64,000 nucleotides of DNA. It comes from an uncultured Porphyromonadaceae bacterium. GTDB taxonomy: Bacteria; Bacteroidota; Bacteroidia; Bacteroidales; Muribaculaceae. The notes below the pieces were generated by a model, which worked only from the letters and a program-made list of their open reading frames with translations, was not told the origin of the DNA and did not search any database. The DNA lies in NCBI GenBank assembly GCA_947643165.1, contig CANRVB010000003.1:1-64000 (forward strand), given 5' to 3'. The position numbers were made by a program, and so were the translations under genes. Numbering within the stretch: the stretch's first letter is position 1; every line of letters starts with the position of its first letter. This document shows, piece by piece, positions 1 through 64,000 of the stretch.

Positions 1-3
1 TAT

Positions 4-80
4 GCTTCCGTAGCTCAGTGGATTAGAGCGTCACGCTACGAACGTGAGGGTCGCAGGTTCGACTCCTGCCGGAAGTACCA
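4..80 (+). tRNA. tRNA-Arg (anticodon ACG)
   Basis: All four arms can be drawn. The acceptor stem is 4-10 with 70-76, the D stem GCTC/GAGC, the anticodon stem TCACG/CGTGA around loop CTACGAA, and the T arm GCAGG-TTCGACT-CCTGC. The discriminator A is followed by an encoded CCA at 78-80. Anticodon ACG reads Arg CGN codons after A34 deamination. The accessory island begins directly after it, a common arrangement for tRNA-targeted integration, but I see no second copy of the tRNA 3' end within the window. Confidence 0.97.
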
Positions 81-110
81 TAAAGACATTTTTGTCAAAC
101 ATTTTCTAAG

Positions 111-147
111 TTGTATCTATACTTGATACAAGTGAGTTATAAATTTG
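111..147 (+). promoter_or_regulatory. Operator/promoter 1 of the island regulon
   Basis: A perfect inverted repeat TTGTATC (111-117), 7-nt spacer, GATACAA (125-131) is followed by a -7 box TAAATTTG at 140-147. The operator begins exactly 29 nt before the -7 box, as in the two promoters at 11091 and 13267. No TTG lies at the usual -33 distance, so the operator occupies that place. The binding protein is inferred to be the WYL regulator at 13338. Confidence 0.75.
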
Positions 148-170
148 CACTGAAAGAAAATGCGAACTGT

Positions 171-1121
171 ATGACTCTAAAAGAATTATTCAGCAAGGTA
201 AAGTTTGAGAATATCGCTCCCTGGCTCATAAAGTTTGACCCTCAAAGTGAAACTTGCCTTTGGCTATTCAAGCAGGCATTCGACAGGATGCGTCAGCTTC
301 CGGTTGGAAAAGATGATGGCATTACCATCGATGTCAAGGGGTGGCATGTCTGGTCTCCGACTCGGGAAAGCTGGGATGTAGAACTTGCCCGCGAGATTAA
401 GGCTGCAAAGTCTGCTCCAAGAAATAAAGTGGCTGCCGCAATTCTATGGGAATTGACCTACTGGGGATTTGATATTGGCGACAAACCAAGATTTGCTGAT
501 GATTTCCAATCTCGGTTTGAGCGTGGTCGTGAATATGATGAGTCAGAAGTTGATGAAAATCCGTATCGCAGAGAATGGACTGAACTGTGGCAACAGGAAC
601 ACGATCTCGAATGCCGAAATTCCAAGGACATTGGCACCAAGTTCTTTTCTTGTGACGACGTGGAAGAGATGTTCGCTCCGCTCCCACCCGAAACGGAAGC
701 CATGTTGAAGCCTATTTCAGAGAAGAAAGAGGCTGTCGAGAAGAAGATGCGTCGGTATGACTTGGCGACCGAACTTATCCGGCAACACAAATCGGGAATC
801 GAGAATCCGGAAAAGTTCCGTCAATTCATTATGGATGCTCCGCCTTTTGATGTGGACACCATAAAGGCAGTCTGCCCATTGGAAGAAACGAGTGATTATC
901 TATCAGACCTTATCCACAAATGGTGTCCAGCAATGGAAGGAGAATCTTCGTTAGTCCTTATAAACTGCCCTGAATGTATTGATGCCAGAGATATTGCTGA
1001 GACGGCACGGGGAGCATTCGGCTCTTTCCGCAAACTTCCCAAACCGAAATACATACTATCACAATCGTCCGAGGTTAAAGAAGTTGTTCTCACCGTACTT
1101 ACCTTTGGTAATAAGGAATAA
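171..1121 (+). CDS. Uncharacterised protein, DUF6557-like (paralogue of 6734..7639)
   Basis: 316 aa from the ATG at 171. I reject the upstream TTG at 111 because it lies inside the operator, ahead of the predicted transcription start near 153. No signal peptide or membrane segment is seen. The N-terminus (MTLKELFSKVKFENIAPWL) and a central block (KVAAAILWELTYWGFD) align by eye with the 301-aa protein at 6734..7639 (TYQEYFRNSDFEYIW; TIAAHLLYWSTLYDI). The family resembles the Bacteroidales DUF6557 group from memory; no function is known to me. It is the leftmost gene of the island and shares its operator with the AAA+ and WYL genes at the right end, so it is probably co-regulated with them. Confidence 0.7.
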   Translation: MTLKELFSKVKFENIAPWLIKFDPQSETCLWLFKQAFDRMRQLPVGKDDGITIDVKGWHVWSPTRESWDVELAREIKAAKSAPRNKVAAAILWELTYWGFDIGDKPRFADDFQSRFERGREYDESEVDENPYRREWTELWQQEHDLECRNSKDIGTKFFSCDDVEEMFAPLPPETEAMLKPISEKKEAVEKKMRRYDLATELIRQHKSGIENPEKFRQFIMDAPPFDVDTIKAVCPLEETSDYLSDLIHKWCPAMEGESSLVLINCPECIDARDIAETARGAFGSFRKLPKPKYILSQSSEVKEVVLTVLTFGNKE

Positions 1122-1184
1122 TTCTCCTGAATATCAAATAATGCTCCAGTTAATCGTTTGCTGCGACTAACCGGAGCATTTGTT

Positions 1185-1598
1185 TTATCCCAAGGCGAGC
1201 ATATGCTGGAGCTTTTCCTTGACCTCGATGAGAAGTGAGCCAATCTCATGCTTTTCATCGAGATTGCATTTGTCAAGTCGTTCCACGGCAAGTGTCAACA
1301 GCTCACACATATCAGTAGGCAACGGGGATTCGGATATTGAGTAATCATCCACTCCGTACCTGTAGAACTTTCCATCGTAAACCTCAATGGGCGCGTTGTA
1401 GCCGAGTTTGTCAGACCTCATAATCTGGATGTCGGCTTGAACTGTTCTGACAGAGACCCCTCTGAGAATACCCTCCATTTCGTACAGAGCATCTGAACAA
1501 GCCTCAACGAGGTCATCCAGAGTCCATCTCCGGTATCTGTTTCTCAGACACCTGTCTATTGTCTTGTATCTTATAAGTGCATTTTTGTTTGCTGGCAT
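1185..1598 (-). CDS. Truncated WYL-type regulator (N-terminal HTH part only)
   Basis: 137 aa. The sequence MPANKNALIRYKTIDRCL, then YRRWTLDDLVEACSDALYE, then VSVRTVQADIQIMRSD is the typical N-terminal winged-helix region of Bacteroidales WYL regulators, which normally run to about 300 aa with a C-terminal WYL ligand-sensing domain. Here the protein stops after a short helical segment and no WYL domain follows. It may be a remnant of an older regulator or a stand-alone DNA-binding antagonist. It lies at the distal end of the minus-strand run, 489 nt downstream of the neighbouring broken gene, so it probably has its own promoter. Confidence 0.6.
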   Translation of the reverse strand: MPANKNALIRYKTIDRCLRNRYRRWTLDDLVEACSDALYEMEGILRGVSVRTVQADIQIMRSDKLGYNAPIEVYDGKFYRYGVDDYSISESPLPTDMCELLTLAVERLDKCNLDEKHEIGSLLIEVKEKLQHMLALG

Positions 1599-2087
1599 AG
1601 TGTTGATATTTTAGGAGCCAGCAAGCACTGCGTGGTTGTCTGGCATGGCGGTGATAAAAATCTATACTGTCCATAATGAATTCTGAAGACGTGCCATGCC
1701 GAATCAACAAGGATATACCGGACGTGGCACAAAAATCGGGAAGCTTTTTGACGGCCTCCCGATATATCCTTATTGATGAAGATGTCTGAATGTCAACTCA
1801 TACAATAACAATATGAATATTGTCGCGACCATCGTGAGCATACGTTGCGATAGCTAAAGCTAAACCAATAGCTAAAGCTGCTTGTGCATCGGCTGCTCTG
1901 ATGGCGCAGTGTTGATGATATTTCTTTAAGTATCGTCATTGTATTGTTCGTTTTCGGCTACAAAGTTAATTGAATTTCAGTACATGACAAATTCTGTCCC
2001 GAAATCCGGCTGCAAAATTAAAACTTGGCTACGCATTCTATTTGCGTAGCCAAGCAAAAACATCCACTAAAATCTGTTGCACAGGCT
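1599..2087. other. 489-nt stretch without a convincing gene
   Basis: No normal-sized gene is visible. Two weak items are a 26-codon plus-strand frame at 1696-1776 (MPNQQGYTGRGTKIGKLF...) and an inverted pair GGATATACCGG (1711) / CGATATATCC (1760), which could form a hairpin. Around 1851-1885 there is a short tandem motif TAGCTAAAGC / AATAGCTAAAGC. None of these has supporting context, so I treat the stretch as decayed or regulatory sequence. Confidence 0.4.
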
Positions 2088-2465
2088 TTATTTAGCTCCG
2101 AGAGCCTCATACATAAGCTGTTTCGCACGTTTCTCGACAATGGCTTCCCATAGGCGGGAGTCCTGAAGCTTGGCCATAGGGATATGGCTTTGGAACTTGT
2201 CTCGGAACTCACGTAGTGTCGCTTCGCAAATGAACGTGTCATGGCAATGGTAGGAAAACTCCGACCAATCGATGCGACAGCTGAACTTCTTTACGCCATC
2301 AACAGTACACCTGATGTTGCCATTCTCGCTGATTTCATCCCAGTAGAGTTTGTCCTGATACTTTTCAAGGATCTCCATGCTCAGAGTCTCGCCCTCTGAG
2401 ATTTTCTTCCAAGTGGCACTTTCAAGTACGCTCTGGAGAAATTAGTTGTTAGTAATCCTATTCAT
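2088..2465 (-). pseudogene. Small uncharacterised gene interrupted by an early stop
   Basis: Reading starts at ATG 2465 (MNRITNN), meets an in-frame TAA at 2444-2442, and continues in the same frame as FLQSVLESATWKKISEGETLS, then MEILEKYQDKLYWDEIS to 2088. A well-formed -7 box TAATTTTG lies at 2501-2494 on this strand, about 25 nt before the ATG at 2465, so the original start was there and not at the internal ATG at 2378. The W-K-x-I-S and E-K-Y-Q-D-K-W repeats recall short repeat proteins common in Bacteroidales, function unknown. A 96-aa product restarting at 2378 is still possible. Confidence 0.6.
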
Positions 2466-2493
2466 ATTATCTGTTATTTGTTTCTTACTGATG

Positions 2494-2501
2494 CAAAATT
2501 A
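2494..2501 (-). promoter_or_regulatory. -7 box for the gene starting at 2465
   Basis: On the minus strand the sequence reads TAATTTTGC, matching the Bacteroidetes TAnnTTTG element. It separates the small gene at 2465 from the operon-like run upstream, so that gene can be transcribed on its own. Confidence 0.5.
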
Positions 2502-2540
2502 TAGCTGTGAGGTCTCAATGGGCGATATAACATTGAAAAT

Positions 2541-2759
2541 TTACATCGCAAGATGAATTATTCCACCTCCTTTGATGAAAATTGTACGGTTACGACACAC
2601 CGCAGCATATACTTGAGCCGAAGTTACAGGATTACCATCGACTCTTACATGGAGACGTTCTTCATTAATTGTCTGCGCAATTTGGTCTGTTGTCATTCCA
2701 CGCCCGGCCGTTGCAAGAGCATACACCATTGCATCTTCAAGCCTCATCTTCATTATCAT
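2541..2759 (-). CDS. Small HARE-HTH-like DNA-binding protein
   Basis: 72 aa. The sequence MRLEDAMVYALATAGRGMTTDQIAQTINEE, with a later VTSAQVYAAVCRN block, fits the HARE-HTH winged-helix fold (found in restriction endonuclease, ASXL and RNA polymerase delta proteins) in which TTDQIAQxI is the recognition-type helix pair. The start is uncertain: three ATG codons (2759, 2753, 2747) all lie inside the end of the upstream VWA gene, so the two genes overlap by up to 23 nt and are probably translationally coupled. It could be a regulator or nucleic-acid adaptor of the MoxR-VWA pair. The family assignment is by eye. Confidence 0.6.
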   Translation of the reverse strand: MIMKMRLEDAMVYALATAGRGMTTDQIAQTINEERLHVRVDGNPVTSAQVYAAVCRNRTIFIKGGGIIHLAM

Positions 2760-4218
2760 TATCGGTATCCTTTTTGAATTTGTAATTTGTTATATTTTCC
2801 AGTTCTTTATGCTTTGTATATAAATATCTGAAATCGCATGAGTTAAAGAAATCATAGCCATTGTAGTCATATTCATTGAAGTAATCCTTTTGGGCATGGT
2901 ATAACACCGACTCATCCGTACTAACTCCATAGATACGCATCCCTTTATCACGGTTTTCCTGCAAGCGTTTGTTCACTTTTTTGTCAATGCCATACCACGA
3001 AAAGTCAGAAATCACAAGCAAATCCGCGCCTTCAAATCTGTAAGAGAATCGGGCGTATTCCTCCTTTTGCGGCAGGTCATTAAACAAAAATGAAAACAGT
3101 AAGTTTTCATCGTTACCTCCATCGTATGATGTGGAGAGAAATGACAAAAGCTTCATTTTCTGTTTCTTCAAATTTGTCAATACAAAGAAAGACACCCTAT
3201 GTGAATAATTGACCAATACCAATGGGCGATTGTTCCTCTGGGCTATAATAGCAACAGCAAGAGCCAACGTCTTGGCCATCATTTCAGGTTTTCCACTCAT
3301 CGAGCCACTTGTGTCAATGCACATGAAAATCGGGCCTTTGTCTTCAATAGGTCTCTTCGTAGAACTTGAAGCAGAAGCAAACACCTGTAATCTCTTTTGT
3401 GAATAGCGATGATAAAAGATATTTTCCGTTGACCTGTCTCCGAGAAGTGCCATTTCCGAGGGCATCACACAATTAAGATTGTTGCCTACTGTTACACCGG
3501 CTATATCACTTTTGCTGCTATGAATAAACTTACCTTTAATTTCCTCTGTCTCTGCAATACCATAGCGGCCAATCAATTCTGCGAGTTGAACGATTGATGG
3601 GTCTATGTCTTTCAGAAAAGTAGCTTCGGAGGTATGTTCCGGAGCCTTTTCCAAACCATGATATGGCTTTTGTTTCTGCTTTTCAGCATATTCCTTTCAA
3701 TCTTCAGGTAGGTGGTGGTCGGAAATTCCATTGTTCAAATCTGTGCAATCGCTTATTGCAGAGTTATCCGAACTGTATTCACCAGCCTTTTGCTCCGTTT
3801 GACAATCCCCATCATCACTGTCTTCTGTTTGACTTTCTTTTTTATCATTCTCATCTTGTTCAATCTTATAGAGGCGTTCCTTTTTCTCTTCTTCAGGTAT
3901 AAAGAAAAGGTAACTGGCAAACCATTCATTTAGGAAATCCTCTTTCAATCCCGTTAAGACATGCATATTACCCCATTGGTCAGAACTTAGCCCTTCGATA
4001 AATTTGCGGATTTTATATACTGAATACTTTCGCCAGAAGAAATCAGATTCAGTGACACTGTAAAAGCGGACATCTGAAACAATATCCCGAATCAATCCAT
4101 AGACCGGAACATTAGCCGACTTCATTCGAGCCATTACATCCAATATCGTATCAGATGCACGCAGGTTGATGGCAACACCCACACCTCGGTCAAGATATTG
4201 AAGATGTGTCTTTTTCAT
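2737..4218 (-). pseudogene. ViaA-like VWA protein interrupted by in-frame TGA
   Basis: From ATG 4218 the frame encodes 173 aa, hits TGA at 3699-3697, then stays open in the same frame to 2737, giving about 493 codons in total, close to the roughly 480 aa of ViaA. The second part has a VWA domain with the MIDAS motif DTSGSMSG, about 115 codons after a possible TTG at 3654. The stop lies in an acidic, low-complexity linker (EDSDDGDCQTEQ...DHHLPED, stop, KEYAEKQKQ). It follows the MoxR gene by 6 nt, as ViaA follows RavA. No good ATG restart with a ribosome site is seen right after the stop. Options are a nonsense mutation, two separately translated halves, readthrough, or a sequence error. Confidence 0.75.
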
Positions 4219-4224
4219 CCGTAT

Positions 4225-5628
4225 CTAACATTCAGATATTCGCTTTCGATAAATGCCTATATATTGCGCCACCATATGGTGAATTGAAGAGTTCATCAGA
4301 AATAAATTGTCATTCATATCATTACGGATACTATTCGACAATGCGTCAAGTTTTTCGCCAAACTCTATAAGGAAAGTCTCTGACAACTGTCTGTCGGCAT
4401 TTGTGCGAAGAGGATAATTGTAGTTGTTAATGCACACAAATCCTTCCTTTACGACCTGAATGGAGAATTGGCCTCGCTGCCTGACTGCGATTGTGCCGTC
4501 TGTTCTTTCTACGCCAAAATAAATCTGAGCCGATTGCCGCATCATCTTGTAATCGGATATTTTCAGTTTAAGAGGTCCTTCGTCACAAAGAACAACATAA
4601 TATTCTCTGTCGGCAATCAACAACCGCTTGTCCGTGGATTCTTTGGTTGCATGACGCTTATAACTTTTGAACTCTTCAAGCGTTCCTCTGAAGAGTAATT
4701 TTACAATCTCTTCAACAAGAATATACTCCACAACCTTAATTGTATCCTCGTCATTCCAAAGCATGTGGCGAAGCAGGAGCAGGTCGCTCAGATCGACGGT
4801 GTTTCGACCATTGAGATAGGCCGAGACACGAATCACACCAATGGACTTCTTCCATCGGCGGTCTGATATATAGAATTTTGCCGGATCTATACCTCCTTCA
4901 TCCTTTTCTTTATCCTTGGACTCGGAAGCCTTTCTCGTTAAACGTTCACGCACCGCACATATAACGTCAATTATGTCATCAGAAAGGGATACTCCTCGGC
5001 TTCCTTTCAATATCGATTCATATTCTTCATCTGTAATGGGGTTTATCACTGTAGGCGTGACAACCTCAGCGCTGCTTATTAGATTTACAAAAGATTGTCT
5101 GCTGTTAAGCGGTTCCACAACATATCGCAACAAAAATCTATCCCATAGGGCTTCAAGACCTTCACCCTCTGTTGGCAACTCGTTTGATGCCGAGATTATG
5201 CCTTTGATGGGAAGATACAATTCCTTGTTCCCATTTAGAAAGATTTTCTCATTCAGTACAGTCAACAGGGAGTTTTGAATTGCCGGACCAGCCTTCCATA
5301 TTTCATCAAGAAACACTATCTCTGCTTCCGGAAGATAGCCGGCAGTAACACGCTCGTATGAATCCTCATCCTTGAGTTTTGAAATACTGACCGGGCCGAA
5401 TATTTCATCCGGAGTAGAAAATCTTGACATAAGGTACTCAAACACGGTAGCGCCATAAAATGCCAGTTTCAGCCTGCGGGCAACCATCGACTTACCTACA
5501 CCGGGTAAGCCGAGAAGGAAGATACTCTCTCCTGCCAATGCACTGAGCAGACTTAATGCAAGCACTTCGTCCCTCTCGAATGTGCCAACTTTCATCGCCG
5601 ACAGTATTGTCCTGATTTTCTCTTTCAT
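4225..5628 (-). CDS. MoxR/RavA-like AAA+ ATPase
   Basis: 467 aa. Walker A GLPGVGKS is at residues 40-47 and Walker B IVFLDEIWKAG at about 104-114. They are followed by the MoxR-type LLTVLNEKIF segment and sensor 1 IISASNELP. The layout (AAA+ core up to about residue 300, then a mixed C-terminal region) fits RavA. RavA-type ATPases act as remodelling motors with a VWA partner that carries a metal-ion-dependent site; here the VWA gene follows by 6 nt. The upstream DprA-like stop is 8 nt away, so all are in one transcript. The ATPase is intact although its partner is interrupted. Confidence 0.88.
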   Translation of the reverse strand: MKEKIRTILSAMKVGTFERDEVLALSLLSALAGESIFLLGLPGVGKSMVARRLKLAFYGATVFEYLMSRFSTPDEIFGPVSISKLKDEDSYERVTAGYLPEAEIVFLDEIWKAGPAIQNSLLTVLNEKIFLNGNKELYLPIKGIISASNELPTEGEGLEALWDRFLLRYVVEPLNSRQSFVNLISSAEVVTPTVINPITDEEYESILKGSRGVSLSDDIIDVICAVRERLTRKASESKDKEKDEGGIDPAKFYISDRRWKKSIGVIRVSAYLNGRNTVDLSDLLLLRHMLWNDEDTIKVVEYILVEEIVKLLFRGTLEEFKSYKRHATKESTDKRLLIADREYYVVLCDEGPLKLKISDYKMMRQSAQIYFGVERTDGTIAVRQRGQFSIQVVKEGFVCINNYNYPLRTNADRQLSETFLIEFGEKLDALSNSIRNDMNDNLFLMNSSIHHMVAQYIGIYRKRISEC

Positions 5629-5636
5629 TTCTACAA

Positions 5637-6719
5637 CTATAGTTTGAACGGCTTTGCAATTCCATTCTCAATAAGGTACCGGTTTCCCGGCCAATTACAA
5701 TCAAGTGCAAAGATCGGCTTCCGAAACTTCTGTGCGTATTCAACGGCGTGCATTGTACCGCTTTTCTTTTCACATTCAACTACTACGACCTTGTCAGCGA
5801 GAGCCATCTGCAAACGTGTTCTTCCAATCAGAGTTCTCGGACTGGCTTTCGTTCCTTCAGGTTGCTCTGATAAAATAAGACCATTTGAATCAATGATTCG
5901 TTTTTGAAGATCAACGTTTTCTTTTGGATGCACAATGTCAAGTCCGGCCCCAACTACGGCTATAGTCCTGCCTCCTGCATCAAGACAGCCTCTATGAGCT
6001 GCGGTATCTACTCCTCTGGCAAGACCACTGACTACTATTTCTGATGAATGGTATTGCCCCAGACGATAAGCTACATCCAGCCCCCTTTCGTCAGGATTTC
6101 GACTGCCGATAATTGCCACCCGTTGCCTGAACAATGGAGGCCGACGTATCAAATGCACATCTCCCAAAAGATACAGATGGAAAGGAGCATCGTCATTACG
6201 CCGATCATAATCAAAATATTTAATGAACTCACGCGGATATATGGGCGACTGATAATGAAGAGCTATTGGTTTTCCGGGAATTACATGAAAGTCATCATTC
6301 CAACCTTCGACAGAAGGAAATGCACTCTTCATCATTTGAATCAAATCCATTTTAAGCGCAATTAAATCATCATAGGCATAGCACCCGTATAAATCAGGAT
6401 CCAGCCATCTATGCCATCCGTCAGGTTCACCATTGTCATACGACAATTCAACCGACCAACATTGGTCAGTAGTTCCATGATGCAAGTTCAAGCAGTATAG
6501 CCTATCGGTAATAGGGTCATGAAACTTATAAGACAGCTCATCGGGGCTCGGCGGATAATCCGCAAGCCAATAGTGTAATCTGTTTTCCTCACGTTCTCTT
6601 TGCTCATCACGCAAATGTGCACCGGCAAGCCATTCATCAAAGTTTTTATATGGGAATGATTGATTCGTTCTTTCAGCACATTCTTTCATGGCTTCAAAAA
6701 CCTTATCCCTCCTACTCAT
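5637..6719 (-). CDS. DprA-like protein with novel N-terminal domain (copy 1)
   Basis: 360 aa. The C-terminal half is a DprA/Smf Rossmann-like domain: RVAIIGSRNPDERG, VVSGLARGVDTAAHRGCL, TIAVVGAGLDIVHPKEN, LILSEQPEG, and a last block VVVECEKKSGTMHAVEYA. The first 180 or so residues are aromatic and acidic (HYWLADYPPSPDELSY...) and match nothing I recognise. The C-terminal winged helix of housekeeping DprA is absent. DprA binds single-stranded DNA and loads RecA; the wider SLOG superfamily also includes nucleotide and DNA sensors in conflict systems. It lies between the unknown protein (14 nt) and the MoxR ATPase (8 nt), suggesting it works with the ATPase rather than in natural transformation. 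Confidence 0.82.
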   Translation of the reverse strand: MSRRDKVFEAMKECAERTNQSFPYKNFDEWLAGAHLRDEQREREENRLHYWLADYPPSPDELSYKFHDPITDRLYCLNLHHGTTDQCWSVELSYDNGEPDGWHRWLDPDLYGCYAYDDLIALKMDLIQMMKSAFPSVEGWNDDFHVIPGKPIALHYQSPIYPREFIKYFDYDRRNDDAPFHLYLLGDVHLIRRPPLFRQRVAIIGSRNPDERGLDVAYRLGQYHSSEIVVSGLARGVDTAAHRGCLDAGGRTIAVVGAGLDIVHPKENVDLQKRIIDSNGLILSEQPEGTKASPRTLIGRTRLQMALADKVVVVECEKKSGTMHAVEYAQKFRKPIFALDCNWPGNRYLIENGIAKPFKL

Positions 6720-6733
6720 AGCATTTCAATAAC

Positions 6734-7639
6734 TTAGTCCCACCATTTTTTCATATTCTTGCTCAGGAATCTCCACAAGATGTCGTATGACTTGGCTTGT
6801 CTTATTTTGCGCTGATAAAACTCTCTTGAATCAGCGTTATCTATTACTATCTCGTCTTTATAGAACCGCTTTGCATTTGTCATATTCACATAGACATTCC
6901 TCATGTCATTATAGCCATCTATAACAATATTTATTAGACTGCAAGCAAGCTGCATCCGCTTTACATCTTCTTCCCAGCCGACATGACGCTGCACATATCG
7001 CCAATAGCCGATATTATATTCAAGTTTGTGCCTTAATATCCGTAGGTTCTCAGACCAATCTATCGCAGAGTCGCGTGAAACGGCTTTACACCAATACTTT
7101 TGACGCTTCCTATGACGGCTCTCCGCTTCATATTCCTGTTCTATTTCATGCGTGTACGGCACATCCTTGAAGCTATCTTCAATCCATTTTGCGAATTCTT
7201 CTGCGTGTTGTTGGCTGGTTTTTATATCGTATAGAGTCGACCAGTAAAGCAAATGGGCGGCAATAGTTGCAGTATCGCTCTGACGTGCCGACTGACGCTT
7301 CTGCTTGGAGGTAAGCATATCAAAAGGAATACTGGGTACTCCACTGTCCTTTGCGTCATCCTCATCACGCCAATGCCCGAAGTCAATTTCAACCTCTCGT
7401 CCCAACAACCATTCCTGAGGATCAGGAGCGCCGACAACCATGATTTCGTTGTTTGGGTCAAGTTGCATTTTTATTGAAGAGATTGAGTGTCCGGGCACCA
7501 TCGGCAATAATCTGATCTGATTGACCAATGCCTCGTATTCTTCTTTCAGACCATCGTTCTCTCCATAAAATCCTGAGAGGATAGCCCAGATATACTCAAA
7601 ATCTGAATTGCGAAAGTATTCTTGATATGTCATAATCAT
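6734..7639 (-). CDS. Uncharacterised protein, DUF6557-like (paralogue of 171..1121)
   Basis: 301 aa, start ATG 7639 or 7633 (MIMTYQEYF); a -7 box TAATTTTG at 7658-7651 leaves only a few nt of leader. The N-terminus and a TIAAHLLYWSTLYDI block resemble the protein at 171..1121. The remainder is rich in W, Y, R and E with no membrane segment and no motif I recognise. Its place just ahead of DprA copy 1 and the MoxR gene, with short gaps, implies joint function. The repeated occurrence of this family in the island suggests a structural or substrate-binding subunit; that role is inference. Confidence 0.65.
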   Translation of the reverse strand: MIMTYQEYFRNSDFEYIWAILSGFYGENDGLKEEYEALVNQIRLLPMVPGHSISSIKMQLDPNNEIMVVGAPDPQEWLLGREVEIDFGHWRDEDDAKDSGVPSIPFDMLTSKQKRQSARQSDTATIAAHLLYWSTLYDIKTSQQHAEEFAKWIEDSFKDVPYTHEIEQEYEAESRHRKRQKYWCKAVSRDSAIDWSENLRILRHKLEYNIGYWRYVQRHVGWEEDVKRMQLACSLINIVIDGYNDMRNVYVNMTNAKRFYKDEIVIDNADSREFYQRKIRQAKSYDILWRFLSKNMKKWWD

Positions 7640-7784
7640 TTATTTTACCGCAAAATTATCCCTGCCATGTCGCAGTTTGCGATACAGCATGAAGAAATTG
7701 CAATAAAAATATTCCAGAATCTAAGCCAGCTTTACGGGCCTTACCTCAATCTTGTAGGTCAACTCTGCAAATATATGTTTCCCA
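7640..7784 (-). promoter_or_regulatory. Intergenic region with two minus-strand promoter boxes
   Basis: Two TAnnTTTG boxes point leftward: TATATTTG at 7775-7768 and TAATTTTG at 7658-7651. The second sits just before the start at 7639. The first would give a leader of about 120 nt or a short RNA. The island run therefore has at least one internal promoter between the two DprA-like genes. Confidence 0.45.
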
Positions 7785-8597
7785 TCAATTGTCATACCTC
7801 AAAGGAATCGCTCGTCTGGAATCGATTAACAGCCTATTGCCGCCATTGATTTCTGTATATTTTGGGAATTCAACCACATAGCTTTTCTTATGGTACTTCC
7901 GTGCAAAACGCATCGTGTGCATCGAACCGCTTCGCTCTGGACATTGAGCAAGTATAACCGATTCCGAAAGAGCGGCCTGCAGTCGGTTGCGAGCGACAAG
8001 CCGTGAGGGATTTGCTTTTATGCCAATATGCTGTTCCGAAAGCAGTAATCCACCATTCTCCAGTATTCGGTTTTGCAGAGGCTTGTTTTCGATTGGGTGT
8101 GTGATGTCCAATCCTGATGCTACAATAGCAATAGTTTCTCCGCTAACACTTAGGCAACCTTCGTGTGCCGCTTTGTCGCAGCCAAACGCCAGACCGCTCA
8201 CAATAACTTTCCCTTCCGTTGCAAATCTTACGCCTAAAGAGAATGAGGCATCCAATCCTTGACGGTCAGCTGCACGTGCGCCGATAATCGCAACCGAATC
8301 ATTTCTCTCAATTAACTTAGTATTGCCTTGTAGATGTATAAGTGGAGGAGCGTCATTACCGATGGCCAGAAGCTGTTTGGGATAATTGTCATCCTGAATA
8401 GAGATAATCTTAATTCCTAATGCGTACTCCTTGTCAAACAACTTTTCCGCTTTCTCCAACCACTCGTCAAACAGCTCCTGATTTTCATCATAAAGAGCAT
8501 CAAAAGCATCTATATCTGTTTTCTTGATTTGGGCCGGCGTCAATCCATGCCATACGAGACATTGGACTTCTTCTATTGTAAGCCTATTTTCATTCAT
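7785..8597 (-). CDS. DprA-like protein (copy 2)
   Basis: 270 aa. A short N-terminal segment (MNENRLTIEEVQCLVWHG) resembles the helical start of housekeeping DprA. It is followed by NYPKQLLAIGNDAPPLIHLQGN and the SLOG-type core: SVAIIGARAADRQG, VIVSGLAFGCDKAAHEGCL, TIAIVASGLDITHPIEN, GLLLSEQHIGIKANPSRLVARNR, and ESVILAQCPERSGSMHTMRFA. It lacks the C-terminal winged helix. The arrangement is closer to canonical DprA than copy 1, and the two are clearly diverged, so this is not a recent tandem duplication. Housekeeping competence function cannot be ruled out, but its neighbours are all accessory genes. Confidence 0.82.
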   Translation of the reverse strand: MNENRLTIEEVQCLVWHGLTPAQIKKTDIDAFDALYDENQELFDEWLEKAEKLFDKEYALGIKIISIQDDNYPKQLLAIGNDAPPLIHLQGNTKLIERNDSVAIIGARAADRQGLDASFSLGVRFATEGKVIVSGLAFGCDKAAHEGCLSVSGETIAIVASGLDITHPIENKPLQNRILENGGLLLSEQHIGIKANPSRLVARNRLQAALSESVILAQCPERSGSMHTMRFARKYHKKSYVVEFPKYTEINGGNRLLIDSRRAIPLRYDN

Positions 8598-8606
8598 ATA
8601 TTCCTG

Positions 8607-8965
8607 TTAAATTTGAGAATTTGACATATTTACCAAGATGGTCAATTTTATAAGTTTCCTATCGCAATACTCGTTTTTGATGAAATGAATTTCTGCAATA
8701 TTTTTGTTTAGACAGGGTGTTTCTGACCTTTGATAATATTCCGGACGATGTATCATACCGACTATATCAGCATATTTCATATATGGCTCACCCATAATTT
8801 GTTTACAGACAGCCGTATCTAATGAACCGTCAGGCTGAACTACCTTATCTGCCCTACTTACTTGCGACAGATACCAGTCTCCACACATTGTACACTCAGA
8901 CCTTTTGGGATTCCTTTATTACCGCAGATGTTTTGCTTTGCAGTTACTTTAAATGAGTATGGCAT
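8607..8965 (-). pseudogene. Small protein gene with probable frameshift (DUF6140-like start)
   Basis: ATG 8965 opens a 35-aa frame, MPYSFKVTAKQN then KGLSVQCVETG, ending at TAA 8860-8858. An overlapping frame shifted by one base runs from about 8888 to 8607 (YLSQVSRADKVVQPDGSLD, then YADIVGMIHRPEYY). The N-terminal pattern MPYxFKVT...KGxSVQ recalls a small Bacteroidales family (DUF6140) whose members continue past this point, so the two frames look like one gene with a one-base indel near 8875. A -7 box TACCTTTG lies at 8999-8992. The far end of the second frame may be non-coding. Family recall is low confidence. Confidence 0.4.
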
Positions 8966-8991
8966 AATTATATTGTTTATTGGTTCGGTGG

Positions 8992-8999
8992 CAAAGGTA
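8992..8999 (-). promoter_or_regulatory. -7 box upstream of the small frameshifted gene
   Basis: The minus strand reads TACCTTTGC, matching TAnnTTTG, 27 nt before the ATG at 8965. No TTG stands at the usual -33 distance. This promoter could serve the downstream DprA copy 2, which begins 9 nt after the small gene region ends. Confidence 0.45.
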
Positions 9000-9027
9000 G
9001 AGGCTTAATCGGCAACATTCATGCCGG

Positions 9028-10170
9028 TTACGACTTGCTTCGGATTAATTGTATTATTTCTTCAGCAGCCTTTATCAATGGCTCATTACATTGAAGATGT
9101 TCTGCAATGATATTTTGCACACAACACTTATCCAATAATTCAGAGTTTTTCAGTGGAACTCTTAAGCGTGCGCAATGCCAGAACTTTGACGGCTTATTAT
9201 CACAGCCTACACCATGGATATCCGCTATCCCTTTTATATCCTTACGTAATTCAGAAGAGTTCTTGATTAAATTCCACCAAGTATCCAATGGCTCTAAGCA
9301 TAAAAACACAAACGGCGGTGTTTCAATTGATTTCCATAAAAATTCATATACAATTGTAACAACAAAACTATCCGTTCCAGGGAATTTATACATCACATAG
9401 CGATATTTCGCGCCAGTTCGTTCTTTATGAATCAATTCGAGCCCAATACGCTTAGCAAATTTCGGATCGCAGAATAAATCTTGAATGCTTTTCTTTGAAT
9501 CATTAATTATTGAGTTTAGATGATTCAAAAGTTCACGATTCCTAAGATAGAATGCCAATTCTTCTTTTTTATTATCTGATAGTGTTTCTATTGTTGACAT
9601 AAAGTCATTTAAGTATATCAAATTACGTTCGTTGAGTTGTATTTTCCTTTCTCGAATCATAGACTTAACACAATCTATCCATTCTTTATGGGTTATATTC
9701 ACCCAATTCCGGTGGATAATGTGTATTGGTGAAAGAGTCAGCACTAATCCTGTTTTTCTATGGTTTGAATATTTTACCGAATCCCAATAGAGATCCAGAT
9801 CATTATTTAATGTATGATAAACCTTATTTTCAATAATAATGGCATTATTCCAATCTTGAATTACCAGATCAATTCGTTTTTTATTATCATCCTTTTCGTT
9901 TATATCTGTTGCAAGTTCCAATTGAATCCACCAATCCTGGAGCCGAATTTGACAGCCTGTGCGCTTTGCTATAAGTTGTTCCAATGCTCGAACAAATACA
10001 TCACCCAATCCGTGATTCTCTTGTGGATTGCAATAATAAGCATAGATATTCGACCACGCATTTTCGTAATGCTGGAGACCAGTAATACAAAGAAAGGATT
10101 TTTGAAACTGCTTCCTCTCAGGGATGTCTTTCAGTTTATCCAAACAAATTTGCAGCTCCGTCAGATTCAT
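9028..10170 (-). CDS. PD-(D/E)XK nuclease superfamily protein
   Basis: 380 aa. The N-terminal block EN-HGLGDVFVRALEQLI is typical of the PDDEXK_4 type. The active-site signature follows: D101 in KKRIDLVI, then E114 and K116 in AIIIENKVYH (D-x12-E-x-K). The C-terminal 230 residues carry a second, unassigned domain. Members of this group are found next to restriction-like and anti-phage genes; the cutting target is unknown. It stands between the metallophosphoesterase and the DprA-like group in the same orientation. Composition is AT-rich compared with the core genes to the right, suggesting transfer. Confidence 0.78.
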   Translation of the reverse strand: MNLTELQICLDKLKDIPERKQFQKSFLCITGLQHYENAWSNIYAYYCNPQENHGLGDVFVRALEQLIAKRTGCQIRLQDWWIQLELATDINEKDDNKKRIDLVIQDWNNAIIIENKVYHTLNNDLDLYWDSVKYSNHRKTGLVLTLSPIHIIHRNWVNITHKEWIDCVKSMIRERKIQLNERNLIYLNDFMSTIETLSDNKKEELAFYLRNRELLNHLNSIINDSKKSIQDLFCDPKFAKRIGLELIHKERTGAKYRYVMYKFPGTDSFVVTIVYEFLWKSIETPPFVFLCLEPLDTWWNLIKNSSELRKDIKGIADIHGVGCDNKPSKFWHCARLRVPLKNSELLDKCCVQNIIAEHLQCNEPLIKAAEEIIQLIRSKS

Positions 10171-10228
10171 TATAGTACATACTTAAGGTTGTTACTATCA
10201 AAGTCAATTTTATTCATGTTATTAGAGT

Positions 10229-10822
10229 TTATAATTCAATTACATTTGGAGTGAATAGGTTTGTATAGTCAGCATTCATTATAGCTCCGTTGGAGAAGGT
10301 GACCCCGTGTTCGGTCAGAATGCCGTGTTGTGCGTGTATGTGACCAAATAGATGCAGCCGGGGATGGATTTCAAGGACTTTGGGGAGAAGTCGCTCGTCT
10401 CCGTAATTTATGCCATCATCGAAATCAAGTATCCCGAAAACTGGGCTATGAGTTATCAGCACATCAGTGTCTGCCGGTATTTTAGCAATGTTGTTAGATT
10501 GACCATCGGTGACACAATCACCCATAAACATCGGGACTCCATAAAACTTCACTCCGTCAATCTCCATGCCAGAGTTACAAAGGTAATGAACATTGGAGTC
10601 GAGGCCCTCTATGTTGGCTCCATAGAGGCAATCGTCATGGTTTCCGCAGATGAAGACCTTATGAGCATACGGCAAGTCGCAAAACCAGTTCATAAAGTCG
10701 ATCGCTTCTTGCTCTGAACCAGTCATTGTAAAGTCGCCGGAATGAACCACAACATCCGCTTCGGGCAAATCCGTCAATCTTCTGTGGCAAGCATGTGTAT
10801 CAGAGAGGTGGAGTATCTTCAT
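10229..10822 (-). CDS. Calcineurin-like metallophosphoesterase
   Basis: 197 aa from ATG 10822 (MKILHLSDTHACHRRL); an ATG 12 nt upstream is possible but adds a poor MHYG start. All five metal-ligand blocks are present: SDTH, VVHSGDF, ICGNHDD, LITHSP and LFGHIHAQHG. Soluble, no signal peptide. This family hydrolyses phosphomonoesters or diesters, including cyclic nucleotides; the substrate is not determined by sequence. It heads the minus-strand run of the island. A role in degrading a signalling nucleotide or nucleic-acid end is possible but unproven. Confidence 0.88.
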   Translation of the reverse strand: MKILHLSDTHACHRRLTDLPEADVVVHSGDFTMTGSEQEAIDFMNWFCDLPYAHKVFICGNHDDCLYGANIEGLDSNVHYLCNSGMEIDGVKFYGVPMFMGDCVTDGQSNNIAKIPADTDVLITHSPVFGILDFDDGINYGDERLLPKVLEIHPRLHLFGHIHAQHGILTEHGVTFSNGAIMNADYTNLFTPNVIEL

Positions 10823-10838
10823 TCCATAATGCATTAAA

Positions 10839-10972
10839 TTAAAAAGTTAACTTGTTTGGATATAGAGTTACCAATTCTTGCCATGTTTTATGTATGATAT
10901 TTTGCGACAAGTTTTCTTTGCTCCAATCACGAGACAATTTCGTAGCAAGTTTTTATACTCTTCATATTTCAT
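10839..10972 (-). pseudogene. Frameshifted small gene remnant
   Basis: ATG 10972 starts MKYEEYKNLLRN... and stops at 10868. If one A is added to the five-A run at 10954-10950, the frame becomes MKYEEYKK, LATKLSRDWSKENLSQNI, IHKTWQELVTLYPNKLTF and ends at 10839. The second reading is much more protein-like (TWQELVTLYPN), so a one-base loss in a homopolymer is likely. It ends 17 nt before the phosphoesterase start and was presumably the first gene of that transcript. No family recognised. Confidence 0.45.
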
Positions 10973-11090
10973 ACTCCGAACTTTTTAGATGGTTATATCT
11001 TCAATCACTAAATGCAAATTTAATAAAAGTATATTGATTATATGGACCTTATGCTATTAAACAATACCAAATATATAAACCGCCCATTAC

Positions 11091-11127
11091 TTGTATCGGC
11101 AAATGATACAGGTTGATATTAATTTTG
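11091..11127 (+). promoter_or_regulatory. Operator/promoter 2 of the island regulon
   Basis: TTGTATC (11091-11097), 7-nt spacer, GATACAG (11105-11111), then -7 box TAATTTTG at 11120-11127. The operator-to-box distance is 29 nt, identical to the copies at 111 and 13267. It lies 37 nt before the AAA+ gene. Confidence 0.75.
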
Positions 11128-11163
11128 CCGATGTAATTCAATAACCACGTAAATCCGGTAATT

Positions 11164-13257
11164 ATGGAAATGAAATCTATACAGTTTCTTAAAGCGGCAG
11201 CAAATAAGCTCAGAGACGGCAAACTCAAGCGTCTGGGTGGAAAAGAGCTATCAGAGGCTCTTAACGGCATGATACTGTCCTTAGGGCTTGACTCCAAAGA
11301 TGAGGCCATCATATTCGCTGCGCTGTTCGACAGAAGCTGTGCCGGCCGCTGTTCCGATCTCGATGATATAGCGTCATATTTCGGTGCATCACAACTTGAT
11401 GTAATGGAGTATGTGCCGACAATCAGAAGTCTTGAGACGAAAGGTTTCATTGTCCAGATCGACAGAAGCGAATGTCGTATAGGACGTCAGAATTTCATGG
11501 TGACCAACTACGTGATTGGTTGCATTCTGGAAAATCAGAAGCCAAACCACCATAAAGCCACTATTCTTGAAAAAGAATTTGACAAGTATGATCTTTGCAA
11601 ACTGGTAAGCTCACAGATATACGACAATGAAGTCTCTACTGAAGCATTATTCCAGTTTGTCGAAAGTGCTGAACGAGACTATGCCACAATGCAACTCGTT
11701 AAAGATCTTAAAGAGGTTTTGCCTTCTTTGGCCGACAGGACATTGTTCTATGCTATGTGCACCGATTTTGTTGAGCAGGATGGTAATGGACGCTCCGACA
11801 TTTCCCGGACTCTCGGCGATATGTATAAAGCCTACGGGATAAGATTCAAGGTGCGCAAGTCGCTGATCGACGGAACAAACCCACTGATGACAGCCAATCT
11901 CATCGAACTGTCAAGCGACATGGAGGATTTAGCGCTGACGACCAAAGGACAGAGACTTTTCCTAGCAGAGGATTTCGGCGCATTCGGCCAGCAGTATTCC
12001 GGCCTGAATCTATACTCATTCGCACGTCAGGTCAAGGAGTATGTCCACAGTCGAGACCACGATGCCGAAAAACCTGGGGCTATGAAAAAGCTTGCAGAGA
12101 AGATCTGTATCATAGAGGAGTCAAACCGTTCGTTGGAATGTCTGCCCAAAATAAAGGAAATAATAGCTGAAGAAGATTACCGCGCCTTGTTTTACATCGC
12201 TTGCGATGCCTGCGCCAACGGAAACATGCTCAGCGTTTCACATGAGATGGGAGAAATGTATCCTGTCAAGGAGCGCAACAAGTACATAAAGGAGTTCAAA
12301 GAAGAGACGCACAAGTTGCAACGTCTTGACCTTATGGAGATGGTGACACAGTCATCCATTTTCGGGGAGTATACAGTATTGCAGCTGACCGACAAAGGGA
12401 AAGAGCTGTACTTCGGCGAAGATGCCTCACTCTATATTGATAAGCCGGAGAAAAAGGACCTCATCTGTGCTGCCGACATCAGGGAAAAGCATCTGTTCTT
12501 CTCTGAAAAAGAGCAGTCGCAGCTCAATCTTGTAGGAAACTCACTTCAGGAAGCCAACTACAGCAATATGGTAAGCCGACTTGAAGCGAAAGGCTTGCCC
12601 AAAGGAATGGCGATACTGCTCTACGGGGCTCCCGGCACGGGTAAAACCGAATCCGTAATGCAGTGGGCACGTTCAACCGGTCGTGACATTATCCACGTTG
12701 ATATTTCCGCATCGAAAAGCATGTGGTATGGTGAAAGTGAGAAAATTATAAAAGAGATTTTCACCAAATACCGTAGGCAGTGTAAACGCTCTGCTCTGAG
12801 ACCCATTCTGCTTTTCAACGAAGCTGATGCCATTTTTGCCTCACGCAAAACCGGCAACAACAGCAGTATTGACCAGACTGAGAACGCCATTCAGAATATC
12901 ATCCTTGAAGAGATGGAGCAACTGGATGGTATTCTGATAGCCACGACCAATCTGGTCGACAATCTCGACAAGGCCTTCGAGCGCCGTTTCCTCTTCAAAA
13001 TCCGTTTCGACCGACCGTCAGTCGAAGCCAAAGTGAAAATCTGGAGAGACAAACTTTCGGCTCTTACTGAAGGACAGGCCCGTTCATTGGCCTCACGTTA
13101 CGATTTCAGCGGCGGAGAGATAGACAACATCGTCAGAAAAGCCCTAATGTCGGAGGTACTTGAAGGTAAAGCACCATCGATCGGCGAGATAGAGAAACTC
13201 TGTTCAGAAGAAAAAATTGGGAAATCATCCAACAAACGTGTCGGATTTAATGTATAA
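11164..13257 (+). CDS. Winged-helix repeat AAA+ ATPase
   Basis: 697 aa. The N-terminal 440 residues hold at least three winged-helix-like units; two align by eye (DRTLFYAMCTDF...LTTKGQRLFL and YRALFYIACDA...LTDKGKELYF). A classical FtsH/CDC48-type AAA+ domain follows: Walker A GAPGTGKT (488-495), Walker B ILLFNEAD with Asn552 in place of the usual first Asp, sensor 1 IATTN, and the FERRF arginine-finger region. Asn at this Walker B place keeps the catalytic Glu553. Related Bacteroidales AAA+ proteins exist, function unknown to me. It shares its operator with the WYL gene 80 nt downstream and with the gene at 171. Confidence 0.8.
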   Translation: MEMKSIQFLKAAANKLRDGKLKRLGGKELSEALNGMILSLGLDSKDEAIIFAALFDRSCAGRCSDLDDIASYFGASQLDVMEYVPTIRSLETKGFIVQIDRSECRIGRQNFMVTNYVIGCILENQKPNHHKATILEKEFDKYDLCKLVSSQIYDNEVSTEALFQFVESAERDYATMQLVKDLKEVLPSLADRTLFYAMCTDFVEQDGNGRSDISRTLGDMYKAYGIRFKVRKSLIDGTNPLMTANLIELSSDMEDLALTTKGQRLFLAEDFGAFGQQYSGLNLYSFARQVKEYVHSRDHDAEKPGAMKKLAEKICIIEESNRSLECLPKIKEIIAEEDYRALFYIACDACANGNMLSVSHEMGEMYPVKERNKYIKEFKEETHKLQRLDLMEMVTQSSIFGEYTVLQLTDKGKELYFGEDASLYIDKPEKKDLICAADIREKHLFFSEKEQSQLNLVGNSLQEANYSNMVSRLEAKGLPKGMAILLYGAPGTGKTESVMQWARSTGRDIIHVDISASKSMWYGESEKIIKEIFTKYRRQCKRSALRPILLFNEADAIFASRKTGNNSSIDQTENAIQNIILEEMEQLDGILIATTNLVDNLDKAFERRFLFKIRFDRPSVEAKVKIWRDKLSALTEGQARSLASRYDFSGGEIDNIVRKALMSEVLEGKAPSIGEIEKLCSEEKIGKSSNKRVGFNV

Positions 13258-13266
13258 AAGCCCAAC

Positions 13267-13303
13267 TTGTATCGCTAAATGCGACATGATTTAATTAACT
13301 TTG
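13267..13303 (+). promoter_or_regulatory. Operator/promoter 3 of the island regulon (wyl gene)
   Basis: TTGTATC (13267-13273), spacer GCTAAAT, then a degenerate right arm GCGACAT; -7 box TAACTTTG at 13296-13303. The distance from operator start to box is again 29 nt, and the spacer AAAT matches operator 2. A weaker right arm in front of the regulator's own gene is what one expects for looser autoregulation. Confidence 0.7.
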
Positions 13304-13337
13304 CAACATAAGAACCACCCTGCTTAAATAAAAGCAC

Positions 13338-14243
13338 ATGACTCAACTACAGAAATATACATGGCTGATAGAAACCATCAGACGTGCCGGAAAAATTTCG
13401 CACAGGGATTTGTCCGACAAATGGGAACGCTACAAGGATCTCAGCGACTGCAAGCCGCTCCACCGCGCTACATTCAACCGCTGGCGCGATGCCATCTTCT
13501 CGCAGTTCGGAATAATTATCGACTGCCAGCGTGTCGGTGGCTATCTCTATTTCATCGCAAATCCTGAAGACATAGATGAGGATGAACTGAAAAAGTGGAT
13601 GCTCGACTCATTTTCCGTAGGTAATCTTATCGGAGAGAATCTTTCACTCAAAGACAGGATTCTCGTTGACCAGATTCCGTCAGGCCGCGATTATCTCACC
13701 ACCATACTGGAGGCCATGAAAGAAAATCGGGTTATCAACATGGAGTACAAGGCTTTCAAGTATGACAAGGCTTTCAAAATTCCGGTCGAGCCATATTGCG
13801 TCAAGCTTCATGAGAACCGCTGGTACATGCTCGGACACAATCTGAGCAAAGATACGATCCGTCTGTATGGACTTGACCGCATCGAGTCAATTGAGATTAC
13901 TGATCAGGAATATAAATTGCCCAGAAACTTCTCAGCCTCAGAATATTTCTCCAACTACTTCGGCATAGTGGCAGACGATGAAGTTAAGCCTGAGCGAATT
14001 GTAATTCGCTCAAACTCAGACCATACTCCCTATCTCAAATCCTTGCCACTTCACCATAGTCAGAAGTTGGTCGAGGACAATGGGGAATACGCTGATTTTG
14101 AGTTGTATCTTGCTCCTACATACGACTTTGTGATGAAACTGCTTCAAACCGGGGCTATGGTTGAGGTTCTGGAACCGATGTCTCTTAGAGAGACTATAAA
14201 AGGTTGGATTTCAGACATGCAGCAACTTTATATAACTGACTGA
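13338..14243 (+). CDS. WYL-domain transcriptional regulator
   Basis: 301 aa. The N-terminal helix-turn-helix region (KYTWLIETIRRAGKISHRDLSDKW...HRATFNRWRDAI) is followed by the WYL domain with VEPYCVKLHENRWYMLGHN and IRLYGLDRIESIE, and a C-terminal WCX-like segment. WYL proteins sense ligands, often nucleic acids or nucleotides, and frequently control anti-phage loci (BrxR, CapW types). It follows the AAA+ gene and has its own copy of the island operator, so it is the natural candidate for the protein that binds all three sites. A bidirectional terminator follows. Confidence 0.9.
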   Translation: MTQLQKYTWLIETIRRAGKISHRDLSDKWERYKDLSDCKPLHRATFNRWRDAIFSQFGIIIDCQRVGGYLYFIANPEDIDEDELKKWMLDSFSVGNLIGENLSLKDRILVDQIPSGRDYLTTILEAMKENRVINMEYKAFKYDKAFKIPVEPYCVKLHENRWYMLGHNLSKDTIRLYGLDRIESIEITDQEYKLPRNFSASEYFSNYFGIVADDEVKPERIVIRSNSDHTPYLKSLPLHHSQKLVEDNGEYADFELYLAPTYDFVMKLLQTGAMVEVLEPMSLRETIKGWISDMQQLYITD

Positions 14244-14266
14244 CATGCAGGACTTTCGTTGAAGAG

Positions 14267-14305
14267 AACCGGTGGCTTTATCATGACGACAAAGCCACCG
14301 GTTTT
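14267..14305. terminator. Bidirectional terminator between wyl and GH2
   Basis: A 13-bp perfect stem AACCGGTGGCTTT / AAAGCCACCGGTT with a loop of 11 nt is followed by TTTTCC on the plus strand. It separates two convergent genes and marks the right end of the accessory island. Confidence 0.85.
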
Positions 14306-14321
14306 CCATAAAAAAGGGTTA

Positions 14322-17300
14322 TTATTCGATTATAATCAGCGCTTTACCTCTGAGTTCCTCGCCTTTGGCTACAGGTTTACGGTAGGGAGCGTAATAACTA
14401 CCAAGGAACATTTCATCGCCTGCAGTCACAAAATCGGCCACAAGAAAGCGTACCTTGTCATTTTCGCGCCATGTGCGCCAATGCTGGGAGCCGTCGGAGA
14501 TGGCCGTGATCTTTCCACCGTTGTTCCTATCGGTCAGGCCGGCATACCTGATGTTGCGTCTTGTAGATCGGAAGTCGTTGCTTCCAAGCTCATTATGATC
14601 CATGCTCCATGACCATGAGGGCTCTGTACGCGGGTCAATAACCTCAGGGACACCGGCATAGAACATGTCGGCCTCACCTTGAGTGCGGCTGATATGATCG
14701 TCGGGATAAACGCTCCACATTCCGTTGCGCTTCCAGAAGGTGCGGTCCATAGTAAGCGGAGCTTCAAAAACAAGGCCATACTGACGCGGGTTTACATCGC
14801 CAAGAGCCACAAACTCATATTCAGCAGATAATTCGCCACAAGCATTGATCGAAAGCTCATACCATCCGCTGAACTCGGCATAGCTACCTTTGACTCTCAC
14901 TACCACATTGTCGCCATCCTTGCGTGCCGACACTGATTCAGCAGTCCAATCCGTGCATACGTTGTTGAAAACAGGAGTCTTGGCATTGTGATTCGGATAA
15001 CAACCACCACCGGTCAAAGGAAGCGCCATGAGCCAGGGGCCACCGGTCATGACAACTTTGCCGTCTTTGATGATTGAGATGATGTGTCCGTCGCGACGGC
15101 TTATCGCGCAGCTGAAGTTTTTGCCTGTCACCTCATAACGGTCGGCCTTTGTTTTCAGTTTTGTCGCAATGTGGGCCGGCACTGACAATTCGCTGCGGCT
15201 CTGATCGCCAACAGGGATCTGATATTGATCGGCAGTGAATCCACGCGGGTCGGTGAAGGTGAGCAGCAGGCAGTCGGCCTTATCCTGTGAGGTCACCGGA
15301 ATACTGATGGATCCAGTTTGACCGGGCACTATGTCGGCATGGGCAATACCGCTCTGATCGCCGTACTGCCAGCTGACGGTAAGCTCGCCAAGATTGGTGT
15401 AGCCATATCTGTTCTCGACCTCAACAGTCAGATTGTCTGAGGCAGCCAACTCTGTAGTCAGAACTTTCACGGGGCTGTATGATTTTTTCATGTCCCAGTA
15501 TTCGGGCTTAGGCCTGCGCCATCCGTCAATGGGGCCCCAAGGGCCATATCCGACAGCATCGCCACCGGGCATCTGGAATATATCATCGATTCCGGACCAT
15601 ATAGAACCGCCGAGCACACCTTTGGTCTTGTACATATTGTCCCATGTGGGAGCCAATGCAAGCGCCCAGTCGCTCCGTATACCGGGATCTGTCACAAGTT
15701 CGCTGCGGTTGTACACATTCAGGTGGCAATATTCGCCATAGGTCATGGGGCGGTCGCTCTTAGCAGCCACTTTATATCCGTCAGGTCCGGGATAATGGAT
15801 ATTGGCAATCTGACCGGTGCTACCCTGATTATTGAATCCTCCGTAAGCCTGGTCGTGGAATGAATACGGGCGGGTAGGATCCGCCATCTCCATGTATACG
15901 CCGACCTGTGCAAATTCTTTGTTCCAATATGATTCGTTGGCCATTGACCAGAACAAAATGGAGGGGTGATTGCGGTAGAAGTGTATAGTTTCCATATTGG
16001 CCTGGAGGATATACGGATAATACTGCGGATCCTGATAGTTGAGAGTCTGCCAATTCTCGTTGGCATGATGGCCGACCCAGCATACCGGAGCCTCCAGCTC
16101 GACAAACATGCCGAGTTCATCGCACACGTCGAGCATTTCCTCGGCGGGGGGATAATGGGATGTGCGGATGAAGTTGCAATTGGCGGCGCGGTATAGCTCA
16201 ACATCCTTACGCTCAAGCTCGGACGGGATGACACGTCCGGTAAGCGGGTGGGCTTCATGGCGGCAGACTCCGCGCAATTTCACAGGGACGCCATTGACGA
16301 GCAGTTCATTTCCAGAGATCTTTATCTCTCTGAATCCTATGCGCTTATCTATCTGTTCGTGTGTAACCCCATTGTGTTGCAATGCCACCTGCATACGGTA
16401 GAGATTGGGGTGCTCATTATCCCACTTGAGCGGTGCAACCACCTGGCCCTCAATCAGTCCTCTCCAGGTATCGCCAGGCTCTATGCGGTCGATGACGGCG
16501 GTGAATGTCTGAGCATATCCATCGAGAGTGATCCGCACCGCCAGATTCTCCTGAGCTTTGTCCGAGCTATTGGTCACGGCGGTGAGCACACTAAGAACAG
16601 CGTCCTTATAGTCCTGATCGAATGAAGTCTGAACCCTGAGGTCGGAGATGTATGTGGCGGGGACTGCAAACATTGTCACTTTCCGTGTGATTCCACCAAG
16701 CTGGTGAGCGGCATACTGGGTGAGACTGCCAAGCATATCGGCCAGCGACTCACTCTTTACTTTTAACGTCATGGTGTTGTCGCCACCGGTGACAAACCGG
16801 GTTATGTTGACCTCGAACGGAGTCATACCTCCGAGATGTGAGCCAACCTCATGTCCGTTCACGCTCACGACGGACTCACTGAATACGCCGTCGAACCGTA
16901 CGATTATCTCCTTACCTTTCCAGTCGGTAGGAATTGCAAAATCGCGCTTGTAGGTGGCATAGGCGGCAGAATCAACGCTAAATCCCTGCATGGCCCATTC
17001 GCCGGGTACAGTGATCTTGTGCCACAGAGCCCCAACAGTATCTGTTCTGAAATCCCACACACCGTTGAGCGACTCCACCGGCCGATAGACGCCATTGACA
17101 CTCGCGGGCCGTGGGATGTAGCGTGGCAGGACAGCCTCCACATCGACATTTCTGTTGACCGTATAACTCTTTGTCTGAGCGAGCTCGCTCTTGCGATCGT
17201 CGGCAAAGGGCTTCAGCTTGCGGCCGTTTGATGAATATATATTAAGTTCGGACACGATGGCGTTAGGGCCGCTGATGACGTCGAAGACCAGCACCATCTG

Positions 17301-17705
17301 CCCGTAAGCATAGGCTTTTTTCGGCAGATCAATAAGGTAGCGCTGCTCTTTTCCGGCCTCCAGACTGACAGGCGGCTGCACTTCGTTGCCATCGGCAACA
17401 ATCCGCTGTTTGCGGGGCGAATCGGCCAGATATACCACTTCCATCCGGTAGTCAGCATTGATGTCCATGCCGTCGAAAGCATATATAACGCTTCCGCCGA
17501 AATTGCATGTGCGGGCTTCCGCACTTCCTTTAACTTCGGGAGGCATGGTGTAGTCATTGCCTTTTATGAGAAACGGCTGTGCGTCGGCCACACCGCAATC
17601 GTTTACGGCCACGAGCTCCATACCGTTATTCTGAGCGCTGACTGACATCCCCAATGTCAAGCCAAGCAGCATGACAGCTACTTTGATTTTTCTTAAATAA
17701 TTGTG
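14322..17705 (-). CDS. Glycoside hydrolase family 2 (beta-galactosidase-like), secreted
   Basis: 1127 aa from ATG 17705. The ATG at 17738 is rejected because the -7 box at 17749-17742 puts the transcription start near 17735. A signal peptide (VAVMLLGLTLGMSVSAQ) leads to the periplasm or surface. Domains in order: an unassigned NPCBM-like N-terminal region, GH2 sugar-binding jelly roll (SLNGVWDFRTD), Ig-like domain, catalytic barrel (RGVCRHEAHPLTGR), and a C-terminal Bgal-small-chain-like domain. Acid/base Glu is in WSMANES (codon 591) and the nucleophile in TYGEYCH (codon 658). It probably removes beta-linked galactose or a similar sugar from dietary or host glycans. It stands alone, not next to a SusCD pair in this window. 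Confidence 0.9.
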   Translation of the reverse strand, partial: HNYLRKIKVAVMLLGLTLGMSVSAQNNGMELVAVNDCGVADAQPFLIKGNDYTMPPEVKGSAEARTCNFGGSVIYAFDGMDINADYRMEVVYLADSPRKQRIVADGNEVQPPVSLEAGKEQRYLIDLPKKAYAYGQMVLVFDVISGPNAIVSELNIYSSNGRKLKPFADDRKSELAQTKSYTVNRNVDVEAVLPRYIPRPASVNGVYRPVESLNGVWDFRTDTVGALWHKITVPGEWAMQGFSVDSAAYATYKRDFAIPTDWKGKEIIVRFDGVFSESVVSVNGHEVGSHLGGMTPFEVNITRFVTGGDNTMTLKVKSESLADMLGSLTQYAAHQLGGITRKVTMFAVPATYISDLRVQTSFDQDYKDAVLSVLTAVTNSSDKAQENLAVRITLDGYAQTFTAVIDRIEPGDTWRGLIEGQVVAPLKWDNEHPNLYRMQVALQHNGVTHEQIDKRIGFREIKISGNELLVNGVPVKLRGVCRHEAHPLTGRVIPSELERKDVELYRAANCNFIRTSHYPPAEEMLDVCDELGMFVELEAPVCWVGHHANENWQTLNYQDPQYYPYILQANMETIHFYRNHPSILFWSMANESYWNKEFAQVGVYMEMADPTRPYSFHDQAYGGFNNQGSTGQIANIHYPGPDGYKVAAKSDRPMTYGEYCHLNVYNRSELVTDPGIRSDWALALAPTWDNMYKTKGVLGGSIWSGIDDIFQMPGGDAVGYGPWGPIDGWRRPKPEYWDMKKSYSPVKVLTTELAASDNLTVEVENRYGYTNLGELTVSWQYGDQSGIAHADIVPGQTGSISIPVTSQDKADCLLLTFTDPRGFTADQYQIPVGDQSRSELSVPAHIATKLKTKADRYEVTGKNFSCAISRRDGHIISIIKDGKVVMTGGPWLMALPLTGGGCYPNHNAKTPVFNNVCTDWTAESVSARKDGDNVVVRVKGSYAEFSGWYELSINACGELSAEYEFVALGDVNPRQYGLVFEAPLTMDRTFWKRNGMWSVYPDDHISRTQGEADMFYAGVPEVIDPRTEPSWSWSMDHNELGSNDFRSTRRNIRYAGLTDRNNGGKITAISDGSQHWRTWRENDKVRFLVADFVTAGDEMFLGSYYAPYRKPVAKGEELRGKALIIIE

Positions 17706-17741
17706 CATAAAGGTAGATAATGTAGATGAATTTTTCACCTA

Positions 17742-17749
17742 CAAAGGTA
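17742..17749 (-). promoter_or_regulatory. -7 box of the GH2 gene
   Basis: The minus strand reads TACCTTTG, matching TAnnTTTG, 37 nt before ATG 17705. It supports the shorter start of the GH2 protein. Confidence 0.6.
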
Positions 17750-17930
17750 GTACTTTTTGCAGGAATGGAAAAGACATCGTTATGCTAAAGGTCGGCGAGC
17801 AAGTTGAAAGAACCGGCCAACGCTAAAGGATTTTAAACAGGAACATATAACTACCTATCGGGCAGAGGATTGAAATTGCGATGAGTGAACAAAGGGGATA
17901 TTTCGCAAAAAAACGGAGCGCGGTGGGCGT

Positions 17931-18090
17931 AACTTTGTCTTAACGCCGAAGTTACTCTCGCTCGGTAATGTTCAAATGAATTTGACATTACTCTCGGCTT
18001 ATCCGTAACTTTGTGCTAACGCCGAAGTTACTCACGCTCGGTAATGTCCAAATGAATTTGACATTACTCTCGGCTTATCCGTAACTTTGT
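17931..18090 (+). repeat. Tandem 76-bp hairpin-promoter repeat (two units)
   Basis: Two 76-bp units begin at 17941 and 18017. Each has a CCGAAG...CTCGG arm pair, then a hairpin GTAATGT / ACATTAC around the core CAAATGAATTTG (17965-17991 and 18041-18067), then 21 nt, then -7 box TAACTTTG (18006-18013, 18082-18089). A further TAACTTTG is at 17930-17937. The TTTG at the end of the core is at the right distance to serve as -33 element. A related single copy is at 50093. The plus strand to the right holds no plausible gene before the convergent GNAT gene, so the target of these promoters is unclear. The rest of 17750-18229 holds nothing else I can support. Confidence 0.7.
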
Positions 18091-18229
18091 CTTCTCGCCG
18101 AAGAGATCTTTGAAATTTTGGAAAAACAAATAATGACGGGACGGATGCGGAGTGAGATCCTGTCATGGAGCGGGAGTTTTACGCGCTATCCTCAACAATC
18201 AGAGTGCCTGTCGATATTGAGGAATGGGA

Positions 18230-18769
18230 TCAAAGATCCATGCAGTACAGCACATGGCGCCGCAGAGGCGATCCGTCAGTCAACATCGGATGATCGAACT
18301 CCCCTACCCCGGTCATTCCGATTTTCTGCATTACACGTTCGGATGGTCGATTGATCTTTGCGGTAAATGAATAAAGCCGTGAAATAGCATGGGATCGTGC
18401 CATATTCAAGACTTCGGTCGCTGCTTCGGTCGCATACCCACAGTTATGAAAATCGGCCGCCAACCGCCAACCAATCTCTACGCCGGGTGTGAAGTATGCA
18501 TCAAAACCAATTTCATGCAAACCTACATATCCGATAAAACGGCCGGTATCCTTAAGCTCGACAGCGTATAGCCCCCATCCTTTACGCTCAAACTCGTCGT
18601 TTATACGGTGGAAGAATGCTTCCGTCTCATCACAAGTAAGCAGTGCCGGAAAATATTTCATAACGCGCACGTCCTGATTGATGGCAGCAAACAGGGGTAG
18701 ATCGGCCGGTTTCCAAGAGCGTAAAATCAGGCGCGGGGTCTCTGCATAGATCTTATCGGAATTAATCAT
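18230..18769 (-). CDS. GNAT N-acetyltransferase, RimJ/RimL type
   Basis: 179 aa. The start TPRLILRSWKPADLPLF and the acetyl-CoA site region GVEIGWRLAADFHNCGYATEA, plus the late NRPSERVMQKIGM segment, are typical of RimJ/RimL-like acetyltransferases that acetylate protein N-termini or small amines. The substrate is unknown. A -7 box TAATTTTG at 18781-18774 lies only 4 nt upstream of the ATG, so the mRNA should have almost no leader. Confidence 0.88.
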   Translation of the reverse strand: MINSDKIYAETPRLILRSWKPADLPLFAAINQDVRVMKYFPALLTCDETEAFFHRINDEFERKGWGLYAVELKDTGRFIGYVGLHEIGFDAYFTPGVEIGWRLAADFHNCGYATEAATEVLNMARSHAISRLYSFTAKINRPSERVMQKIGMTGVGEFDHPMLTDGSPLRRHVLYCMDL

Positions 18770-18773
18770 ACTG

Positions 18774-18781
18774 CAAAATTA
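18774..18781 (-). promoter_or_regulatory. -7 box of the GNAT gene, near-leaderless
   Basis: TAATTTTG on the minus strand ends 4 nt before ATG 18769, so transcription would start at or within a few nt of the start codon. Confidence 0.5.
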
Positions 18782-18841
18782 CGCATTTCCGTAAATCAGC
18801 GCTGCATGATTCCGAATTTAATATTATCAGCAGGTACTTAT

Positions 18842-19345
18842 TCAACGGAACGCACCGGTCATCCGACCTGATTTACGGTAATCGCGCAACTTCTGAGCAT
18901 TGCTTATGAGCCGGAACAATTGCCAGATAATAACGATCGGCGTAACCAATATTCCTACGGCAAAAGCGAGAACCGCTTTTATAATCAAACCAAAGAGCTG
19001 AATGAATCCATAGGTATCAGCATCGTAGACCAATATTGTTCCGGCCGGACGTTGGAATTTACCCAACAACAGGTAGGCACCTGTGCAAATTGAGACCAGA
19101 CAATACGCGCTCAAAAAGCATTCCGGATTGCCATCGCGCCCCATAAAATCCCAATTATAGCCTATCAGGCCTAAAACAAGCAATATGACAAGATATATAA
19201 GGGCAGACTTCACCGATTTCTTAATTCTTGCAATACGACATGATGGGCAAATCTGCGATTCGCTCGCACATGAGACGCACAGACCTTTTCCGCAAACCGA
19301 ACAGCAGGCCACCGCAGGAGATTCAGGATGATAATAGCAATTCAT
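18842..19345 (-). CDS. Zinc-finger membrane protein of unknown function
   Basis: 167 aa. The N-terminus (MNCYYHPESPAVACCSVCGK, then LCVSCASESQICPSCR) has paired Cys motifs and an early His like a B-box-type zinc binding module. Three to four hydrophobic segments follow (ALIYLVILLVLGLIGY; FLSAYCLVSICTGAYLLLG; AVLAFAVGILVTPIVIIWQLF), so the finger is probably cytoplasmic and membrane-tethered. No function is known to me. It stands alone between GNAT and B3/B4 genes. The 236 nt upstream (19346-19581) contain nothing I can support. Confidence 0.75.
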   Translation of the reverse strand: MNCYYHPESPAVACCSVCGKGLCVSCASESQICPSCRIARIKKSVKSALIYLVILLVLGLIGYNWDFMGRDGNPECFLSAYCLVSICTGAYLLLGKFQRPAGTILVYDADTYGFIQLFGLIIKAVLAFAVGILVTPIVIIWQLFRLISNAQKLRDYRKSGRMTGAFR

Positions 19346-19581
19346 AAGTTAATGTTTTGTCATATTGCAGTCCAGACAGAGCGCTTGCCAATAACGCGTT
19401 GGCGTAGATTACAGCCGGCAGTCGGCATGCACATGAACCGGGAATACAATATCAACGACAATAAGTATGCAAATGTTTATGATCCCGGTTTACAATTTAA
19501 CATTTCCCAGTAGGGATTTCATTGCGGCTGAGTGAATGGCGAGGGAGGAATGAAGACCAGGATGGGGAAGGGCTTATGGAA

Positions 19582-20256
19582 TCAGCCAGCGGGTGAGAAG
19601 CAGTCTATGCGGATATCGTCAGAACCGGCATAGGTGGTGAGGAGTCGCCTGATCAATCCGACAGTATCGGACAATGGTTGCTCGCCAAGACCATATATGT
19701 TGACGGTCATGAGCAGACGACGGGTGGATGGTGAGAGCTTTGTACGCTCGTTGTCGGAGGTAGGAGTACCGATTCCACCGATATTATCGCGGTAGACCGG
19801 AAGACCGGCAATGTTGAGCATGCCACGGCCTATCGCCTCATACGGTTCATCCTGGCGCCCGACACCGAGGGTAAGAGTATCTCCGTCGATGCTGTCGGCA
19901 TCAAAGCCACCTATGGAATAGCCTGTGCGCAGAGACACGAGGTTGATGAGATCGATAGCTGTAAGGGTACGGTAGAGCGGCAAGCCCTTCACAGATCTAC
20001 GTGCAAGCGCCTCGGCACTGGGACGATAACGGTTGGGCTCCTTGCCAAGAGCTTTGTAAACGCGCCGGGTAGCATCAATTGCCGGACGCATACGTATAGA
20101 TTCAATTGGAAATGATGCTGCAATATGCTGCTGTTCATCGACAATCTCCTTCCAGAGGAGGTCGGATGTTGGACCGTTGACAATGTCGGCTTCAACGACA
20201 ATCACCTTGAAAGAAGGAGCTACGGCACATATATTTTCATCGAACCGGATAATCAT
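19582..20256 (-). CDS. B3/B4 domain protein (tRNA synthetase-like editing domain)
   Basis: 224 aa. The core RPAIDATRRVYKALGKEPNR, then RRSVKGLPLYRTLTAIDLIN and GYSIGGFDADSID, is the free-standing B3/B4 domain found in the beta subunit of phenylalanyl-tRNA synthetase, where it edits misacylated Tyr-tRNA. Stand-alone members may deacylate tRNA or act on free amino-acyl groups. It is divergent from dapF, and its -7 box (20268-20261) ends 4 nt before the ATG, predicting a leaderless transcript. Confidence 0.85.
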   Translation of the reverse strand: MIIRFDENICAVAPSFKVIVVEADIVNGPTSDLLWKEIVDEQQHIAASFPIESIRMRPAIDATRRVYKALGKEPNRYRPSAEALARRSVKGLPLYRTLTAIDLINLVSLRTGYSIGGFDADSIDGDTLTLGVGRQDEPYEAIGRGMLNIAGLPVYRDNIGGIGTPTSDNERTKLSPSTRRLLMTVNIYGLGEQPLSDTVGLIRRLLTTYAGSDDIRIDCFSPAG

Positions 20257-20260
20257 GTGA

Positions 20261-20342
20261 CAAAATTACAAAATCAATAGTGATGAGGAGATTTTTTTAG
20301 AAAAAATTTAAGCTGTATGCGTGTGATTTTTGTTAACTTTGC
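20261..20342. promoter_or_regulatory. Divergent promoters of B3/B4 gene and dapF
   Basis: Leftward: TAATTTTG at 20268-20261, 4 nt from ATG 20256. Rightward: TAACTTTG at 20334-20341, 13 nt from ATG 20355. Both leaders would be shorter than about 10 nt, so neither can hold a normal ribosome binding site. Confidence 0.6.
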
Positions 20343-20354
20343 AGCCGACAAATT

Positions 20355-21215
20355 ATGAAAGTTTCCAAAGTGGACGAAATAAGATTTACCAAAATGGAAG
20401 GTGCAGGCAATGATTATATTTACATCAACTGCCTGCAGTCGACTCCCGACAACATAGCCGAACTGGCGCAGCGCATGAGCGACCGTCACTTCGGAGTGGG
20501 CGGCGACGGCATAGTACTGATAATGACATCGGATATTGCTGATTTCAGAATGAGAATGTTCAATGCCGATGGATCGGAAGCACAGATGTGCGGAAATGCC
20601 AGCCGCTGCGTAGGCAAGTATGTCTATGACAACGGGCTGACGGACAAGAAGACCGTCACACTCGAGACACTTGCCGGCATAAAGGTGCTTCAACTTCATA
20701 CGGGAGCTGACGGCAAAGTGGAAAGCGTAACCGTTGACATGGGCGCACCCATACTTGACCCGTCGCTTGTTCCGGCAAGACATGAGGGGGATATAATGAA
20801 AGACGCCATTATAAGGACGGCCAACGGACATGAGGCTGTCGTGACGGCTGTCTCGATGGGCAATCCTCACGGTGTGGTGTTTGTAGAGGATCTCAGCAAA
20901 GTGGACGTGCACGGATTGGGCCGGGAGCTGGAAACAGCCGATGTATGGCCGGAGAAAGCGAACATAGAGTTTGCGGAGGTCATGGGTCCGAACGACATAA
21001 GAATGCGCGTATGGGAGCGCGGATCGGGCGAAACACTTGCCTGCGGCACGGGTGCCTGTGCGACATGTGTCGCAGCTGCACTGACAGGCCGTACAGAGCG
21101 TCAGGTGAAGCTACACCTACTCGGCGGAGTACTCACAATAGACTGGCGAGAGGACGGCCACGTATACATGACCGGCCCGGCCACAACAGTTTTCACAGGA
21201 ATATACGAACGTTAA
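20355..21215 (+). CDS. dapF: Diaminopimelate epimerase
   Basis: 286 aa. It interconverts LL- and meso-diaminopimelate for lysine and peptidoglycan synthesis. The two catalytic Cys are visible: C79 in [10 protein letters not shown] and C230 in [10 protein letters not shown], with the family start [13 protein letters not shown] and the FGVGGDGI block. Length is normal. It is followed after 13 nt by dapL, which makes the LL-DAP substrate, so the two form an operon for the aminotransferase route to meso-DAP. Confidence 0.97.
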
Positions 21216-21228
21216 CAATATAAGAGCA

Positions 21229-22482
21229 GTGATCAGAGTCAACGATAATTTTCTCAAGCTTCCCGCCAGCTATCTGTTCAGCGAGATAGCACGCAAGGTT
21301 GAAGAATTCAAGAAGGCAAATCCGGAAGCCCCGGTAATCAGAATGGGAATAGGCGATGTGACCCGTCCCATCTGTCAGGCAGCCATAGCAGGACTGCGCC
21401 GCGGAGTGGATGATGAGGCCAAGGAACAGACATTTCACGGATATGGCCCGGAGCAAGGATATCAATTCCTGAGAGAAAAAATAGCCGAGATAGACTACCG
21501 GAACCGCGGCATAGAGATGGATATCGACGAGATATTCATAAGCGACGGAGCCAAGAGCGATACCGGCAACATAGGCGACATATTCTCACGCGACTGCAAG
21601 GTAGCCGTTACCGATCCGGTATATCCTGTGTATGTAGACACAAACGTCATGGCCGGCCGTGCCGGTGACGCACTTCCCGGCGGAGGCTGGAGCAACATAG
21701 AGTATCTGCCATGCACGGCAGAGAACCGGTTTGTGCCGTCGCTGCCCCAGGGCAACCCAGACCTGATATATCTGTGCTATCCCAATAATCCCACAGGCAC
21801 TACCCTCAACCGCCAGCAACTGGGCGAATGGGTGAAATATGCACGCGAACATGGCGCCCTGATACTGTTTGACTCGGCATACGAGGCATATATATCGGAA
21901 GAAGATGTGCCCCACAGCATCTATGAGATAGAGGGCGCCAAGGAATGTGCCATCGAGTTCCGTTCGTTCAGCAAGACAGCAGGCTTCACGGGTCTGCGCC
22001 TTGGCTACACTGTCGTTCCCAAAACACTGAAAGGATTTGACGAGAATGGCAAGGAAGTAAGCCTGAACTCACTGTGGCTACGCCGCCAGACAACAAAGTT
22101 CAATGGCGCCAGCTACGTAGTACAGCGAGGAGCAGAGGCTCTCTATACAGACGAGGGACGCCGCCAGATAGACAAAACGGTAGCCTACTACATGCGCAAC
22201 GCAGCTCTTCTGCGCGAGGGACTGCAGGAGGCAGGACTCGAGGTGTTTGGAGGCGTAAACGCTCCGTACATATGGATCAAGACACCGGAAGGGGTGACAT
22301 CGTGGGAGTTTTTCGACAAATTGCTCAACGAATGCAATATAGTCGGCACTCCAGGCGTCGGCTTCGGACCTTCGGGCGAAGGCTACTTCCGACTGACGGC
22401 ATTCGGGCGATTTGAAGACACGCTTGAAGCCGTGAGCCGCCTGAAATCGCTGGCCACCCGCACCACTAAGAAAACTAACTAA
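21229..22482 (+). CDS. dapL: LL-diaminopimelate aminotransferase
   Basis: 417 aa, starting at GTG 21229 ([17 protein letters not shown]), with AAGAG a few nt upstream. It converts tetrahydrodipicolinate to LL-DAP in one step using glutamate. Family hallmarks are [18 protein letters not shown], the PLP-lysine motif [16 protein letters not shown], and [16 protein letters not shown]. It is paired with dapF and ends before a strong terminator. This pathway is common in Bacteroidetes. Confidence 0.97.
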
Positions 22483-22487
22483 ACGCC

Positions 22488-22523
22488 AAGGGGGTGCGTC
22501 AGAAATGACGCGCCCCCTTATTT
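22488..22523 (+). terminator. Terminator after dapF-dapL
   Basis: Stem AAGGGGGTGCGTCA / TGACGCGCCCCCTT with a GAAA loop, followed by ATTT. One T-G pair lies within the stem. Confidence 0.85.
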
Positions 22524-22597
22524 CAAGAAACAGTCAAGGGAAACAGCAGCTGCGAGACAGTGTAATTGCCCTGACACCAAAAAAATAGTTTCCAACC

Positions 22598-24787
22598 ATG
22601 TCACAATTAAGATTTAAGGTGGTTGACGAAGCGTTCAACCGCAAAGCCGATCCGGTAGAAATACCATCAGAGAGCCCTGAACGCTATTATGGCAAGCAAG
22701 TGTTCAACCGCCAGAAGATGTTTGAGTATCTCCCGGCCGACACATATAATGCACTCGTGAGTGCGATAGACAACAAGGAGCCCCTGCCGCGCGAAGTTGC
22801 CGACACCGTAGCAGAAGGGATGAAAAAATGGGCCATAGACAATGGCGCCCGGCATTACACCCACTGGTTTCAGCCACTAACAGAGACAACAGCCGAGAAA
22901 CATGATGCCTTCATAGAGCATGACGGCAAAGGCGGTGTGGTAGAGAAATTCAACGGCAAGCTGCTTGTACAGCAGGAACCAGATGCCTCAAGCTTTCCGA
23001 ACGGAGGTATCCGCAACACGTTTGAGGCAAGAGGATATTCGGCGTGGGATATATCGTCGCCCGCATTCATACTTGACGGAACACTCTGTATCCCGACCAT
23101 TTTCATCAGCTATACAGGCGAGAGCCTCGACTATAAGACTCCACTGCTCCGCGCGCTCAACAGCGTGGACCGCGCAGCCACAAAGGTAGCCCAGTACTTT
23201 GATCCGAGCGTGAAACACGTAAAATCGTATCTTGGCTGGGAACAGGAGTATTTTCTGGTTGATGAGGCCCTCTACAGCGCACGTCCCGACCTGATGCTCA
23301 CGGGGCGCACACTCATGGGCCATGAGAGCGCCAAGAACCAGCAGCTCGAAGACCATTATTTCGGCTCCATACCATCGCGAGTGCAGGCCTTCATGCTCGA
23401 TCTTGAAATAGAGTGCCACAAGCTGGGCATACCGGCCAAGACACGCCACAATGAGGTCGCGCCCAACCAGTTTGAGCTTGCCCCCATATTCGAAGAGACC
23501 AATCTGGCCAATGACCACAACCTGCTGCTGATGTCGTTGATAGCGGAAGTAGCACGCCGCCACCACTTCAGAGTGCTGCTTCATGAAAAGCCATTCGCCG
23601 GCATCAACGGATCGGGCAAGCACAACAACTGGAGTCTCGGCACCGACAAGGGTGTACTGCTGTTCGCTCCCGGCAAGACACAACGCGACAATCTGCAGTT
23701 CATCACATTTGTGGTGAACGTGATGGCCGCAGTGCACAAACACAACGGACTGCTCAAGGCCTCGATCGCGTCGGCAACCAATGCACACCGACTTGGCGCC
23801 AACGAGGCACCACCGGCCATAATAAGCATATTCACCGGCAAGCAGCTCTCAGATATACTCGACTATATAGAGAAGAGTACAAACGACGAGCTGATAGCAC
23901 TTGGTGGCAAGGAGGGCATAAGCGTAGGCGTGTCGCAAATACCCGAGATAATGCTTGACGCCACCGACCGCAACCGCACCAGCCCGTTTGCGTTCACCGG
24001 CAACAGATTTGAATTCCGTGCGGTAGGCTCGTCGGCCAACTGCGCATCGGCCATGATAGCACTCAACGCAGTCGTAGCCGACCAGCTGATGAAATTCAGC
24101 GCCAAGGTAGACGAGCGCATAGCCAAAGGCGAGACTCTGCGCCATGCCCTGCTTGAGGAGATACGCGCCATGATCATAGAGAACAAGGCCATACACTTCG
24201 ATGGCAACGGATATAGCGATGAATGGAAAGCCGAGGCTGAACGCCGTGGTCTTGACTGCGAGACAAGCGTGCCGAAAATATTTGACGCCTATCTGCGCGA
24301 GGAATCAATAGATATGTTCAAGCGCACAGGTGTCTTCACCAAGATAGAGCTTGAAGCACGCAACGAGGTGAAGTGGGAAATGTTTACCAAAAAGGTGCAG
24401 ATAGAGGCCCGCGTGCTCGGCGACCTTGCCGTGAACCATATCCTGCCGGTAGCCACCCGCTATCAATCCATATTGCTTGACAATGTGTTCAAGATAAAGA
24501 GCCTGTTCCCCAACGGAAAAGGCGAGGCCATAGCCTCGCAGGATATGGCTACCATAGAGAATATGGCCGATCATATGCGCGTAATCAAAGATGAGGTGAA
24601 CGCTATGATCGAAGCCCGCAAAGAGGCCAACCGCATAGAGAACGAACGAGACAAGGCAATTGCATATCACGATAATGTGATCCCGCGGATGGACGTCATA
24701 CGTTATCACATCGATAAGCTAGAGCTGATGATCGACAACGAGATGTGGCCACTGCCAAAATACCGCGAGCTACTCTTCATAAGATAA
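22598..24787 (+). CDS. glnN: Glutamine synthetase type III
   Basis: 729 aa, the usual GSIII length. It makes glutamine from glutamate, ammonia and ATP. Family blocks include RYYGKQVFNRQKMFEYL, THWFQPLTETTAEKHDAF, the GWEQEYFLVD substrate region, RHNEVAPNQFELAPIFE, and INGSGKHNNWSLGTD. GSIII is the main glutamine synthetase in Bacteroidales and forms a dodecamer. It stands as a single gene between two terminators. No nitrogen-specific operator is recognisable to me in the 115-nt upstream gap. Confidence 0.97.
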   Translation: MSQLRFKVVDEAFNRKADPVEIPSESPERYYGKQVFNRQKMFEYLPADTYNALVSAIDNKEPLPREVADTVAEGMKKWAIDNGARHYTHWFQPLTETTAEKHDAFIEHDGKGGVVEKFNGKLLVQQEPDASSFPNGGIRNTFEARGYSAWDISSPAFILDGTLCIPTIFISYTGESLDYKTPLLRALNSVDRAATKVAQYFDPSVKHVKSYLGWEQEYFLVDEALYSARPDLMLTGRTLMGHESAKNQQLEDHYFGSIPSRVQAFMLDLEIECHKLGIPAKTRHNEVAPNQFELAPIFEETNLANDHNLLLMSLIAEVARRHHFRVLLHEKPFAGINGSGKHNNWSLGTDKGVLLFAPGKTQRDNLQFITFVVNVMAAVHKHNGLLKASIASATNAHRLGANEAPPAIISIFTGKQLSDILDYIEKSTNDELIALGGKEGISVGVSQIPEIMLDATDRNRTSPFAFTGNRFEFRAVGSSANCASAMIALNAVVADQLMKFSAKVDERIAKGETLRHALLEEIRAMIIENKAIHFDGNGYSDEWKAEAERRGLDCETSVPKIFDAYLREESIDMFKRTGVFTKIELEARNEVKWEMFTKKVQIEARVLGDLAVNHILPVATRYQSILLDNVFKIKSLFPNGKGEAIASQDMATIENMADHMRVIKDEVNAMIEARKEANRIENERDKAIAYHDNVIPRMDVIRYHIDKLELMIDNEMWPLPKYRELLFIR

Positions 24788-24800
24788 TGATCGAAAGGCA

Positions 24801-24856
24801 GGGCCGGTGTGTGGGAGCCTCAACAAGACCAACGCACACATCGGCCCGGCATTTTA
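24801..24856 (+). terminator. Terminator after glnN
   Basis: Arms GGGCCGGTGTGTG (24801-24813) and CGCACACATCGGCCC (24832-24846) form a long stem followed after GGC by ATTTTAT. Confidence 0.7.
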
Positions 24857-24920
24857 TATCCGACTCCACTCTCCAACCGGTAATACCGGCTGTCAACCAA
24901 ACGACAATCTTTCAGACCCC

Positions 24921-26813
24921 ATGGAAGTATTAAAACATGAATGCGGCGTAGTGATGCTGCGCCTCCGCAAACCAATCTCCTACTATAAGGAAAAATATGG
25001 TTCGTATGCCTACGGGCTATCGAAGCTGTATCTGATGATGGAGAAGCAACACAACCGCGGACAGGAAGCTGCGGGCATAGGCGTGGTGAAACTGCACAGT
25101 GAGCCCGGGCACGAATATGTGTACCGCGAACGAGCTCTCGGCACCGGAGCCATAACCCAGATATTCGGGGAAGGCGTGATGCCATTGCTCGAATCGTGCC
25201 GGCTCGAAAGCATGTCACCCGAAGAAGCCGAGACCGAAGCTCCATTCATCGGTGAAATCTACATGGGACACCTGAGATATTCGACCACCGGCAAGAGCGG
25301 CCTGAGCTACGTGCACCCGTTTTTACGGCGCAACAACTGGCCGTCGCGCAACCTGCTGCTGTGCGGCAATTTCAACATGACCAACACCGAGGAGATATTC
25401 GAACGGATAGTGGAACGCGGACAGCATCCACGCATATATGCCGACACAGTGATGCTTCTCGAACAGCTTGGCTACGCACTCGACAAGGAAAACCAACGAC
25501 TGTACCGCAAGTATAGATTCGCGCTGCCGGAACCGGCTCTGACCCACACTATTGAGGAACGTCTCGACATGTCGAGGGTGCTCGAGTCGGAAGCGCCAGG
25601 ATGGGACGGCGGATATGTGATATGCGGAGCTACCGGAAGCGGCGATATGTTCGCAATAAGAGATCCTCACGGCATACGTCCGGCTTTCTACTACGAAGAT
25701 GAGGAGATAATAGCCATAGCATCCGAACGTCCGGCCATACAGACAGTGCTCAACGTAGAACTGGACAAAATAACTGAACTCACACCCGGAGCGGCAGTGA
25801 TAGTCCAGCCCGACGGGACTATGGACGTGAAGCAGATACTTCCTGAAGGTAAAAACGAACGGTGCAGCTTCGAACGCATATACTTCTCGCGTGGCAGTGA
25901 TGCCGACATATACAACGAACGGAAAGCTCTCGGCCGCATCCTCGCAGATGACATAATCAGCGCATTGCCCGACAAGAGTATCGACAATGCAGTATTTTCG
26001 TTTATCCCCAACACGGCCGAAGTAGCTTTCATCGGCATGGTAGAAGGGCTGGAGAAGCATCTTGACGCGGAAAAACGGCAGCAGATAGCAGCCCTGGCAG
26101 CCGACAACGCGCTGACCGACGACAATCTGCAGCAGGTGATGGACAGAAAACTGCGGATAGAAAAAGTGGCGATCAAGGACATAAAACTGCGCACGTTCAT
26201 ATCCGAAGGATCGACCCGCGATGATCTTGCCGCACATGTCTACGACGTGACATACGGGTGTGTACGTCCGGGCATCGACTCACTGGTCGTGATCGACGAC
26301 AGCATAGTGCGCGGCACCACGCTCAGGCAATCGATATTGCGCATACTCGACCGACTGAATCCCCGCAAGATAGTGATCGTATCGTCGGCTCCGCAAGTAA
26401 GATATCCCGACTACTACGGCATAGATATGTCGCGGATGGGAGAGTTCATAGCATTCAAGGCCGCAATGGCTCTCCTGAAAGACAGAGGCATGGACAATAT
26501 ACCTGAAGAAACCTACCAGGCATGCAAAGCCGAACTTGAGAAGCCAGCCTCAGAACAGGTGAATTGTGTGAAGAACATATATGCACCGTTCACCGACAAG
26601 GAGATCAGCGCCAAAATAGCCGAATTGCTTCGCCCGACATCGACCCGCGCCGAAGTGGAGATAATCTACCAGACCATCGACGGGCTGCATAAGGCTGTGC
26701 CAAATCATCCTGGCGACTGGTACTTCTCGGGAAATTATCCCACGCCAGGCGGTGTGAGACAAGTGAACCGAGCCTTTGTGAACTACTATGAGGGACGTAC
26801 GAACGCCCGATAA
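24921..26813 (+). CDS. purF: Amidophosphoribosyltransferase, long Bacteroidetes form
   Basis: 630 aa from ATG 24921 (MEVLKHECGVVMLRLRKP); the longer frame upstream runs through the terminator and is rejected. The class-II glutamine amidotransferase Cys is at residue 8 after a short propeptide. The GATase domain (MEKQHNRGQEAAGIG; YMGHLRYSTTGKSG) is followed by the phosphoribosyltransferase domain with the PRPP loop VVIDDSIVRGTTLRQS. It catalyses the first step of purine synthesis or is a paralogue of that enzyme; these longer versions often occur beside a standard purF in this phylum, so the precise role is not certain. ligA follows after 18 nt. Confidence 0.85.
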   Translation: MEVLKHECGVVMLRLRKPISYYKEKYGSYAYGLSKLYLMMEKQHNRGQEAAGIGVVKLHSEPGHEYVYRERALGTGAITQIFGEGVMPLLESCRLESMSPEEAETEAPFIGEIYMGHLRYSTTGKSGLSYVHPFLRRNNWPSRNLLLCGNFNMTNTEEIFERIVERGQHPRIYADTVMLLEQLGYALDKENQRLYRKYRFALPEPALTHTIEERLDMSRVLESEAPGWDGGYVICGATGSGDMFAIRDPHGIRPAFYYEDEEIIAIASERPAIQTVLNVELDKITELTPGAAVIVQPDGTMDVKQILPEGKNERCSFERIYFSRGSDADIYNERKALGRILADDIISALPDKSIDNAVFSFIPNTAEVAFIGMVEGLEKHLDAEKRQQIAALAADNALTDDNLQQVMDRKLRIEKVAIKDIKLRTFISEGSTRDDLAAHVYDVTYGCVRPGIDSLVVIDDSIVRGTTLRQSILRILDRLNPRKIVIVSSAPQVRYPDYYGIDMSRMGEFIAFKAAMALLKDRGMDNIPEETYQACKAELEKPASEQVNCVKNIYAPFTDKEISAKIAELLRPTSTRAEVEIIYQTIDGLHKAVPNHPGDWYFSGNYPTPGGVRQVNRAFVNYYEGRTNAR

Positions 26814-28838
<2,025 letters not shown>

Positions 28839-28876
28839 TAATTTGACACAGACCGAGAGATTTTCCGAAAAAGTAG

Positions 28877-28884
28877 TATATTTG
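28877..28884 (+). promoter_or_regulatory. -7 box upstream of the OM barrel gene
   Basis: TATATTTG followed by C matches TAnnTTTG; transcription would start near 28890, giving a leader of about 60 nt to ATG 28951. Confidence 0.5.
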
Positions 28885-28950
28885 CAGAAATGAGGGAAAC
28901 CGGTCCACCTGTCATCCCGAAAAGATGTTTCAACAAAAAGACAATTGACA

Positions 28951-29553
28951 ATGAAAATAATCAGAACTCTTCTTGTCGCACTGACATTGCTGCTGTCGGC
29001 ACAAGTATCAACGGCACAATTCAAGATCGGACCTAAGGTTGGCCTGACGGTAAGCGAACTTCATTTCAACAGCGATGTATTTGACGAGACAAACCGCGCC
29101 GGTTTCACTGCGGGTCTAATGACAGAGTTCACAATACCTGTAGTCGGGATTGGCTTTGACGCATCGCTGCTCTACAGCCGCCGCAACGCCCAGTGGCTTG
29201 AAAAGCAAGGAGCAAGCCTTAAAGATGGACGCGACTATATCAGCATTCCCATAAATCTGAAGTGGAAATTCAAACTTCCGATCATCAAACCGTTTGTAAC
29301 AACAGGCCCGGATTTTGCATTTCTCACCTCCCGCAGAGCCATTAACGAAGCCTACCGCAACCGCAAGTTCGATACATCGTGGAATGTAGGCTTCGGAGCT
29401 GAGATTCTCGGACACCTGCAGATAGCTGCCAACTACGGATTCGGCATCAACAAGGCGCTTAACGCAGTAGGCCTGGCCGAATCGCCTTCTGAAAATACAC
29501 GTATCGAAGCCAAGAACCGTGTATGGACCATAACAGCGGCATACCTCTTTTAG
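28951..29553 (+). CDS. Outer-membrane beta-barrel protein (PorT-like fold)
   Basis: 200 aa from ATG 28951, two codons after an alternative TTG. A signal peptide (IIRTLLVALTLLLSAQVSTAQ) is followed by FKIGPKVGLTVSELHF and repeated alternating strands ending in a C-terminal aromatic (WTITAAYLF), the pattern of small eight-stranded outer-membrane barrels (OMP_b-brl_2 type). Function is unknown. It has its own promoter and lies ahead of pyrB, with a 28-nt gap and no obvious terminator between. Confidence 0.82.
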   Translation: MKIIRTLLVALTLLLSAQVSTAQFKIGPKVGLTVSELHFNSDVFDETNRAGFTAGLMTEFTIPVVGIGFDASLLYSRRNAQWLEKQGASLKDGRDYISIPINLKWKFKLPIIKPFVTTGPDFAFLTSRRAINEAYRNRKFDTSWNVGFGAEILGHLQIAANYGFGINKALNAVGLAESPSENTRIEAKNRVWTITAAYLF

Positions 29554-29581
29554 TAAATAACCCAATTAAACATACTCTGAG

Positions 29582-30505
29582 ATGAGCAACCTTGTCAGTA
29601 TCGACGACATCAGTCGTGAAGAGATTCTTGATCTGATCGAGCGTGCACGCTACTTTGAGGAGCACCCCAACCATAAGGTGCTCGACGGTAAGGTGGTGGC
29701 CACTTTGTTTTTTGAACCGTCGACCCGCACCCGCCTGAGTTTCGAGACAGCAGTCAACAGACTTGGTGGACGAGTGATAGGCTTTTCGGATGCCGGCACA
29801 ACATCGACATCAAAGGGCGAGACCCTCAAGGACACGATAAAGATGGTGAGCAACTATGTGGATCTGATAATAATGCGCCATTATCTTGAGGGTGCTGCCA
29901 GATATGCTACCGAGGTTACAGATACACCCATAATCAACGCCGGCGACGGAGCTAACCAGCATCCGTCGCAGACAATGCTCGACCTATACTCGATATCGAA
30001 AACTCAAGGCAAGCTCAACGACCTGACAATAACCATGGTAGGTGACCTTAAGTACGGACGCACCGTCCATTCACTGCTCATGGCGATGCGCTACTTCAAT
30101 CCTACATTCAACTTCGTAGCTTGCGATGAACTCCGTATGCCAAAGGAATACAAGGACTTCTGCGATGCAAACGGAATAAAATATACGGAGCATACGGAAT
30201 TTAGCGAAGAGGTGATAAACCAGACCGATATCCTGTATATGACCCGCGTTCAGCGCGAACGCTTCACCGACATAATGGAATATGAGAAGGTGAAAAATCT
30301 CTACACTCTTCACAACGATATGCTGGCCAACAGCAAGCCGAACCTGCGCGTGCTGCATCCGCTGCCCAGAGTGAACGAGATAGACCGCGATGTCGACGAT
30401 AATCCGAAAGCATATTATTTCGATCAGGCACGCAACGGCCTTTTTGCCCGCCAGGCCATCATATGCAAGGCTCTCGGAATAGATATTTACAAGGAAAACA
30501 ACTGA
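29582..30505 (+). CDS. pyrB: Aspartate carbamoyltransferase, catalytic chain
   Basis: 307 aa. It joins carbamoyl phosphate and aspartate in pyrimidine synthesis. The carbamoyl-phosphate loop [13 protein letters not shown], the 80s-loop [23 protein letters not shown], and [12 protein letters not shown] are all present. The regulatory chain gene starts 4 nt after the stop, giving the class B (catalytic plus regulatory) holoenzyme. Confidence 0.98.
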
Positions 30506-30509
30506 AGCT

Positions 30510-30974
30510 ATGACTGACAAACCGAAAAAAGAGCTTGCAGTGGCTGCACTGGCAAGCGGAACAGTGATAGATCACATACCAAGTTCTCAGCTATTCAAAT
30601 GCGCTAAGATTCTGGGAATCGAGTCACTTGACACCCATGTCACAATAGGCAACAATCTTGACTCGCACCGACTTGGCAAGAAAGGCATCATAAAAGTAGC
30701 CGATGTATTTTTCCCCGAAGAAACGCTCAATCGCATAGCCCTGATAGCCCCATCCGCAAACATCAATATAATAAAGGATTACGTAGTCACGGAGAAACAT
30801 CAGGTGGAACTGCCTGACAATATCGTGGGAATAGTGCGCTGCGGCAATCCCAAATGCATCACAAACAACGAACCTATGAAAACACGGTTTGAGGTTGTCG
30901 ATCGCAATGATGTGACGATAAAATGTCATTACTGCGGACAGGTAGTAAAGAGTGGTGACGCGCTTATAGACTGA
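30510..30974 (+). CDS. pyrI: Aspartate carbamoyltransferase, regulatory chain
   Basis: 154 aa. It binds nucleotide effectors and tethers catalytic trimers. The N-terminal allosteric domain (VAALASGTVIDHIPSSQLFK) and the C-terminal zinc domain with C-N-P-K-C (CGNPKCITN) and CHYCGQ are seen. Paired directly with pyrB. Confidence 0.97.
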   Translation: MTDKPKKELAVAALASGTVIDHIPSSQLFKCAKILGIESLDTHVTIGNNLDSHRLGKKGIIKVADVFFPEETLNRIALIAPSANINIIKDYVVTEKHQVELPDNIVGIVRCGNPKCITNNEPMKTRFEVVDRNDVTIKCHYCGQVVKSGDALID

Positions 30975-30983
30975 CTATAGCCC

Positions 30984-31556
30984 ATGAAGACCGACTGGAA
31001 ACCCGGAACCATGATATACCCCCTGCCGGCGGTGCTGGTAAGCTGCGGCACAGAAGAGAAGAGCAATCTGATCACTGTGGCGTGGACAGGCACGATATGC
31101 ACCAACCCGGCCATGTGTTATATCTCGGTACGTCCGGAACGACACAGTTACGCCATGATCAAGGATCAAATGGAATTTACCATAAACCTTACCACCGAGA
31201 GCATGGCACGTGCCACCGATTGGTGTGGGGTGAGATCAGGCAAAGATCATGACAAATGGAAAGAAAGCGGTCTTACTCCGGAACCGGGCGTTAAAGTAAG
31301 CTGTCCTTCGGTCAAGGAATCTCCACTGAGCATAGAATGCCGCGTCAAGAGCATAATGTCGCTCGGAAGCCACGACATGTTCATTGCGGAAGTATTGAAT
31401 GTGCGGGCTGATGAATCGCTCATCGACAACGGAAGCGGAGCATTCAGACTTGACAAGGCAGGACTTCTGGCTTACAGCCACGGTCATTATTTCAGTCTTG
31501 GCGAAATGATAGGCAAATTCGGGTGGAGCGTAAAAAAGCCCGATAAAAAGAAATAA
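30984..31556 (+). CDS. Flavin reductase family protein (FMN-binding split barrel)
   Basis: 190 aa. The sequence VLVSCGTEEKSNLITVAWTG, then NPAMCYISVRPERHSYAMI and FTINLTTESMARATDWCGV, is the FlaRed fold that binds FMN. The redox partner is unknown. It begins 9 nt after pyrI and is likely on the same transcript. A tie to pyrimidine synthesis is not evident beyond this. Confidence 0.88.
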   Translation: MKTDWKPGTMIYPLPAVLVSCGTEEKSNLITVAWTGTICTNPAMCYISVRPERHSYAMIKDQMEFTINLTTESMARATDWCGVRSGKDHDKWKESGLTPEPGVKVSCPSVKESPLSIECRVKSIMSLGSHDMFIAEVLNVRADESLIDNGSGAFRLDKAGLLAYSHGHYFSLGEMIGKFGWSVKKPDKKK

Positions 31557-31637
31557 ACCAATATTATCCAATAGGAACAATTATAGAACAAGAGTAGGCC
31601 GACACAGCCCGACTCAAAGAAACCAATCAACAGACAG

Positions 31638-32918
31638 ATGGAACGCGACAACAAAATCTTCGAGCTCATCAACAAAGAGCACAAGCGTCAAAGCCGAGGA
31701 ATCGAGCTTATCGCCTCTGAGAACTTCGTAAGCGACCAGGTTATGGAAGCTATGGGTTCATGCCTGACCAACAAGTATGCCGAGGGCTATCCCGGCCACC
31801 GCTATTATGGCGGCTGTCAGGTAGTGGACGAAGTTGAGCAGCTGGCTATAGACAGGGTAAAGCAGCTCTTCGGTGCCGCATATGCCAATGTACAGCCCCA
31901 CAGCGGAGCTCAGGCCAATATGGCTGTCTTCATGACAGTACTGAAGCCGGGCGACAAATTTCTGGGTCTGAATCTGGCACACGGCGGTCATCTTTCGCAT
32001 GGTAGCCCAGTCAATTTTTCCGGTCTGATGTATCAGGCACTTGAGTACAACGTGTCGGAAGAGACTGGCTTGATAGATTACGACCAGATGGAGGAAGTGG
32101 CACGTCGCGAACGTCCGCGCCTGATAATCGGTGGAGCAAGCGCATACAGCCGTGAATGGGATTATGCCCGCATGCGCCGTCTGGCTGATGAAATCGGAGC
32201 CATCTTTATGGTCGACATGGCACATCCTGCAGGACTCATAGCAGCCGGTCTGCTGGACAATCCCGTCAAGTATGCCCATATCGTAACATCTACTACACAC
32301 AAGACCCTCCGCGGTCCGCGTGGCGGTCTGATCCTCATGGGCGAAGACTTTGAGAATCCGTTCGGCAAAGTTACACCAAAGGGTGTGACCCGCATGATGT
32401 CGTCATTGATCGATTCAGCCGTATTCCCAGGCGCTCAGGGTGGCCCACTGGAACATGTCATAGCTGCCAAAGCAGTAGCGTTCGGCGAAGCTCTGACTCC
32501 TGAATTCCGCGAATATCAGGCCCAGGTGAAGCGCAATGCCGCCGCCATGGCCAAAGCTCTCGTAGAAAAGGGCTACAAGATAATATCGGGCGGTACAGAC
32601 AACCACTGCATGCTCGTAGACCTGCGCACCAAGTTCCCCGAACTCACAGGCAAAGTAGCCGAGCGCGTACTTGTCGAAGCCGACATCACCGCCAACAAGA
32701 ACATGGTGCCCTTCGACAGCCGCAGTCCATTCCAGACCTCAGGTCTTCGCTTCGGCACTGCCGCCATCACCACCCGCGGCGTAAAAGAGGACATGATGCC
32801 CGTCATCGTTGACATGATCGACGAAGTACTGTCGTCACCGGAAGACGAGAAGGTGATAGCAAGCGTCCGTCAGCGTGTCAACGAAATGATGGAGACACGT
32901 CCGATCTTCGCATATTAA
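31638..32918 (+). CDS. glyA: Serine hydroxymethyltransferase
   Basis: 426 aa. It interconverts serine and glycine with tetrahydrofolate. Family blocks are [28 protein letters not shown], the PLP-lysine motif [15 protein letters not shown], and [17 protein letters not shown]. Length is normal. It stands alone, with no riboswitch recognisable in the 81 nt upstream. Confidence 0.98.
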
Positions 32919-33055
32919 AATTTTACGATCGACCAAACCTTTTCAGTGCTTCCGATTGTTATAGTGATGAACAAACGTGCAGAAGTATAAGAATACCGGA
33001 CGCACAAGAGAGAAGAATAACAAATTAACCATAACCCAAAATACAAGAATCAGTT

Positions 33056-33262
33056 ATGAAACCACTTCACATTGTTTTGGCCGTAGTAGGTGGCGCAATT
33101 GCAGGCGCGGCTACCGGTCTTCTCCTGGCACCTGAAAAGGGCGACAAGACCCGCGACGAGATCATGAAGTTCCTCAAGGAAAAGAGCGCACAGCTCAAGA
33201 AGACCAAACTTGAGGAAATCGCAGAAGAAATCGCCGACGAGATCCAGTCGATCAAGAAGTAA
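33056..33262 (+). CDS. YtxH-domain small protein 1
   Basis: 68 aa. A glycine-rich hydrophobic N-terminus (LAVVGGAIAGAATGLLLAPEKG) is followed by a charged amphipathic tail (KTRDEIMKFLKEK...), the YtxH layout of membrane-anchored, coiled-coil stress proteins. A similar protein follows 107 nt later, after a hairpin at 33289-33317 (TCCGGAAGTCC / GGACTTCCGGA). First gene of a small envelope cluster reaching to 34353. Confidence 0.85.
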   Translation: MKPLHIVLAVVGGAIAGAATGLLLAPEKGDKTRDEIMKFLKEKSAQLKKTKLEEIAEEIADEIQSIKK

Positions 33263-33369
33263 GAATCCACCATCCGCTATAAGGCCACTCCGGAAGTCCT
33301 GTCGGACTTCCGGATGTTAGCCTGAAGCAGAAGGAATTTTTTGTATAAACCTCAGAGCACAACAGCACC

Positions 33370-33570
33370 ATGAACAGCAGTCTCACCGCAATTTCAGCCT
33401 TTCTTGGCGGAGCCATAGTAGGCGCAGCAGCCGCATTGCTTCTCGCACCCGAAAAGGGAGAAGACACCCGCGCAAAGATCAAGGAAATACTCCGTAAAAA
33501 AGGAATTCTTTGCAGCGACAGCGAGATAGATGCCCTCGTAGAGCAGCTTACCACCGAGATCAACGACTGA
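33370..33570 (+). CDS. YtxH-domain small protein 2
   Basis: 66 aa, with GGAIVGAAAALLLAPEKGED then RAKIKEILRKKG and an acidic C-terminus. It is a paralogue of the preceding gene, sharing the GA-rich membrane segment and the LLLAPEKG junction. Likely an envelope-associated structural or stress protein; the function is not known. Confidence 0.85.
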   Translation: MNSSLTAISAFLGGAIVGAAAALLLAPEKGEDTRAKIKEILRKKGILCSDSEIDALVEQLTTEIND

Positions 33571-33724
33571 TCGCAGGCATCAGGACTCTCCCTCATCATG
33601 TATCGCCCTGACAGCGATGCAAGCCGCGCAGTGCGCTCCTCCCTGATACGCCCGAGGCATGGATCAACCGCTTGTATGCCATGCCGGGGCGCGTAAGGGT
33701 TTTCACGTTTCAACCCAAAATATC

Positions 33725-34072
33725 ATGACCGACGAACAGCAGAACGGCAACTCATACCAACGGCTGGCAGATCTACTAAAGCAATATCTTACGCTTAACG
33801 TAGAGAATGCCAGACTGAAAGTGTCAGACAAACTAAGCGTATTGCTATCGACAATAGCATTGCTGCTGATAACATTCGCGCTGATCAACATAGCGCTTCT
33901 GTTTTTCACAGTTGCAGTGGCCCACCTGCTGGCCCTGGTAATGCCTATAGTATGGGCCTACGCCATAATGTGCGGCTTCAACCTGCTGATATTGTTGATC
34001 ATAGTGCTTTTACGCAAGCCATTGATCATCAATCCGATAACACGAGTATTAACCCGCCTGATACTTACCTGA
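33725..34072 (+). CDS. Holin-superfamily-like membrane protein (Actinobacterial Holin-X type)
   Basis: 115 aa from ATG 33725 (MTDEQQNGNSYQRLADLLKQ). An N-terminal amphipathic helix is followed by two hydrophobic hairpin segments (LSTIALLLITFALINIALLFF and VWAYAIMCGFNLLILLIIVLL) and a short basic tail. This is the usual neighbour of YtxH genes in Bacteroidetes and is not evidence of a prophage. The next gene starts 2 nt after its stop. Confidence 0.75.
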   Translation: MTDEQQNGNSYQRLADLLKQYLTLNVENARLKVSDKLSVLLSTIALLLITFALINIALLFFTVAVAHLLALVMPIVWAYAIMCGFNLLILLIIVLLRKPLIINPITRVLTRLILT

Positions 34073-34074
34073 AA

Positions 34075-34353
34075 ATGACACATAAACAATTGCCACCGCA
34101 TAAAATAGCCGGCTGGGCCGGATATACACTGGATGAGCTCAGATATCAGGAGGCATACGTGGCGGCACGGCTCCAGATCAAGAAAGAACAGCTCGTGCAG
34201 GAATCCAACCAATTCAAAGGCAACATATTACACCCACAGGGAGCGGGTCTGATGAGCCGCATAGGCACTTTGATGGATTATGCGGGTTACGGGCTGATGG
34301 CATACAAGATGGTGAAGCAGGCTGTGGGATTGCTGAAAAAAGCCCGCAGCTGA
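34075..34353 (+). CDS. Small protein of the YtxH cluster
   Basis: 92 aa from ATG 34075 (MTHKQLPPHKIAGWAGYTLD). An amphipathic, charged middle (LQIKKEQLVQESNQFK) precedes a weakly hydrophobic C-terminus (LMDYAGYGLMAYKMVKQAVG). Family not recognised; its position as the last gene of the YtxH-holin-like cluster, 2 nt after the previous stop, suggests a shared envelope function. Confidence 0.65.
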   Translation: MTHKQLPPHKIAGWAGYTLDELRYQEAYVAARLQIKKEQLVQESNQFKGNILHPQGAGLMSRIGTLMDYAGYGLMAYKMVKQAVGLLKKARS

Positions 34354-34404
34354 GCATAATGCCGTCATATCTTCTTTATTCCCAAACGATTACCAATCAA
34401 AATA

Positions 34405-35253
34405 GTGAACGATTACATAAGACTGAGGGTCGACATAGCACCATGCTCGACCGATATGACCGACGTCATGGCCTCACTGCTGGCAGACGCTGGTTATGAG
34501 AGCTTTGAGCCCGATGAAACGGGTCTTAACGCGTATATACGTGTAAAGGATTTCGATCAGGGAAAAGTGGATGAATGTATAACCTGGATGCCTTTTAGTG
34601 ACTGTAATATAAGCACTTATCACGAGGTTATAGTAGGTGAGGATTGGAACAGTGAGTGGGAGAAGCACTATTTCAAGCCTATAGTAGTAGGTGGTAAATG
34701 CGTGATACACAGCTCATTTCATAGGGATATTCCGGCCTGTAAATATGACATTGTGATAGATCCGAAGATGGCTTTCGGGACAGGACATCATGCGACGACG
34801 TCGTTGATTACGGAACAGCTGCTTGAAATGGACCTTGACGGGAAGAGCGTAATAGACATGGGTACCGGCACCGGTATACTTGCGATCCTGTCGGCGATGA
34901 GAGGAGCGGAAGCCGTGACGGGTATCGAGATCGATCCGCCGGCGTATGAGAACGCTATAGAGAATGTGAAGCTGAACGGTCATGGCGAGATAAAGCTGAT
35001 ATGCGGCGATGCGGCGATGCTGGACGGCATGGAAGATACGGCGGATCTGTTTCTGGCCAACATAAACCGGAATGTGATCACGGCCGACATAGCACGCTAT
35101 GCCAAGACGCTGCGCAAGGGTGGCAAGATGCTGTTAAGCGGATTTTATGTAGAGGATATTCCGGTAGTGGAGGCAGCTGCCGAGGCTGTCGGTCTGCATA
35201 AGGAGGGCTATACGGAGCGTGACAACTGGACGTGCCTGCGTCTTCACAACTAA
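34405..35253 (+). CDS. prmA: Ribosomal protein L11 methyltransferase
   Basis: 282 aa, start GTG 34405 (MNDYIRLRVDIAPC). It methylates ribosomal protein L11 using SAM. The SAM-binding block VIDMGTGTGILAILSAMRGA and the preceding DPKMAFGTGHHATTSL are diagnostic, with LANINRNV near the active site. An unknown barrel protein follows 3 nt later. Confidence 0.93.
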   Translation: MNDYIRLRVDIAPCSTDMTDVMASLLADAGYESFEPDETGLNAYIRVKDFDQGKVDECITWMPFSDCNISTYHEVIVGEDWNSEWEKHYFKPIVVGGKCVIHSSFHRDIPACKYDIVIDPKMAFGTGHHATTSLITEQLLEMDLDGKSVIDMGTGTGILAILSAMRGAEAVTGIEIDPPAYENAIENVKLNGHGEIKLICGDAAMLDGMEDTADLFLANINRNVITADIARYAKTLRKGGKMLLSGFYVEDIPVVEAAAEAVGLHKEGYTERDNWTCLRLHN

Positions 35254-35256
35254 CCG

Positions 35257-35817
35257 ATGCGAACGATGAGAGTGCATTCATTGAAGAGAGCGGCAACTGT
35301 GATGCTTGTTGCGGCAAGCGTATTCACATGGTCTGCGGCAAAGGCTCCCGAAGAGGTAAGAAAGGGGTTTGCATGGGGCGGCGATATAGGTGGCGCGGTA
35401 GACATGAGCGGCCACGATATGTCGACGATGAACATCGATGCGTATTTCGGCTATTCGTGTAGCACGTTCCAGATGATCGGTGTTGGAGCCGGCATAAATA
35501 TACCTGTGGATAACAGCTACCGGACATTCCCGATATACGGAATAGTGCAGAGTTCGCTGAGCAATCATCCGCGAGGATTGTTCGCAGACCTGAGGGTCGG
35601 GTGTGTGTACAACGAGCGTCCGGACGGGGGCGGCAGGGCTGATTTCTATTGCTCGCCGGGACTTGGCATACGTCTGGCATACGGTAAGAAATACAGCAGC
35701 TACATAGTAGCCGGATATGTGTATAACGGCATGCGGGGATCTGGCTACATTGATGAGACCAGCCATGAGATAAAGGGGCTTCATGCTGCTGTAGTGAGAT
35801 TAGGAATAAGATTCTGA
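35257..35817 (+). CDS. Small secreted, probably outer-membrane, barrel-like protein
   Basis: 186 aa. A signal-like start (LKRAATVMLVAASVFTWSAAKA) precedes alternating glycine and aromatic strands (GIGAGINIP-type, YFGYSCSTFQMIGVG, LFADLRVGCVYN) and a C-terminal LGIRF typical of outer-membrane barrels. Family not recognised. It begins 3 nt after prmA, so it is transcribed with it; a functional tie is not evident. Confidence 0.65.
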   Translation: MRTMRVHSLKRAATVMLVAASVFTWSAAKAPEEVRKGFAWGGDIGGAVDMSGHDMSTMNIDAYFGYSCSTFQMIGVGAGINIPVDNSYRTFPIYGIVQSSLSNHPRGLFADLRVGCVYNERPDGGGRADFYCSPGLGIRLAYGKKYSSYIVAGYVYNGMRGSGYIDETSHEIKGLHAAVVRLGIRF

Positions 35818-35918
35818 GCTACAGCTACCGGCACTCCCCTGCACTGCGCGAGCCGAAAAAAAGCGCGATGCGGGCGAATTTTTATGCCAAAAAATTTGGA
35901 ATCGGGCGAATTTTTCAC

Positions 35919-35926
35919 TAACTTTG
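35919..35926 (+). promoter_or_regulatory. -7 box upstream of the small sorting-domain gene
   Basis: TAACTTTG, followed by C, 35 nt before ATG 35962; it matches TAnnTTTG. A short direct repeat GGGCGAATTTTT lies just upstream twice (about 35873 and 35904). Confidence 0.55.
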
Positions 35927-35961
35927 CAGATGGGGCGTAATGGCTCCAAGCAAAAAAAACA

Positions 35962-36258
35962 ATGAAAAAAAGTCTTCTATCGATCTTCATAGCCACAGCC
36001 GCGGCATTGCTGCCCGCAGCCATATCAGCAATGGGTGTGGCCGATGAGCCGACGGAGAGCGTGACCATGATCTCGAGTCAGGGAAGCATAGAGATAAGCT
36101 CGACGATAGAGGAGACAGTAAGACTGTATATATTTTCGATAACGGGACAATTGGTAAAGACAGTAGAACTGGGTCCCGGCACAACGCGCGTGGAGCTGAA
36201 AAGCGGTTGCTATGTGGTGAAGTGCGACAAATGGTCGAAAAAGGTTCTGGTGAAATAA
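35962..36258 (+). CDS. Secreted small protein consisting of a T9SS-like C-terminal domain
   Basis: 98 aa. A signal peptide (MKKSLLSIFIATAAALLPAA) is followed almost directly by a domain like the type A sorting domain: RLYIFSITGQLVKTVEL, then VELKSGCYVVKCDKWSKKVLVK-type ending. Such domains normally sit behind large exported proteins; here nothing else is attached. It may be the leftover tail of a lost surface protein or a genuine small periplasmic protein. It has its own promoter. Confidence 0.7.
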   Translation: MKKSLLSIFIATAAALLPAAISAMGVADEPTESVTMISSQGSIEISSTIEETVRLYIFSITGQLVKTVELGPGTTRVELKSGCYVVKCDKWSKKVLVK

Positions 36259-36379
36259 GCGAATGAGCCTTGACCGTGACGGCCAATCAACAGCCTAACA
36301 GGCAAACAGATATATCATATCATACTCTACATATTTACACACGAACTTCCATAACCAGGAAAACAAAGGCATTAACTTA

Positions 36380-38389
36380 ATGAAAAAACAGATCGTCATG
36401 ACCCTGATAGCGGGTGCATTAATGGCCAATCCAAGCATGTATGGCAAAGTAACGACATCGCCAGACACTGTTCTCAATACCCTTCCGGCGTATAACGGCG
36501 AGGGGCTTGAGCTGTGCGCGACTGAAAATTCAACCGATTTCCGCCTGTGGTCACCTGAGGCTGAGGCTGCCGAGGTGATAATATATCCTACAGACCGCAA
36601 TACCGCAGCCACCGATACGATAGCGATGAGCCGTGGTGAACAGGGTACGTGGACCGCAAACATAGCCCGTGGGATGTATGGCAAGTTCTATACGTTCAGA
36701 ATAAAGTATAAGGGCGAGTGGCTTAAGGAGACTCCGGGCATATATGCGAAGGCTCTGGGAACCAACGGTGAGCGTGCGGCGATAATCGATATGACCCAAA
36801 CTGATCCCGAGGGGTGGGAAAACGACAAGGGTCCTGAGCTGAAGTCGATCACAGATGCCGTGATATATGAGATGCACCACAGGGATTTCTCGATGCATCC
36901 CTCGTCGGGAATAGTGCATAAGGGTAAGTTTCTGGCCATGACAGAACCGGGCACCACTACACCTGACGGCGCGAGCACAGGTATAGATCATCTGAAGGAG
37001 CTGGGCATAACCCATGTGCACATACTGCCGAGCTACGACTTCAACAGTGTAGACGAGTCGCAGCTTGCAAGCAATACCTACAACTGGGGATATGACCCGG
37101 TGAACTATAACACTCCCGACGGGTCCTACTCTACGGATCCGGCAAATCCCAAGGCAAGAATCAAGGAGATGAAGGAGATGGTGAAGGCTCTTCATGATGC
37201 GGGAATAGGCGTGGTGATGGATGTGGTGTACAACCACACGTCGCTGAACGATGACTCGAACTTCTCGCTGACCGCACCCGGATATTTCTACCGTCATAAT
37301 GCCGACGGAAGCTACAGTGACGCTTCGGCCTGCGGCAACGAGACGGCATCGGAACGCGAGATGATGCGCGATTTCATAAAGAACAGCGTGGCCTACTGGG
37401 CTAAGGAGTATCACATAGACGGGTTCAGGTTTGACCTGATGGGAATACACGACATAGAGACCATGAACCAGGTGGCTGATACTTTGAAGAAGATAAATCC
37501 GGATATCTTCATATATGGCGAGGGTTGGACGGCCTCAGGCTCTCCACTGCCCGAGGAGGAGAGAGCGATGAAGATGAATGTAGCAAAGATGCCCGGTGTG
37601 GCAGTGTTCAGCGACGATATCCGCGATGGTGTGAAGGGCCACTACAGCAAGGCTGATGACCGTGGCTTTGCGACGGGCAAGCCGGGGCTTGAGGAGACTG
37701 TGAAGATAGGCATAGTTGGCTCGACGGCCCACAAGCAGGTGGACTATTCGAAGGGATCGAACGCCACACGGCCTTATGCAGCCGAGCCGACGCAGGTGAT
37801 AAACTACGTGTCGTGTCACGATGACCTGATGCTGACCGATAAGCTGGCGGCTTCGATGGAGGGGTCGACGGAGGCTGAGCGTCAGAGGGCGGCCCGCCTG
37901 GCACAGACGATAGTATTCACAAGCCAGGGCACACCGTTCATGTGGTGTGGAGAGGAGATATTCCGCAACAAGAAGGGTGTTCACAACAGCTACTGCTCGC
38001 CTGACTCGGTGAACGCCATAGACTGGACTCTGAAGACTGAGAATGCCGATCAGTTCAAGTATTACCAGGAGCTGATAAAACTGCGCAAGAGCCATCCGGC
38101 ATTCCGAATGACGCGTACCGAGGATATCAACCGCCACCTTGTGTTTGATGACACGGCAGATACTCCCAACCTGATAAGCTACACGCTGGTGGATAATGCT
38201 AACGGTGATGAATGGAAGGAGATCAAGGTGGTGTTTAACGGCAGCGATGAGCCCCGGGAGATAAAAGTGAAGAAGGGTAACTGGACTGTGGTTGCCGATG
38301 ATGGCCAGATCAATGCCGAGGGTCTCGGCTCTTCGAAGGGTGGCAAGGTGACTGTGGCTCCGCGCTCGGCCCTGATAATGGCCCGCTAA
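36380..38389 (+). CDS. pulA: Type I pullulanase (GH13)
   Basis: 669 aa with an N-terminal signal-like segment (MKKQIVMTLIAGALMANPSM). It cleaves alpha-1,6 bonds in pullulan and branched starch. A CBM48-like N-terminal region (DFRLWSPEAEAAEVIIYP) precedes the GH13 barrel with the type I pullulanase signature YNWGYDP and regions DVVYNHT, GFRFDLMGIHD (nucleophile Asp), YGEGW (acid Glu) and YVSCHDD. Export to the periplasm fits a Sus-like starch system, but no SusCD genes lie in this window. Confidence 0.93.
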   Translation: MKKQIVMTLIAGALMANPSMYGKVTTSPDTVLNTLPAYNGEGLELCATENSTDFRLWSPEAEAAEVIIYPTDRNTAATDTIAMSRGEQGTWTANIARGMYGKFYTFRIKYKGEWLKETPGIYAKALGTNGERAAIIDMTQTDPEGWENDKGPELKSITDAVIYEMHHRDFSMHPSSGIVHKGKFLAMTEPGTTTPDGASTGIDHLKELGITHVHILPSYDFNSVDESQLASNTYNWGYDPVNYNTPDGSYSTDPANPKARIKEMKEMVKALHDAGIGVVMDVVYNHTSLNDDSNFSLTAPGYFYRHNADGSYSDASACGNETASEREMMRDFIKNSVAYWAKEYHIDGFRFDLMGIHDIETMNQVADTLKKINPDIFIYGEGWTASGSPLPEEERAMKMNVAKMPGVAVFSDDIRDGVKGHYSKADDRGFATGKPGLEETVKIGIVGSTAHKQVDYSKGSNATRPYAAEPTQVINYVSCHDDLMLTDKLAASMEGSTEAERQRAARLAQTIVFTSQGTPFMWCGEEIFRNKKGVHNSYCSPDSVNAIDWTLKTENADQFKYYQELIKLRKSHPAFRMTRTEDINRHLVFDDTADTPNLISYTLVDNANGDEWKEIKVVFNGSDEPREIKVKKGNWTVVADDGQINAEGLGSSKGGKVTVAPRSALIMAR

Positions 38390-38416
38390 AGGGAAACCAA
38401 CACTAAACATATCATT

Positions 38417-38458
38417 TCAGGCCGGCCCAATCGCAACAAGCGACAGGAGCCGGCCTGA
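38417..38458 (+). terminator. Hairpin after the pullulanase gene
   Basis: Arms TCAGGCCGGC (38417) and GCCGGCCTGA (38449) pair perfectly. There is no T run after it, so it may be an mRNA 3' end protector rather than an intrinsic terminator. Confidence 0.5.
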
Positions 38459-38483
38459 GACGTAAAAGACAGGACAGGATTTT

Positions 38484-38513
38484 TTGTATAATGAACTAAT
38501 AACAGTATATTTG
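38484..38513 (+). promoter_or_regulatory. cas9 promoter
   Basis: TTG at 38484-38486 (within a TTTTTG run), 19-nt spacer, TATATTTG at 38506-38513. This fits the Bacteroidetes consensus closely. The predicted start near 38520 gives a leader of about 160 nt to ATG 38679. That leader runs over the whole tracrRNA gene in the opposite direction. Confidence 0.7.
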
Positions 38514-38523
38514 CAAAAATGGA

Positions 38524-38615
38524 ATAAAAGACGGAAGAGACCCCGCAGGATCCCTTCCCAAATGTTTTCACAACGGATATAATCCTTATTGTGATTTGCC
38601 TATTTTTTCTTTTGC
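38524..38615 (-). ncRNA. tracrRNA (inferred)
   Basis: On the minus strand the RNA should begin near 38615 with GCAAAAGAAAAAA and then TAGGCAAATCACAA (38602-38589), which pairs over 14 bp without mismatch with TTGTGATTTGCCTA of the CRISPR repeat. A short nexus-like hairpin GGAT-TAT-ATCC follows. The end is a terminator with arms GGAAGGGATCC (38558-38548) and GGGTCTCTTCC (38543-38533), loop TGCG, then GTCTTTTATT. Length is about 92 nt. The gene lies just upstream of cas9 and divergent from it. Remnants of the repeat outside the perfect part show its origin from an array repeat. Confidence 0.85.
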
Positions 38616-38619
38616 ACGG

Positions 38620-38650
38620 CAAAGATAGGCAATTATTCCTAAAAAGTCAA
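38620..38650 (-). promoter_or_regulatory. tracrRNA promoter
   Basis: On the minus strand TTG (38650-38648), 20-nt spacer, TATCTTTG (38627-38620). Start of transcription expected near 38615, exactly ahead of the anti-repeat. Confidence 0.75.
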
Positions 38651-38678
38651 CTGAATACCAATAAATCGATCATAAGCA

Positions 38679-41600
38679 ATGAAACGCATATTAGGTCTTG
38701 ATCTTGGCACCGCATCAATAGGCTGGGCCTTCATAACAATAGATGACAAAAACAATCCAATAAACATATTGGGTATGGGATGCCGCATTGTATCGATGGC
38801 CGATACAGAGCGTACAGGATTCGGTAAGGGCAATGGTGAAACCGTATGCAATGAACGTACAGCAGCCAGATCATTGCGCCGAAGAATAGACCGCTTTCAG
38901 CAGAGATGCAGACTACTGGGGATGTTATTCAGTAGATACGGACTTACATTTGAGAAGGACCTACTCAAGCTTGATCCGATAAAACTATGGAGCCTCAGAG
39001 CCGAGGCTACCCAACGCCAACTAACACCGGCAGAAATAGGGCGGGTGATCTACCACCTGAATCACCGCCGCGGCTACAGATCGGCGAAATCCGACTATAC
39101 CGACAACACAAAATCGGAATATCTGACCGGGATATCCAAACTCTCGGCAGAGGCGCGAGAAAAGAATATGACGCCCGGACAATATTTCCGCAACAAGCTC
39201 GAGACCTCGCGGATAGATAATGGGACCAGCAGCATCTGCACATACAGAGTGAAAGAGAATATATTTCCGCGCTGTGACTATGAGAATGAATTGCAGCAAA
39301 TACTCGACAAGCAGAGCGAGTATTATCCTGAGATACTGACTGACAAGGCGAAGGATGAGTTAATGAGAGCCGTATTCCATCAGCGGCCACTAAAGAGCTG
39401 CAAGCATCTGGTGTCGATATGCGATGCGGAGACCCGACATTTTGTAAGCAGGCATTCGGGTAAAGAAGTTGCAGTCGGGCCACATGTGGCTCCCACCAGT
39501 TCGCCTATCGCGCAGGTATGCCGCCTGTGGGAGACTGTAAACAACATAGTGCTGAAAAATCCACGCAACCGCCGCCGCAACAACCAAGCAAAACCTGATG
39601 ACCGCCTACTGATGGCCGAATACATTCCTGACAGAATGGAGCGTATGAAGCTATTCAAATATCTGAACGAGAACGAGACACTGACGGAAAAGAAACTGCT
39701 GGAACTTCTCGGACTAACTAAAGATGACGGATTCAGCGCTACCATAGCCGGCCGCAGAGGCATAAAGGGTAATTCAACCCGCATGTCACTAAAGAAGGCT
39801 CTTGGCAGTAATCCGGAATATAAACGGCTTCTGAAATTTGAACTGAATATTGTAGAGACTGATGAGGCCGACCCTGAAACAGGCGAACTGATAAGACGTG
39901 TCAGCCCAGAATATATAAAAGAACCATTGTATGAACTGTGGCATACAGTCTACTCAATATCAGACCGCGAAGAGCTGGCAAACGCACTGTTGAACAAGTT
40001 TGGCATAGCCGACAGCGAGACAGTGGACCGACTGTACAGTCTTGACCTAAGGGGCGCAGGATACGCTCAGAAGTCGGCTAAGTTCATGAGCAAGATCATA
40101 CCATATCTGATCGACGGGCTGCACTATAGCGAGGCATGCGAGATGGTTGGCTTCAACCACTCCAACAGCATGACCACCGAGCAGAACAAGGCACGGGAAC
40201 TGAAGGAAAGAATAGATCTGCTGGAGAAAGGATCGCTCAGGCAACCGGTAGTGGAAAAGATACTCAACCAGATGATCCATCTTGTGAACGACATAATCGA
40301 GGCCTACGGACGACCGGATGAGGTAAGAATAGAGCTGGCCCGCGAGTTGAAACAGAGCAAAGATGAACGAGCCAAAACTGATAAACAGATAACACGACAG
40401 GAAAAGCTAAACAAGAATATAGCAGAACTCATAGCGGAATATGGCGCCAAACCGACCAAAAACAATATAGTGAGGTACCGTTTATGGCAGGAAGCAAAGG
40501 AGAGATGCATGTATTGCGGGACAAAAATAGGCGCAGCGGAACTGCTGTCAGGCGGTGGTATGGAGAAAGAGCACGTGATACCACGATCACTGTTTTTCGA
40601 CGACAGTTACAGCAACAAGGTATGCGCATGCCGCAGGTGTAACGCAGAAAAGGGGCAACAGACAGGCTACGACTATATGGCGAGCAAAGGAGAGTCAATG
40701 CTCAACAGCTATATAGACCGAGTGGAAGAAGCCTATAACGAATATAAGGTATCTAAAGGGCTAAACGGCATATCGAAAACCAAGCATGACCGTCTGCTGA
40801 CAAAACGTGAGGATATACCGCAGGACTTCCTGTCGCGCGACCTGAGACTAAGCCAATACATTGCCCGCAAATCGATGGAAATATTGAAGGAGGTGTGCAG
40901 AAATGTGTATGCCACCAGCGGCGCGGTGACCGGATTTTTCCGTCATGCGTGGGGATATGACGATGTTCTGCATGACATAAACATGGCATATTATACCGAC
41001 ACGGACATGACTACGGAGGATGCCTCAGGCCATATACGCATAAAGGACTGGAACAAACGCAAGGATCACCGCCATCACGCCATAGATGCGCTCGTGATAG
41101 CCTCGACCAGGCAAGGATATATACAGCGGCTCAATACGCTCAGCGCCGCACCGGTAGACGACACCCAGGCAACACGATCGGGGAATCTTGATAAGTGGGC
41201 ATCAGGATTGCCTCACTTCGGCTATAAAGATGTGAAACTCAAAGCGGAAGGAACAGCAGTGTCGATGAGATCCGGCAAGAGAGTGGCCACACGAGGTAAG
41301 CGCTACGTGTATAGAAACGGGGGGCGCAAGCTTGCGCAGGAAGGCATAATCACGCCACGCGGAAGCATGACCTATGAGTCGGTACATGGAAAGATCAGAG
41401 TAGCGGAACGCAACCTCGCGGCTAAAGAACTGTTTGGTCGCGTGGCGGATATATGCGATACAGAAGTAAAACTGGCCGTAGAGAAACGACTGACCGAGCA
41501 CGAAGGAAACACAAAGAAGGCACAGGAAAGCCTCAAGAAGAAGCCATTAGTGAAGGCTAACGGAGCAAAAATAGATAGAGCCGACTGCTGGCGAGAAACG

Positions 41601-42368
41601 TATGTGCTGAAAACGCCTATCGAAAAGGTTACTCTTGCCAACAGCAAGAACATAGTGGATCAAAGAGTGAGACACATAGTAGAGGAACACCTGAGAAACA
41701 AGGGTGCGTCGAAAGATAGTGTGATAACCGATCCACAGTCGGGCACTCCCATACGGTCGGTAAGAATGGTGATCACCCAGATATCCGATAAAAACGCCGT
41801 GACAGTGAGACGCAACAGCAAGGGGGATCCGATAGGATTCTCAAAAAATGCTTCCAACCACCACATAGCCCTGTACAGGACACCCGAAGGGGAAATAGAG
41901 GAGTATGTAGTAACGATGCAGGACGTAGTGGAGCGCAAACTGGCCGGCCTACCGATGATAGTGAAGGATCCACGCAAGGCATGGAAACAGGTAGACAATG
42001 ACAATAAACCTTGCAGCGAGGCTGTGCTTGCAAAACTGCCTATGGCCGACCGCAGATTTCTGATGAGTCTTGATGTGCACGGTATGTATGTGATAGGTAT
42101 GGATACAACCGACATAATGACAGCCATAGATGAACAGAGATATGACGAGATCGTGCCTAATCTGTATCAGGCACAGAACTTCGCTCAAGTGGATTATCAC
42201 TTCTACAGATCGACCGTAACCGAAATAACGAAGGACAAACGTGATATCGAGACAGGTAATTATATACGTGTGAGAAGCATATCGAAACTGATCGATTGTA
42301 ATATTGTCAAGGTCAGAGTCGACAGGCTGGGGCGTATAACACTCGCTGACGAAGCCATAAACAAATAG
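38679..42368 (+). CDS. cas9: Cas9 endonuclease, type II-C
   Basis: 1229 aa. RNA-guided double-strand DNA nuclease. RuvC-I with D8 in ILGLDLGTASIGWAF, bridge helix rich in Arg (ERTAARSLRRRIDRFQQR), RuvC-II with E552 in VRIELARELK, HNH with H632 in EKEHVIPRS and DDSYSNKV, RuvC-III with H800 and D803 in HRHHAIDAL. Two CxxC pairs (CMYCG before and CRRCN after the HNH His) probably bind zinc. The C-terminal PAM-interacting region is unassigned. All catalytic residues are present, so the enzyme looks active. With cas1 and cas2 only (no csn2 or cas4) the locus is subtype II-C. cas1 starts 12 nt later. Confidence 0.97.
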   Translation: MKRILGLDLGTASIGWAFITIDDKNNPINILGMGCRIVSMADTERTGFGKGNGETVCNERTAARSLRRRIDRFQQRCRLLGMLFSRYGLTFEKDLLKLDPIKLWSLRAEATQRQLTPAEIGRVIYHLNHRRGYRSAKSDYTDNTKSEYLTGISKLSAEAREKNMTPGQYFRNKLETSRIDNGTSSICTYRVKENIFPRCDYENELQQILDKQSEYYPEILTDKAKDELMRAVFHQRPLKSCKHLVSICDAETRHFVSRHSGKEVAVGPHVAPTSSPIAQVCRLWETVNNIVLKNPRNRRRNNQAKPDDRLLMAEYIPDRMERMKLFKYLNENETLTEKKLLELLGLTKDDGFSATIAGRRGIKGNSTRMSLKKALGSNPEYKRLLKFELNIVETDEADPETGELIRRVSPEYIKEPLYELWHTVYSISDREELANALLNKFGIADSETVDRLYSLDLRGAGYAQKSAKFMSKIIPYLIDGLHYSEACEMVGFNHSNSMTTEQNKARELKERIDLLEKGSLRQPVVEKILNQMIHLVNDIIEAYGRPDEVRIELARELKQSKDERAKTDKQITRQEKLNKNIAELIAEYGAKPTKNNIVRYRLWQEAKERCMYCGTKIGAAELLSGGGMEKEHVIPRSLFFDDSYSNKVCACRRCNAEKGQQTGYDYMASKGESMLNSYIDRVEEAYNEYKVSKGLNGISKTKHDRLLTKREDIPQDFLSRDLRLSQYIARKSMEILKEVCRNVYATSGAVTGFFRHAWGYDDVLHDINMAYYTDTDMTTEDASGHIRIKDWNKRKDHRHHAIDALVIASTRQGYIQRLNTLSAAPVDDTQATRSGNLDKWASGLPHFGYKDVKLKAEGTAVSMRSGKRVATRGKRYVYRNGGRKLAQEGIITPRGSMTYESVHGKIRVAERNLAAKELFGRVADICDTEVKLAVEKRLTEHEGNTKKAQESLKKKPLVKANGAKIDRADCWRETYVLKTPIEKVTLANSKNIVDQRVRHIVEEHLRNKGASKDSVITDPQSGTPIRSVRMVITQISDKNAVTVRRNSKGDPIGFSKNASNHHIALYRTPEGEIEEYVVTMQDVVERKLAGLPMIVKDPRKAWKQVDNDNKPCSEAVLAKLPMADRRFLMSLDVHGMYVIGMDTTDIMTAIDEQRYDEIVPNLYQAQNFAQVDYHFYRSTVTEITKDKRDIETGNYIRVRSISKLIDCNIVKVRVDRLGRITLADEAINK

Positions 42369-42380
42369 AGATAAGGAGAT

Positions 42381-43292
42381 ATGATAAAACAAGTGTTGTA
42401 TTTCGGCAACCGGGCAAGACTTAGCACAGCCCACCGACAACTGTGCATAGAGCTACAGCCGGCAAATGATGGTAAGCCTCCACCCATAGTGACACGTCCA
42501 CTTGAGGATATAGGAGTAGTAGTGATAGACAGCCGGGAAGTGACCATGACAGCATCGGTGATGCAAGGCCTCGCCGAGAACGGAGCGGCACTGATAGTGT
42601 GCGGACCAAACCATTTGCCAACGGGACTGATGCTGAATATTGACGGCCACTGTGAGCAAACAGAACGAATGAGACATCAACTGGAAGCACCCCTACCGCT
42701 ACGCAAACAGTTATGGCAGCAGACTGTAAAAGCAAAAATCCTCAATCAGGCATCAGCTGCGCACAAGGTGCATGGCGCGGAAGTAGGCTGCATGACGGCG
42801 TGGGCCAGGAGCGTACGTAGCGGCGATCCCGATAATATGGAGGGGAAAGCTGCCGCCTACTATTGGCGCGTCATGCTGTCGGATTATGACGGTGTGACCC
42901 GCGACCGCTATGGCGCGGATCCCAATCCACTGTTCAACTATGGATATGCCATACTCCGGGGCATAACAGCGCGTGCAGTAGTGAGTGCGGGCCTACATCC
43001 CTCAATGGGAATATTTCACCGCAACAAGTATAATGCCTATTGTCTTGCCGATGACCTAATGGAGCCTTACAGGCCGTATGTTGATCTGACAGTAATGGAT
43101 ATATGCCGGCGGTATGAGCAGCCATCGCTTGAATGCAAAGATGTGAAGCGCGACCTGCTGGCAATGACAACATGTGATGTCAAGATAGACGGACACATCA
43201 GGCCACTGATGCTGGCCGTTGGCGAAAGCGCAGTGTCGCTATACAAGTGTTTCAGCGGAAGCATAAAGCAGATACATTATCCGGAACTGTAA
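42381..43292 (+). CDS. cas1: Cas1 integrase
   Basis: 303 aa. It integrates new spacers together with Cas2. Metal ligands are visible as E154 in NMEGKAAAYYW, H213 in GIFHRNKYN and E228 in ADDLMEPYRP. The start KQVLYFGNRARLSTAHRQL is typical of type II Cas1. The gene sits between cas9 (12-nt gap) and cas2 (28-nt gap), in one operon. Confidence 0.97.
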   Translation: MIKQVLYFGNRARLSTAHRQLCIELQPANDGKPPPIVTRPLEDIGVVVIDSREVTMTASVMQGLAENGAALIVCGPNHLPTGLMLNIDGHCEQTERMRHQLEAPLPLRKQLWQQTVKAKILNQASAAHKVHGAEVGCMTAWARSVRSGDPDNMEGKAAAYYWRVMLSDYDGVTRDRYGADPNPLFNYGYAILRGITARAVVSAGLHPSMGIFHRNKYNAYCLADDLMEPYRPYVDLTVMDICRRYEQPSLECKDVKRDLLAMTTCDVKIDGHIRPLMLAVGESAVSLYKCFSGSIKQIHYPEL

Positions 43293-43320
43293 GCAAACGG
43301 ATATAAACTGGAGGAGCATC

Positions 43321-43662
43321 ATGCTAACGGATCAGCGCTTTAGCGAATACAGGATAATGTGGATACTTGTGTTTTTTGATATGCCTACAGAAACCAAGGC
43401 TCAACGAAAGGCATATACGACGTTCAGAAAGCAACTGCTCAACGATGGGTTCACTATGTTTCAGTTTTCGATATACATGAGACACTGCCCAACGGTTGAG
43501 AATGCCGAGGTTCATAAAAAGCGAGTGAGGAGTATGGTTTCGCAATGGGGTGATGTTGGTGTTCTTATGATAACCGACCGTCAGTTTAAAATGATGGAAT
43601 TGTATCATGGAGTAAAGAAAGAACCACCTAAGCAAGCCGCCATACAACTTGAACTTTTTTGA
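43321..43662 (+). CDS. cas2: Cas2
   Basis: 113 aa. Structural partner of Cas1 in spacer acquisition. The ferredoxin-like core IMWILVFFDMPTETKAQR and FTMFQFSIYMRHCP, with a C-terminal KQAAIQLELF, are typical of type II Cas2. A strong terminator hairpin starts 7 nt after the stop. Confidence 0.96.
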   Translation: MLTDQRFSEYRIMWILVFFDMPTETKAQRKAYTTFRKQLLNDGFTMFQFSIYMRHCPTVENAEVHKKRVRSMVSQWGDVGVLMITDRQFKMMELYHGVKKEPPKQAAIQLELF

Positions 43663-43669
43663 AAAAACG

Positions 43670-43713
43670 AAAAACTGATGGAACCAATCAAGGTTTATTC
43701 CATCAGTTTTTTT
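43670..43713. terminator. Bidirectional terminator between cas2 and the array
   Basis: Arms AAAAACTGATGGAA and TTCCATCAGTTTTT with seven T on the plus side and an A run on the other, so it can end the cas operon going right and array transcripts going left. Confidence 0.85.
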
Positions 43714-43765
43714 AATACGCTATACGTCTATAATTAGCTATATATCAATCTCTTATAGATAGTAT

Positions 43766-44435
43766 GTTGTGATAGACGTTGCAAAAGTAAGAAAAATGTA
43801 GGCAAATCACAACCGATCTCAAATCAAGGGGATATGACGCTGAGTTGTGATAGACGTTGCAAAAGTAAGAAAAATGTAGGCAAATCACAACCAAGCGCCA
43901 TCGGTTGTACATATTTCTCCTGTTGTGATAGACGTTGCAAAAGTAAGAAAAATGTAGGCAAATCACAACCGTTGAGACTAACAATATAAATCGTGAGAGT
44001 TGTGATAGACGTTGCAAAAGTAAGAAAAATGTAGGCAAATCACAACAATAGCGGTTGTATCTCTTGGCTCGCGCTGTTGTGATAGACGTTGCAAAAGTAA
44101 GAAAAATGTAGGCAAATCACAACCTACGGCACCCTATGAGGCGGTTAGATCTGTTGTGATAGACGTTGCAAAAGTAAGAAAAATGTAGGCAAATCACAAC
44201 TATTGCTCAAACCTGATTATTAACAAGTCGCGTTGTGATAGACGTTGCAAAAGTAAGAAAAATGTAGGCAAATCACAACCGTGGTGATGTCAGGGTTGAA
44301 CTTCTCGAGGTTGTGATAGACGTTGCAAAAGTAAGAAAAATGTAGGCAAATCACAACTTGGGTCAAGTTCTGAACATCGCCAAAAGCGTTGTGATAGACG
44401 TTGCAAAAGTAAGAAAAATGTAGGCAAATCACAAC
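43766..44435 (-). CRISPR. CRISPR array, nine 48-nt repeats and eight spacers
   Basis: Repeats begin at 43766, 43844, 43922, 43999, 44076, 44153, 44232, 44310 and 44388; all nine appear identical. Spacers are 29-31 nt and all different. Repeat ends are inverted (GTTGTGAT ... ATCACAAC). I assign the minus strand as the crRNA strand: read that way the repeat starts GTTGTGATTTGCC, like the Bacteroides fragilis type II repeat as I remember it, and that part pairs with the inferred tracrRNA. In this direction each repeat contains TTG-N20-TACTTTTG, a full consensus promoter. Identical repeats with no decayed end copy suggest a young or active array. Confidence 0.95.
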
Positions 44436-44470
44436 GGTAACGCGTCGGATAAGGTAGGACTACATACTAT

Positions 44471-44520
44471 CACACCAGAGACCACCAAATTTCGCATTGG
44501 CGGTCCCTGATGTGTTTTAT
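44471..44520 (+). terminator. Terminator-like hairpin right of the array
   Basis: Arms CACACCAGAGACCACC and GGCGGTCCCTGATGTG pair with three A-C mismatches around a 12-nt loop, followed by TTTTAT on the plus strand. It could end plus-strand readthrough from the array, and is thus mild evidence against a purely minus-strand array transcript, or it may belong to a separate small RNA. Confidence 0.5.
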
Positions 44521-44545
44521 GGGGCTGAAATTTGGTAGATAGGGG

Positions 44546-44645
44546 AATTAGTGGTATATTTGCATTAACGATTCCGTAGCTAATGACTACCGATTCGTTG
44601 CAAGCGGGGGCTGGTCTTATGACTGGCCGTCCGTATTTTATTTAG
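44546..44645 (+). ncRNA. Putative small RNA, copy 1 (57-nt conserved block)
   Basis: A block at 44546-44602 is identical to 44844-44900. It contains -7 box TATATTTG (44555-44562) and a hairpin-forming part with arms AACGA...GTAG and CTAC...TCGTT. After the block this copy has its own terminator-like hairpin GGCTGGTC-TTAT-GACTGGCC (44609-44628) followed by ATTTTATTT. Predicted RNA is about 44568-44645. No match to a known RNA family comes to mind. Parts of the minus strand here are also open as a protein remnant, so the RNA reading is not certain. Confidence 0.45.
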
Positions 44646-44845
44646 TAGCGTTAGCGATCCATTTCTTTCCTTAACCCAGACTTCATCAATAAAAAGACCA
44701 TCATCATACTCCCTAACGATGATGTATGCAGCTTCGCCTTGAATATCTGTTTAATAATATGGGATTGAACCAGACGCTTAATACCCTTGTGGTTGGAAGC
44801 GATGCCAATATACTTTGCATTTTTTAAGACCTCAGAAATTTCTAA
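44646..44845 (-). pseudogene. Gene remnant between the two small-RNA copies
   Basis: Minus-strand reading from about 44845 gives LEISEVLKNAKYIGIASN, HKGIKRLVQSHIIKQIF and, after a one-base shift near 44732, GEAAYIIVREYDDGLFIDEV, WVKERNGSLTLLNKIR. The codons look protein-like on both sides of the shift. No start codon is available, so this is debris of a longer gene. Family not recognised; a phage- or toxin-related origin is only a guess. Confidence 0.4.
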
Positions 44846-44945
44846 TTAGTGGTATATTTGCATTAACGATTCCGTAGCTAATGACTACCGATTCGTTGCA
44901 GAAAGAGGAGTGAGTGAGTGAGTGATCATTCCTCTGACTTTTTAT
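44844..44945 (+). ncRNA. Putative small RNA, copy 2 (57-nt conserved block)
   Basis: Block 44844-44900 is identical to copy 1 with -7 box TATATTTG at 44853-44860. It is followed by a different terminator-like hairpin AGAGGA / TCCTCT (44904-44935) that encloses a GTGA tandem repeat, then GACTTTTTATAT. Predicted RNA is about 44866-44945. The same 5' half with two different 3' hairpins suggests a duplicated RNA gene, or alternatively direct repeats left by an insertion. Confidence 0.45.
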
Positions 44946-45245
44946 ATAGCAGTCTTAATTCCAGTTCTTAATAAAGCCATATTTCGATAATATTATGATG
45001 GTCTTTGATGTGCTGATGTATGACGCGCTTCATGTAAGCATCTGTCAAATCAGGCTTGTTTATTATTATTCTATCTGATTGCTTCAATCGGGATGAGATG
45101 TTGGCGGGGATGCCGGATGGGAATGCGTGGATGGGAGGCGGGATTGGGCTCCAATATGCAGGCAAAAGGGCATCAAACAGGTAGTCAAAATGGTGAGGGG
45201 CTGAAAATTGTTTGTGGGGATGGCGGTAATTCGGTGGAAAATGAG
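44946..45245. other. Non-coding stretch upstream of thrS with a gene scrap
   Basis: The minus strand from about 45105 to 44946 reads SRLKQSDRIIINKPDLTDAY, MKRVIHQHIKDHHNIIEIWLY, a stop, then ELELRLLYKKSEE. This looks like an old coding fragment with a nonsense codon, without start or recognisable family. The rest, 45110-45245, is G-rich on the plus strand and holds nothing I can support. Confidence 0.35.
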
Positions 45246-45253
45246 TAAATTTG
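45246..45253 (+). promoter_or_regulatory. -7 box of the thrS operon
   Basis: TAAATTTG followed by C, 61 nt before ATG 45314. The leader contains a small hairpin CGTGC-N8-GCACG (about 45269-45286). No T-box or other riboswitch is recognisable. Confidence 0.55.
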
Positions 45254-45313
45254 CGGTTGCAATTGTCGCGTGCACTCGTAGGCACGTGGCTTCAGAACAA
45301 AATTTGCTAAGAA

Positions 45314-47251
45314 ATGATCAATATTACCTTTCCTGATAATTCAGTGAAGCAGTTTGAGGCCGGCGTTACGCCGCTTCAGATAGCAGAGAGTATCAGCAGC
45401 CGTCTGGCTCAGGACGTTCTGGCGTCGAGCGTAAACGGCCAGGAGTGGGACCTGACCCGCCCAATCAATGAGGATGCCGAGATACGGTTGTTCAAATGGG
45501 AGGATGCCGAGGGCAAGCATGCTTTCTGGCACAGCTCGGCGCACTTGCTTGCCGAGGCTCTGCAGGAACTCTATCCGGGTGTGAAGTTCGGCATAGGCCC
45601 AGCGATAGAGAATGGCTTCTATTATGACATCGATCCGGGTGAGCACACGCTGACATCGGCCGACTTCGGCAAGATCGAGAAGAAGATGATAGAGCTGGCC
45701 CGCACGAAGCAGCCTATAGTGAGAAATGAAATATCGAAGGCTGACGCGCTGAAAATGTTCGGCGACAGGGGCGAGGAATATAAGTGTGAGCTTATATCGG
45801 AACTTGAGGATGGCCACATAACCACGTATACCCAGGGTGAGTTCACGGATCTGTGCCGTGGCCCGCATCTTCCGACTACGGCACCTATCAAGGCTGCCAA
45901 AGTGATGTCGCTGGCGGGTGCATATTGGCGCGGTGACGAGAAGCGCAGTCAGCTTGTGCGCGTGTATGGTATAACTTTCCCGAAGCAGAAGATGCTGGAT
46001 GAGTATCTGGCAATGATAGAGGAGGCCAAGAAGCGTGACCACCGTAAGCTGGGCAAGGAGATGGAGCTGTTTGCTTTCAGCAACCGTGTGGGTGCCGGAT
46101 TGCCTTTGTGGCTGCCGAAGGGTGCCGCCCTGCGCGACAGGCTGGAGCAGTTCCTGCGCAAGATACAGAAGCAATACGGTTATCAGCAGGTGATAACCCC
46201 GCATATAGGCAACAAGCAGCTGTATGTGACTTCGGGTCACTATGCTAAGTATGGCAAGGATTCGTTCCAGCCGATACATACGCCCGAGGAGGGTGAGGAG
46301 TATATGCTGAAGCCTATGAACTGCCCTCACCACTGCGAGATATTCCGTGCGCTGCCCCGCAGCTACCGTGATCTGCCGCTGCGACTGGCTGAGTTTGGCA
46401 CGGTGTACCGCTATGAGCAGAGCGGTGAGCTGCACGGACTGACGAGAGTGCGTGGTTTCACGCAGGATGACGCGCATATATATTGTGCACCTGACCAGAT
46501 AAAGGATGAGTTCCTGAAGGTGATGGATATCATTCTGTATATCTTCAAGGCTCTTAAGTTTGACAATTACGAGGCTCAGATATCGCTGCGCGATCCGAAG
46601 AACAAGCAGAAGTATATAGGCAGCGACGAGAACTGGCACCTTGCGGAGCAGGCTATCATCGAGGCTTGCGAGGCCAAGGGTATAAAGGCGCGCCAGGAGC
46701 TTGGCGAGGCTGCGTTCTATGGTCCGAAGCTCGACTTCATGGTGAAGGATGCCCTTGGACGTCGCTGGCAGCTTGGCACAATACAGGTGGACTACAATCT
46801 TCCTGAGCGCTTTGAGCTGGAATATACGGGTTCAGACAACCAGAAGCATCGTCCGGTGATGATACACCGTGCGCCGTTCGGATCGCTGGAGCGCTTTGTA
46901 GCCGTGCTGCTCGAGCATACGGCTGGCCGCTTCCCGCTGTGGCTGGCTCCGGAGCAGTGTGTTGTGCTTCCGATATCGGAGAAGTATAACGACTATGCCT
47001 ATCATGTGGCAAGCGAGCTTGCCAAGCAGGACATACGCGCTACCGTGGACGACCGCAACGAGAAGATCGGCAAGAAAATCCGCGACAATGAGCTCAAAAG
47101 AATACCATATTTGCTCGTTGTAGGCGAAAAAGAGGCCTCGGAAGGCGAAGTTTCTGTAAGAAAACAGGGCGAAGGTGATAAAGGTACGATGAAAATTGCT
47201 ACCTTTGCAGCGAATTTGACCAAAGAGGTCGAAGAAATGATCAACCAATAA
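45314..47251 (+). CDS. thrS: Threonyl-tRNA synthetase
   Basis: 645 aa, full length. TGS domain at the start ([20 protein letters not shown]), editing domain with [11 protein letters not shown] and the later CRGPHLPTT, class II catalytic core with [10 protein letters not shown] and [13 protein letters not shown], and C-terminal anticodon-binding domain. It charges tRNA-Thr. It heads the translation operon thrS-infC-rpmI-rplT; infC starts 7 nt after its stop. Confidence 0.98.
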
Positions 47252-47258
47252 ACCCTGA

Positions 47259-47855
47259 ATGGATAAAAAACCGTACGTACCCCAGGGCCCGCGCCGCCCG
47301 TCGAACAATGGACCGCGCCGCCCTAACGACCGCAACAATGCGGCCAAAGACCCCTACATTACCAACGAGCGTATCCGCGCCCGTGAAGTGCGCCTGGTAG
47401 GCGACAATGTAGAGCCGGGCATATATTCCATACAGGAAGCTCTGCGCATGGCTCATGAGCAGGAACTTGATCTGATAGAGATCTCGCCCACCGCAGAGCC
47501 GCCGGTATGCAAGATACTTGATTACCAAAAGTATCTGTACCAGCAGAAGAAGCGCCAGAAGGAGCAGAAGGCCAAAGCTACGAAAGTGGTGGTGAAGGAG
47601 ATCAGATTCGGGCCTCAGACCGATGACCATGACTACAACTTCAAGCTGAAGCATGCCGTAGGGTTCCTTCAGGAAGGCGCTAAGGTGAAAGCCTATGTGT
47701 TCTTCAAGGGCCGCTCGATACTGTTCAAGGAACAGGGTGAGGTGCTTCTGCTGCGTTTCGCCAACGATCTGGAGGAGTATGGCAAGGTAGAACAAATGCC
47801 TGTGCTTGAGGGCAAGCGCATGATTATCATGATATCGCCCAAAAAGAAACAGTAG
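47259..47855 (+). CDS. infC: Translation initiation factor IF-3
   Basis: 198 aa. It binds the 30S subunit and checks start-codon pairing. A basic, Pro-Asn-Arg-rich leader of about 30 residues precedes the classic [18 protein letters not shown] core, the linker, and the C-terminal domain ([20 protein letters not shown]). The start is ATG, not the rare AUU used in E. coli, so that form of self-control is absent. Confidence 0.97.
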
Positions 47856-47933
47856 CACGACAATATTAACAGAAAGCTGATCGGCCGATCATCGGCCAAT
47901 ATATAGCATAAACAAAAAATCACCAAAACAAAA

Positions 47934-48131
47934 ATGCCTAAGATTAAGACTAATTCCGGTGCCAAAAAGAGGTTCGCCCTTACCGGATCAGGAAAGATCA
48001 AGAGAAAACATGCTTTCAAGAGCCACATCTTGACCAAGAAGACCAAGAAGCAGAAACGCAACCTGACACACTTCGGTCTGGTAAACAAGGTAGACGTAAA
48101 CAGCGTTAAGTCGCTTCTCGCTCTCAAGTAA
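47934..48131 (+). CDS. rpmI: 50S ribosomal protein L35
   Basis: 65 aa, highly basic, [20 protein letters not shown] then [20 protein letters not shown]. Part of the large subunit. Lies 78 nt after infC in the conserved order. Confidence 0.97.
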
Positions 48132-48291
48132 AGCATGGCGGAGCGTGTCTCCGCATTCTGCAAGCCGCCTCAGCAATGTGCGGTGGCTACCGTGATTTTT
48201 TCAACCACACCAACCTATCCAACAACCGAGTGTATAGCCCACAAGAGTAGGCGTCGGAGCCTTCCGCTAACACTCACAACCAAACAACACA

Positions 48292-48642
48292 ATGCCAAGA
48301 TCAGTAAATCATGTAGCTTCAAGAGCTCGCCGAAAGAAAATCTTAAAACTCACCCGCGGTTACTTCGGATGCCGTCGTAACGTATGGACTGTAGCCAAGA
48401 ATACTTGGGAAAAGGGTCTTACCTACGCATACCGCGACCGTAAGGACAACAAGGGTAACTTCCGCGCTCTGTGGATACAGCGTATCAACGCTGCCGCCCG
48501 TCTGGAAGATCTGTCTTACAGCAAGCTGATGGGTCTTATCCACAAGTCGGGTATCGAGATCAACCGTAAGGTTCTCGCCGACCTGGCTCTCAACAATCCC
48601 GCAGCTTTCAAGGCTATCGTGGAGAAGGTGAAGAACGCATAA
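48292..48642 (+). CDS. rplT: 50S ribosomal protein L20
   Basis: 116 aa, [20 protein letters not shown] and the conserved [21 protein letters not shown]-type core. It binds 23S rRNA early in assembly. The 160-nt gap before it contains a stem GCGGAG-CGTG-TCTCCGC (about 48139) and may hold an L20-type autoregulatory structure; this is not certain. A strong terminator follows. Confidence 0.97.
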
Positions 48643-48662
48643 GGCAAGCTTATCAAAAATAG

Positions 48663-48701
48663 CATACCCGCCGGCTGATGAGCCGAGCGGGTATGTTTTG
48701 T
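48663..48701 (+). terminator. Terminator of the thrS-rplT operon
   Basis: Stem CATACCCGC plus inner GGCT/AGCC, closing arm GCGGGTATG, followed by TTTTGTTT. Confidence 0.88.
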
Positions 48702-48707
48702 TTCATA

Positions 48708-50033
48708 TCAATGGTTATCGGTCCGGGGTGAGGTAAGATTGACTTCCCGGTAGTCGGCACTGGCTGCGCGGAGGCGAAATAGAGGGCACATGAGTGCGAT
48801 ATGCTCAAAGATCTCGCTCTGCACGGCTTCGTAGGCTGTCCATTGGGTCGTTGTATAGCAATAGATCTGCAGAGGCATTCCTTCGGGCGAAGGTTTCATG
48901 ATGCGCACGAGTATCTGCTGATCTTTTGCAACAAGCGGATGGGCGAGAAGGTAGGAGCACATATAGGCGCGAAACAGACCGAGATTGGTATCAATCGTAC
49001 CGTTGACCACAGCCACGCCAGGGTCGTAGAGCGGGCCATGGCTACGGATACGCTCGATGAATTGCTTCATGCCAGGGAGCGATGACACGCTGTCGATTAG
49101 ATCAGGGGTGGCCGCAATGATCGAATCGTTGTCGAAATAAAAGCTGCGCGATATGAGTCGCCAGCCACTGTCGCTCATGCCGCGCCAGTTCTGAAAGGAG
49201 GTGCTTACAAGTGTGTATGGAGGAAGGGTGACTATGGTGTTGTCCCAATTGCGCACTTTCACGGCCGAGAGCGTGACTTCGGTGACAATACCGTCGGCTA
49301 TGGTCGAAGGTACCACTATCCAGTCACCCACATGAAGCATGTCGTTCTGTGACAGCTGTATACCGGCCACAAATCCCAGTATGCTGTCCTTGAAAATGAG
49401 CATCAACGCGGCCGCAAAAGCTCCAAGACCCGTGAGCAACACTGCGGGCGATTTGTCGACAAGAACCGATACGGATACTATGGCTGCGATGATCCACAGG
49501 ATCCCGCAGATAATGTTGATGATGCCTTGGAGCGGGAGATTACGGGTATTGTTGCGCTTGTCGAACCTCTGCCACGCAAATGTGAGCACAACGCATATTG
49601 CATTGGTAACAACGATGATACAGTAGACCAGCAAAAGCAGTTTGAGCAGATGAAGCAGTGAACTGTTGCGATCGAACGCCAACGGAATAAGGCATAGAAT
49701 GACGACAGGAGGAATGACATGGCTGCAACGTGACAGTACCTTGCGACGCAGGAGCTGTGACCCGACCTCGGTGTGATAGGCATCGACAATACGACGCGTA
49801 CACCAAAGTATGACCGACCGCACAGCCCAGCCAATAAAAATGGCTATCAACGAGACTATTATGACATAGATCACCTCTTCAATCGTTTTTTCATGCGCCA
49901 AGCCAAGACGGTCGAGTACGGCGGTGATATGGACCATGAGCCACGTGGCGAGCTTATGGCTTGGAACTAATGTTGAAGTGACATCTGTATTCATAAACAG
50001 CAGGATAGGTATTGCAGCCGGACGGTCCGACAT
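48708..50033 (-). CDS. Mechanosensitive ion channel, MscS family (YbdG/MscM-like)
   Basis: 441 aa. Five or so membrane segments (IYVIIVSLIAIFIGWAV; HVIPPVVILCLIPLAF; LLKLLLLVYCIIVV; IICGILWIIAAIVSVSVL) lead to the pore-lining and beta domain region: LLTGLGAFAAALMLIFKDSILGF, then NDMLHVGDWIVV and VRNWDNTIVTLPPYTLVS. The long C-terminal domain is typical of the YbdG branch, which responds to mild osmotic downshift. The start could be ATG 49994 (MNTDVTSTLV) instead. Confidence 0.9.
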   Translation of the reverse strand: MSDRPAAIPILLFMNTDVTSTLVPSHKLATWLMVHITAVLDRLGLAHEKTIEEVIYVIIVSLIAIFIGWAVRSVILWCTRRIVDAYHTEVGSQLLRRKVLSRCSHVIPPVVILCLIPLAFDRNSSLLHLLKLLLLVYCIIVVTNAICVVLTFAWQRFDKRNNTRNLPLQGIINIICGILWIIAAIVSVSVLVDKSPAVLLTGLGAFAAALMLIFKDSILGFVAGIQLSQNDMLHVGDWIVVPSTIADGIVTEVTLSAVKVRNWDNTIVTLPPYTLVSTSFQNWRGMSDSGWRLISRSFYFDNDSIIAATPDLIDSVSSLPGMKQFIERIRSHGPLYDPGVAVVNGTIDTNLGLFRAYMCSYLLAHPLVAKDQQILVRIMKPSPEGMPLQIYCYTTTQWTAYEAVQSEIFEHIALMCPLFRLRAASADYREVNLTSPRTDNH

Positions 50034-50092
50034 ATATTTACGGTTATAACGTCCGTTGCTGTTGCTTGGTTTCGGCAGGCAAGTTGGCTGAC

Positions 50093-50161
50093 GCCGAACT
50101 TACTACCGTTCGGCAAACATGCAAATGAATTTGCGTTTGCGCTCACTTAATCGTAACTTTG
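50093..50161 (+). promoter_or_regulatory. Hairpin-promoter repeat, single copy, before the Rid gene
   Basis: CCGAAC...GTTCGG arms are followed by GCAAAC (50113) and GTTTGC (50135) around the core CAAATGAATTTG. Then comes -7 box TAACTTTG at 50154-50161. The TTG of the core (50131-50133) is exactly 20 nt before the -7 box. The layout equals that of the 18-kb repeats, with changed but still pairing stem bases. Confidence 0.75.
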
Positions 50162-50190
50162 CAATCGGAAGAACGTTGACACCGACAACA

Positions 50191-51333
50191 ATGAAGTATT
50201 CGACTACAGACTTTACCGACTTGAATGTGATTATGCGCAAGTCGTATTTCCGTCCGGCGGCAGGTGTCGCCGAATGTCATGTCGTGCTGAATATCATAGA
50301 GCCAGGAAGCTCGTTTGAGTGTCAGCTTAAGGCGATCGAATCGGCCATACGCCGGACTACTGAAGAGTGTGGCAAGGAAGGGCTGAAACCTGTGATGATG
50401 CGCTACTTTCTGAGCGACGCAGCCAATCAGGCCAACCTATTGGAGCATCAGACTGAACCGATAGCCACATCGATAATTGAACAACCACCTTTGCGCGGCA
50501 CAAAAATAGCTGTGTATATGTATCTTGTTGCGGGAATGACCGGAAAGATGGTCAATGGCATGACCGAATATCCGCACAACGGATACCGCCACGTCTGGTA
50601 TACGGGAGGTAGCGTGCCCGGTGCCGACAGTGAGTCAGCCACTTTCGAGCTACTCAATAATCATGCCTCCCGGCTGAATGAGATCGGCATAAGCTTCAGA
50701 GATGAATGCGCAAGGACATGGTTCTTCGTGCATGACGTAGATGTCAACTACAATGGAGTGGTGAAAGGTCGCAACCGTATGTTTGACTCCATAGGCCTGA
50801 CGTCCGGCACCCACTTCATAGCGAGCACAGGTATAGGTGGACGTAGCAGTGATCCTGATGTAAAAGTACAGATGGACGCATACAGTATCGGCGGCCTTCA
50901 ACCTGGCCAGCTTGGATATCTGTATGCCCGCGACCATCTGAACAGTACATCTGAATATGGTGTAGCCTTTGAGCGTGGAGCTATGGTTGACTACGGGGAC
51001 CGCCGGACAATATTGATATCCGGCACCGCCAGCATAGACAATAAAGGCAGGATAGTGAATCCCGGCAATATAGAGGGTCAGACCGAACGCATGATAGAAA
51101 ATGTCGGGGCTCTGCTGGCCGAGGCCGGTGCGGACTTCGATGATGTATCGCATATGACAGTATATCTGCGCGACATGGCCGACTACACATGTGTAAGCCG
51201 TATATTCGAAGAACGTTTCCACCACATACCACGGGTTATGGTTCTTGCCCCTGTATGCCGCCCGGGATGGCTGATAGAAATGGAATGTATGGCAACCGTT
51301 GCGGCCGACAATCCGCAGTTCAGACCATTCTGA
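50191..51333 (+). CDS. Rid-superfamily (YjgF/chorismatase-like) protein
   Basis: 380 aa from ATG 50191. The N-terminal half (ECHVVLNIIEPGSSFECQL) is unassigned; the C-terminal half has a Rid/YjgF-type fold: RRTILISGTASIDNKGRIVN, then IENVGALLAEAGADFDDVSH, MTVYLRDMADY and VCRPGWLIEMECMA. The two-part layout is like FkbO/Hyg5 chorismatases, which hydrolyse chorismate, but the catalytic residues cannot be confirmed by eye. It may also be an enamine-deaminase-like protein. It is driven by the hairpin promoter. The ccsA-like gene begins 8 nt after its stop, so both are on one transcript. Confidence 0.75.
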   Translation: MKYSTTDFTDLNVIMRKSYFRPAAGVAECHVVLNIIEPGSSFECQLKAIESAIRRTTEECGKEGLKPVMMRYFLSDAANQANLLEHQTEPIATSIIEQPPLRGTKIAVYMYLVAGMTGKMVNGMTEYPHNGYRHVWYTGGSVPGADSESATFELLNNHASRLNEIGISFRDECARTWFFVHDVDVNYNGVVKGRNRMFDSIGLTSGTHFIASTGIGGRSSDPDVKVQMDAYSIGGLQPGQLGYLYARDHLNSTSEYGVAFERGAMVDYGDRRTILISGTASIDNKGRIVNPGNIEGQTERMIENVGALLAEAGADFDDVSHMTVYLRDMADYTCVSRIFEERFHHIPRVMVLAPVCRPGWLIEMECMATVAADNPQFRPF

Positions 51334-51341
51334 TAAAACAG

Positions 51342-53252
51342 ATGGCAAAAAAGGCAGCTATAATATTATGGTACGCGCTGACGGCAATATTGGCCGTCAG
51401 TACTTTTTACACCGGCAGCGGCATATATGGCAGCACGTGGTTTGCAGCAGTTTGGAGTGTTGTCGGGCTTGCCCTGATCATTGCCTTGTCGACCAAGGCA
51501 ATGCATCACAACGTCGGCAGTATGATGCTCCATTCCGCCCTGCTTCTTATCCTGACCGGAGGCGCGATAACAGGATATACCGGCAACAAGGGCACAATGC
51601 ATCTCGGACAAGACAGAGAAAGCGACCGTTTCATTATGGACAACGGCCGGATAGGCACTCTGCCATTTACCGTCAGACTCGACAGTTTCACAATAGAGAA
51701 ACATCCCGGACTTGAGCGACCCGCCGACTATGTCAGCCACGTCAGAATAGATGGAAAACCGACCGCCATATCGGTCAATAATGTTTACAGCGCTCAAGGG
51801 TTCAGGATATATCAGTCATCTTATACCGGCAACAATGACTCTATACTCAGCATCAACCACGACCCATGGGGCACAACGGTAAGCTATGCAGGCTACCTCC
51901 TGATGGTAGCGGGATGGATAGCCGTCATGTGCCGGCGACGTGGCCGGTTCAGAAAATTACTGCGCGGATTCACCACAACAGCCTTGATAATGGCGCCTAT
52001 ATGGCACACTTCAGCTGCAAACAGCAGCATTCCCATACCCGCTCCATCCGATCAGGTACTCTATCAAGGTCGCGTCGCTCCATTCCACACTCCGGCCTCA
52101 GAATTGGTAAGAAAAGTAACGGGATCAACCAGTTTTGGCAATCAGCCAGCCGAGCAGACTGCCGCATCTATCATCAGCCAACCCGACAAGTGGAAACATA
52201 TTCCCCTCATATATGTGAAGAACAAGGAGTTGAGAAAACGGTTGGGAATGCAAGGATCTCACATATCTATCGACTCACTGTTCACTGCCGATGGACGGTA
52301 TAAACCCGAAATACTTTACAGTGGCACCGACAACGGCATCGACCGGGCTATACTGGAACTTGACGCGACAGTCGCACTGATAGCACAAGCCCAGTCAGGA
52401 TTACTGGTGCAACCGCTCCCCGACGGAATGGGGAGACTGCCTGAATGGCGCGTGCAAGCCGAGATAATCTACAACGATTTTGCCTGGAGCAAAATATTTT
52501 TCATGGTTATGCTCCCCATAGCCCTGGCTTCGCTGATGCTCACGGCTTGGGGAAGCCGAATGGCTACATTGCTTTTCAACAGTCTTACCATCATAGCTAT
52601 CGCAGCCTTAGCATGGCAGCTATGCGGCTATATTCTGCGGTGGATCATAGCTTCACGTATTCCGCTCGGCAATGGTGGCGAGACGCTGCAATTCCTATCC
52701 CTATTGCTGGCTGCCGCAGGTTGTTGCGTGTGCAGCCTGTCGCGACAACGCGCTTTAGGGTCCATCACCCTTCTCATGTCAGGCTTCTGCGGACTTGTAG
52801 GCTGGCTGGCAATGCGCGATCCGGCCATCACCCCTCTGCTCCCTGTGCTCAACTCGCCTTGGCTTGCCATTCATGTAAGTCTGGTAATGACAGCATACGC
52901 CATGCTCACCTTCACCGCACTAACGGCATGTATAGCTCTCCTACGTCCCTCCGAGCGCTATCATTCGCTCATACTAATAGTGCTATATCCGGCCCTTGCC
53001 CTACTGTCGGCAGGTATATTCAGCGGCGCCGTCTGGGCAAACGAGTCATGGGGCCGCTACTGGGCCTGGGATCCGAAAGAGACATGGGCTCTGATCACCC
53101 TTATGGTCTATGTCGTGCCACTCCACCGTGGCGCCGGTCCACTCCACCGTTATGGACGGATATTTTTCATTTATATAGCAATATCATTTCTCACCGTCAT
53201 CATGACATACTACGGTGTGAACTATTTACCCTCACTCCATGCCTATCAATAG
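51342..53252 (+). CDS. ccsA: Cytochrome c biogenesis protein, ResB-CcsA fusion
   Basis: 636 aa from ATG 51342 (MAKKAAIILWYALTAIL). The N-terminal membrane part with periplasmic loop (FTVRLDSFTIEKHPG; FRIYQSSYTGNNDS) is ResB-like and the C-terminal part is CcsA with the heme-handling WWD-type motif WGRYWAWDPKETWALITLMVY region and conserved His. The fused system II machinery exports heme and attaches it to apocytochrome c. Its stop overlaps the next gene start by 14 nt. Confidence 0.88.
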   Translation: MAKKAAIILWYALTAILAVSTFYTGSGIYGSTWFAAVWSVVGLALIIALSTKAMHHNVGSMMLHSALLLILTGGAITGYTGNKGTMHLGQDRESDRFIMDNGRIGTLPFTVRLDSFTIEKHPGLERPADYVSHVRIDGKPTAISVNNVYSAQGFRIYQSSYTGNNDSILSINHDPWGTTVSYAGYLLMVAGWIAVMCRRRGRFRKLLRGFTTTALIMAPIWHTSAANSSIPIPAPSDQVLYQGRVAPFHTPASELVRKVTGSTSFGNQPAEQTAASIISQPDKWKHIPLIYVKNKELRKRLGMQGSHISIDSLFTADGRYKPEILYSGTDNGIDRAILELDATVALIAQAQSGLLVQPLPDGMGRLPEWRVQAEIIYNDFAWSKIFFMVMLPIALASLMLTAWGSRMATLLFNSLTIIAIAALAWQLCGYILRWIIASRIPLGNGGETLQFLSLLLAAAGCCVCSLSRQRALGSITLLMSGFCGLVGWLAMRDPAITPLLPVLNSPWLAIHVSLVMTAYAMLTFTALTACIALLRPSERYHSLILIVLYPALALLSAGIFSGAVWANESWGRYWAWDPKETWALITLMVYVVPLHRGAGPLHRYGRIFFIYIAISFLTVIMTYYGVNYLPSLHAYQ

Positions 53253-54690
53253 CGACTACATAATCACTTTGTCCAGCCCCACGCTCAAATACACCGGGGT
53301 AGAGATACTCAATCCCCACGGTGCCCGCATAGCCCACGGGGTCACAGCCATTGTCGGCCCTAACGGATCCGGCAAATCCACACTCGCGCGGATAATAGAA
53401 CGTGGACGCAATTTTGCCACCAACAAGATTGAAGTATCCATTCCCGACATACGTATCCGGACTATCGAGTTTGCCGACATACACTCGCTCACAGGTTTCA
53501 AAGCCGGATACTACCAGCAACGCTACGAGGCCACGATGAACGATGAGGTCCCGACTGTCGGCCAGCTGTTTGCAGAACGTACAGCTACCGGCACATGGCA
53601 GCGGCTCACCCGTCAGATGAATCTCGAAGGCATCGAGGAGAAAAAAGTCAACTACCTGTCCTCCGGCGAACTGCGCAAAATGCTTGTCATCAACGCATTG
53701 TTCGGTCTCCCCGACCTTCTGATCCTCGACAACCCTTTCATCGGCCTCGATGCAGACGGACGAGCAAGTGTCAACGCCGCATTCAAAGCCATAGCCGAAA
53801 AAGGTGTGAGCATAATGCTCCTGCTCTGCGACACTTCCGAGATACCCGACTACGCCACCGACATAATAGCCATGGCCGACTTGACCATACTCCCCGCAGG
53901 CACCGATCCCGACACTCTGTTCGGCTACTCGACTTCCGGCAATATTCCGGCACGCGGCAATGGCTATGACTATAATGATACCGCTCAGATATTCTCATTG
54001 ACCGATTGCCAGGTGAGCATCGGCGACCGCGTGCTGATCCCCTCGGTCAGCTGGACGGTTAAACGCGGCGAATGCTGGGCGCTGTCGGGCCGGAACGGCT
54101 GTGGAAAATCCACACTGCTGAGTCTTATTCATGCAGACAATCCCCAGGCCTATGCGCGGCCTGTCAGCCTGTTCGGACAACGTCGCGGATCGGGAGAGAC
54201 CATCTGGGACATCAAGCGCCGCATAGGCTACATATCTCCCGAGATGCACCTTTACTTCAACGGTGGCAACAACACCGTCCTCAATATTGTCGCTCAAGGC
54301 CTCAACGATACGGTTGGCATGTTCCGAAAGCTCACTCCCGCCCAGATAGCCACAGCAATGGAGTGGCTGAGACTCTTCAGACTCGACAGTATGGCCGACC
54401 GACGGTTCTCCACCCTCTCCTGCGGCGAGCAACGGCTTGTATTGCTTGCTCGGACCCTGGTCAAGAATCCCGAGCTGCTGATACTTGACGAACCGCTCCA
54501 CGGACTCGACATGGCACGGAAAAGAGAAATGATAAAAGTCATCGACAGAATGTGCCGGCGCGACAACACCACACTCGTTTTCGTGACCCACAATCCCGAC
54601 GAATTGCCCGCCTGCGTCGACCGCCGGTTCGACCTCAATACCGTCAGCGCTGACGCACACGTCGGTCAAGAGCCTCTATCATACACGTAA
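53239..54690 (+). CDS. Tandem ABC ATPase, ModF-like
   Basis: 483 aa with two nucleotide-binding domains. First: Walker A GPNGSGKST, signature YLSSGELRK, Walker B DLLILDN with Asn instead of Asp-Glu. Second: Walker A GRNGCGKST, signature LSCGEQRLV, Walker B LLILDEPLHGLD. No membrane part is encoded. The tandem form resembles ModF/PhrA ATPases, whose role is unclear. The first site lacks the catalytic Glu and is probably degenerate. It overlaps the ccsA gene by 14 nt, and its end overlaps the convergent merR by 47 nt. Confidence 0.85.
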   Translation: MPINSDYIITLSSPTLKYTGVEILNPHGARIAHGVTAIVGPNGSGKSTLARIIERGRNFATNKIEVSIPDIRIRTIEFADIHSLTGFKAGYYQQRYEATMNDEVPTVGQLFAERTATGTWQRLTRQMNLEGIEEKKVNYLSSGELRKMLVINALFGLPDLLILDNPFIGLDADGRASVNAAFKAIAEKGVSIMLLLCDTSEIPDYATDIIAMADLTILPAGTDPDTLFGYSTSGNIPARGNGYDYNDTAQIFSLTDCQVSIGDRVLIPSVSWTVKRGECWALSGRNGCGKSTLLSLIHADNPQAYARPVSLFGQRRGSGETIWDIKRRIGYISPEMHLYFNGGNNTVLNIVAQGLNDTVGMFRKLTPAQIATAMEWLRLFRLDSMADRRFSTLSCGEQRLVLLARTLVKNPELLILDEPLHGLDMARKREMIKVIDRMCRRDNTTLVFVTHNPDELPACVDRRFDLNTVSADAHVGQEPLSYT

Positions 54691-54988
54691 GCTCCTCCCT
54701 TATGGCGTGGAGTCGTCTCACGGCCATCGCCTTGCGCGATATTCCGTCGGGATTGGTGCGCATCAGCTCCTGCGCGGCATCGAGCTTGAAGCCGCGTTCC
54801 TTCACAAGATAGTGTATCGTGGCTATGGCATCTACATCGGCCGGAGTATACAGACGCGTACCCTTTTCATTGCGTTTTGGCTTGATTACAGTGAATTTCG
54901 ACTCCCAGAATCGCAGTGTCGGCAGCGACACCCCCAGCAGTTCGGCCACTTCGCGTATACGGTAATATTTCTTGGTCAGTTTGTCCAT
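54644..54988 (-). CDS. MerR-family transcriptional regulator
   Basis: 114 aa from ATG 54988 (MDKLTKKYYRIREVAELLGV). The N-terminal winged HTH (SLPTLRFWESKFTVIKPKRN, then RLYTPADVDAI) and a coiled-coil-like C-terminus without Cys clusters make it a general MerR-like protein, probably not a metal sensor. The longer reading upstream passes through its own promoter and is rejected. Its promoter overlaps that of alaS. Confidence 0.88.
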   Translation of the reverse strand: MDKLTKKYYRIREVAELLGVSLPTLRFWESKFTVIKPKRNEKGTRLYTPADVDAIATIHYLVKERGFKLDAAQELMRTNPDGISRKAMAVRRLHAIREELTCMIEALDRRVRQR

Positions 54989-55003
54989 TAAGAGCACTTT
55001 GGC

Positions 55004-55034
55004 TTGCAAAAATAGCAATTTTAAATTAATTTTG
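55004..55034. promoter_or_regulatory. Overlapping divergent promoters, merR / alaS
   Basis: Rightward: TTG 55004-55006, 20-nt spacer, TAATTTTG 55027-55034. Leftward: -7 box TATTTTTG at 55014-55007. The leftward -7 box touches the rightward -33 element, so polymerase bound to one should block the other. Confidence 0.65.
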
Positions 55035-55096
55035 CGGTCTGATATTCGCCCGTTTTTGAGGGCAACGCAGAATTGTAAATAAACCAGCAAACCAAT

Positions 55097-57718
55097 ATGC
55101 TCACAGCCAAGCAGATTAGAGAATCGTTCAAGGATTTTTTCAGCAATAAAGGTCATCACATCGTTCCGTCAGCACCGATGGTCATCAAAGATGACCCGAC
55201 ACTGATGTTCACCAATGCCGGAATGAACCAGTTCAAAGACATCATCCTGGGCAACAAGGCAGCAAAGTACAAACGTGTAGCCGACAGCCAGAAGTGTCTG
55301 CGCGTCAGCGGCAAACACAACGATCTTGAGGAAGTGGGTATGGACACATACCATCACACGATGTTCGAGATGCTTGGCAACTGGTCGTTTGGCGACTACT
55401 TCAAGAAAGAAGCCATCGACTGGGCCTGGGAATATCTCGTCGACGTGCTAAAGCTCGATCCCGACCGACTCTACGCTACCGTATTCGAAGGTGCCGCCGA
55501 CGAAGGCCTGACGCGCGATGATGAAGCCTCCGGTTATTGGGAGGCTCATCTGCCCGCCGACCACATCATCAACGGCAACAAGCACGACAACTTCTGGGAA
55601 ATGGGCGATACCGGTCCCTGTGGCCCCTGCTCGGAGATCCACATTGACCTCCGCAGCGATGAGGAGCGTGCAGCTGTGGCCGGACGCGATCTGGTAAACC
55701 ACGACCATCCGCAGGTCATCGAGATCTGGAACCTCGTATTCATGCAGTACAACCGCAAGGCCGACAGCTCGCTTGAGCCCCTGCCTGCAAAGGTGATCGA
55801 CACCGGCATGGGATTTGAACGTCTGTGCATGGCTCTCCAGGGTAAAACGTCCAACTACGACACCGATGTGTTCACTCCCCTCATCGGCAAGATCGCACAG
55901 CTCAGCGGCAAGAAATACGGCGACGATCCGAAGGTCGACATCGCAATGCGTGTGATTGCCGACCATGTGCGCACGATAGCATTCTCGATTGCCGACAGCC
56001 AGCTCCCCGGCAACGCCAAAGCCGGCTACGTGATCCGTCGCATACTGCGTCGCGCCGTGCGCTATGCCTACACCTTCCTCGACCAGAAGCAGGCTTTCAT
56101 GTATCGCATTGTCGACACTCTCATTGAATCGATGGGCGAGGCTTATCCCGAGATAGCAAGCCAGCGCGAACTCATCATCAAAGTGATCAAAGAGGAAGAA
56201 GATGCATTCCTCCGCACTCTTGAAAACGGCATACGTCTGCTCGATGGCGCCATCGCAACAGCAAAAGCACAGGGGCGCACTGAAATTTCGGGTAAGGAAG
56301 CATTCACCCTCTACGACACTTACGGTTTCCCCCTCGATCTCACCGAGCTCATCCTCAAGGAAAACGGCATGACCCTCGACCATGCCGGCTTCGACACCGA
56401 GATGGCCGCCCAGAAAGCACGTGCCCGCAATGCCGCCGCTACCGAGGCTACCGACTGGGTTGTAGTGCGCGAAGGCGAACCTGAGTTCGTCGGCTACGAC
56501 ACTACTGAGACCCCGACCAATATACTGCGCTACCGCAAGGTGAAGCAGAAAAAACAGGAATACTATCAGATCGTACTCAGCGTAAGTCCTTTCTACGCCG
56601 AAATGGGCGGACAGGTAGGCGACCGCGGCACTCTGACCAACGACACCGATTCCATCGAGATATTCGACACCAAGCGCGAGAACGGCCTGCCGGTATGTCT
56701 GTCTCAGAAGCTCCCCGCAGATGTGAGCGCCACATTCACCGCCACCATCGACGAGAACGCACGCCAGGCTACCAGCGCCAACCATACCGCCACCCACCTT
56801 CTTCACGCAGCCCTGCGCAAGGTACTCGGAACCCACGTAGAGCAGAAAGGCTCCTTCGTATCGCCCGAAATCCTACGATTCGACTTCAGCCACTTCCAAA
56901 AAGTGACACCCGAAGAGCTGCGCCGTGTTGAGCACCTGGCCAACGCCGAAGTACGCAAAGCCATCGCCCGCGATGAGCACCGCAATGTCCCCATCGCCGA
57001 AGCACAGGCTATGGGCGCTATGGCTCTCTTCGGCGAGAAATACGGCGAAGAGGTACGCGTGATCCGCTATGGCGACTCAATCGAATTGTGTGGCGGCACA
57101 CACGTTGCCAACACCGGCAACATCGGCATGATAAAGATAATCAGCGAGAGCAGCACTGCAGCCGGCATACGCCGCATCGAGGCCATAACCGGCGAAGCCG
57201 TGGAGAATGCCCTCGACCAGATGACCGACTCACTCCACGAGATCGGGACTTTGCTCAACAACGCTCCCGACATCACTGCCGCCGTCAAACGATCGATTGC
57301 CGAAAACGCCGACCTACGTACGCAGGTTGAGGAATATTTCAACGAGCGCGTCATGAACCACGCTAAGGAGCTGCTCGCCAAGGCCGAGACAACCCCCTCC
57401 GGACTCAAGATAGTTTCTCTCAAGGGCGTACGTATGCCCGACTTCGCAAAAGGCGTGGCATTTGCCGTACGGCAGCTCAGCCCGGCCAACACAGCCTTCA
57501 TAGGCGCTACCGTCGATCTTAGCGGCAAGCCCCTGCTCACTGTAATGATAACCGACGATGCGGTTGCCACTGGACTCAACGCCTCGGCAATAGCCCGGAA
57601 CGCAGCCAAAGCCATAAAAGGCGGCGGCGGAGGCCAGCCTGGATTCGCTCAGGCCGGCGGCAAGAATGCCGATGGTATCAGCGAGGCTTATGCCGCGCTT
57701 TACGATGCGCTCCATTGA
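55097..57718 (+). CDS. alaS: Alanyl-tRNA synthetase
   Basis: 873 aa, full length. Class II core at the start ([33 protein letters not shown]), tRNA recognition region, editing domain with [12 protein letters not shown] and [11 protein letters not shown] zinc ligands, and C-Ala domain with the glycine-rich [15 protein letters not shown]. It charges and proofreads tRNA-Ala. A 14-bp perfect hairpin 20 nt after the stop probably ends transcription. Confidence 0.98.
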
Positions 57719-57738
57719 TCTTAACCGAACTCATGTGT

Positions 57739-57768
57739 CTCACAAAGGCCATGTATGGCCTTTGTGAG
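57739..57768 (+). terminator. Perfect hairpin after alaS
   Basis: CTCACAAAGGCCAT and ATGGCCTTTGTGAG are exact inverse copies separated by GT. There is no T run, so it may act as a weak terminator or a binding site. Confidence 0.55.
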
Positions 57769-57814
57769 TCGCTATATTAAACCGAAAACAAGTATTCACA
57801 TATACCACTTATTT

Positions 57815-59470
57815 ATGAGAAAAATCTACCTCACTTTGGGATGTACACTTCTTGCATCTGCTACATCTCTCAATTGTTTCGCACAGCTTCCCAACGCCAC
57901 CTTTACCGATTGGGTGGACTGCATACCCTGGACCTCGGCCGACAATACAGCTGCTCAAGGCACTACTCCTAAAAACTGGTGCATATCCAATGTCATCGGT
58001 ATTCCTATGGGCAGCTTTTTTGGCAACATGGGTGCCACTACCGTTGGCGAAGAATATACCACCGACACCGAAGGTTTTAGCGCGGTAAAGGTATTCAACA
58101 ACAAAAACTCTATGATGGAGTCTCAGATTGTGCCAGGCTACTTCACACTCGGCACGACTTGGTCTACATCCAACGGTATGTCAGCTCTCACAGGCGATAC
58201 CAGCACAAACGACGGCGGATCATTCGGTGGCATCGAATTCACCGGTCGTCCCGATGGTCTGGCATTCCAGTTCCAGCGCGCACTTGGCGATGCAGCCAAC
58301 TCTCAGTGGGCTACTGTGGTGGCTTACACCTGGACAGGCACCTTCACACAGAAGGATGTTCCTGGAAACATCTATCTTAGCGAAGAGAGCATGGTGAAAA
58401 CCGACATGGTTGACCGCGACCGCAACATTCTCGGAATCGAAACCAATCTTGGTGGCGAGGTTACAAAGACCGAAGGTGCCGAGCTGATCGCAAAGATCAA
58501 CCGCCCTATCGACCAGGTTACCGACGCATGGACAGAAATGGTCGTTCCGTTCGAATATGTCAGCGATGCCGCTCCCGAAAAGCTCAACATCATCTTCGCT
58601 GCCAACGACTACTTCAGCTCCGAGAACATTGAGTATAACAACTCGCTCTGTGTTATGAATCCCCGCGTGGTTTACTTCTCGCAGCTCGCAAGCCTGTCGA
58701 TCGGCGGCGAGTCGGTCAACAACTTCCAGAGCGGAGTATACGACTACTACGTAGAGACTCTCCCCGCGCTTGGCGACGTCACATACGAAGTTCTCGGTCA
58801 GGCAGCGACTGCCGAGATCAAGGAGGAAGACGGCAAGATCCTGATCGTTGTCACCAACGCCGAGGGCGAGGATGCCGATGGCCAGTCCACCCACACCTAT
58901 ACTATCGCCGAGGGCAGTAACACACCGGCCGGCGATGCTGTGAACTACACCGGCAAACTTGTCATCAGCATGATGGGTGGAGAACTCACACCCGAAGGCG
59001 GCATGGATGCCTCTATCAGCATAACCCCCACTGCCAACGGAACCTGCACATTCGTTCTCCCCAACTTTATGCTCGACCTTGGTAGCGGCGCCGTCAATCT
59101 CGGCGACATCGTGGTTAACGACGTTACCATGACCGAAGCCGACGGTCTGACAACCTATGCCGGCACCGTAAAGGATCTTAAACTCGATATGGCCGGCACA
59201 CCAATCGTGGCCGATGTCGACCTTCAGGGCTCTACTACTACCGATGGAAAAGCCGACATGACCATCAATGTTGTATGGAACAACATACCCATCACCTGCA
59301 CATTCACAGGCGACAAGATCGCTGGCATAGGTAGCATCGTGGGCAATGATGACAACGCTCCTGTCGAAATATACGATCTCCGCGGTGTGCGCATGAACGG
59401 CGACAACCTCCCGGCAGGCGTATATATCCGTCGTCAGGGCAAGACCACAACAAAGATCGTTGTGCGCTGA
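57815..59470 (+). CDS. Secreted PCMD/calycin-like surface protein with sorting tail
   Basis: 551 aa from ATG 57815. Signal peptide (MRKIYLTLGCTLLASATSLN), then a PCMD-like carbohydrate-metabolism domain (FTDWVDCIPWTSADN ... WTEMVVPFEYVSDAAPEKLN), a middle linker, a calycin-like lipid-binding type domain (KLVISMMGGELTPEGG ... CTFVLPNFMLDLGSG), and a short C-terminal T9SS-like tail (VEIYDLRGVRMNGDNLPAGVYI). Domain names are from memory of the families. Likely exposed on the cell surface and linked to glycan use. Followed by a strong terminator. Confidence 0.75.
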   Translation: MRKIYLTLGCTLLASATSLNCFAQLPNATFTDWVDCIPWTSADNTAAQGTTPKNWCISNVIGIPMGSFFGNMGATTVGEEYTTDTEGFSAVKVFNNKNSMMESQIVPGYFTLGTTWSTSNGMSALTGDTSTNDGGSFGGIEFTGRPDGLAFQFQRALGDAANSQWATVVAYTWTGTFTQKDVPGNIYLSEESMVKTDMVDRDRNILGIETNLGGEVTKTEGAELIAKINRPIDQVTDAWTEMVVPFEYVSDAAPEKLNIIFAANDYFSSENIEYNNSLCVMNPRVVYFSQLASLSIGGESVNNFQSGVYDYYVETLPALGDVTYEVLGQAATAEIKEEDGKILIVVTNAEGEDADGQSTHTYTIAEGSNTPAGDAVNYTGKLVISMMGGELTPEGGMDASISITPTANGTCTFVLPNFMLDLGSGAVNLGDIVVNDVTMTEADGLTTYAGTVKDLKLDMAGTPIVADVDLQGSTTTDGKADMTINVVWNNIPITCTFTGDKIAGIGSIVGNDDNAPVEIYDLRGVRMNGDNLPAGVYIRRQGKTTTKIVVR

Positions 59471-59494
59471 TCTACAGATACTTCACTTCTCATC

Positions 59495-59528
59495 AAAGTG
59501 GCATTCCCATAGGGATGCCACTTTTTTT
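59495..59528 (+). terminator. Terminator after the PCMD/calycin-like gene
   Basis: AAGTGGCATTCCC / GGGATGCCACTT stem with an ATA loop, then seven T. Confidence 0.88.
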
Positions 59529-59540
59529 ATACTAAAATTT

Positions 59541-59595
59541 TTGCATGAAAAGAAATTTAATGTACCTTTGCAGTGTTGTATGTGCGCACAACACT
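59541..59595 (+). promoter_or_regulatory. Promoter and 5' hairpin of the NatA/NatB exporter
   Basis: TTG 59541-59543, 19-nt spacer, TACCTTTG 59563-59570. Just after the box, AGTGTTGT and ACAACACT (59572-59595) form a perfect 8-bp stem at or near the transcription start, either an mRNA-stabilising hairpin or an operator. Confidence 0.6.
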
Positions 59596-59627
59596 ACATC
59601 GCCTTAACCAACATTATCATTTGAGAG

Positions 59628-60569
59628 ATGAATATTTTAGAGACCCACGACGTATGCAAGGTCTACGGCGACCGCAAGGTGCTTGACGATATCTCGGTAT
59701 CTGTTCCTGAAGGGACAGTTTACGGTCTGCTCGGACCAAACGGGGCTGGTAAGACTACACTGATACGCATAATAAACCATATCACCGCCCCCGATAGCGG
59801 AACAGTCCTGTTCAACGGCCGTCAGCTCACACAGGACGATGTGGCTCACATAGGCTACCTTCCCGAAGAACGCGGACTCTACAAGAAAATGAAAGTAGGC
59901 GATCAGGCAGTCTTCTTCGCCCGGCTCAAAGGCCTGAGCAAGCAGGAGGCTACCCGACAGCTTCACGACTGGTTCGACAAGTTTGACATCGCAGCTTGGT
60001 GGGATCGCAAAGTAGAGGAACTTTCCAAAGGTATGGCACAGAAAGTACAGTTCATTGTAACAGTACTCCACAAACCGAGCCTGCTCATATTCGATGAGCC
60101 GTTTTCAGGATTCGACCCCATCAACGCAAACCTGCTGCGCGATGAGATCATCAAACTGAAAAACGATGGTGCTACTGTCATCTTCTCAACCCACAACATG
60201 GCTTCGGTTGAGGAAATATGCGACAACATCACCCTGATCAACGGTGGCCGTAATATTCTTACCGGCAATGTACAGCGACTGCGCCGCGAATATGCCGACG
60301 GACGCTTCAAGCTCGTGTTCGATCAGTCTACCGATCTGCGGGCAGTCATGGAGCAGCTGCAGCCTATGGCCAACTGTTTCAACACATCCACCGACAAACG
60401 CGACCGCAACGTCCTGGCACTCAAGCTGACCAACGGCGCCACCCTCCACGATCTCATAGACAAGGCCAACTCGCTCGGATCGCTGCGCGGCTTCGAGGAG
60501 GTCGAGGCATCCATGAACGACATATTTATCAACGCCGTTGGCGCGGCTCAAAACAATCAGATGATCTAA
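59628..60569 (+). CDS. ABC transporter ATP-binding protein (NatA-like)
   Basis: 313 aa. Walker A GPNGAGKTTL, signature LSKGMAQKVQ, Walker B LLIFDEPFSGFDP, and H-loop STHNM are intact. A C-terminal extension of about 90 residues is typical of exporters of the NatA type. It pairs with the permease 13 nt downstream; substrate (sodium, drug or peptide) is unknown. Confidence 0.9.
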   Translation: MNILETHDVCKVYGDRKVLDDISVSVPEGTVYGLLGPNGAGKTTLIRIINHITAPDSGTVLFNGRQLTQDDVAHIGYLPEERGLYKKMKVGDQAVFFARLKGLSKQEATRQLHDWFDKFDIAAWWDRKVEELSKGMAQKVQFIVTVLHKPSLLIFDEPFSGFDPINANLLRDEIIKLKNDGATVIFSTHNMASVEEICDNITLINGGRNILTGNVQRLRREYADGRFKLVFDQSTDLRAVMEQLQPMANCFNTSTDKRDRNVLALKLTNGATLHDLIDKANSLGSLRGFEEVEASMNDIFINAVGAAQNNQMI

Positions 60570-60582
60570 ACACCAACATATC

Positions 60583-61884
60583 ATGTCAACTACCGGAATC
60601 ATCATAGGACGCGAATACGGCGAGCGCGTCAAAAAGAAAAGCTTCATCATCACAACCCTGCTGATGCCCATCCTCATGCTCGCACTCATGGCAGTCCCGG
60701 CCATGATAGCGCTGTGGGGTAGCCAGACAGGCAAAAACATCTACGTGGTCGATCATAGTGGCGTTGTCGGGTCCAGACTCGTCAGCGACGAAGACTACAC
60801 ATTCACTCTCACCTCGCTCACACCCGATTCTGCCTCCAACACCGAGAATGTCGATGGCGTACTCATAATACCTGCCGGAATTATAGAACGTGACGCCCCT
60901 GTCGAATATCTGACCGACGAGGCCACATCAATCAGCCTTGAGAGCGCTCTCACCTCACGGGTGGCCGATATAGTCGAGCAGGAACGTATGGCAGCCTATC
61001 CCGACCTCGATGTCGAAAAGATAATCAGCTCCGTACATGCAGATATATCCATGAAGACCTTCCGCACCGACAAGGACAATGAGCAAGGATCTTCCGGACT
61101 GAGCTATATACTCGGACTGGTACTCACCATGATGCTTTACATGTGTCTGCTTCTCTATGGACAGATGGTCATGACAGGTATAATCGAGGAGAAAAACAAC
61201 CGCGTGCTCGAGATTGTCGTATCCTCCGTCAAGCCTTCGCGGCTCATGCTCGGCAAGATAGCCGGTATCGGACTTGTGGCAGTAACCCAGATAGCCATCT
61301 GGGCAGTGCTCATAACCGTTATCTCAGCATTTGTCATCCCCGCCATACTGCCTCAGTCGATCGCCAATGAAGTATCCATGTTCAATTCCGGCAATCTCGA
61401 CCCAACCCAGGCGACAATCGACACCGATCTGCTCCAGGCTCTCGGAATGCTTGGCGATACAGGATATCTCATCAACCTCTTCGCGATGTTGCTTGCGTTC
61501 CTGATTCTCGGATTCTTGTTCTATTCATCAATCTTCGCAGCGATCGGTTCGGCCGTCGACAATATCCAGGACGCCTCACAGCTACAGACATTCGCCGTTA
61601 TGCCGATCATACTCGGCATCATGTTCAGCATGTCGGCCATAGCCGATCCGACGTCTTCGCTGTCAGTATGGATGTCAATGATACCCTTCACAAGCCCCAT
61701 GGTCATGATGGCCCGAATACCCTTCGGCATCGACCCGTGGCAGATAGCCGCATCGCTCGCCATACTTCTCATCAGCACAGTCGCCATGATATGGCTCGCC
61801 GCAAAGATCTACCGCGTGGGCATATTCATGTATGGCAAGAAACCCACTTGGAAAGAACTGATCAAGTGGACTCGCTACAAATAA
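60583..61884 (+). CDS. ABC-2 type permease (NatB-like)
   Basis: 433 aa. One N-terminal membrane helix (IITTLLMPILMLALMAVPAMI), a periplasmic domain of about 140 residues, then five further helices (LGLVLTMMLYMCLLLYGQM; LVAVTQIAIWAVLITVISAFV; LFAMLLAFLILGFLFYSSIF; FAVMPIILGIMFSMSAIA; LAILLISTVAMIWLAAKIY). This is the NatB/YhaP layout. Partner of the preceding ATPase. Confidence 0.88.
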   Translation: MSTTGIIIGREYGERVKKKSFIITTLLMPILMLALMAVPAMIALWGSQTGKNIYVVDHSGVVGSRLVSDEDYTFTLTSLTPDSASNTENVDGVLIIPAGIIERDAPVEYLTDEATSISLESALTSRVADIVEQERMAAYPDLDVEKIISSVHADISMKTFRTDKDNEQGSSGLSYILGLVLTMMLYMCLLLYGQMVMTGIIEEKNNRVLEIVVSSVKPSRLMLGKIAGIGLVAVTQIAIWAVLITVISAFVIPAILPQSIANEVSMFNSGNLDPTQATIDTDLLQALGMLGDTGYLINLFAMLLAFLILGFLFYSSIFAAIGSAVDNIQDASQLQTFAVMPIILGIMFSMSAIADPTSSLSVWMSMIPFTSPMVMMARIPFGIDPWQIAASLAILLISTVAMIWLAAKIYRVGIFMYGKKPTWKELIKWTRYK

Positions 61885-62030
61885 GCAGGCATTCATAAAG
61901 ATATAAAAAGCCTTAAAAGGTGGGTCGGGTTGCCACATTCCCGGCTCACCTTTGTTCTACTCTTAGTTCACTTAAAGTTAAAGAGTCTAAATTACAAGCA
62001 CTATCAGCATATTTTTACTGATAAAATGCG

Positions 62031-62038
62031 TAATTTTG
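62031..62038 (+). promoter_or_regulatory. -7 box of rpoD
   Basis: TAATTTTG, 26 nt before ATG 62065. No clear -33 TTG is seen. Confidence 0.5.
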
Positions 62039-62064
62039 TAAGCTATATCGTCATAGAAATAAAG

Positions 62065-62925
62065 ATGAGACAACTAAAAATCCAAAAATCTATCACCAAC
62101 CGCGAAAGCGCCTCTCTCGACAAATATCTGCAAGAGATTGGACGTGAGGAACTTATATCGGTTGACGACGAGGTGGAACTCGCCCGCCGCATCAGACAGG
62201 GCGATGAAAGAGCACTCGACAAGCTGACACGCGCAAACCTACGCTTCGTAGTATCGGTGGCTAAGCAGTACCAGAATCAAGGCCTCAGCCTGCCCGACCT
62301 TATTAACGAAGGAAATCTCGGCTTGATAAAAGCAGCGCAGAAATTTGACGAGACGCGAGGATTCAAGTTCATCTCTTATGCCGTCTGGTGGATTCGACAG
62401 TCCATCCTTCAGGCATTGGCCGAACAGAGCCGCATAGTGCGTCTGCCTCTCAACCAGGTAGGCTCGCTCAACAAGATTACAAAAGCACTTTCCAAATTCG
62501 AACAGGAAAACGAACGCCGCCCGTCGCCAGAAGAACTCGCCGACGTGCTCGACGTTCCCGTAGAGAAAGTTGCCGACACTCTGAAAGTGAGCGGACGTCA
62601 TATCAGCGTCGATGCTCCGTTTGTCGAGGGTGAAGACAACAGTCTGCTCGACGTGCTGACAAACGACGACTCCCCCGCCGCCGACTCAACCCTTACCCAG
62701 GAGTCTCTGTCGCGTGAGGTTGAACGTGCGCTTCATCAGCTGCCGGAGCGCGACCGCGAGATTCTCAAGATGTTTTTCGGCATCGGATATCAGGAAATGA
62801 CACTTGAGGAGATTGGCGCGAAATTCGAACTCACACGCGAACGTGTCCGCCAGATCAAGGAAAAGGCAATACGCCGCCTCAAAGGCCCGCGTTCACGCCA
62901 GCTCAAGGCTTACCTCGGACAGTAA
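62065..62925 (+). CDS. rpoD: Primary sigma factor RpoD/SigA (Bacteroidetes type)
   Basis: 286 aa from ATG 62065 ([20 protein letters not shown]), chosen because the -7 box lies inside the longer reading. Region 1.1 is missing, as usual in this phylum. Region 2 ([33 protein letters not shown]), region 3, and region 4 ([20 protein letters not shown]) are present. It directs polymerase to TTG-N19-21-TAnnTTTG promoters, the very type seen throughout this window. Confidence 0.96.
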
Positions 62926-62948
62926 TCCACCGTTACAAGAATCTTCAG

Positions 62949-62994
62949 GCATCAGATCTCTCGCACAGCTTGCGACCGATCTGATGCTTTTTTT
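62949..62994 (+). terminator. Terminator after rpoD
   Basis: GCATCAGATC and GATCTGATGC arms pair perfectly around a 19-nt loop, followed by seven T. Confidence 0.85.
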
Positions 62995-63038
62995 GCACAT
63001 TAAGCAGCCACGGCCTATCTTATTCCGTTATAATTGTC

Positions 63039-63046
63039 TATATTTG
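63039..63046 (+). promoter_or_regulatory. -7 box of the GH95 gene
   Basis: TATATTTG followed by C, 27 nt before ATG 63073. Confidence 0.55.
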
Positions 63047-63072
63047 CATATCTTACCAACTTTATACCATAA

Positions 63073-64000
63073 ATGAAAAAATCATTATCTACCATCACGG
63101 CGGCGATATGTCTCGCATCTGCATGCCCCCAGACTATTACCGCCACTCAGTTCCAACCCGAAAACAAACTCACTCTATGGTATGACAAACCGGCCTCACA
63201 GACCAACTCGTCAAACCAATGGATGGAGTACTCGCTCCCGATAGGCAACGGACAGCTTGGCGCGTCGCTTATGGGTGGAATAGCCCAGGACGATATTGTG
63301 ATCAACGAAAAGACCTTGTGGACTGGCAGCAAGGCATTTACCGAAAAGTATGGCAACTATGTGCCGTTCGGATCACTGATCGCGGTGATGGACAACAGCA
63401 ACGGCTCTATCGGCACAGCCCCCGACACCGGCACCGACTACTCACGCTGGCTTGACCTGAGCACAGCCACAGCCGGAGTGAAGTTCACAGCCCCTTCAGG
63501 TGTCACCTACACACGTCAGTTCATATCATCATATCCCGCCGATGTGATCGCCATACGCTACACCGCATCAAAACCCGGCGCCATATCCGAGACATTCAGC
63601 TTCCGCCCGGCGACACCCGTCATAACAGCCCAGCCTGTATATACAGATGGTTGCGGCCAGATGTCGGGCAAACTCGAAACAGTAAGCTACGATCTCTGTT
63701 TCAAAGTAATTCCTGAAGGAGGAACCATAACCACCTCTGCCGCAGGCATTCAGGTAAGAAGAGCTGACGCTGTCACCGTCATCCTGTCGGCCGGAACCGA
63801 CTACGACCTGCTTGCACCCGACTACACAAAGAATACCGCGGCCCTGCCTTCGGAAATCCTCGCCAACGTTGACAAAGCAGCCGAAAAAGGCTGGGATAAC
63901 CTCCTGGCCGAGCATATAGCCGACTACAAACAGTATTTCGACCGGGTATCGTTCAACATAGACGGCACAGCCAACACCATGCCTACCGATATGCTTGTCG
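63073..64000 (+). CDS. GH95 alpha-L-fucosidase, N-terminal part (cut by window end)
   Basis: 309 codons are visible, open at the right edge; GH95 enzymes are usually 750-850 aa. A signal peptide (MKKSLSTITAAICLASACPQ) is followed by the GH95 start LTLWYDKPAS, EYSLPIGNGQLGASLMGGI, IVINEKTLWTGS, and TYTRQFISSYPADVIAIRYT. These enzymes remove alpha-1,2-fucose from host mucin and milk glycans, or galactose from xyloglucan. The catalytic residues lie beyond the window. Its own promoter is at 63039. Confidence 0.88.
   Translation, partial: MKKSLSTITAAICLASACPQTITATQFQPENKLTLWYDKPASQTNSSNQWMEYSLPIGNGQLGASLMGGIAQDDIVINEKTLWTGSKAFTEKYGNYVPFGSLIAVMDNSNGSIGTAPDTGTDYSRWLDLSTATAGVKFTAPSGVTYTRQFISSYPADVIAIRYTASKPGAISETFSFRPATPVITAQPVYTDGCGQMSGKLETVSYDLCFKVIPEGGTITTSAAGIQVRRADAVTVILSAGTDYDLLAPDYTKNTAALPSEILANVDKAAEKGWDNLLAEHIADYKQYFDRVSFNIDGTANTMPTDMLV

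Follow-up and report, generated by a model that had tools for sequence, protein, structure and literature searches.

A palindrome at a fixed distance from the -7 box in a Muribaculaceae island, and the WYL-family regulator that very probably reads it

WYL regulators are widespread, and their targets and modes of action have been established for few of them. DriD of Caulobacter crescentus is a WYL activator whose site, ATACGAC-N7-GTCGTAT, lies over the -35 region of promoters with poor -35 sequences, and at the aligned target promoters the distance between this site and the -10 box is the same (available sections of preprint PMC12340889). SiwR of Mycobacterium smegmatis is another WYL activator, a homodimer in vitro, whose target is an adjacent operon with an imperfect palindrome between its -10 and -35 (available part of PMC10693628). 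PafBC of mycobacteria is a WYL/WCX activator that works with the housekeeping polymerase at nonstandard promoters (PMC6789036 and PMC11804915, in part).

Here we describe a defence-like island located in a window of 64,000 nucleotides (the whole stretch of DNA that was analysed) of an uncultured gut Muribaculaceae bacterium, in which one palindrome, operator A, recurs at an exact distance from a -7 box, TAnnTTTG. Such palindromes are very probably recognised by the WYL-family regulator that the island encodes, which would work as an on-switch. The locus may be likened to both mycobacterial systems, PafBC being the second fold match of its regulator; however, SiwR has a 19-bp site and one adjacent operon of DinB-like genes, while PafBC is a heterodimer with a non-palindromic motif and does not serve a local island regulon. 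None of the open-licence matches listed could be recognised, by title or start of abstract, as dealing with a Bacteroidales WYL regulon with RtcB or with a fixed palindrome/-7 geometry.

Operator A in the window and in the genome

The three sites reported in the initial annotation are present in the window with the sequences given there, and the distance of 29 nt from the first operator base to the T of TAnnTTTG was reproduced at each of them (111/140, 11091/11120 and 13267/13296). Its assertion that no copy exists at minus-strand promoters proved incorrect, as a fourth copy, A4, was found there (Table 1). The right arm at 13267-13287 (GCGACA), previously described as degenerate, is an ordinary alternative half-site, seen in 6 of the 30 operators from which the operator model (arms at 1-7 and 15-21; window absent from the training set) was built. 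Positions G3 and C19 are invariant. A1 combines perfect arms with an unusual spacer, scoring 2.5 bits on the full model, which counts against it, and 16.8 bits on the arms alone; it shows 7/7 pairs at dyad offset 19. The A4 promoter has a homologue in a related locus (L095; 84% over 135 bp), in which the reading frame after the promoter stops within a few codons.

Table 1. Operators and genes of the island (positions in the window)
Feature	Position	Strand	Details
Operator A1, TTGTATC-N7-GATACAA	111..131	+	box TAAATTTG 140-147; ATG of driven gene at 171
171-1121 protein	171..1121	+	driven by A1; weak DUF6557 similarity, 24.2 bits vs cut-off 27.8
Mini-HTH gene, 137 aa	1185..1598	-	behind type C promoter, 422-nt leader
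Type C operator, GGCTACGCAAATAGAATGCGTAGCC	2027..2051	-	box TAATTTTG 2020-2013; 7/7 pairs
Predicted five-gene operon under A4	2737..7639	-	gaps 14, 8, 6, 42 nt, counted from the first gene on
A4 operon, vWA protein	2737-3654	-	
A4 operon, small protein	3697-4218	-	
A4 operon, bpMoxR ATPase	4225-5628	-	
A4 operon, DprA/SMF	5637-6719	-	
A4 operon, first gene	6734-7639	-	no Pfam match
Operator A4, CTGTATCGCAAACTGCGACAT	7667..7687	-	box TAATTTTG 7658-7651; 23.1 bits; heads operon starting 7639
Two-gene unit behind type B promoter	7785..8888	-	8607-8888 and DprA2 7785-8597; gap 9 nt
Type B operator, TAACCGGCATGAATGTTGCCGATTA	9006..9030	-	box TACCTTTG 8999-8992
PD-(D/E)XK nuclease	9028-10170	-	
Metallophosphoesterase	10229-10834	-	
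Operator A2, TTGTATCGGCAAATGATACAG	11091..11111	+	box TAATTTTG 11120-11127; 20.6 bits
AAA+ ATPase	11164..13257	+	driven by A2; similar to IetA models in its ATPase part
Operator A3, in the promoter of the WYL gene itself, TTGTATCGCTAAATGCGACAT	13267..13287	+	box TAACTTTG 13296-13303; 22.4 bits
WYL regulator, N-terminal HTH-WYL-WCX, 301 aa	13338..14243	+	Pfam WYL 3e-15, WCX 4e-7

The bare palindrome was not found beyond chance, either in the window (4 occurrences with up to 3 mismatches versus 2.73 expected) or in the whole genome (9 places with up to 2 mismatches versus 13 for the reversed control), therefore the claim of an operator rests on geometry and conservation. When the geometry was included (TGTATCNNNAAATGATACA-N9-TAnnTTTG, up to 3 mismatches), the genome (2.64 Mb searched, 88.5% complete) yielded 4 matches, all of them in the island, and the reversed control yielded none; the many unrelated copies that would have spoken against a dedicated operator were not found. 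A candidate site at 38788 is absent from the geometry matches of the window and was taken as a chance occurrence.

Four operators of the same type, all confined to the island, support the proposal of an island-wide regulon. The enzyme block that this proposal had set apart as separately transcribed is not separately controlled, since A4 heads the DprA-MoxR-vWA operon on the minus strand. In this operon the Pfam scan identified a gene pair for a bpMoxR ATPase (PF20030) and a vWA protein. The genes for the PD-(D/E)XK nuclease and the metallophosphoesterase have no 6/6 box in the 200 nt upstream, and thus no operator in the 29-nt geometry; the box before the small ORF at 2088-2378 is without an operator. 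The 171-1121 protein has relatives in 5 of 55 loci, and AAA+ genes of the same cluster as 11164-13257 lie behind operators in 11 cases among the relatives. PADLOC analysis of 10 proteins gave partial matches only (two ShosA-like DprA proteins, an IetA-like ATPase, a PDC-S26 nuclease and WYL) and no complete named anti-phage system. The sole Rfam match at positions 1-20000 was a tRNA, and no second copy of the tRNA-Arg end longer than 14 bp, as a right attachment site, was found in the window. It is plausible that the units of the island are inducible.

Conservation of the spacing and its spread among WYL clades

Examination of orthologous islands spoke for conservation of the operator arms: of 40 relatives, 32 have the operator upstream of the WYL orthologue, accompanied in 28 by a 6/6 box at 29 nt, and the remaining 8 orthologues have no operator directly upstream. 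Further (non-WYL) matches above 11 bits, collected from the relatives' loci and the window, carry a 6/6 box at 29 in 62 of 79 cases and at no other offset from 12 to 49; the reversed-sequence control gave 24 matches and no box. In 18 loci of the named collection (17 distinct, as L196 repeats L195; 3 are contigs already used), all 30 boxes at offsets between 21 and 44 lie at 29, weak matches having been retained only if a box was present at 29. Phocaeicola coprocola DSM 17136 (L198) has a 68% orthologue and, divergently oriented, a 9.9-bit operator with a box 29 nt further on at an AAA+ gene. The proposal of one operator with a fixed geometry is supported. Genes downstream of the operators include those for RtcB RNA ligase, AAA+ ATPases, metallophosphoesterases and MoxR; RtcB has no match in the window's own genome.

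In a set of 297 genomes, the element was present in 53 of the 55 with a WYL orthologue versus 25 of the 242 without, and the reversed control gave 3 matches in 3 genomes. Inspection of 17 of the 25 carriers devoid of the orthologue placed some elements at the end of a contig or next to a different WYL-like regulator; the others are without explanation. The co-occurrence, together with the operator at the regulator's own promoter, is sequence evidence that the operator's cognate factor is likely to be the WYL protein. The suggestion that the operator replaces the -33 element is also supported, as TTTG at 22-27 occurs in 0 of 74 operator promoters versus 19% of 149 others, a difference that is not independent evidence, because the operator sequence occupies those positions and partly causes the absence.

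The same position recurs at the promoters of paralogous WYL regulators, with different palindromes. A dyad lies 19 bp before the box in 27 of the 47 paralogue promoters with a 6/6 box, covering 9 of 18 clades, with at most 3 dyads at each of the other offsets between 13 and 25; 20 of these 47 have no palindrome at 19, and 23 of the 70 paralogues have no 6/6 box. The clade mean is 3.73 of 7 pairs; 2000 shuffles gave 1.83 (sd 0.23) and reached 2.6 at most. Both the palindromes and the recognition-helix residues, compared by eye, vary between clades.

Two further minus-strand promoters of the island bear other palindromes in the geometry of operator A. Type B resembles the operator of the clade-1 WYL regulators (1 mismatch versus 3 in each of 4 other genomic matches). 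Type C precedes the mini-HTH gene, whose product resembles the N-terminal part of a WYL regulator, the WYL domain being absent. Counterparts of 135-138 aa occur in three loci (L047, L051 and L088), and proteins of 340-368 aa have an N-terminus with 52-56% identity. This conserved, WYL-less protein may compete for or modulate similar sites. In a geometry-first scan, 14 of the 20 cases at offset 16 were antisense copies of the WYL coding-sequence start and 7 of the 11 at offset 26 were the type C operator viewed in the opposite direction (both sorted by eye). The remaining cases at offsets other than 19 are without explanation.

Taken jointly, these observations would fit a broader view, to which we give an even chance of being correct: the Bacteroidales HTH-WYL-WCX proteins may form a large family of promoter-specificity factors with clade-own palindromes and a common dock, dyad 19 bp before the -7 box, that replaces the -33 element. 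Islands would then be wired by interchangeable operator/regulator pairs, with several codes per island, RtcB under two of them and mini-HTH proteins as possible competitors or modulators.

The predicted regulator and how it might act

The WYL regulator has no Pfam HTH match, and its model shows HTH-like helices at 3-57 followed by a two-strand wing. Foldseek ranked the predicted fold closest to DriD (E 1.3e-12) and PafBC (2.5e-12), followed by CapW (9e-8) and BrxR (1e-6), for a model of mean pLDDT 77.5 built from 18 sequences, with TM-scores of just 0.46-0.48 to full-length DriD. The WYL domain aligns with the PafBC chains. A single-sequence fold (mean pLDDT 36.9) was discarded.

We consider it likely that a DriD-like, probably autoactivating WYL regulator stands in for the -33 element. 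This explanation builds on features read directly from the DNA and its translations: the operator, its geometry, restriction to the island and conservation, the absent -33, the clade-varying palindrome at a constant position and the predicted fold. From them we infer binding, activation rather than repression, autoactivation, the signal and the physiological role. The HTH-WYL-WCX protein encoded in the island would bind the palindrome as a dimer, centred 19 bp before the T of the -7 box where the -33 would otherwise lie, and would recruit the housekeeping RNA polymerase to -7-only promoters in the way of Caulobacter DriD. All four genomic sites lie in the island, and one of them is at the regulator's promoter. 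A signal perceived by the WYL domain would therefore turn on together the genes for the AAA+ ATPase and the 171-1121 protein, the DprA-MoxR-vWA operon and the WYL gene; nucleic-acid ends or fragments are the most likely such signal. Operator A3 at that promoter would create positive feedback on the regulator.

The WYL protein might instead be a repressor of the BrxR/CapW type, which covers the promoter, blocks the polymerase and is released by a ligand. The WYL protein BrxR represses a defence island and binds inverted repeats, and CapW is named as similar to it (PMC9122601, available sections); a site over the -33 could also occlude the polymerase. However, repression does not require that unrelated promoters share one exact spacing or lack a -33, BrxR's R-BOX1 is located downstream of the -10 box (same sections) whereas the dyad here lies 19 bp before the -7 box, and the predicted fold appears much nearer to the activators DriD and PafBC; we therefore regard a repressor as rather unlikely. 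Still less probable is that the palindromes are read by some other factor, e.g. an alternative sigma or another island-borne regulator, and that the WYL gene is merely a frequent neighbour. The genomes that carry the element without an orthologue (25 of 242) and the other palindromes in the same geometry within the same islands would suit such a factor, but the strong co-occurrence with one WYL clade, the operator at the WYL gene's promoter and the change of palindrome with WYL clade at unchanged geometry point to the WYL protein, and a site with two-fold symmetry fits a dimer better than it fits a sigma factor.

It is also conceivable that the constant spacing was inherited, i.e. that a single promoter cassette spread by copying among the genes of islands, without functional constraint. 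Many instances do come from related islands, and some promoters (e.g. rtcB) are clearly orthologous. On the other hand, the eight-base spacers, compared by eye, vary by gene class while the offset is exact, and the same dyad offset is seen in other clades with unrelated palindromes, which makes this origin highly improbable.

A positional rule of this kind, which can be read off the bare sequence, would allow WYL regulons to be predicted in Bacteroidales, link the WYL family to RNA-repair, MoxR-vWA and DprA modules and make it testable what switches on these islands. The rule further suggests that activation of the DriD type also operates in a phylum with -7/-33 promoters.

Comparison with known systems

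The locus recalls several described systems. Like the beta-propeller MoxR-vWA ternary systems (PMC7159879), the A4 operon has a bpMoxR ATPase and vWA pair; unlike them, its Pfam scan shows no beta-propeller, and DprA-like proteins are present instead. In the RtcR-rtcBA RNA-repair operon, a nucleic-acid-sensing regulator lies upstream of RtcB, as in many relatives of the island; however, RtcR is a CARF-sigma54 activator, in contrast to a WYL regulator at a -7-only promoter (PMC7790460; PMC4012209). BrxR and CapW share with our locus a WYL regulator in defence-like islands and an inverted-repeat operator, but BrxR is a repressor with a site of 11-bp repeats and a 5-bp spacer downstream of the -10, and is a weaker fold match (PMC9122601).

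DriD differs in its half-site (TGTATC or TGTCGC here) and in promoter type, which here is the Bacteroidota -7/-33 promoter. The targets found here are confined to one island of the genome, and the operator stands in the activating register at the regulator's own gene, whereas DriD, in the available text, activates the operon divergent from driD. DriD serves a DNA-damage/ssDNA response, which the island's WYL protein may share. As the operator is found at the WYL gene in the window and in 32 of 40 relatives, we propose a DriD-like mechanism, not a DriD orthologue. As far as DriD is described in these sections, both systems share the HTH-WYL-WCX architecture, for which DriD is the top fold match, several target promoters, 7-bp arms with a 7-bp spacer, and a site over a poor -35 or -33 element at a constant distance from the -10 or -7.

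Operators of the island and of its genome

The three palindromes that the initial annotation placed at promoters of the island (A1 to A3) are all there as described, and at each of them the T of the TAnnTTTG box (the -7 element, scored out of six) lies exactly 29 nt past the first operator base. The frequency of the palindrome without the box is nothing unusual, either in the 64 kb or in the whole genome. The combined pattern TGTATCNNNAAATGATACA-N9-TAnnTTTG, with up to 3 mismatches, has exactly 4 matches in the genome (2.64 Mb in 46 contigs, 88.5% complete) and 0 in the reversed control. All 4 are inside the island, so that the search for many unrelated copies genome-wide returned none with the box geometry.

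One operator, A4, is at a minus-strand promoter, where none had been reported. It was also recovered independently, at 23.1 bits, by a position weight matrix of the operators of 30 relatives, taken upstream of orthologous WYL genes, with the window not among them. A4 heads the DprA-bpMoxR-vWA genes, which are arranged head to tail and separated by 14, 8, 6 and 42 nt; the enzyme block, described earlier as separately transcribed, therefore belongs to the predicted regulon. The right arm of A3 had been called degenerate and turned out to be normal, since the half-sites TGTATC and TGTCGC alternate in the 30 model operators. A1 has perfect arms, exact geometry and an unusual spacer, and its full-matrix score is only 2.5 bits.

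Operators and associated features in the window
Feature	Position	Strand	Box	Context
Operator A1	111-131	plus		
Operator A2	11091-11111	plus		
Operator A3	13267-13287	plus		WYL gene's own promoter
Operator A4	7667-7687	minus	7658-7651	19 nt before start at 7639
A4-driven gene	6734-7639	minus		no Pfam match
A4-driven gene	5637-6719	minus		DprA/SMF
A4-driven gene	4225-5628	minus		bpMoxR
A4-driven gene	3697-4218	minus		
A4-driven gene	2737-3654	minus		vWA
Type B palindrome, clade-1-like	9006-9030	minus	8999-8992	upstream of 8607-8888 and DprA2
Type C palindrome	2027-2051	minus		422 nt before 137-aa mini-HTH gene
Mini-HTH gene	1185-1598	minus		
TATATTTG box		minus	11068-11075	26 bp from A2 dyad
Metallophosphoesterase gene	10229-10834			faced by the TATATTTG box
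tRNA-Arg (ACG)	4-80			contig start; ends 30 nt before A1

The TATATTTG box near A2 is possibly a divergent promoter. The window contains no second copy of the tRNA-Arg 3' end longer than 14 bp, and an integration site is thus not demonstrated.

The type B palindrome shares the geometry of the island operators, in which the dyad lies 19 bp from the T of the box. A clade-1 WYL gene was not found in the window's genome, where the only matches to the clade-1 query were the protein of the island itself (42%) and C1:55648 (32%). Type B is either an orphan operator or one whose regulator has been lost or is unassembled.

Conservation, spacing and driven genes among relatives

The WYL protein was queried against 297 genomes of the family, and stretches of up to 20 kb were taken around 40 orthologues (64-87% identity). 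Arm conservation was checked in these orthologous islands: the element is kept upstream of the WYL gene in 32 of the 40 relatives, and in 28 of these a 6/6 box accompanies it at 29 nt; the window's gene likewise has the element. Its consensus is CTGTATC-rCrAAAT-G[AC][TG]ACAG, with G3, G15, C19 and A20 invariant across the 30 model sequences. The other eight orthologues lack it immediately upstream of the WYL gene; in two of them (L065 and L070) it lies further upstream, before a different gene.

Operators before other genes mostly keep the spacing as well. Across the 40 loci plus the window, 79 non-WYL operator matches score above 11 bits; in 62 of them a 6/6 box stands 29 nt away, no such box was seen at the remaining offsets between 12 and 49, and reversed sequences gave 24 matches and 0 boxes. 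When the cut-off was dropped to 4 bits, 79 boxes were found at 29 nt versus 0-2 at every other offset from 21 to 40. The 18 genome_contigs loci, which take in Phocaeicola coprocola DSM 17136 as well as records under the labels Rikenella and Parabacteroides, gave 30 boxes at 29 and 0 elsewhere between 21 and 44, with 4-11-bit matches retained only when at 29; L184-L186 agree in length with contigs already used, and 1 of the 30 boxes is counted twice because L196 repeats L195. The sequences of L195 and L196 (CALUPG010000001.1 and CALUQB010000044.1) agree exactly, L196 covering the first 17,009 bases of L195; two assemblies thus share a contig stretch, through either an assembly effect or a very recent transfer.

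With up to 2 mismatches allowed, 78 of the 297 genomes contain the full element; the reversed control hit three times, in 3 genomes. It is present in 53 of 55 genomes with a WYL orthologue, the window's own counted, versus 25 of 242 without (Fisher 1e-36, without correction for relatedness), orthologue presence meaning E <=1e-99, with one further orthologue counted that is cut off by a contig end. Among 18 stretches inspected from 17 of these 25 exceptional genomes, several are close to contig ends, L086 contains an orthologue fragment, L092 has the operator upstream of a WYL gene of 37% identity, and in L085 another HTH regulator of similar type adjoins the same gene families. Such cases account for only some of the exceptions. 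The operator observation is real and conserved, and the link to the WYL protein suggested by the initial annotation is well supported.

A related operator, TTGTACCGCAAAATG.., was seen in L085, L091, L094, L097 and L098, from genomes without the orthologue; in several its left half is repeated inverted just past the -7 box (ATTTTGCGGTACAA), and in L085, L091 and L094 a HAD-type 'FLDFDGVLNT' gene is nearby.

Downstream of the 85 non-WYL operators (40 loci plus the window) are 81 ORFs, which fall into 22 clusters, most named by Pfam on one representative each. Among them are RtcB RNA ligase (16 ORFs), AAA+ ATPase (12), metallophosphoesterase (8), seven ORFs of mixed type including the first A4-driven protein, bpMoxR and a 233-aa family (5 each), a 171-aa family (4) and a tubulin/FtsZ-like protein (3). 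The last are short (173 aa; L078, L055, L069), with PF00091 shown for L078. RtcB is found in 24/40 family loci and 9/15 other loci (14 distinct), and metallophosphoesterase in 20/40 and 7/15 (14 distinct). RtcB had no match in the window's own genome (88.5% complete). Relatives of the 171-1121 protein occur in 5 of 55 loci.

The 19-bp register in other WYL clades

Clustering of 80 more WYL genes (~35-60% identity) with the earlier 41 gave 28 clades, and 10 of the 80 fell in the window's clade. Outside it, 47/70 genes have a 6/6 box upstream and 23 have none. A dyad at 19 bp with at least 5/7 palindromic pairs was observed in 27 of the 47 boxed promoters (9/18 clades), other offsets from 13 to 25 yielding 0-3 each; the remaining 20 fail the pattern. 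The clade mean at offset 19 was 3.73 versus 1.83 in 2000 shuffles (sd 0.23, maximum 2.6). The palindromes themselves are unlike (e.g. TAATCGG..CCGATTA, ACCTATGCC..GGCATAGGT, GTATGAA..TTCATAC, CCTGTCA..TGGCAGG), and the putative recognition-helix residues, compared by eye, likewise vary between clades. The positional rule extends further than first seen, and a family-wide WYL operator code is possible.

A box-first scan of 76 loci plus the window (1.30 Mb, with 1,358 boxes) found 83 palindromes with at least 6/7 pairs at offset 19, and 33 once the window clade's operator was removed. The next peaks, 20 at offset 16 and 11 at offset 26, consist mostly of homologous WYL coding sequence (14 of the former) and of a divergent promoter (7 of the latter).

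The scan also exposed an additional operator, T[AG]CGCA-N7-TGCG[CT]A, at 41 sites, 40 of them with at least a 5/6 box at dyad +19 (36 lie 15-196 nt before rtcB, 4 before a mini-HTH gene). In 16 loci (L047, L048, L050, L052, L053, L055, L057, L059, L065, L066, L070, L076, L077, L084, L086, L102) rtcB has tandem promoters, one of this type and one with the window clade's operator, with boxes 36-78 nt apart, mostly 69, and both palindromes at the 19-bp offset. Some sites are common to rtcB and a divergent ~340-aa WYL gene; such a gene diverges from an rtcB copy over one palindrome in L048, L050, L051, L054, L057, L058, L070 and L076, the dyad lying 19 bp from the rtcB box (<=5/6 matches in some loci). 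In seven loci the T[AG]CGCA-type operator shows a 26-bp register, from dyad to box, on the side away from rtcB. This arrangement, with the 19-bp register on the rtcB side, recalls DriD, which activates only its divergent operon.

In the window, the mini-HTH gene, which lacks a WYL domain, has the promoter TACGCA-N7-TGCGTA (type C). L047, L051 and L088 hold similar genes (135-138 aa) whose leaders measure 383-478 nt; these leaders and that of the window contain an open frame of ~47-50 codons and a terminator-like hairpin, recognized by eye.

A proposed mode of action

TTTG at -33 (offsets 22-27) is found in 0/74 operator promoters, which partly follows from the operator occupying those bases, and in 19% of 149 other boxed starts, with a peak at 23-24. 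A WYL dimer on the operator would thus sit where sigma region 4 expects the -33 element.

Described WYL regulators include both activators and repressors. SiwR is an activator with its palindrome between -10 and -35 (PMC10693628), and BrxR is a repressor with repeats downstream of -10 (PMC9122601). For DriD, a preprint (PMC12340889) describes activation through ATACGAC-N7-GTCGTAT over a poor -35, at a constant distance to -10, i.e. the arrangement proposed here for -33 and -7. The structure predicted for the WYL protein (from 18 sequences, with a mean pLDDT of 77.5) best matches DriD (E 1.3e-12, TM-score ~0.46), followed by PafBC (2.5e-12), with CapW and BrxR behind. As both arrangement and fold are closest to DriD, we favour, by analogy, an activator rather than a repressor; it may also switch on its own gene, since that promoter is in register. 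The DriD preprint (PMC12340889) also reports ssDNA binding by the WYL domains of DriD and PafBC. From the RNA ligase and DprA proteins we infer that the trigger might be nucleic-acid damage or invasion. On this reading the island would carry a local multi-promoter regulon under DriD-like WYL activation.
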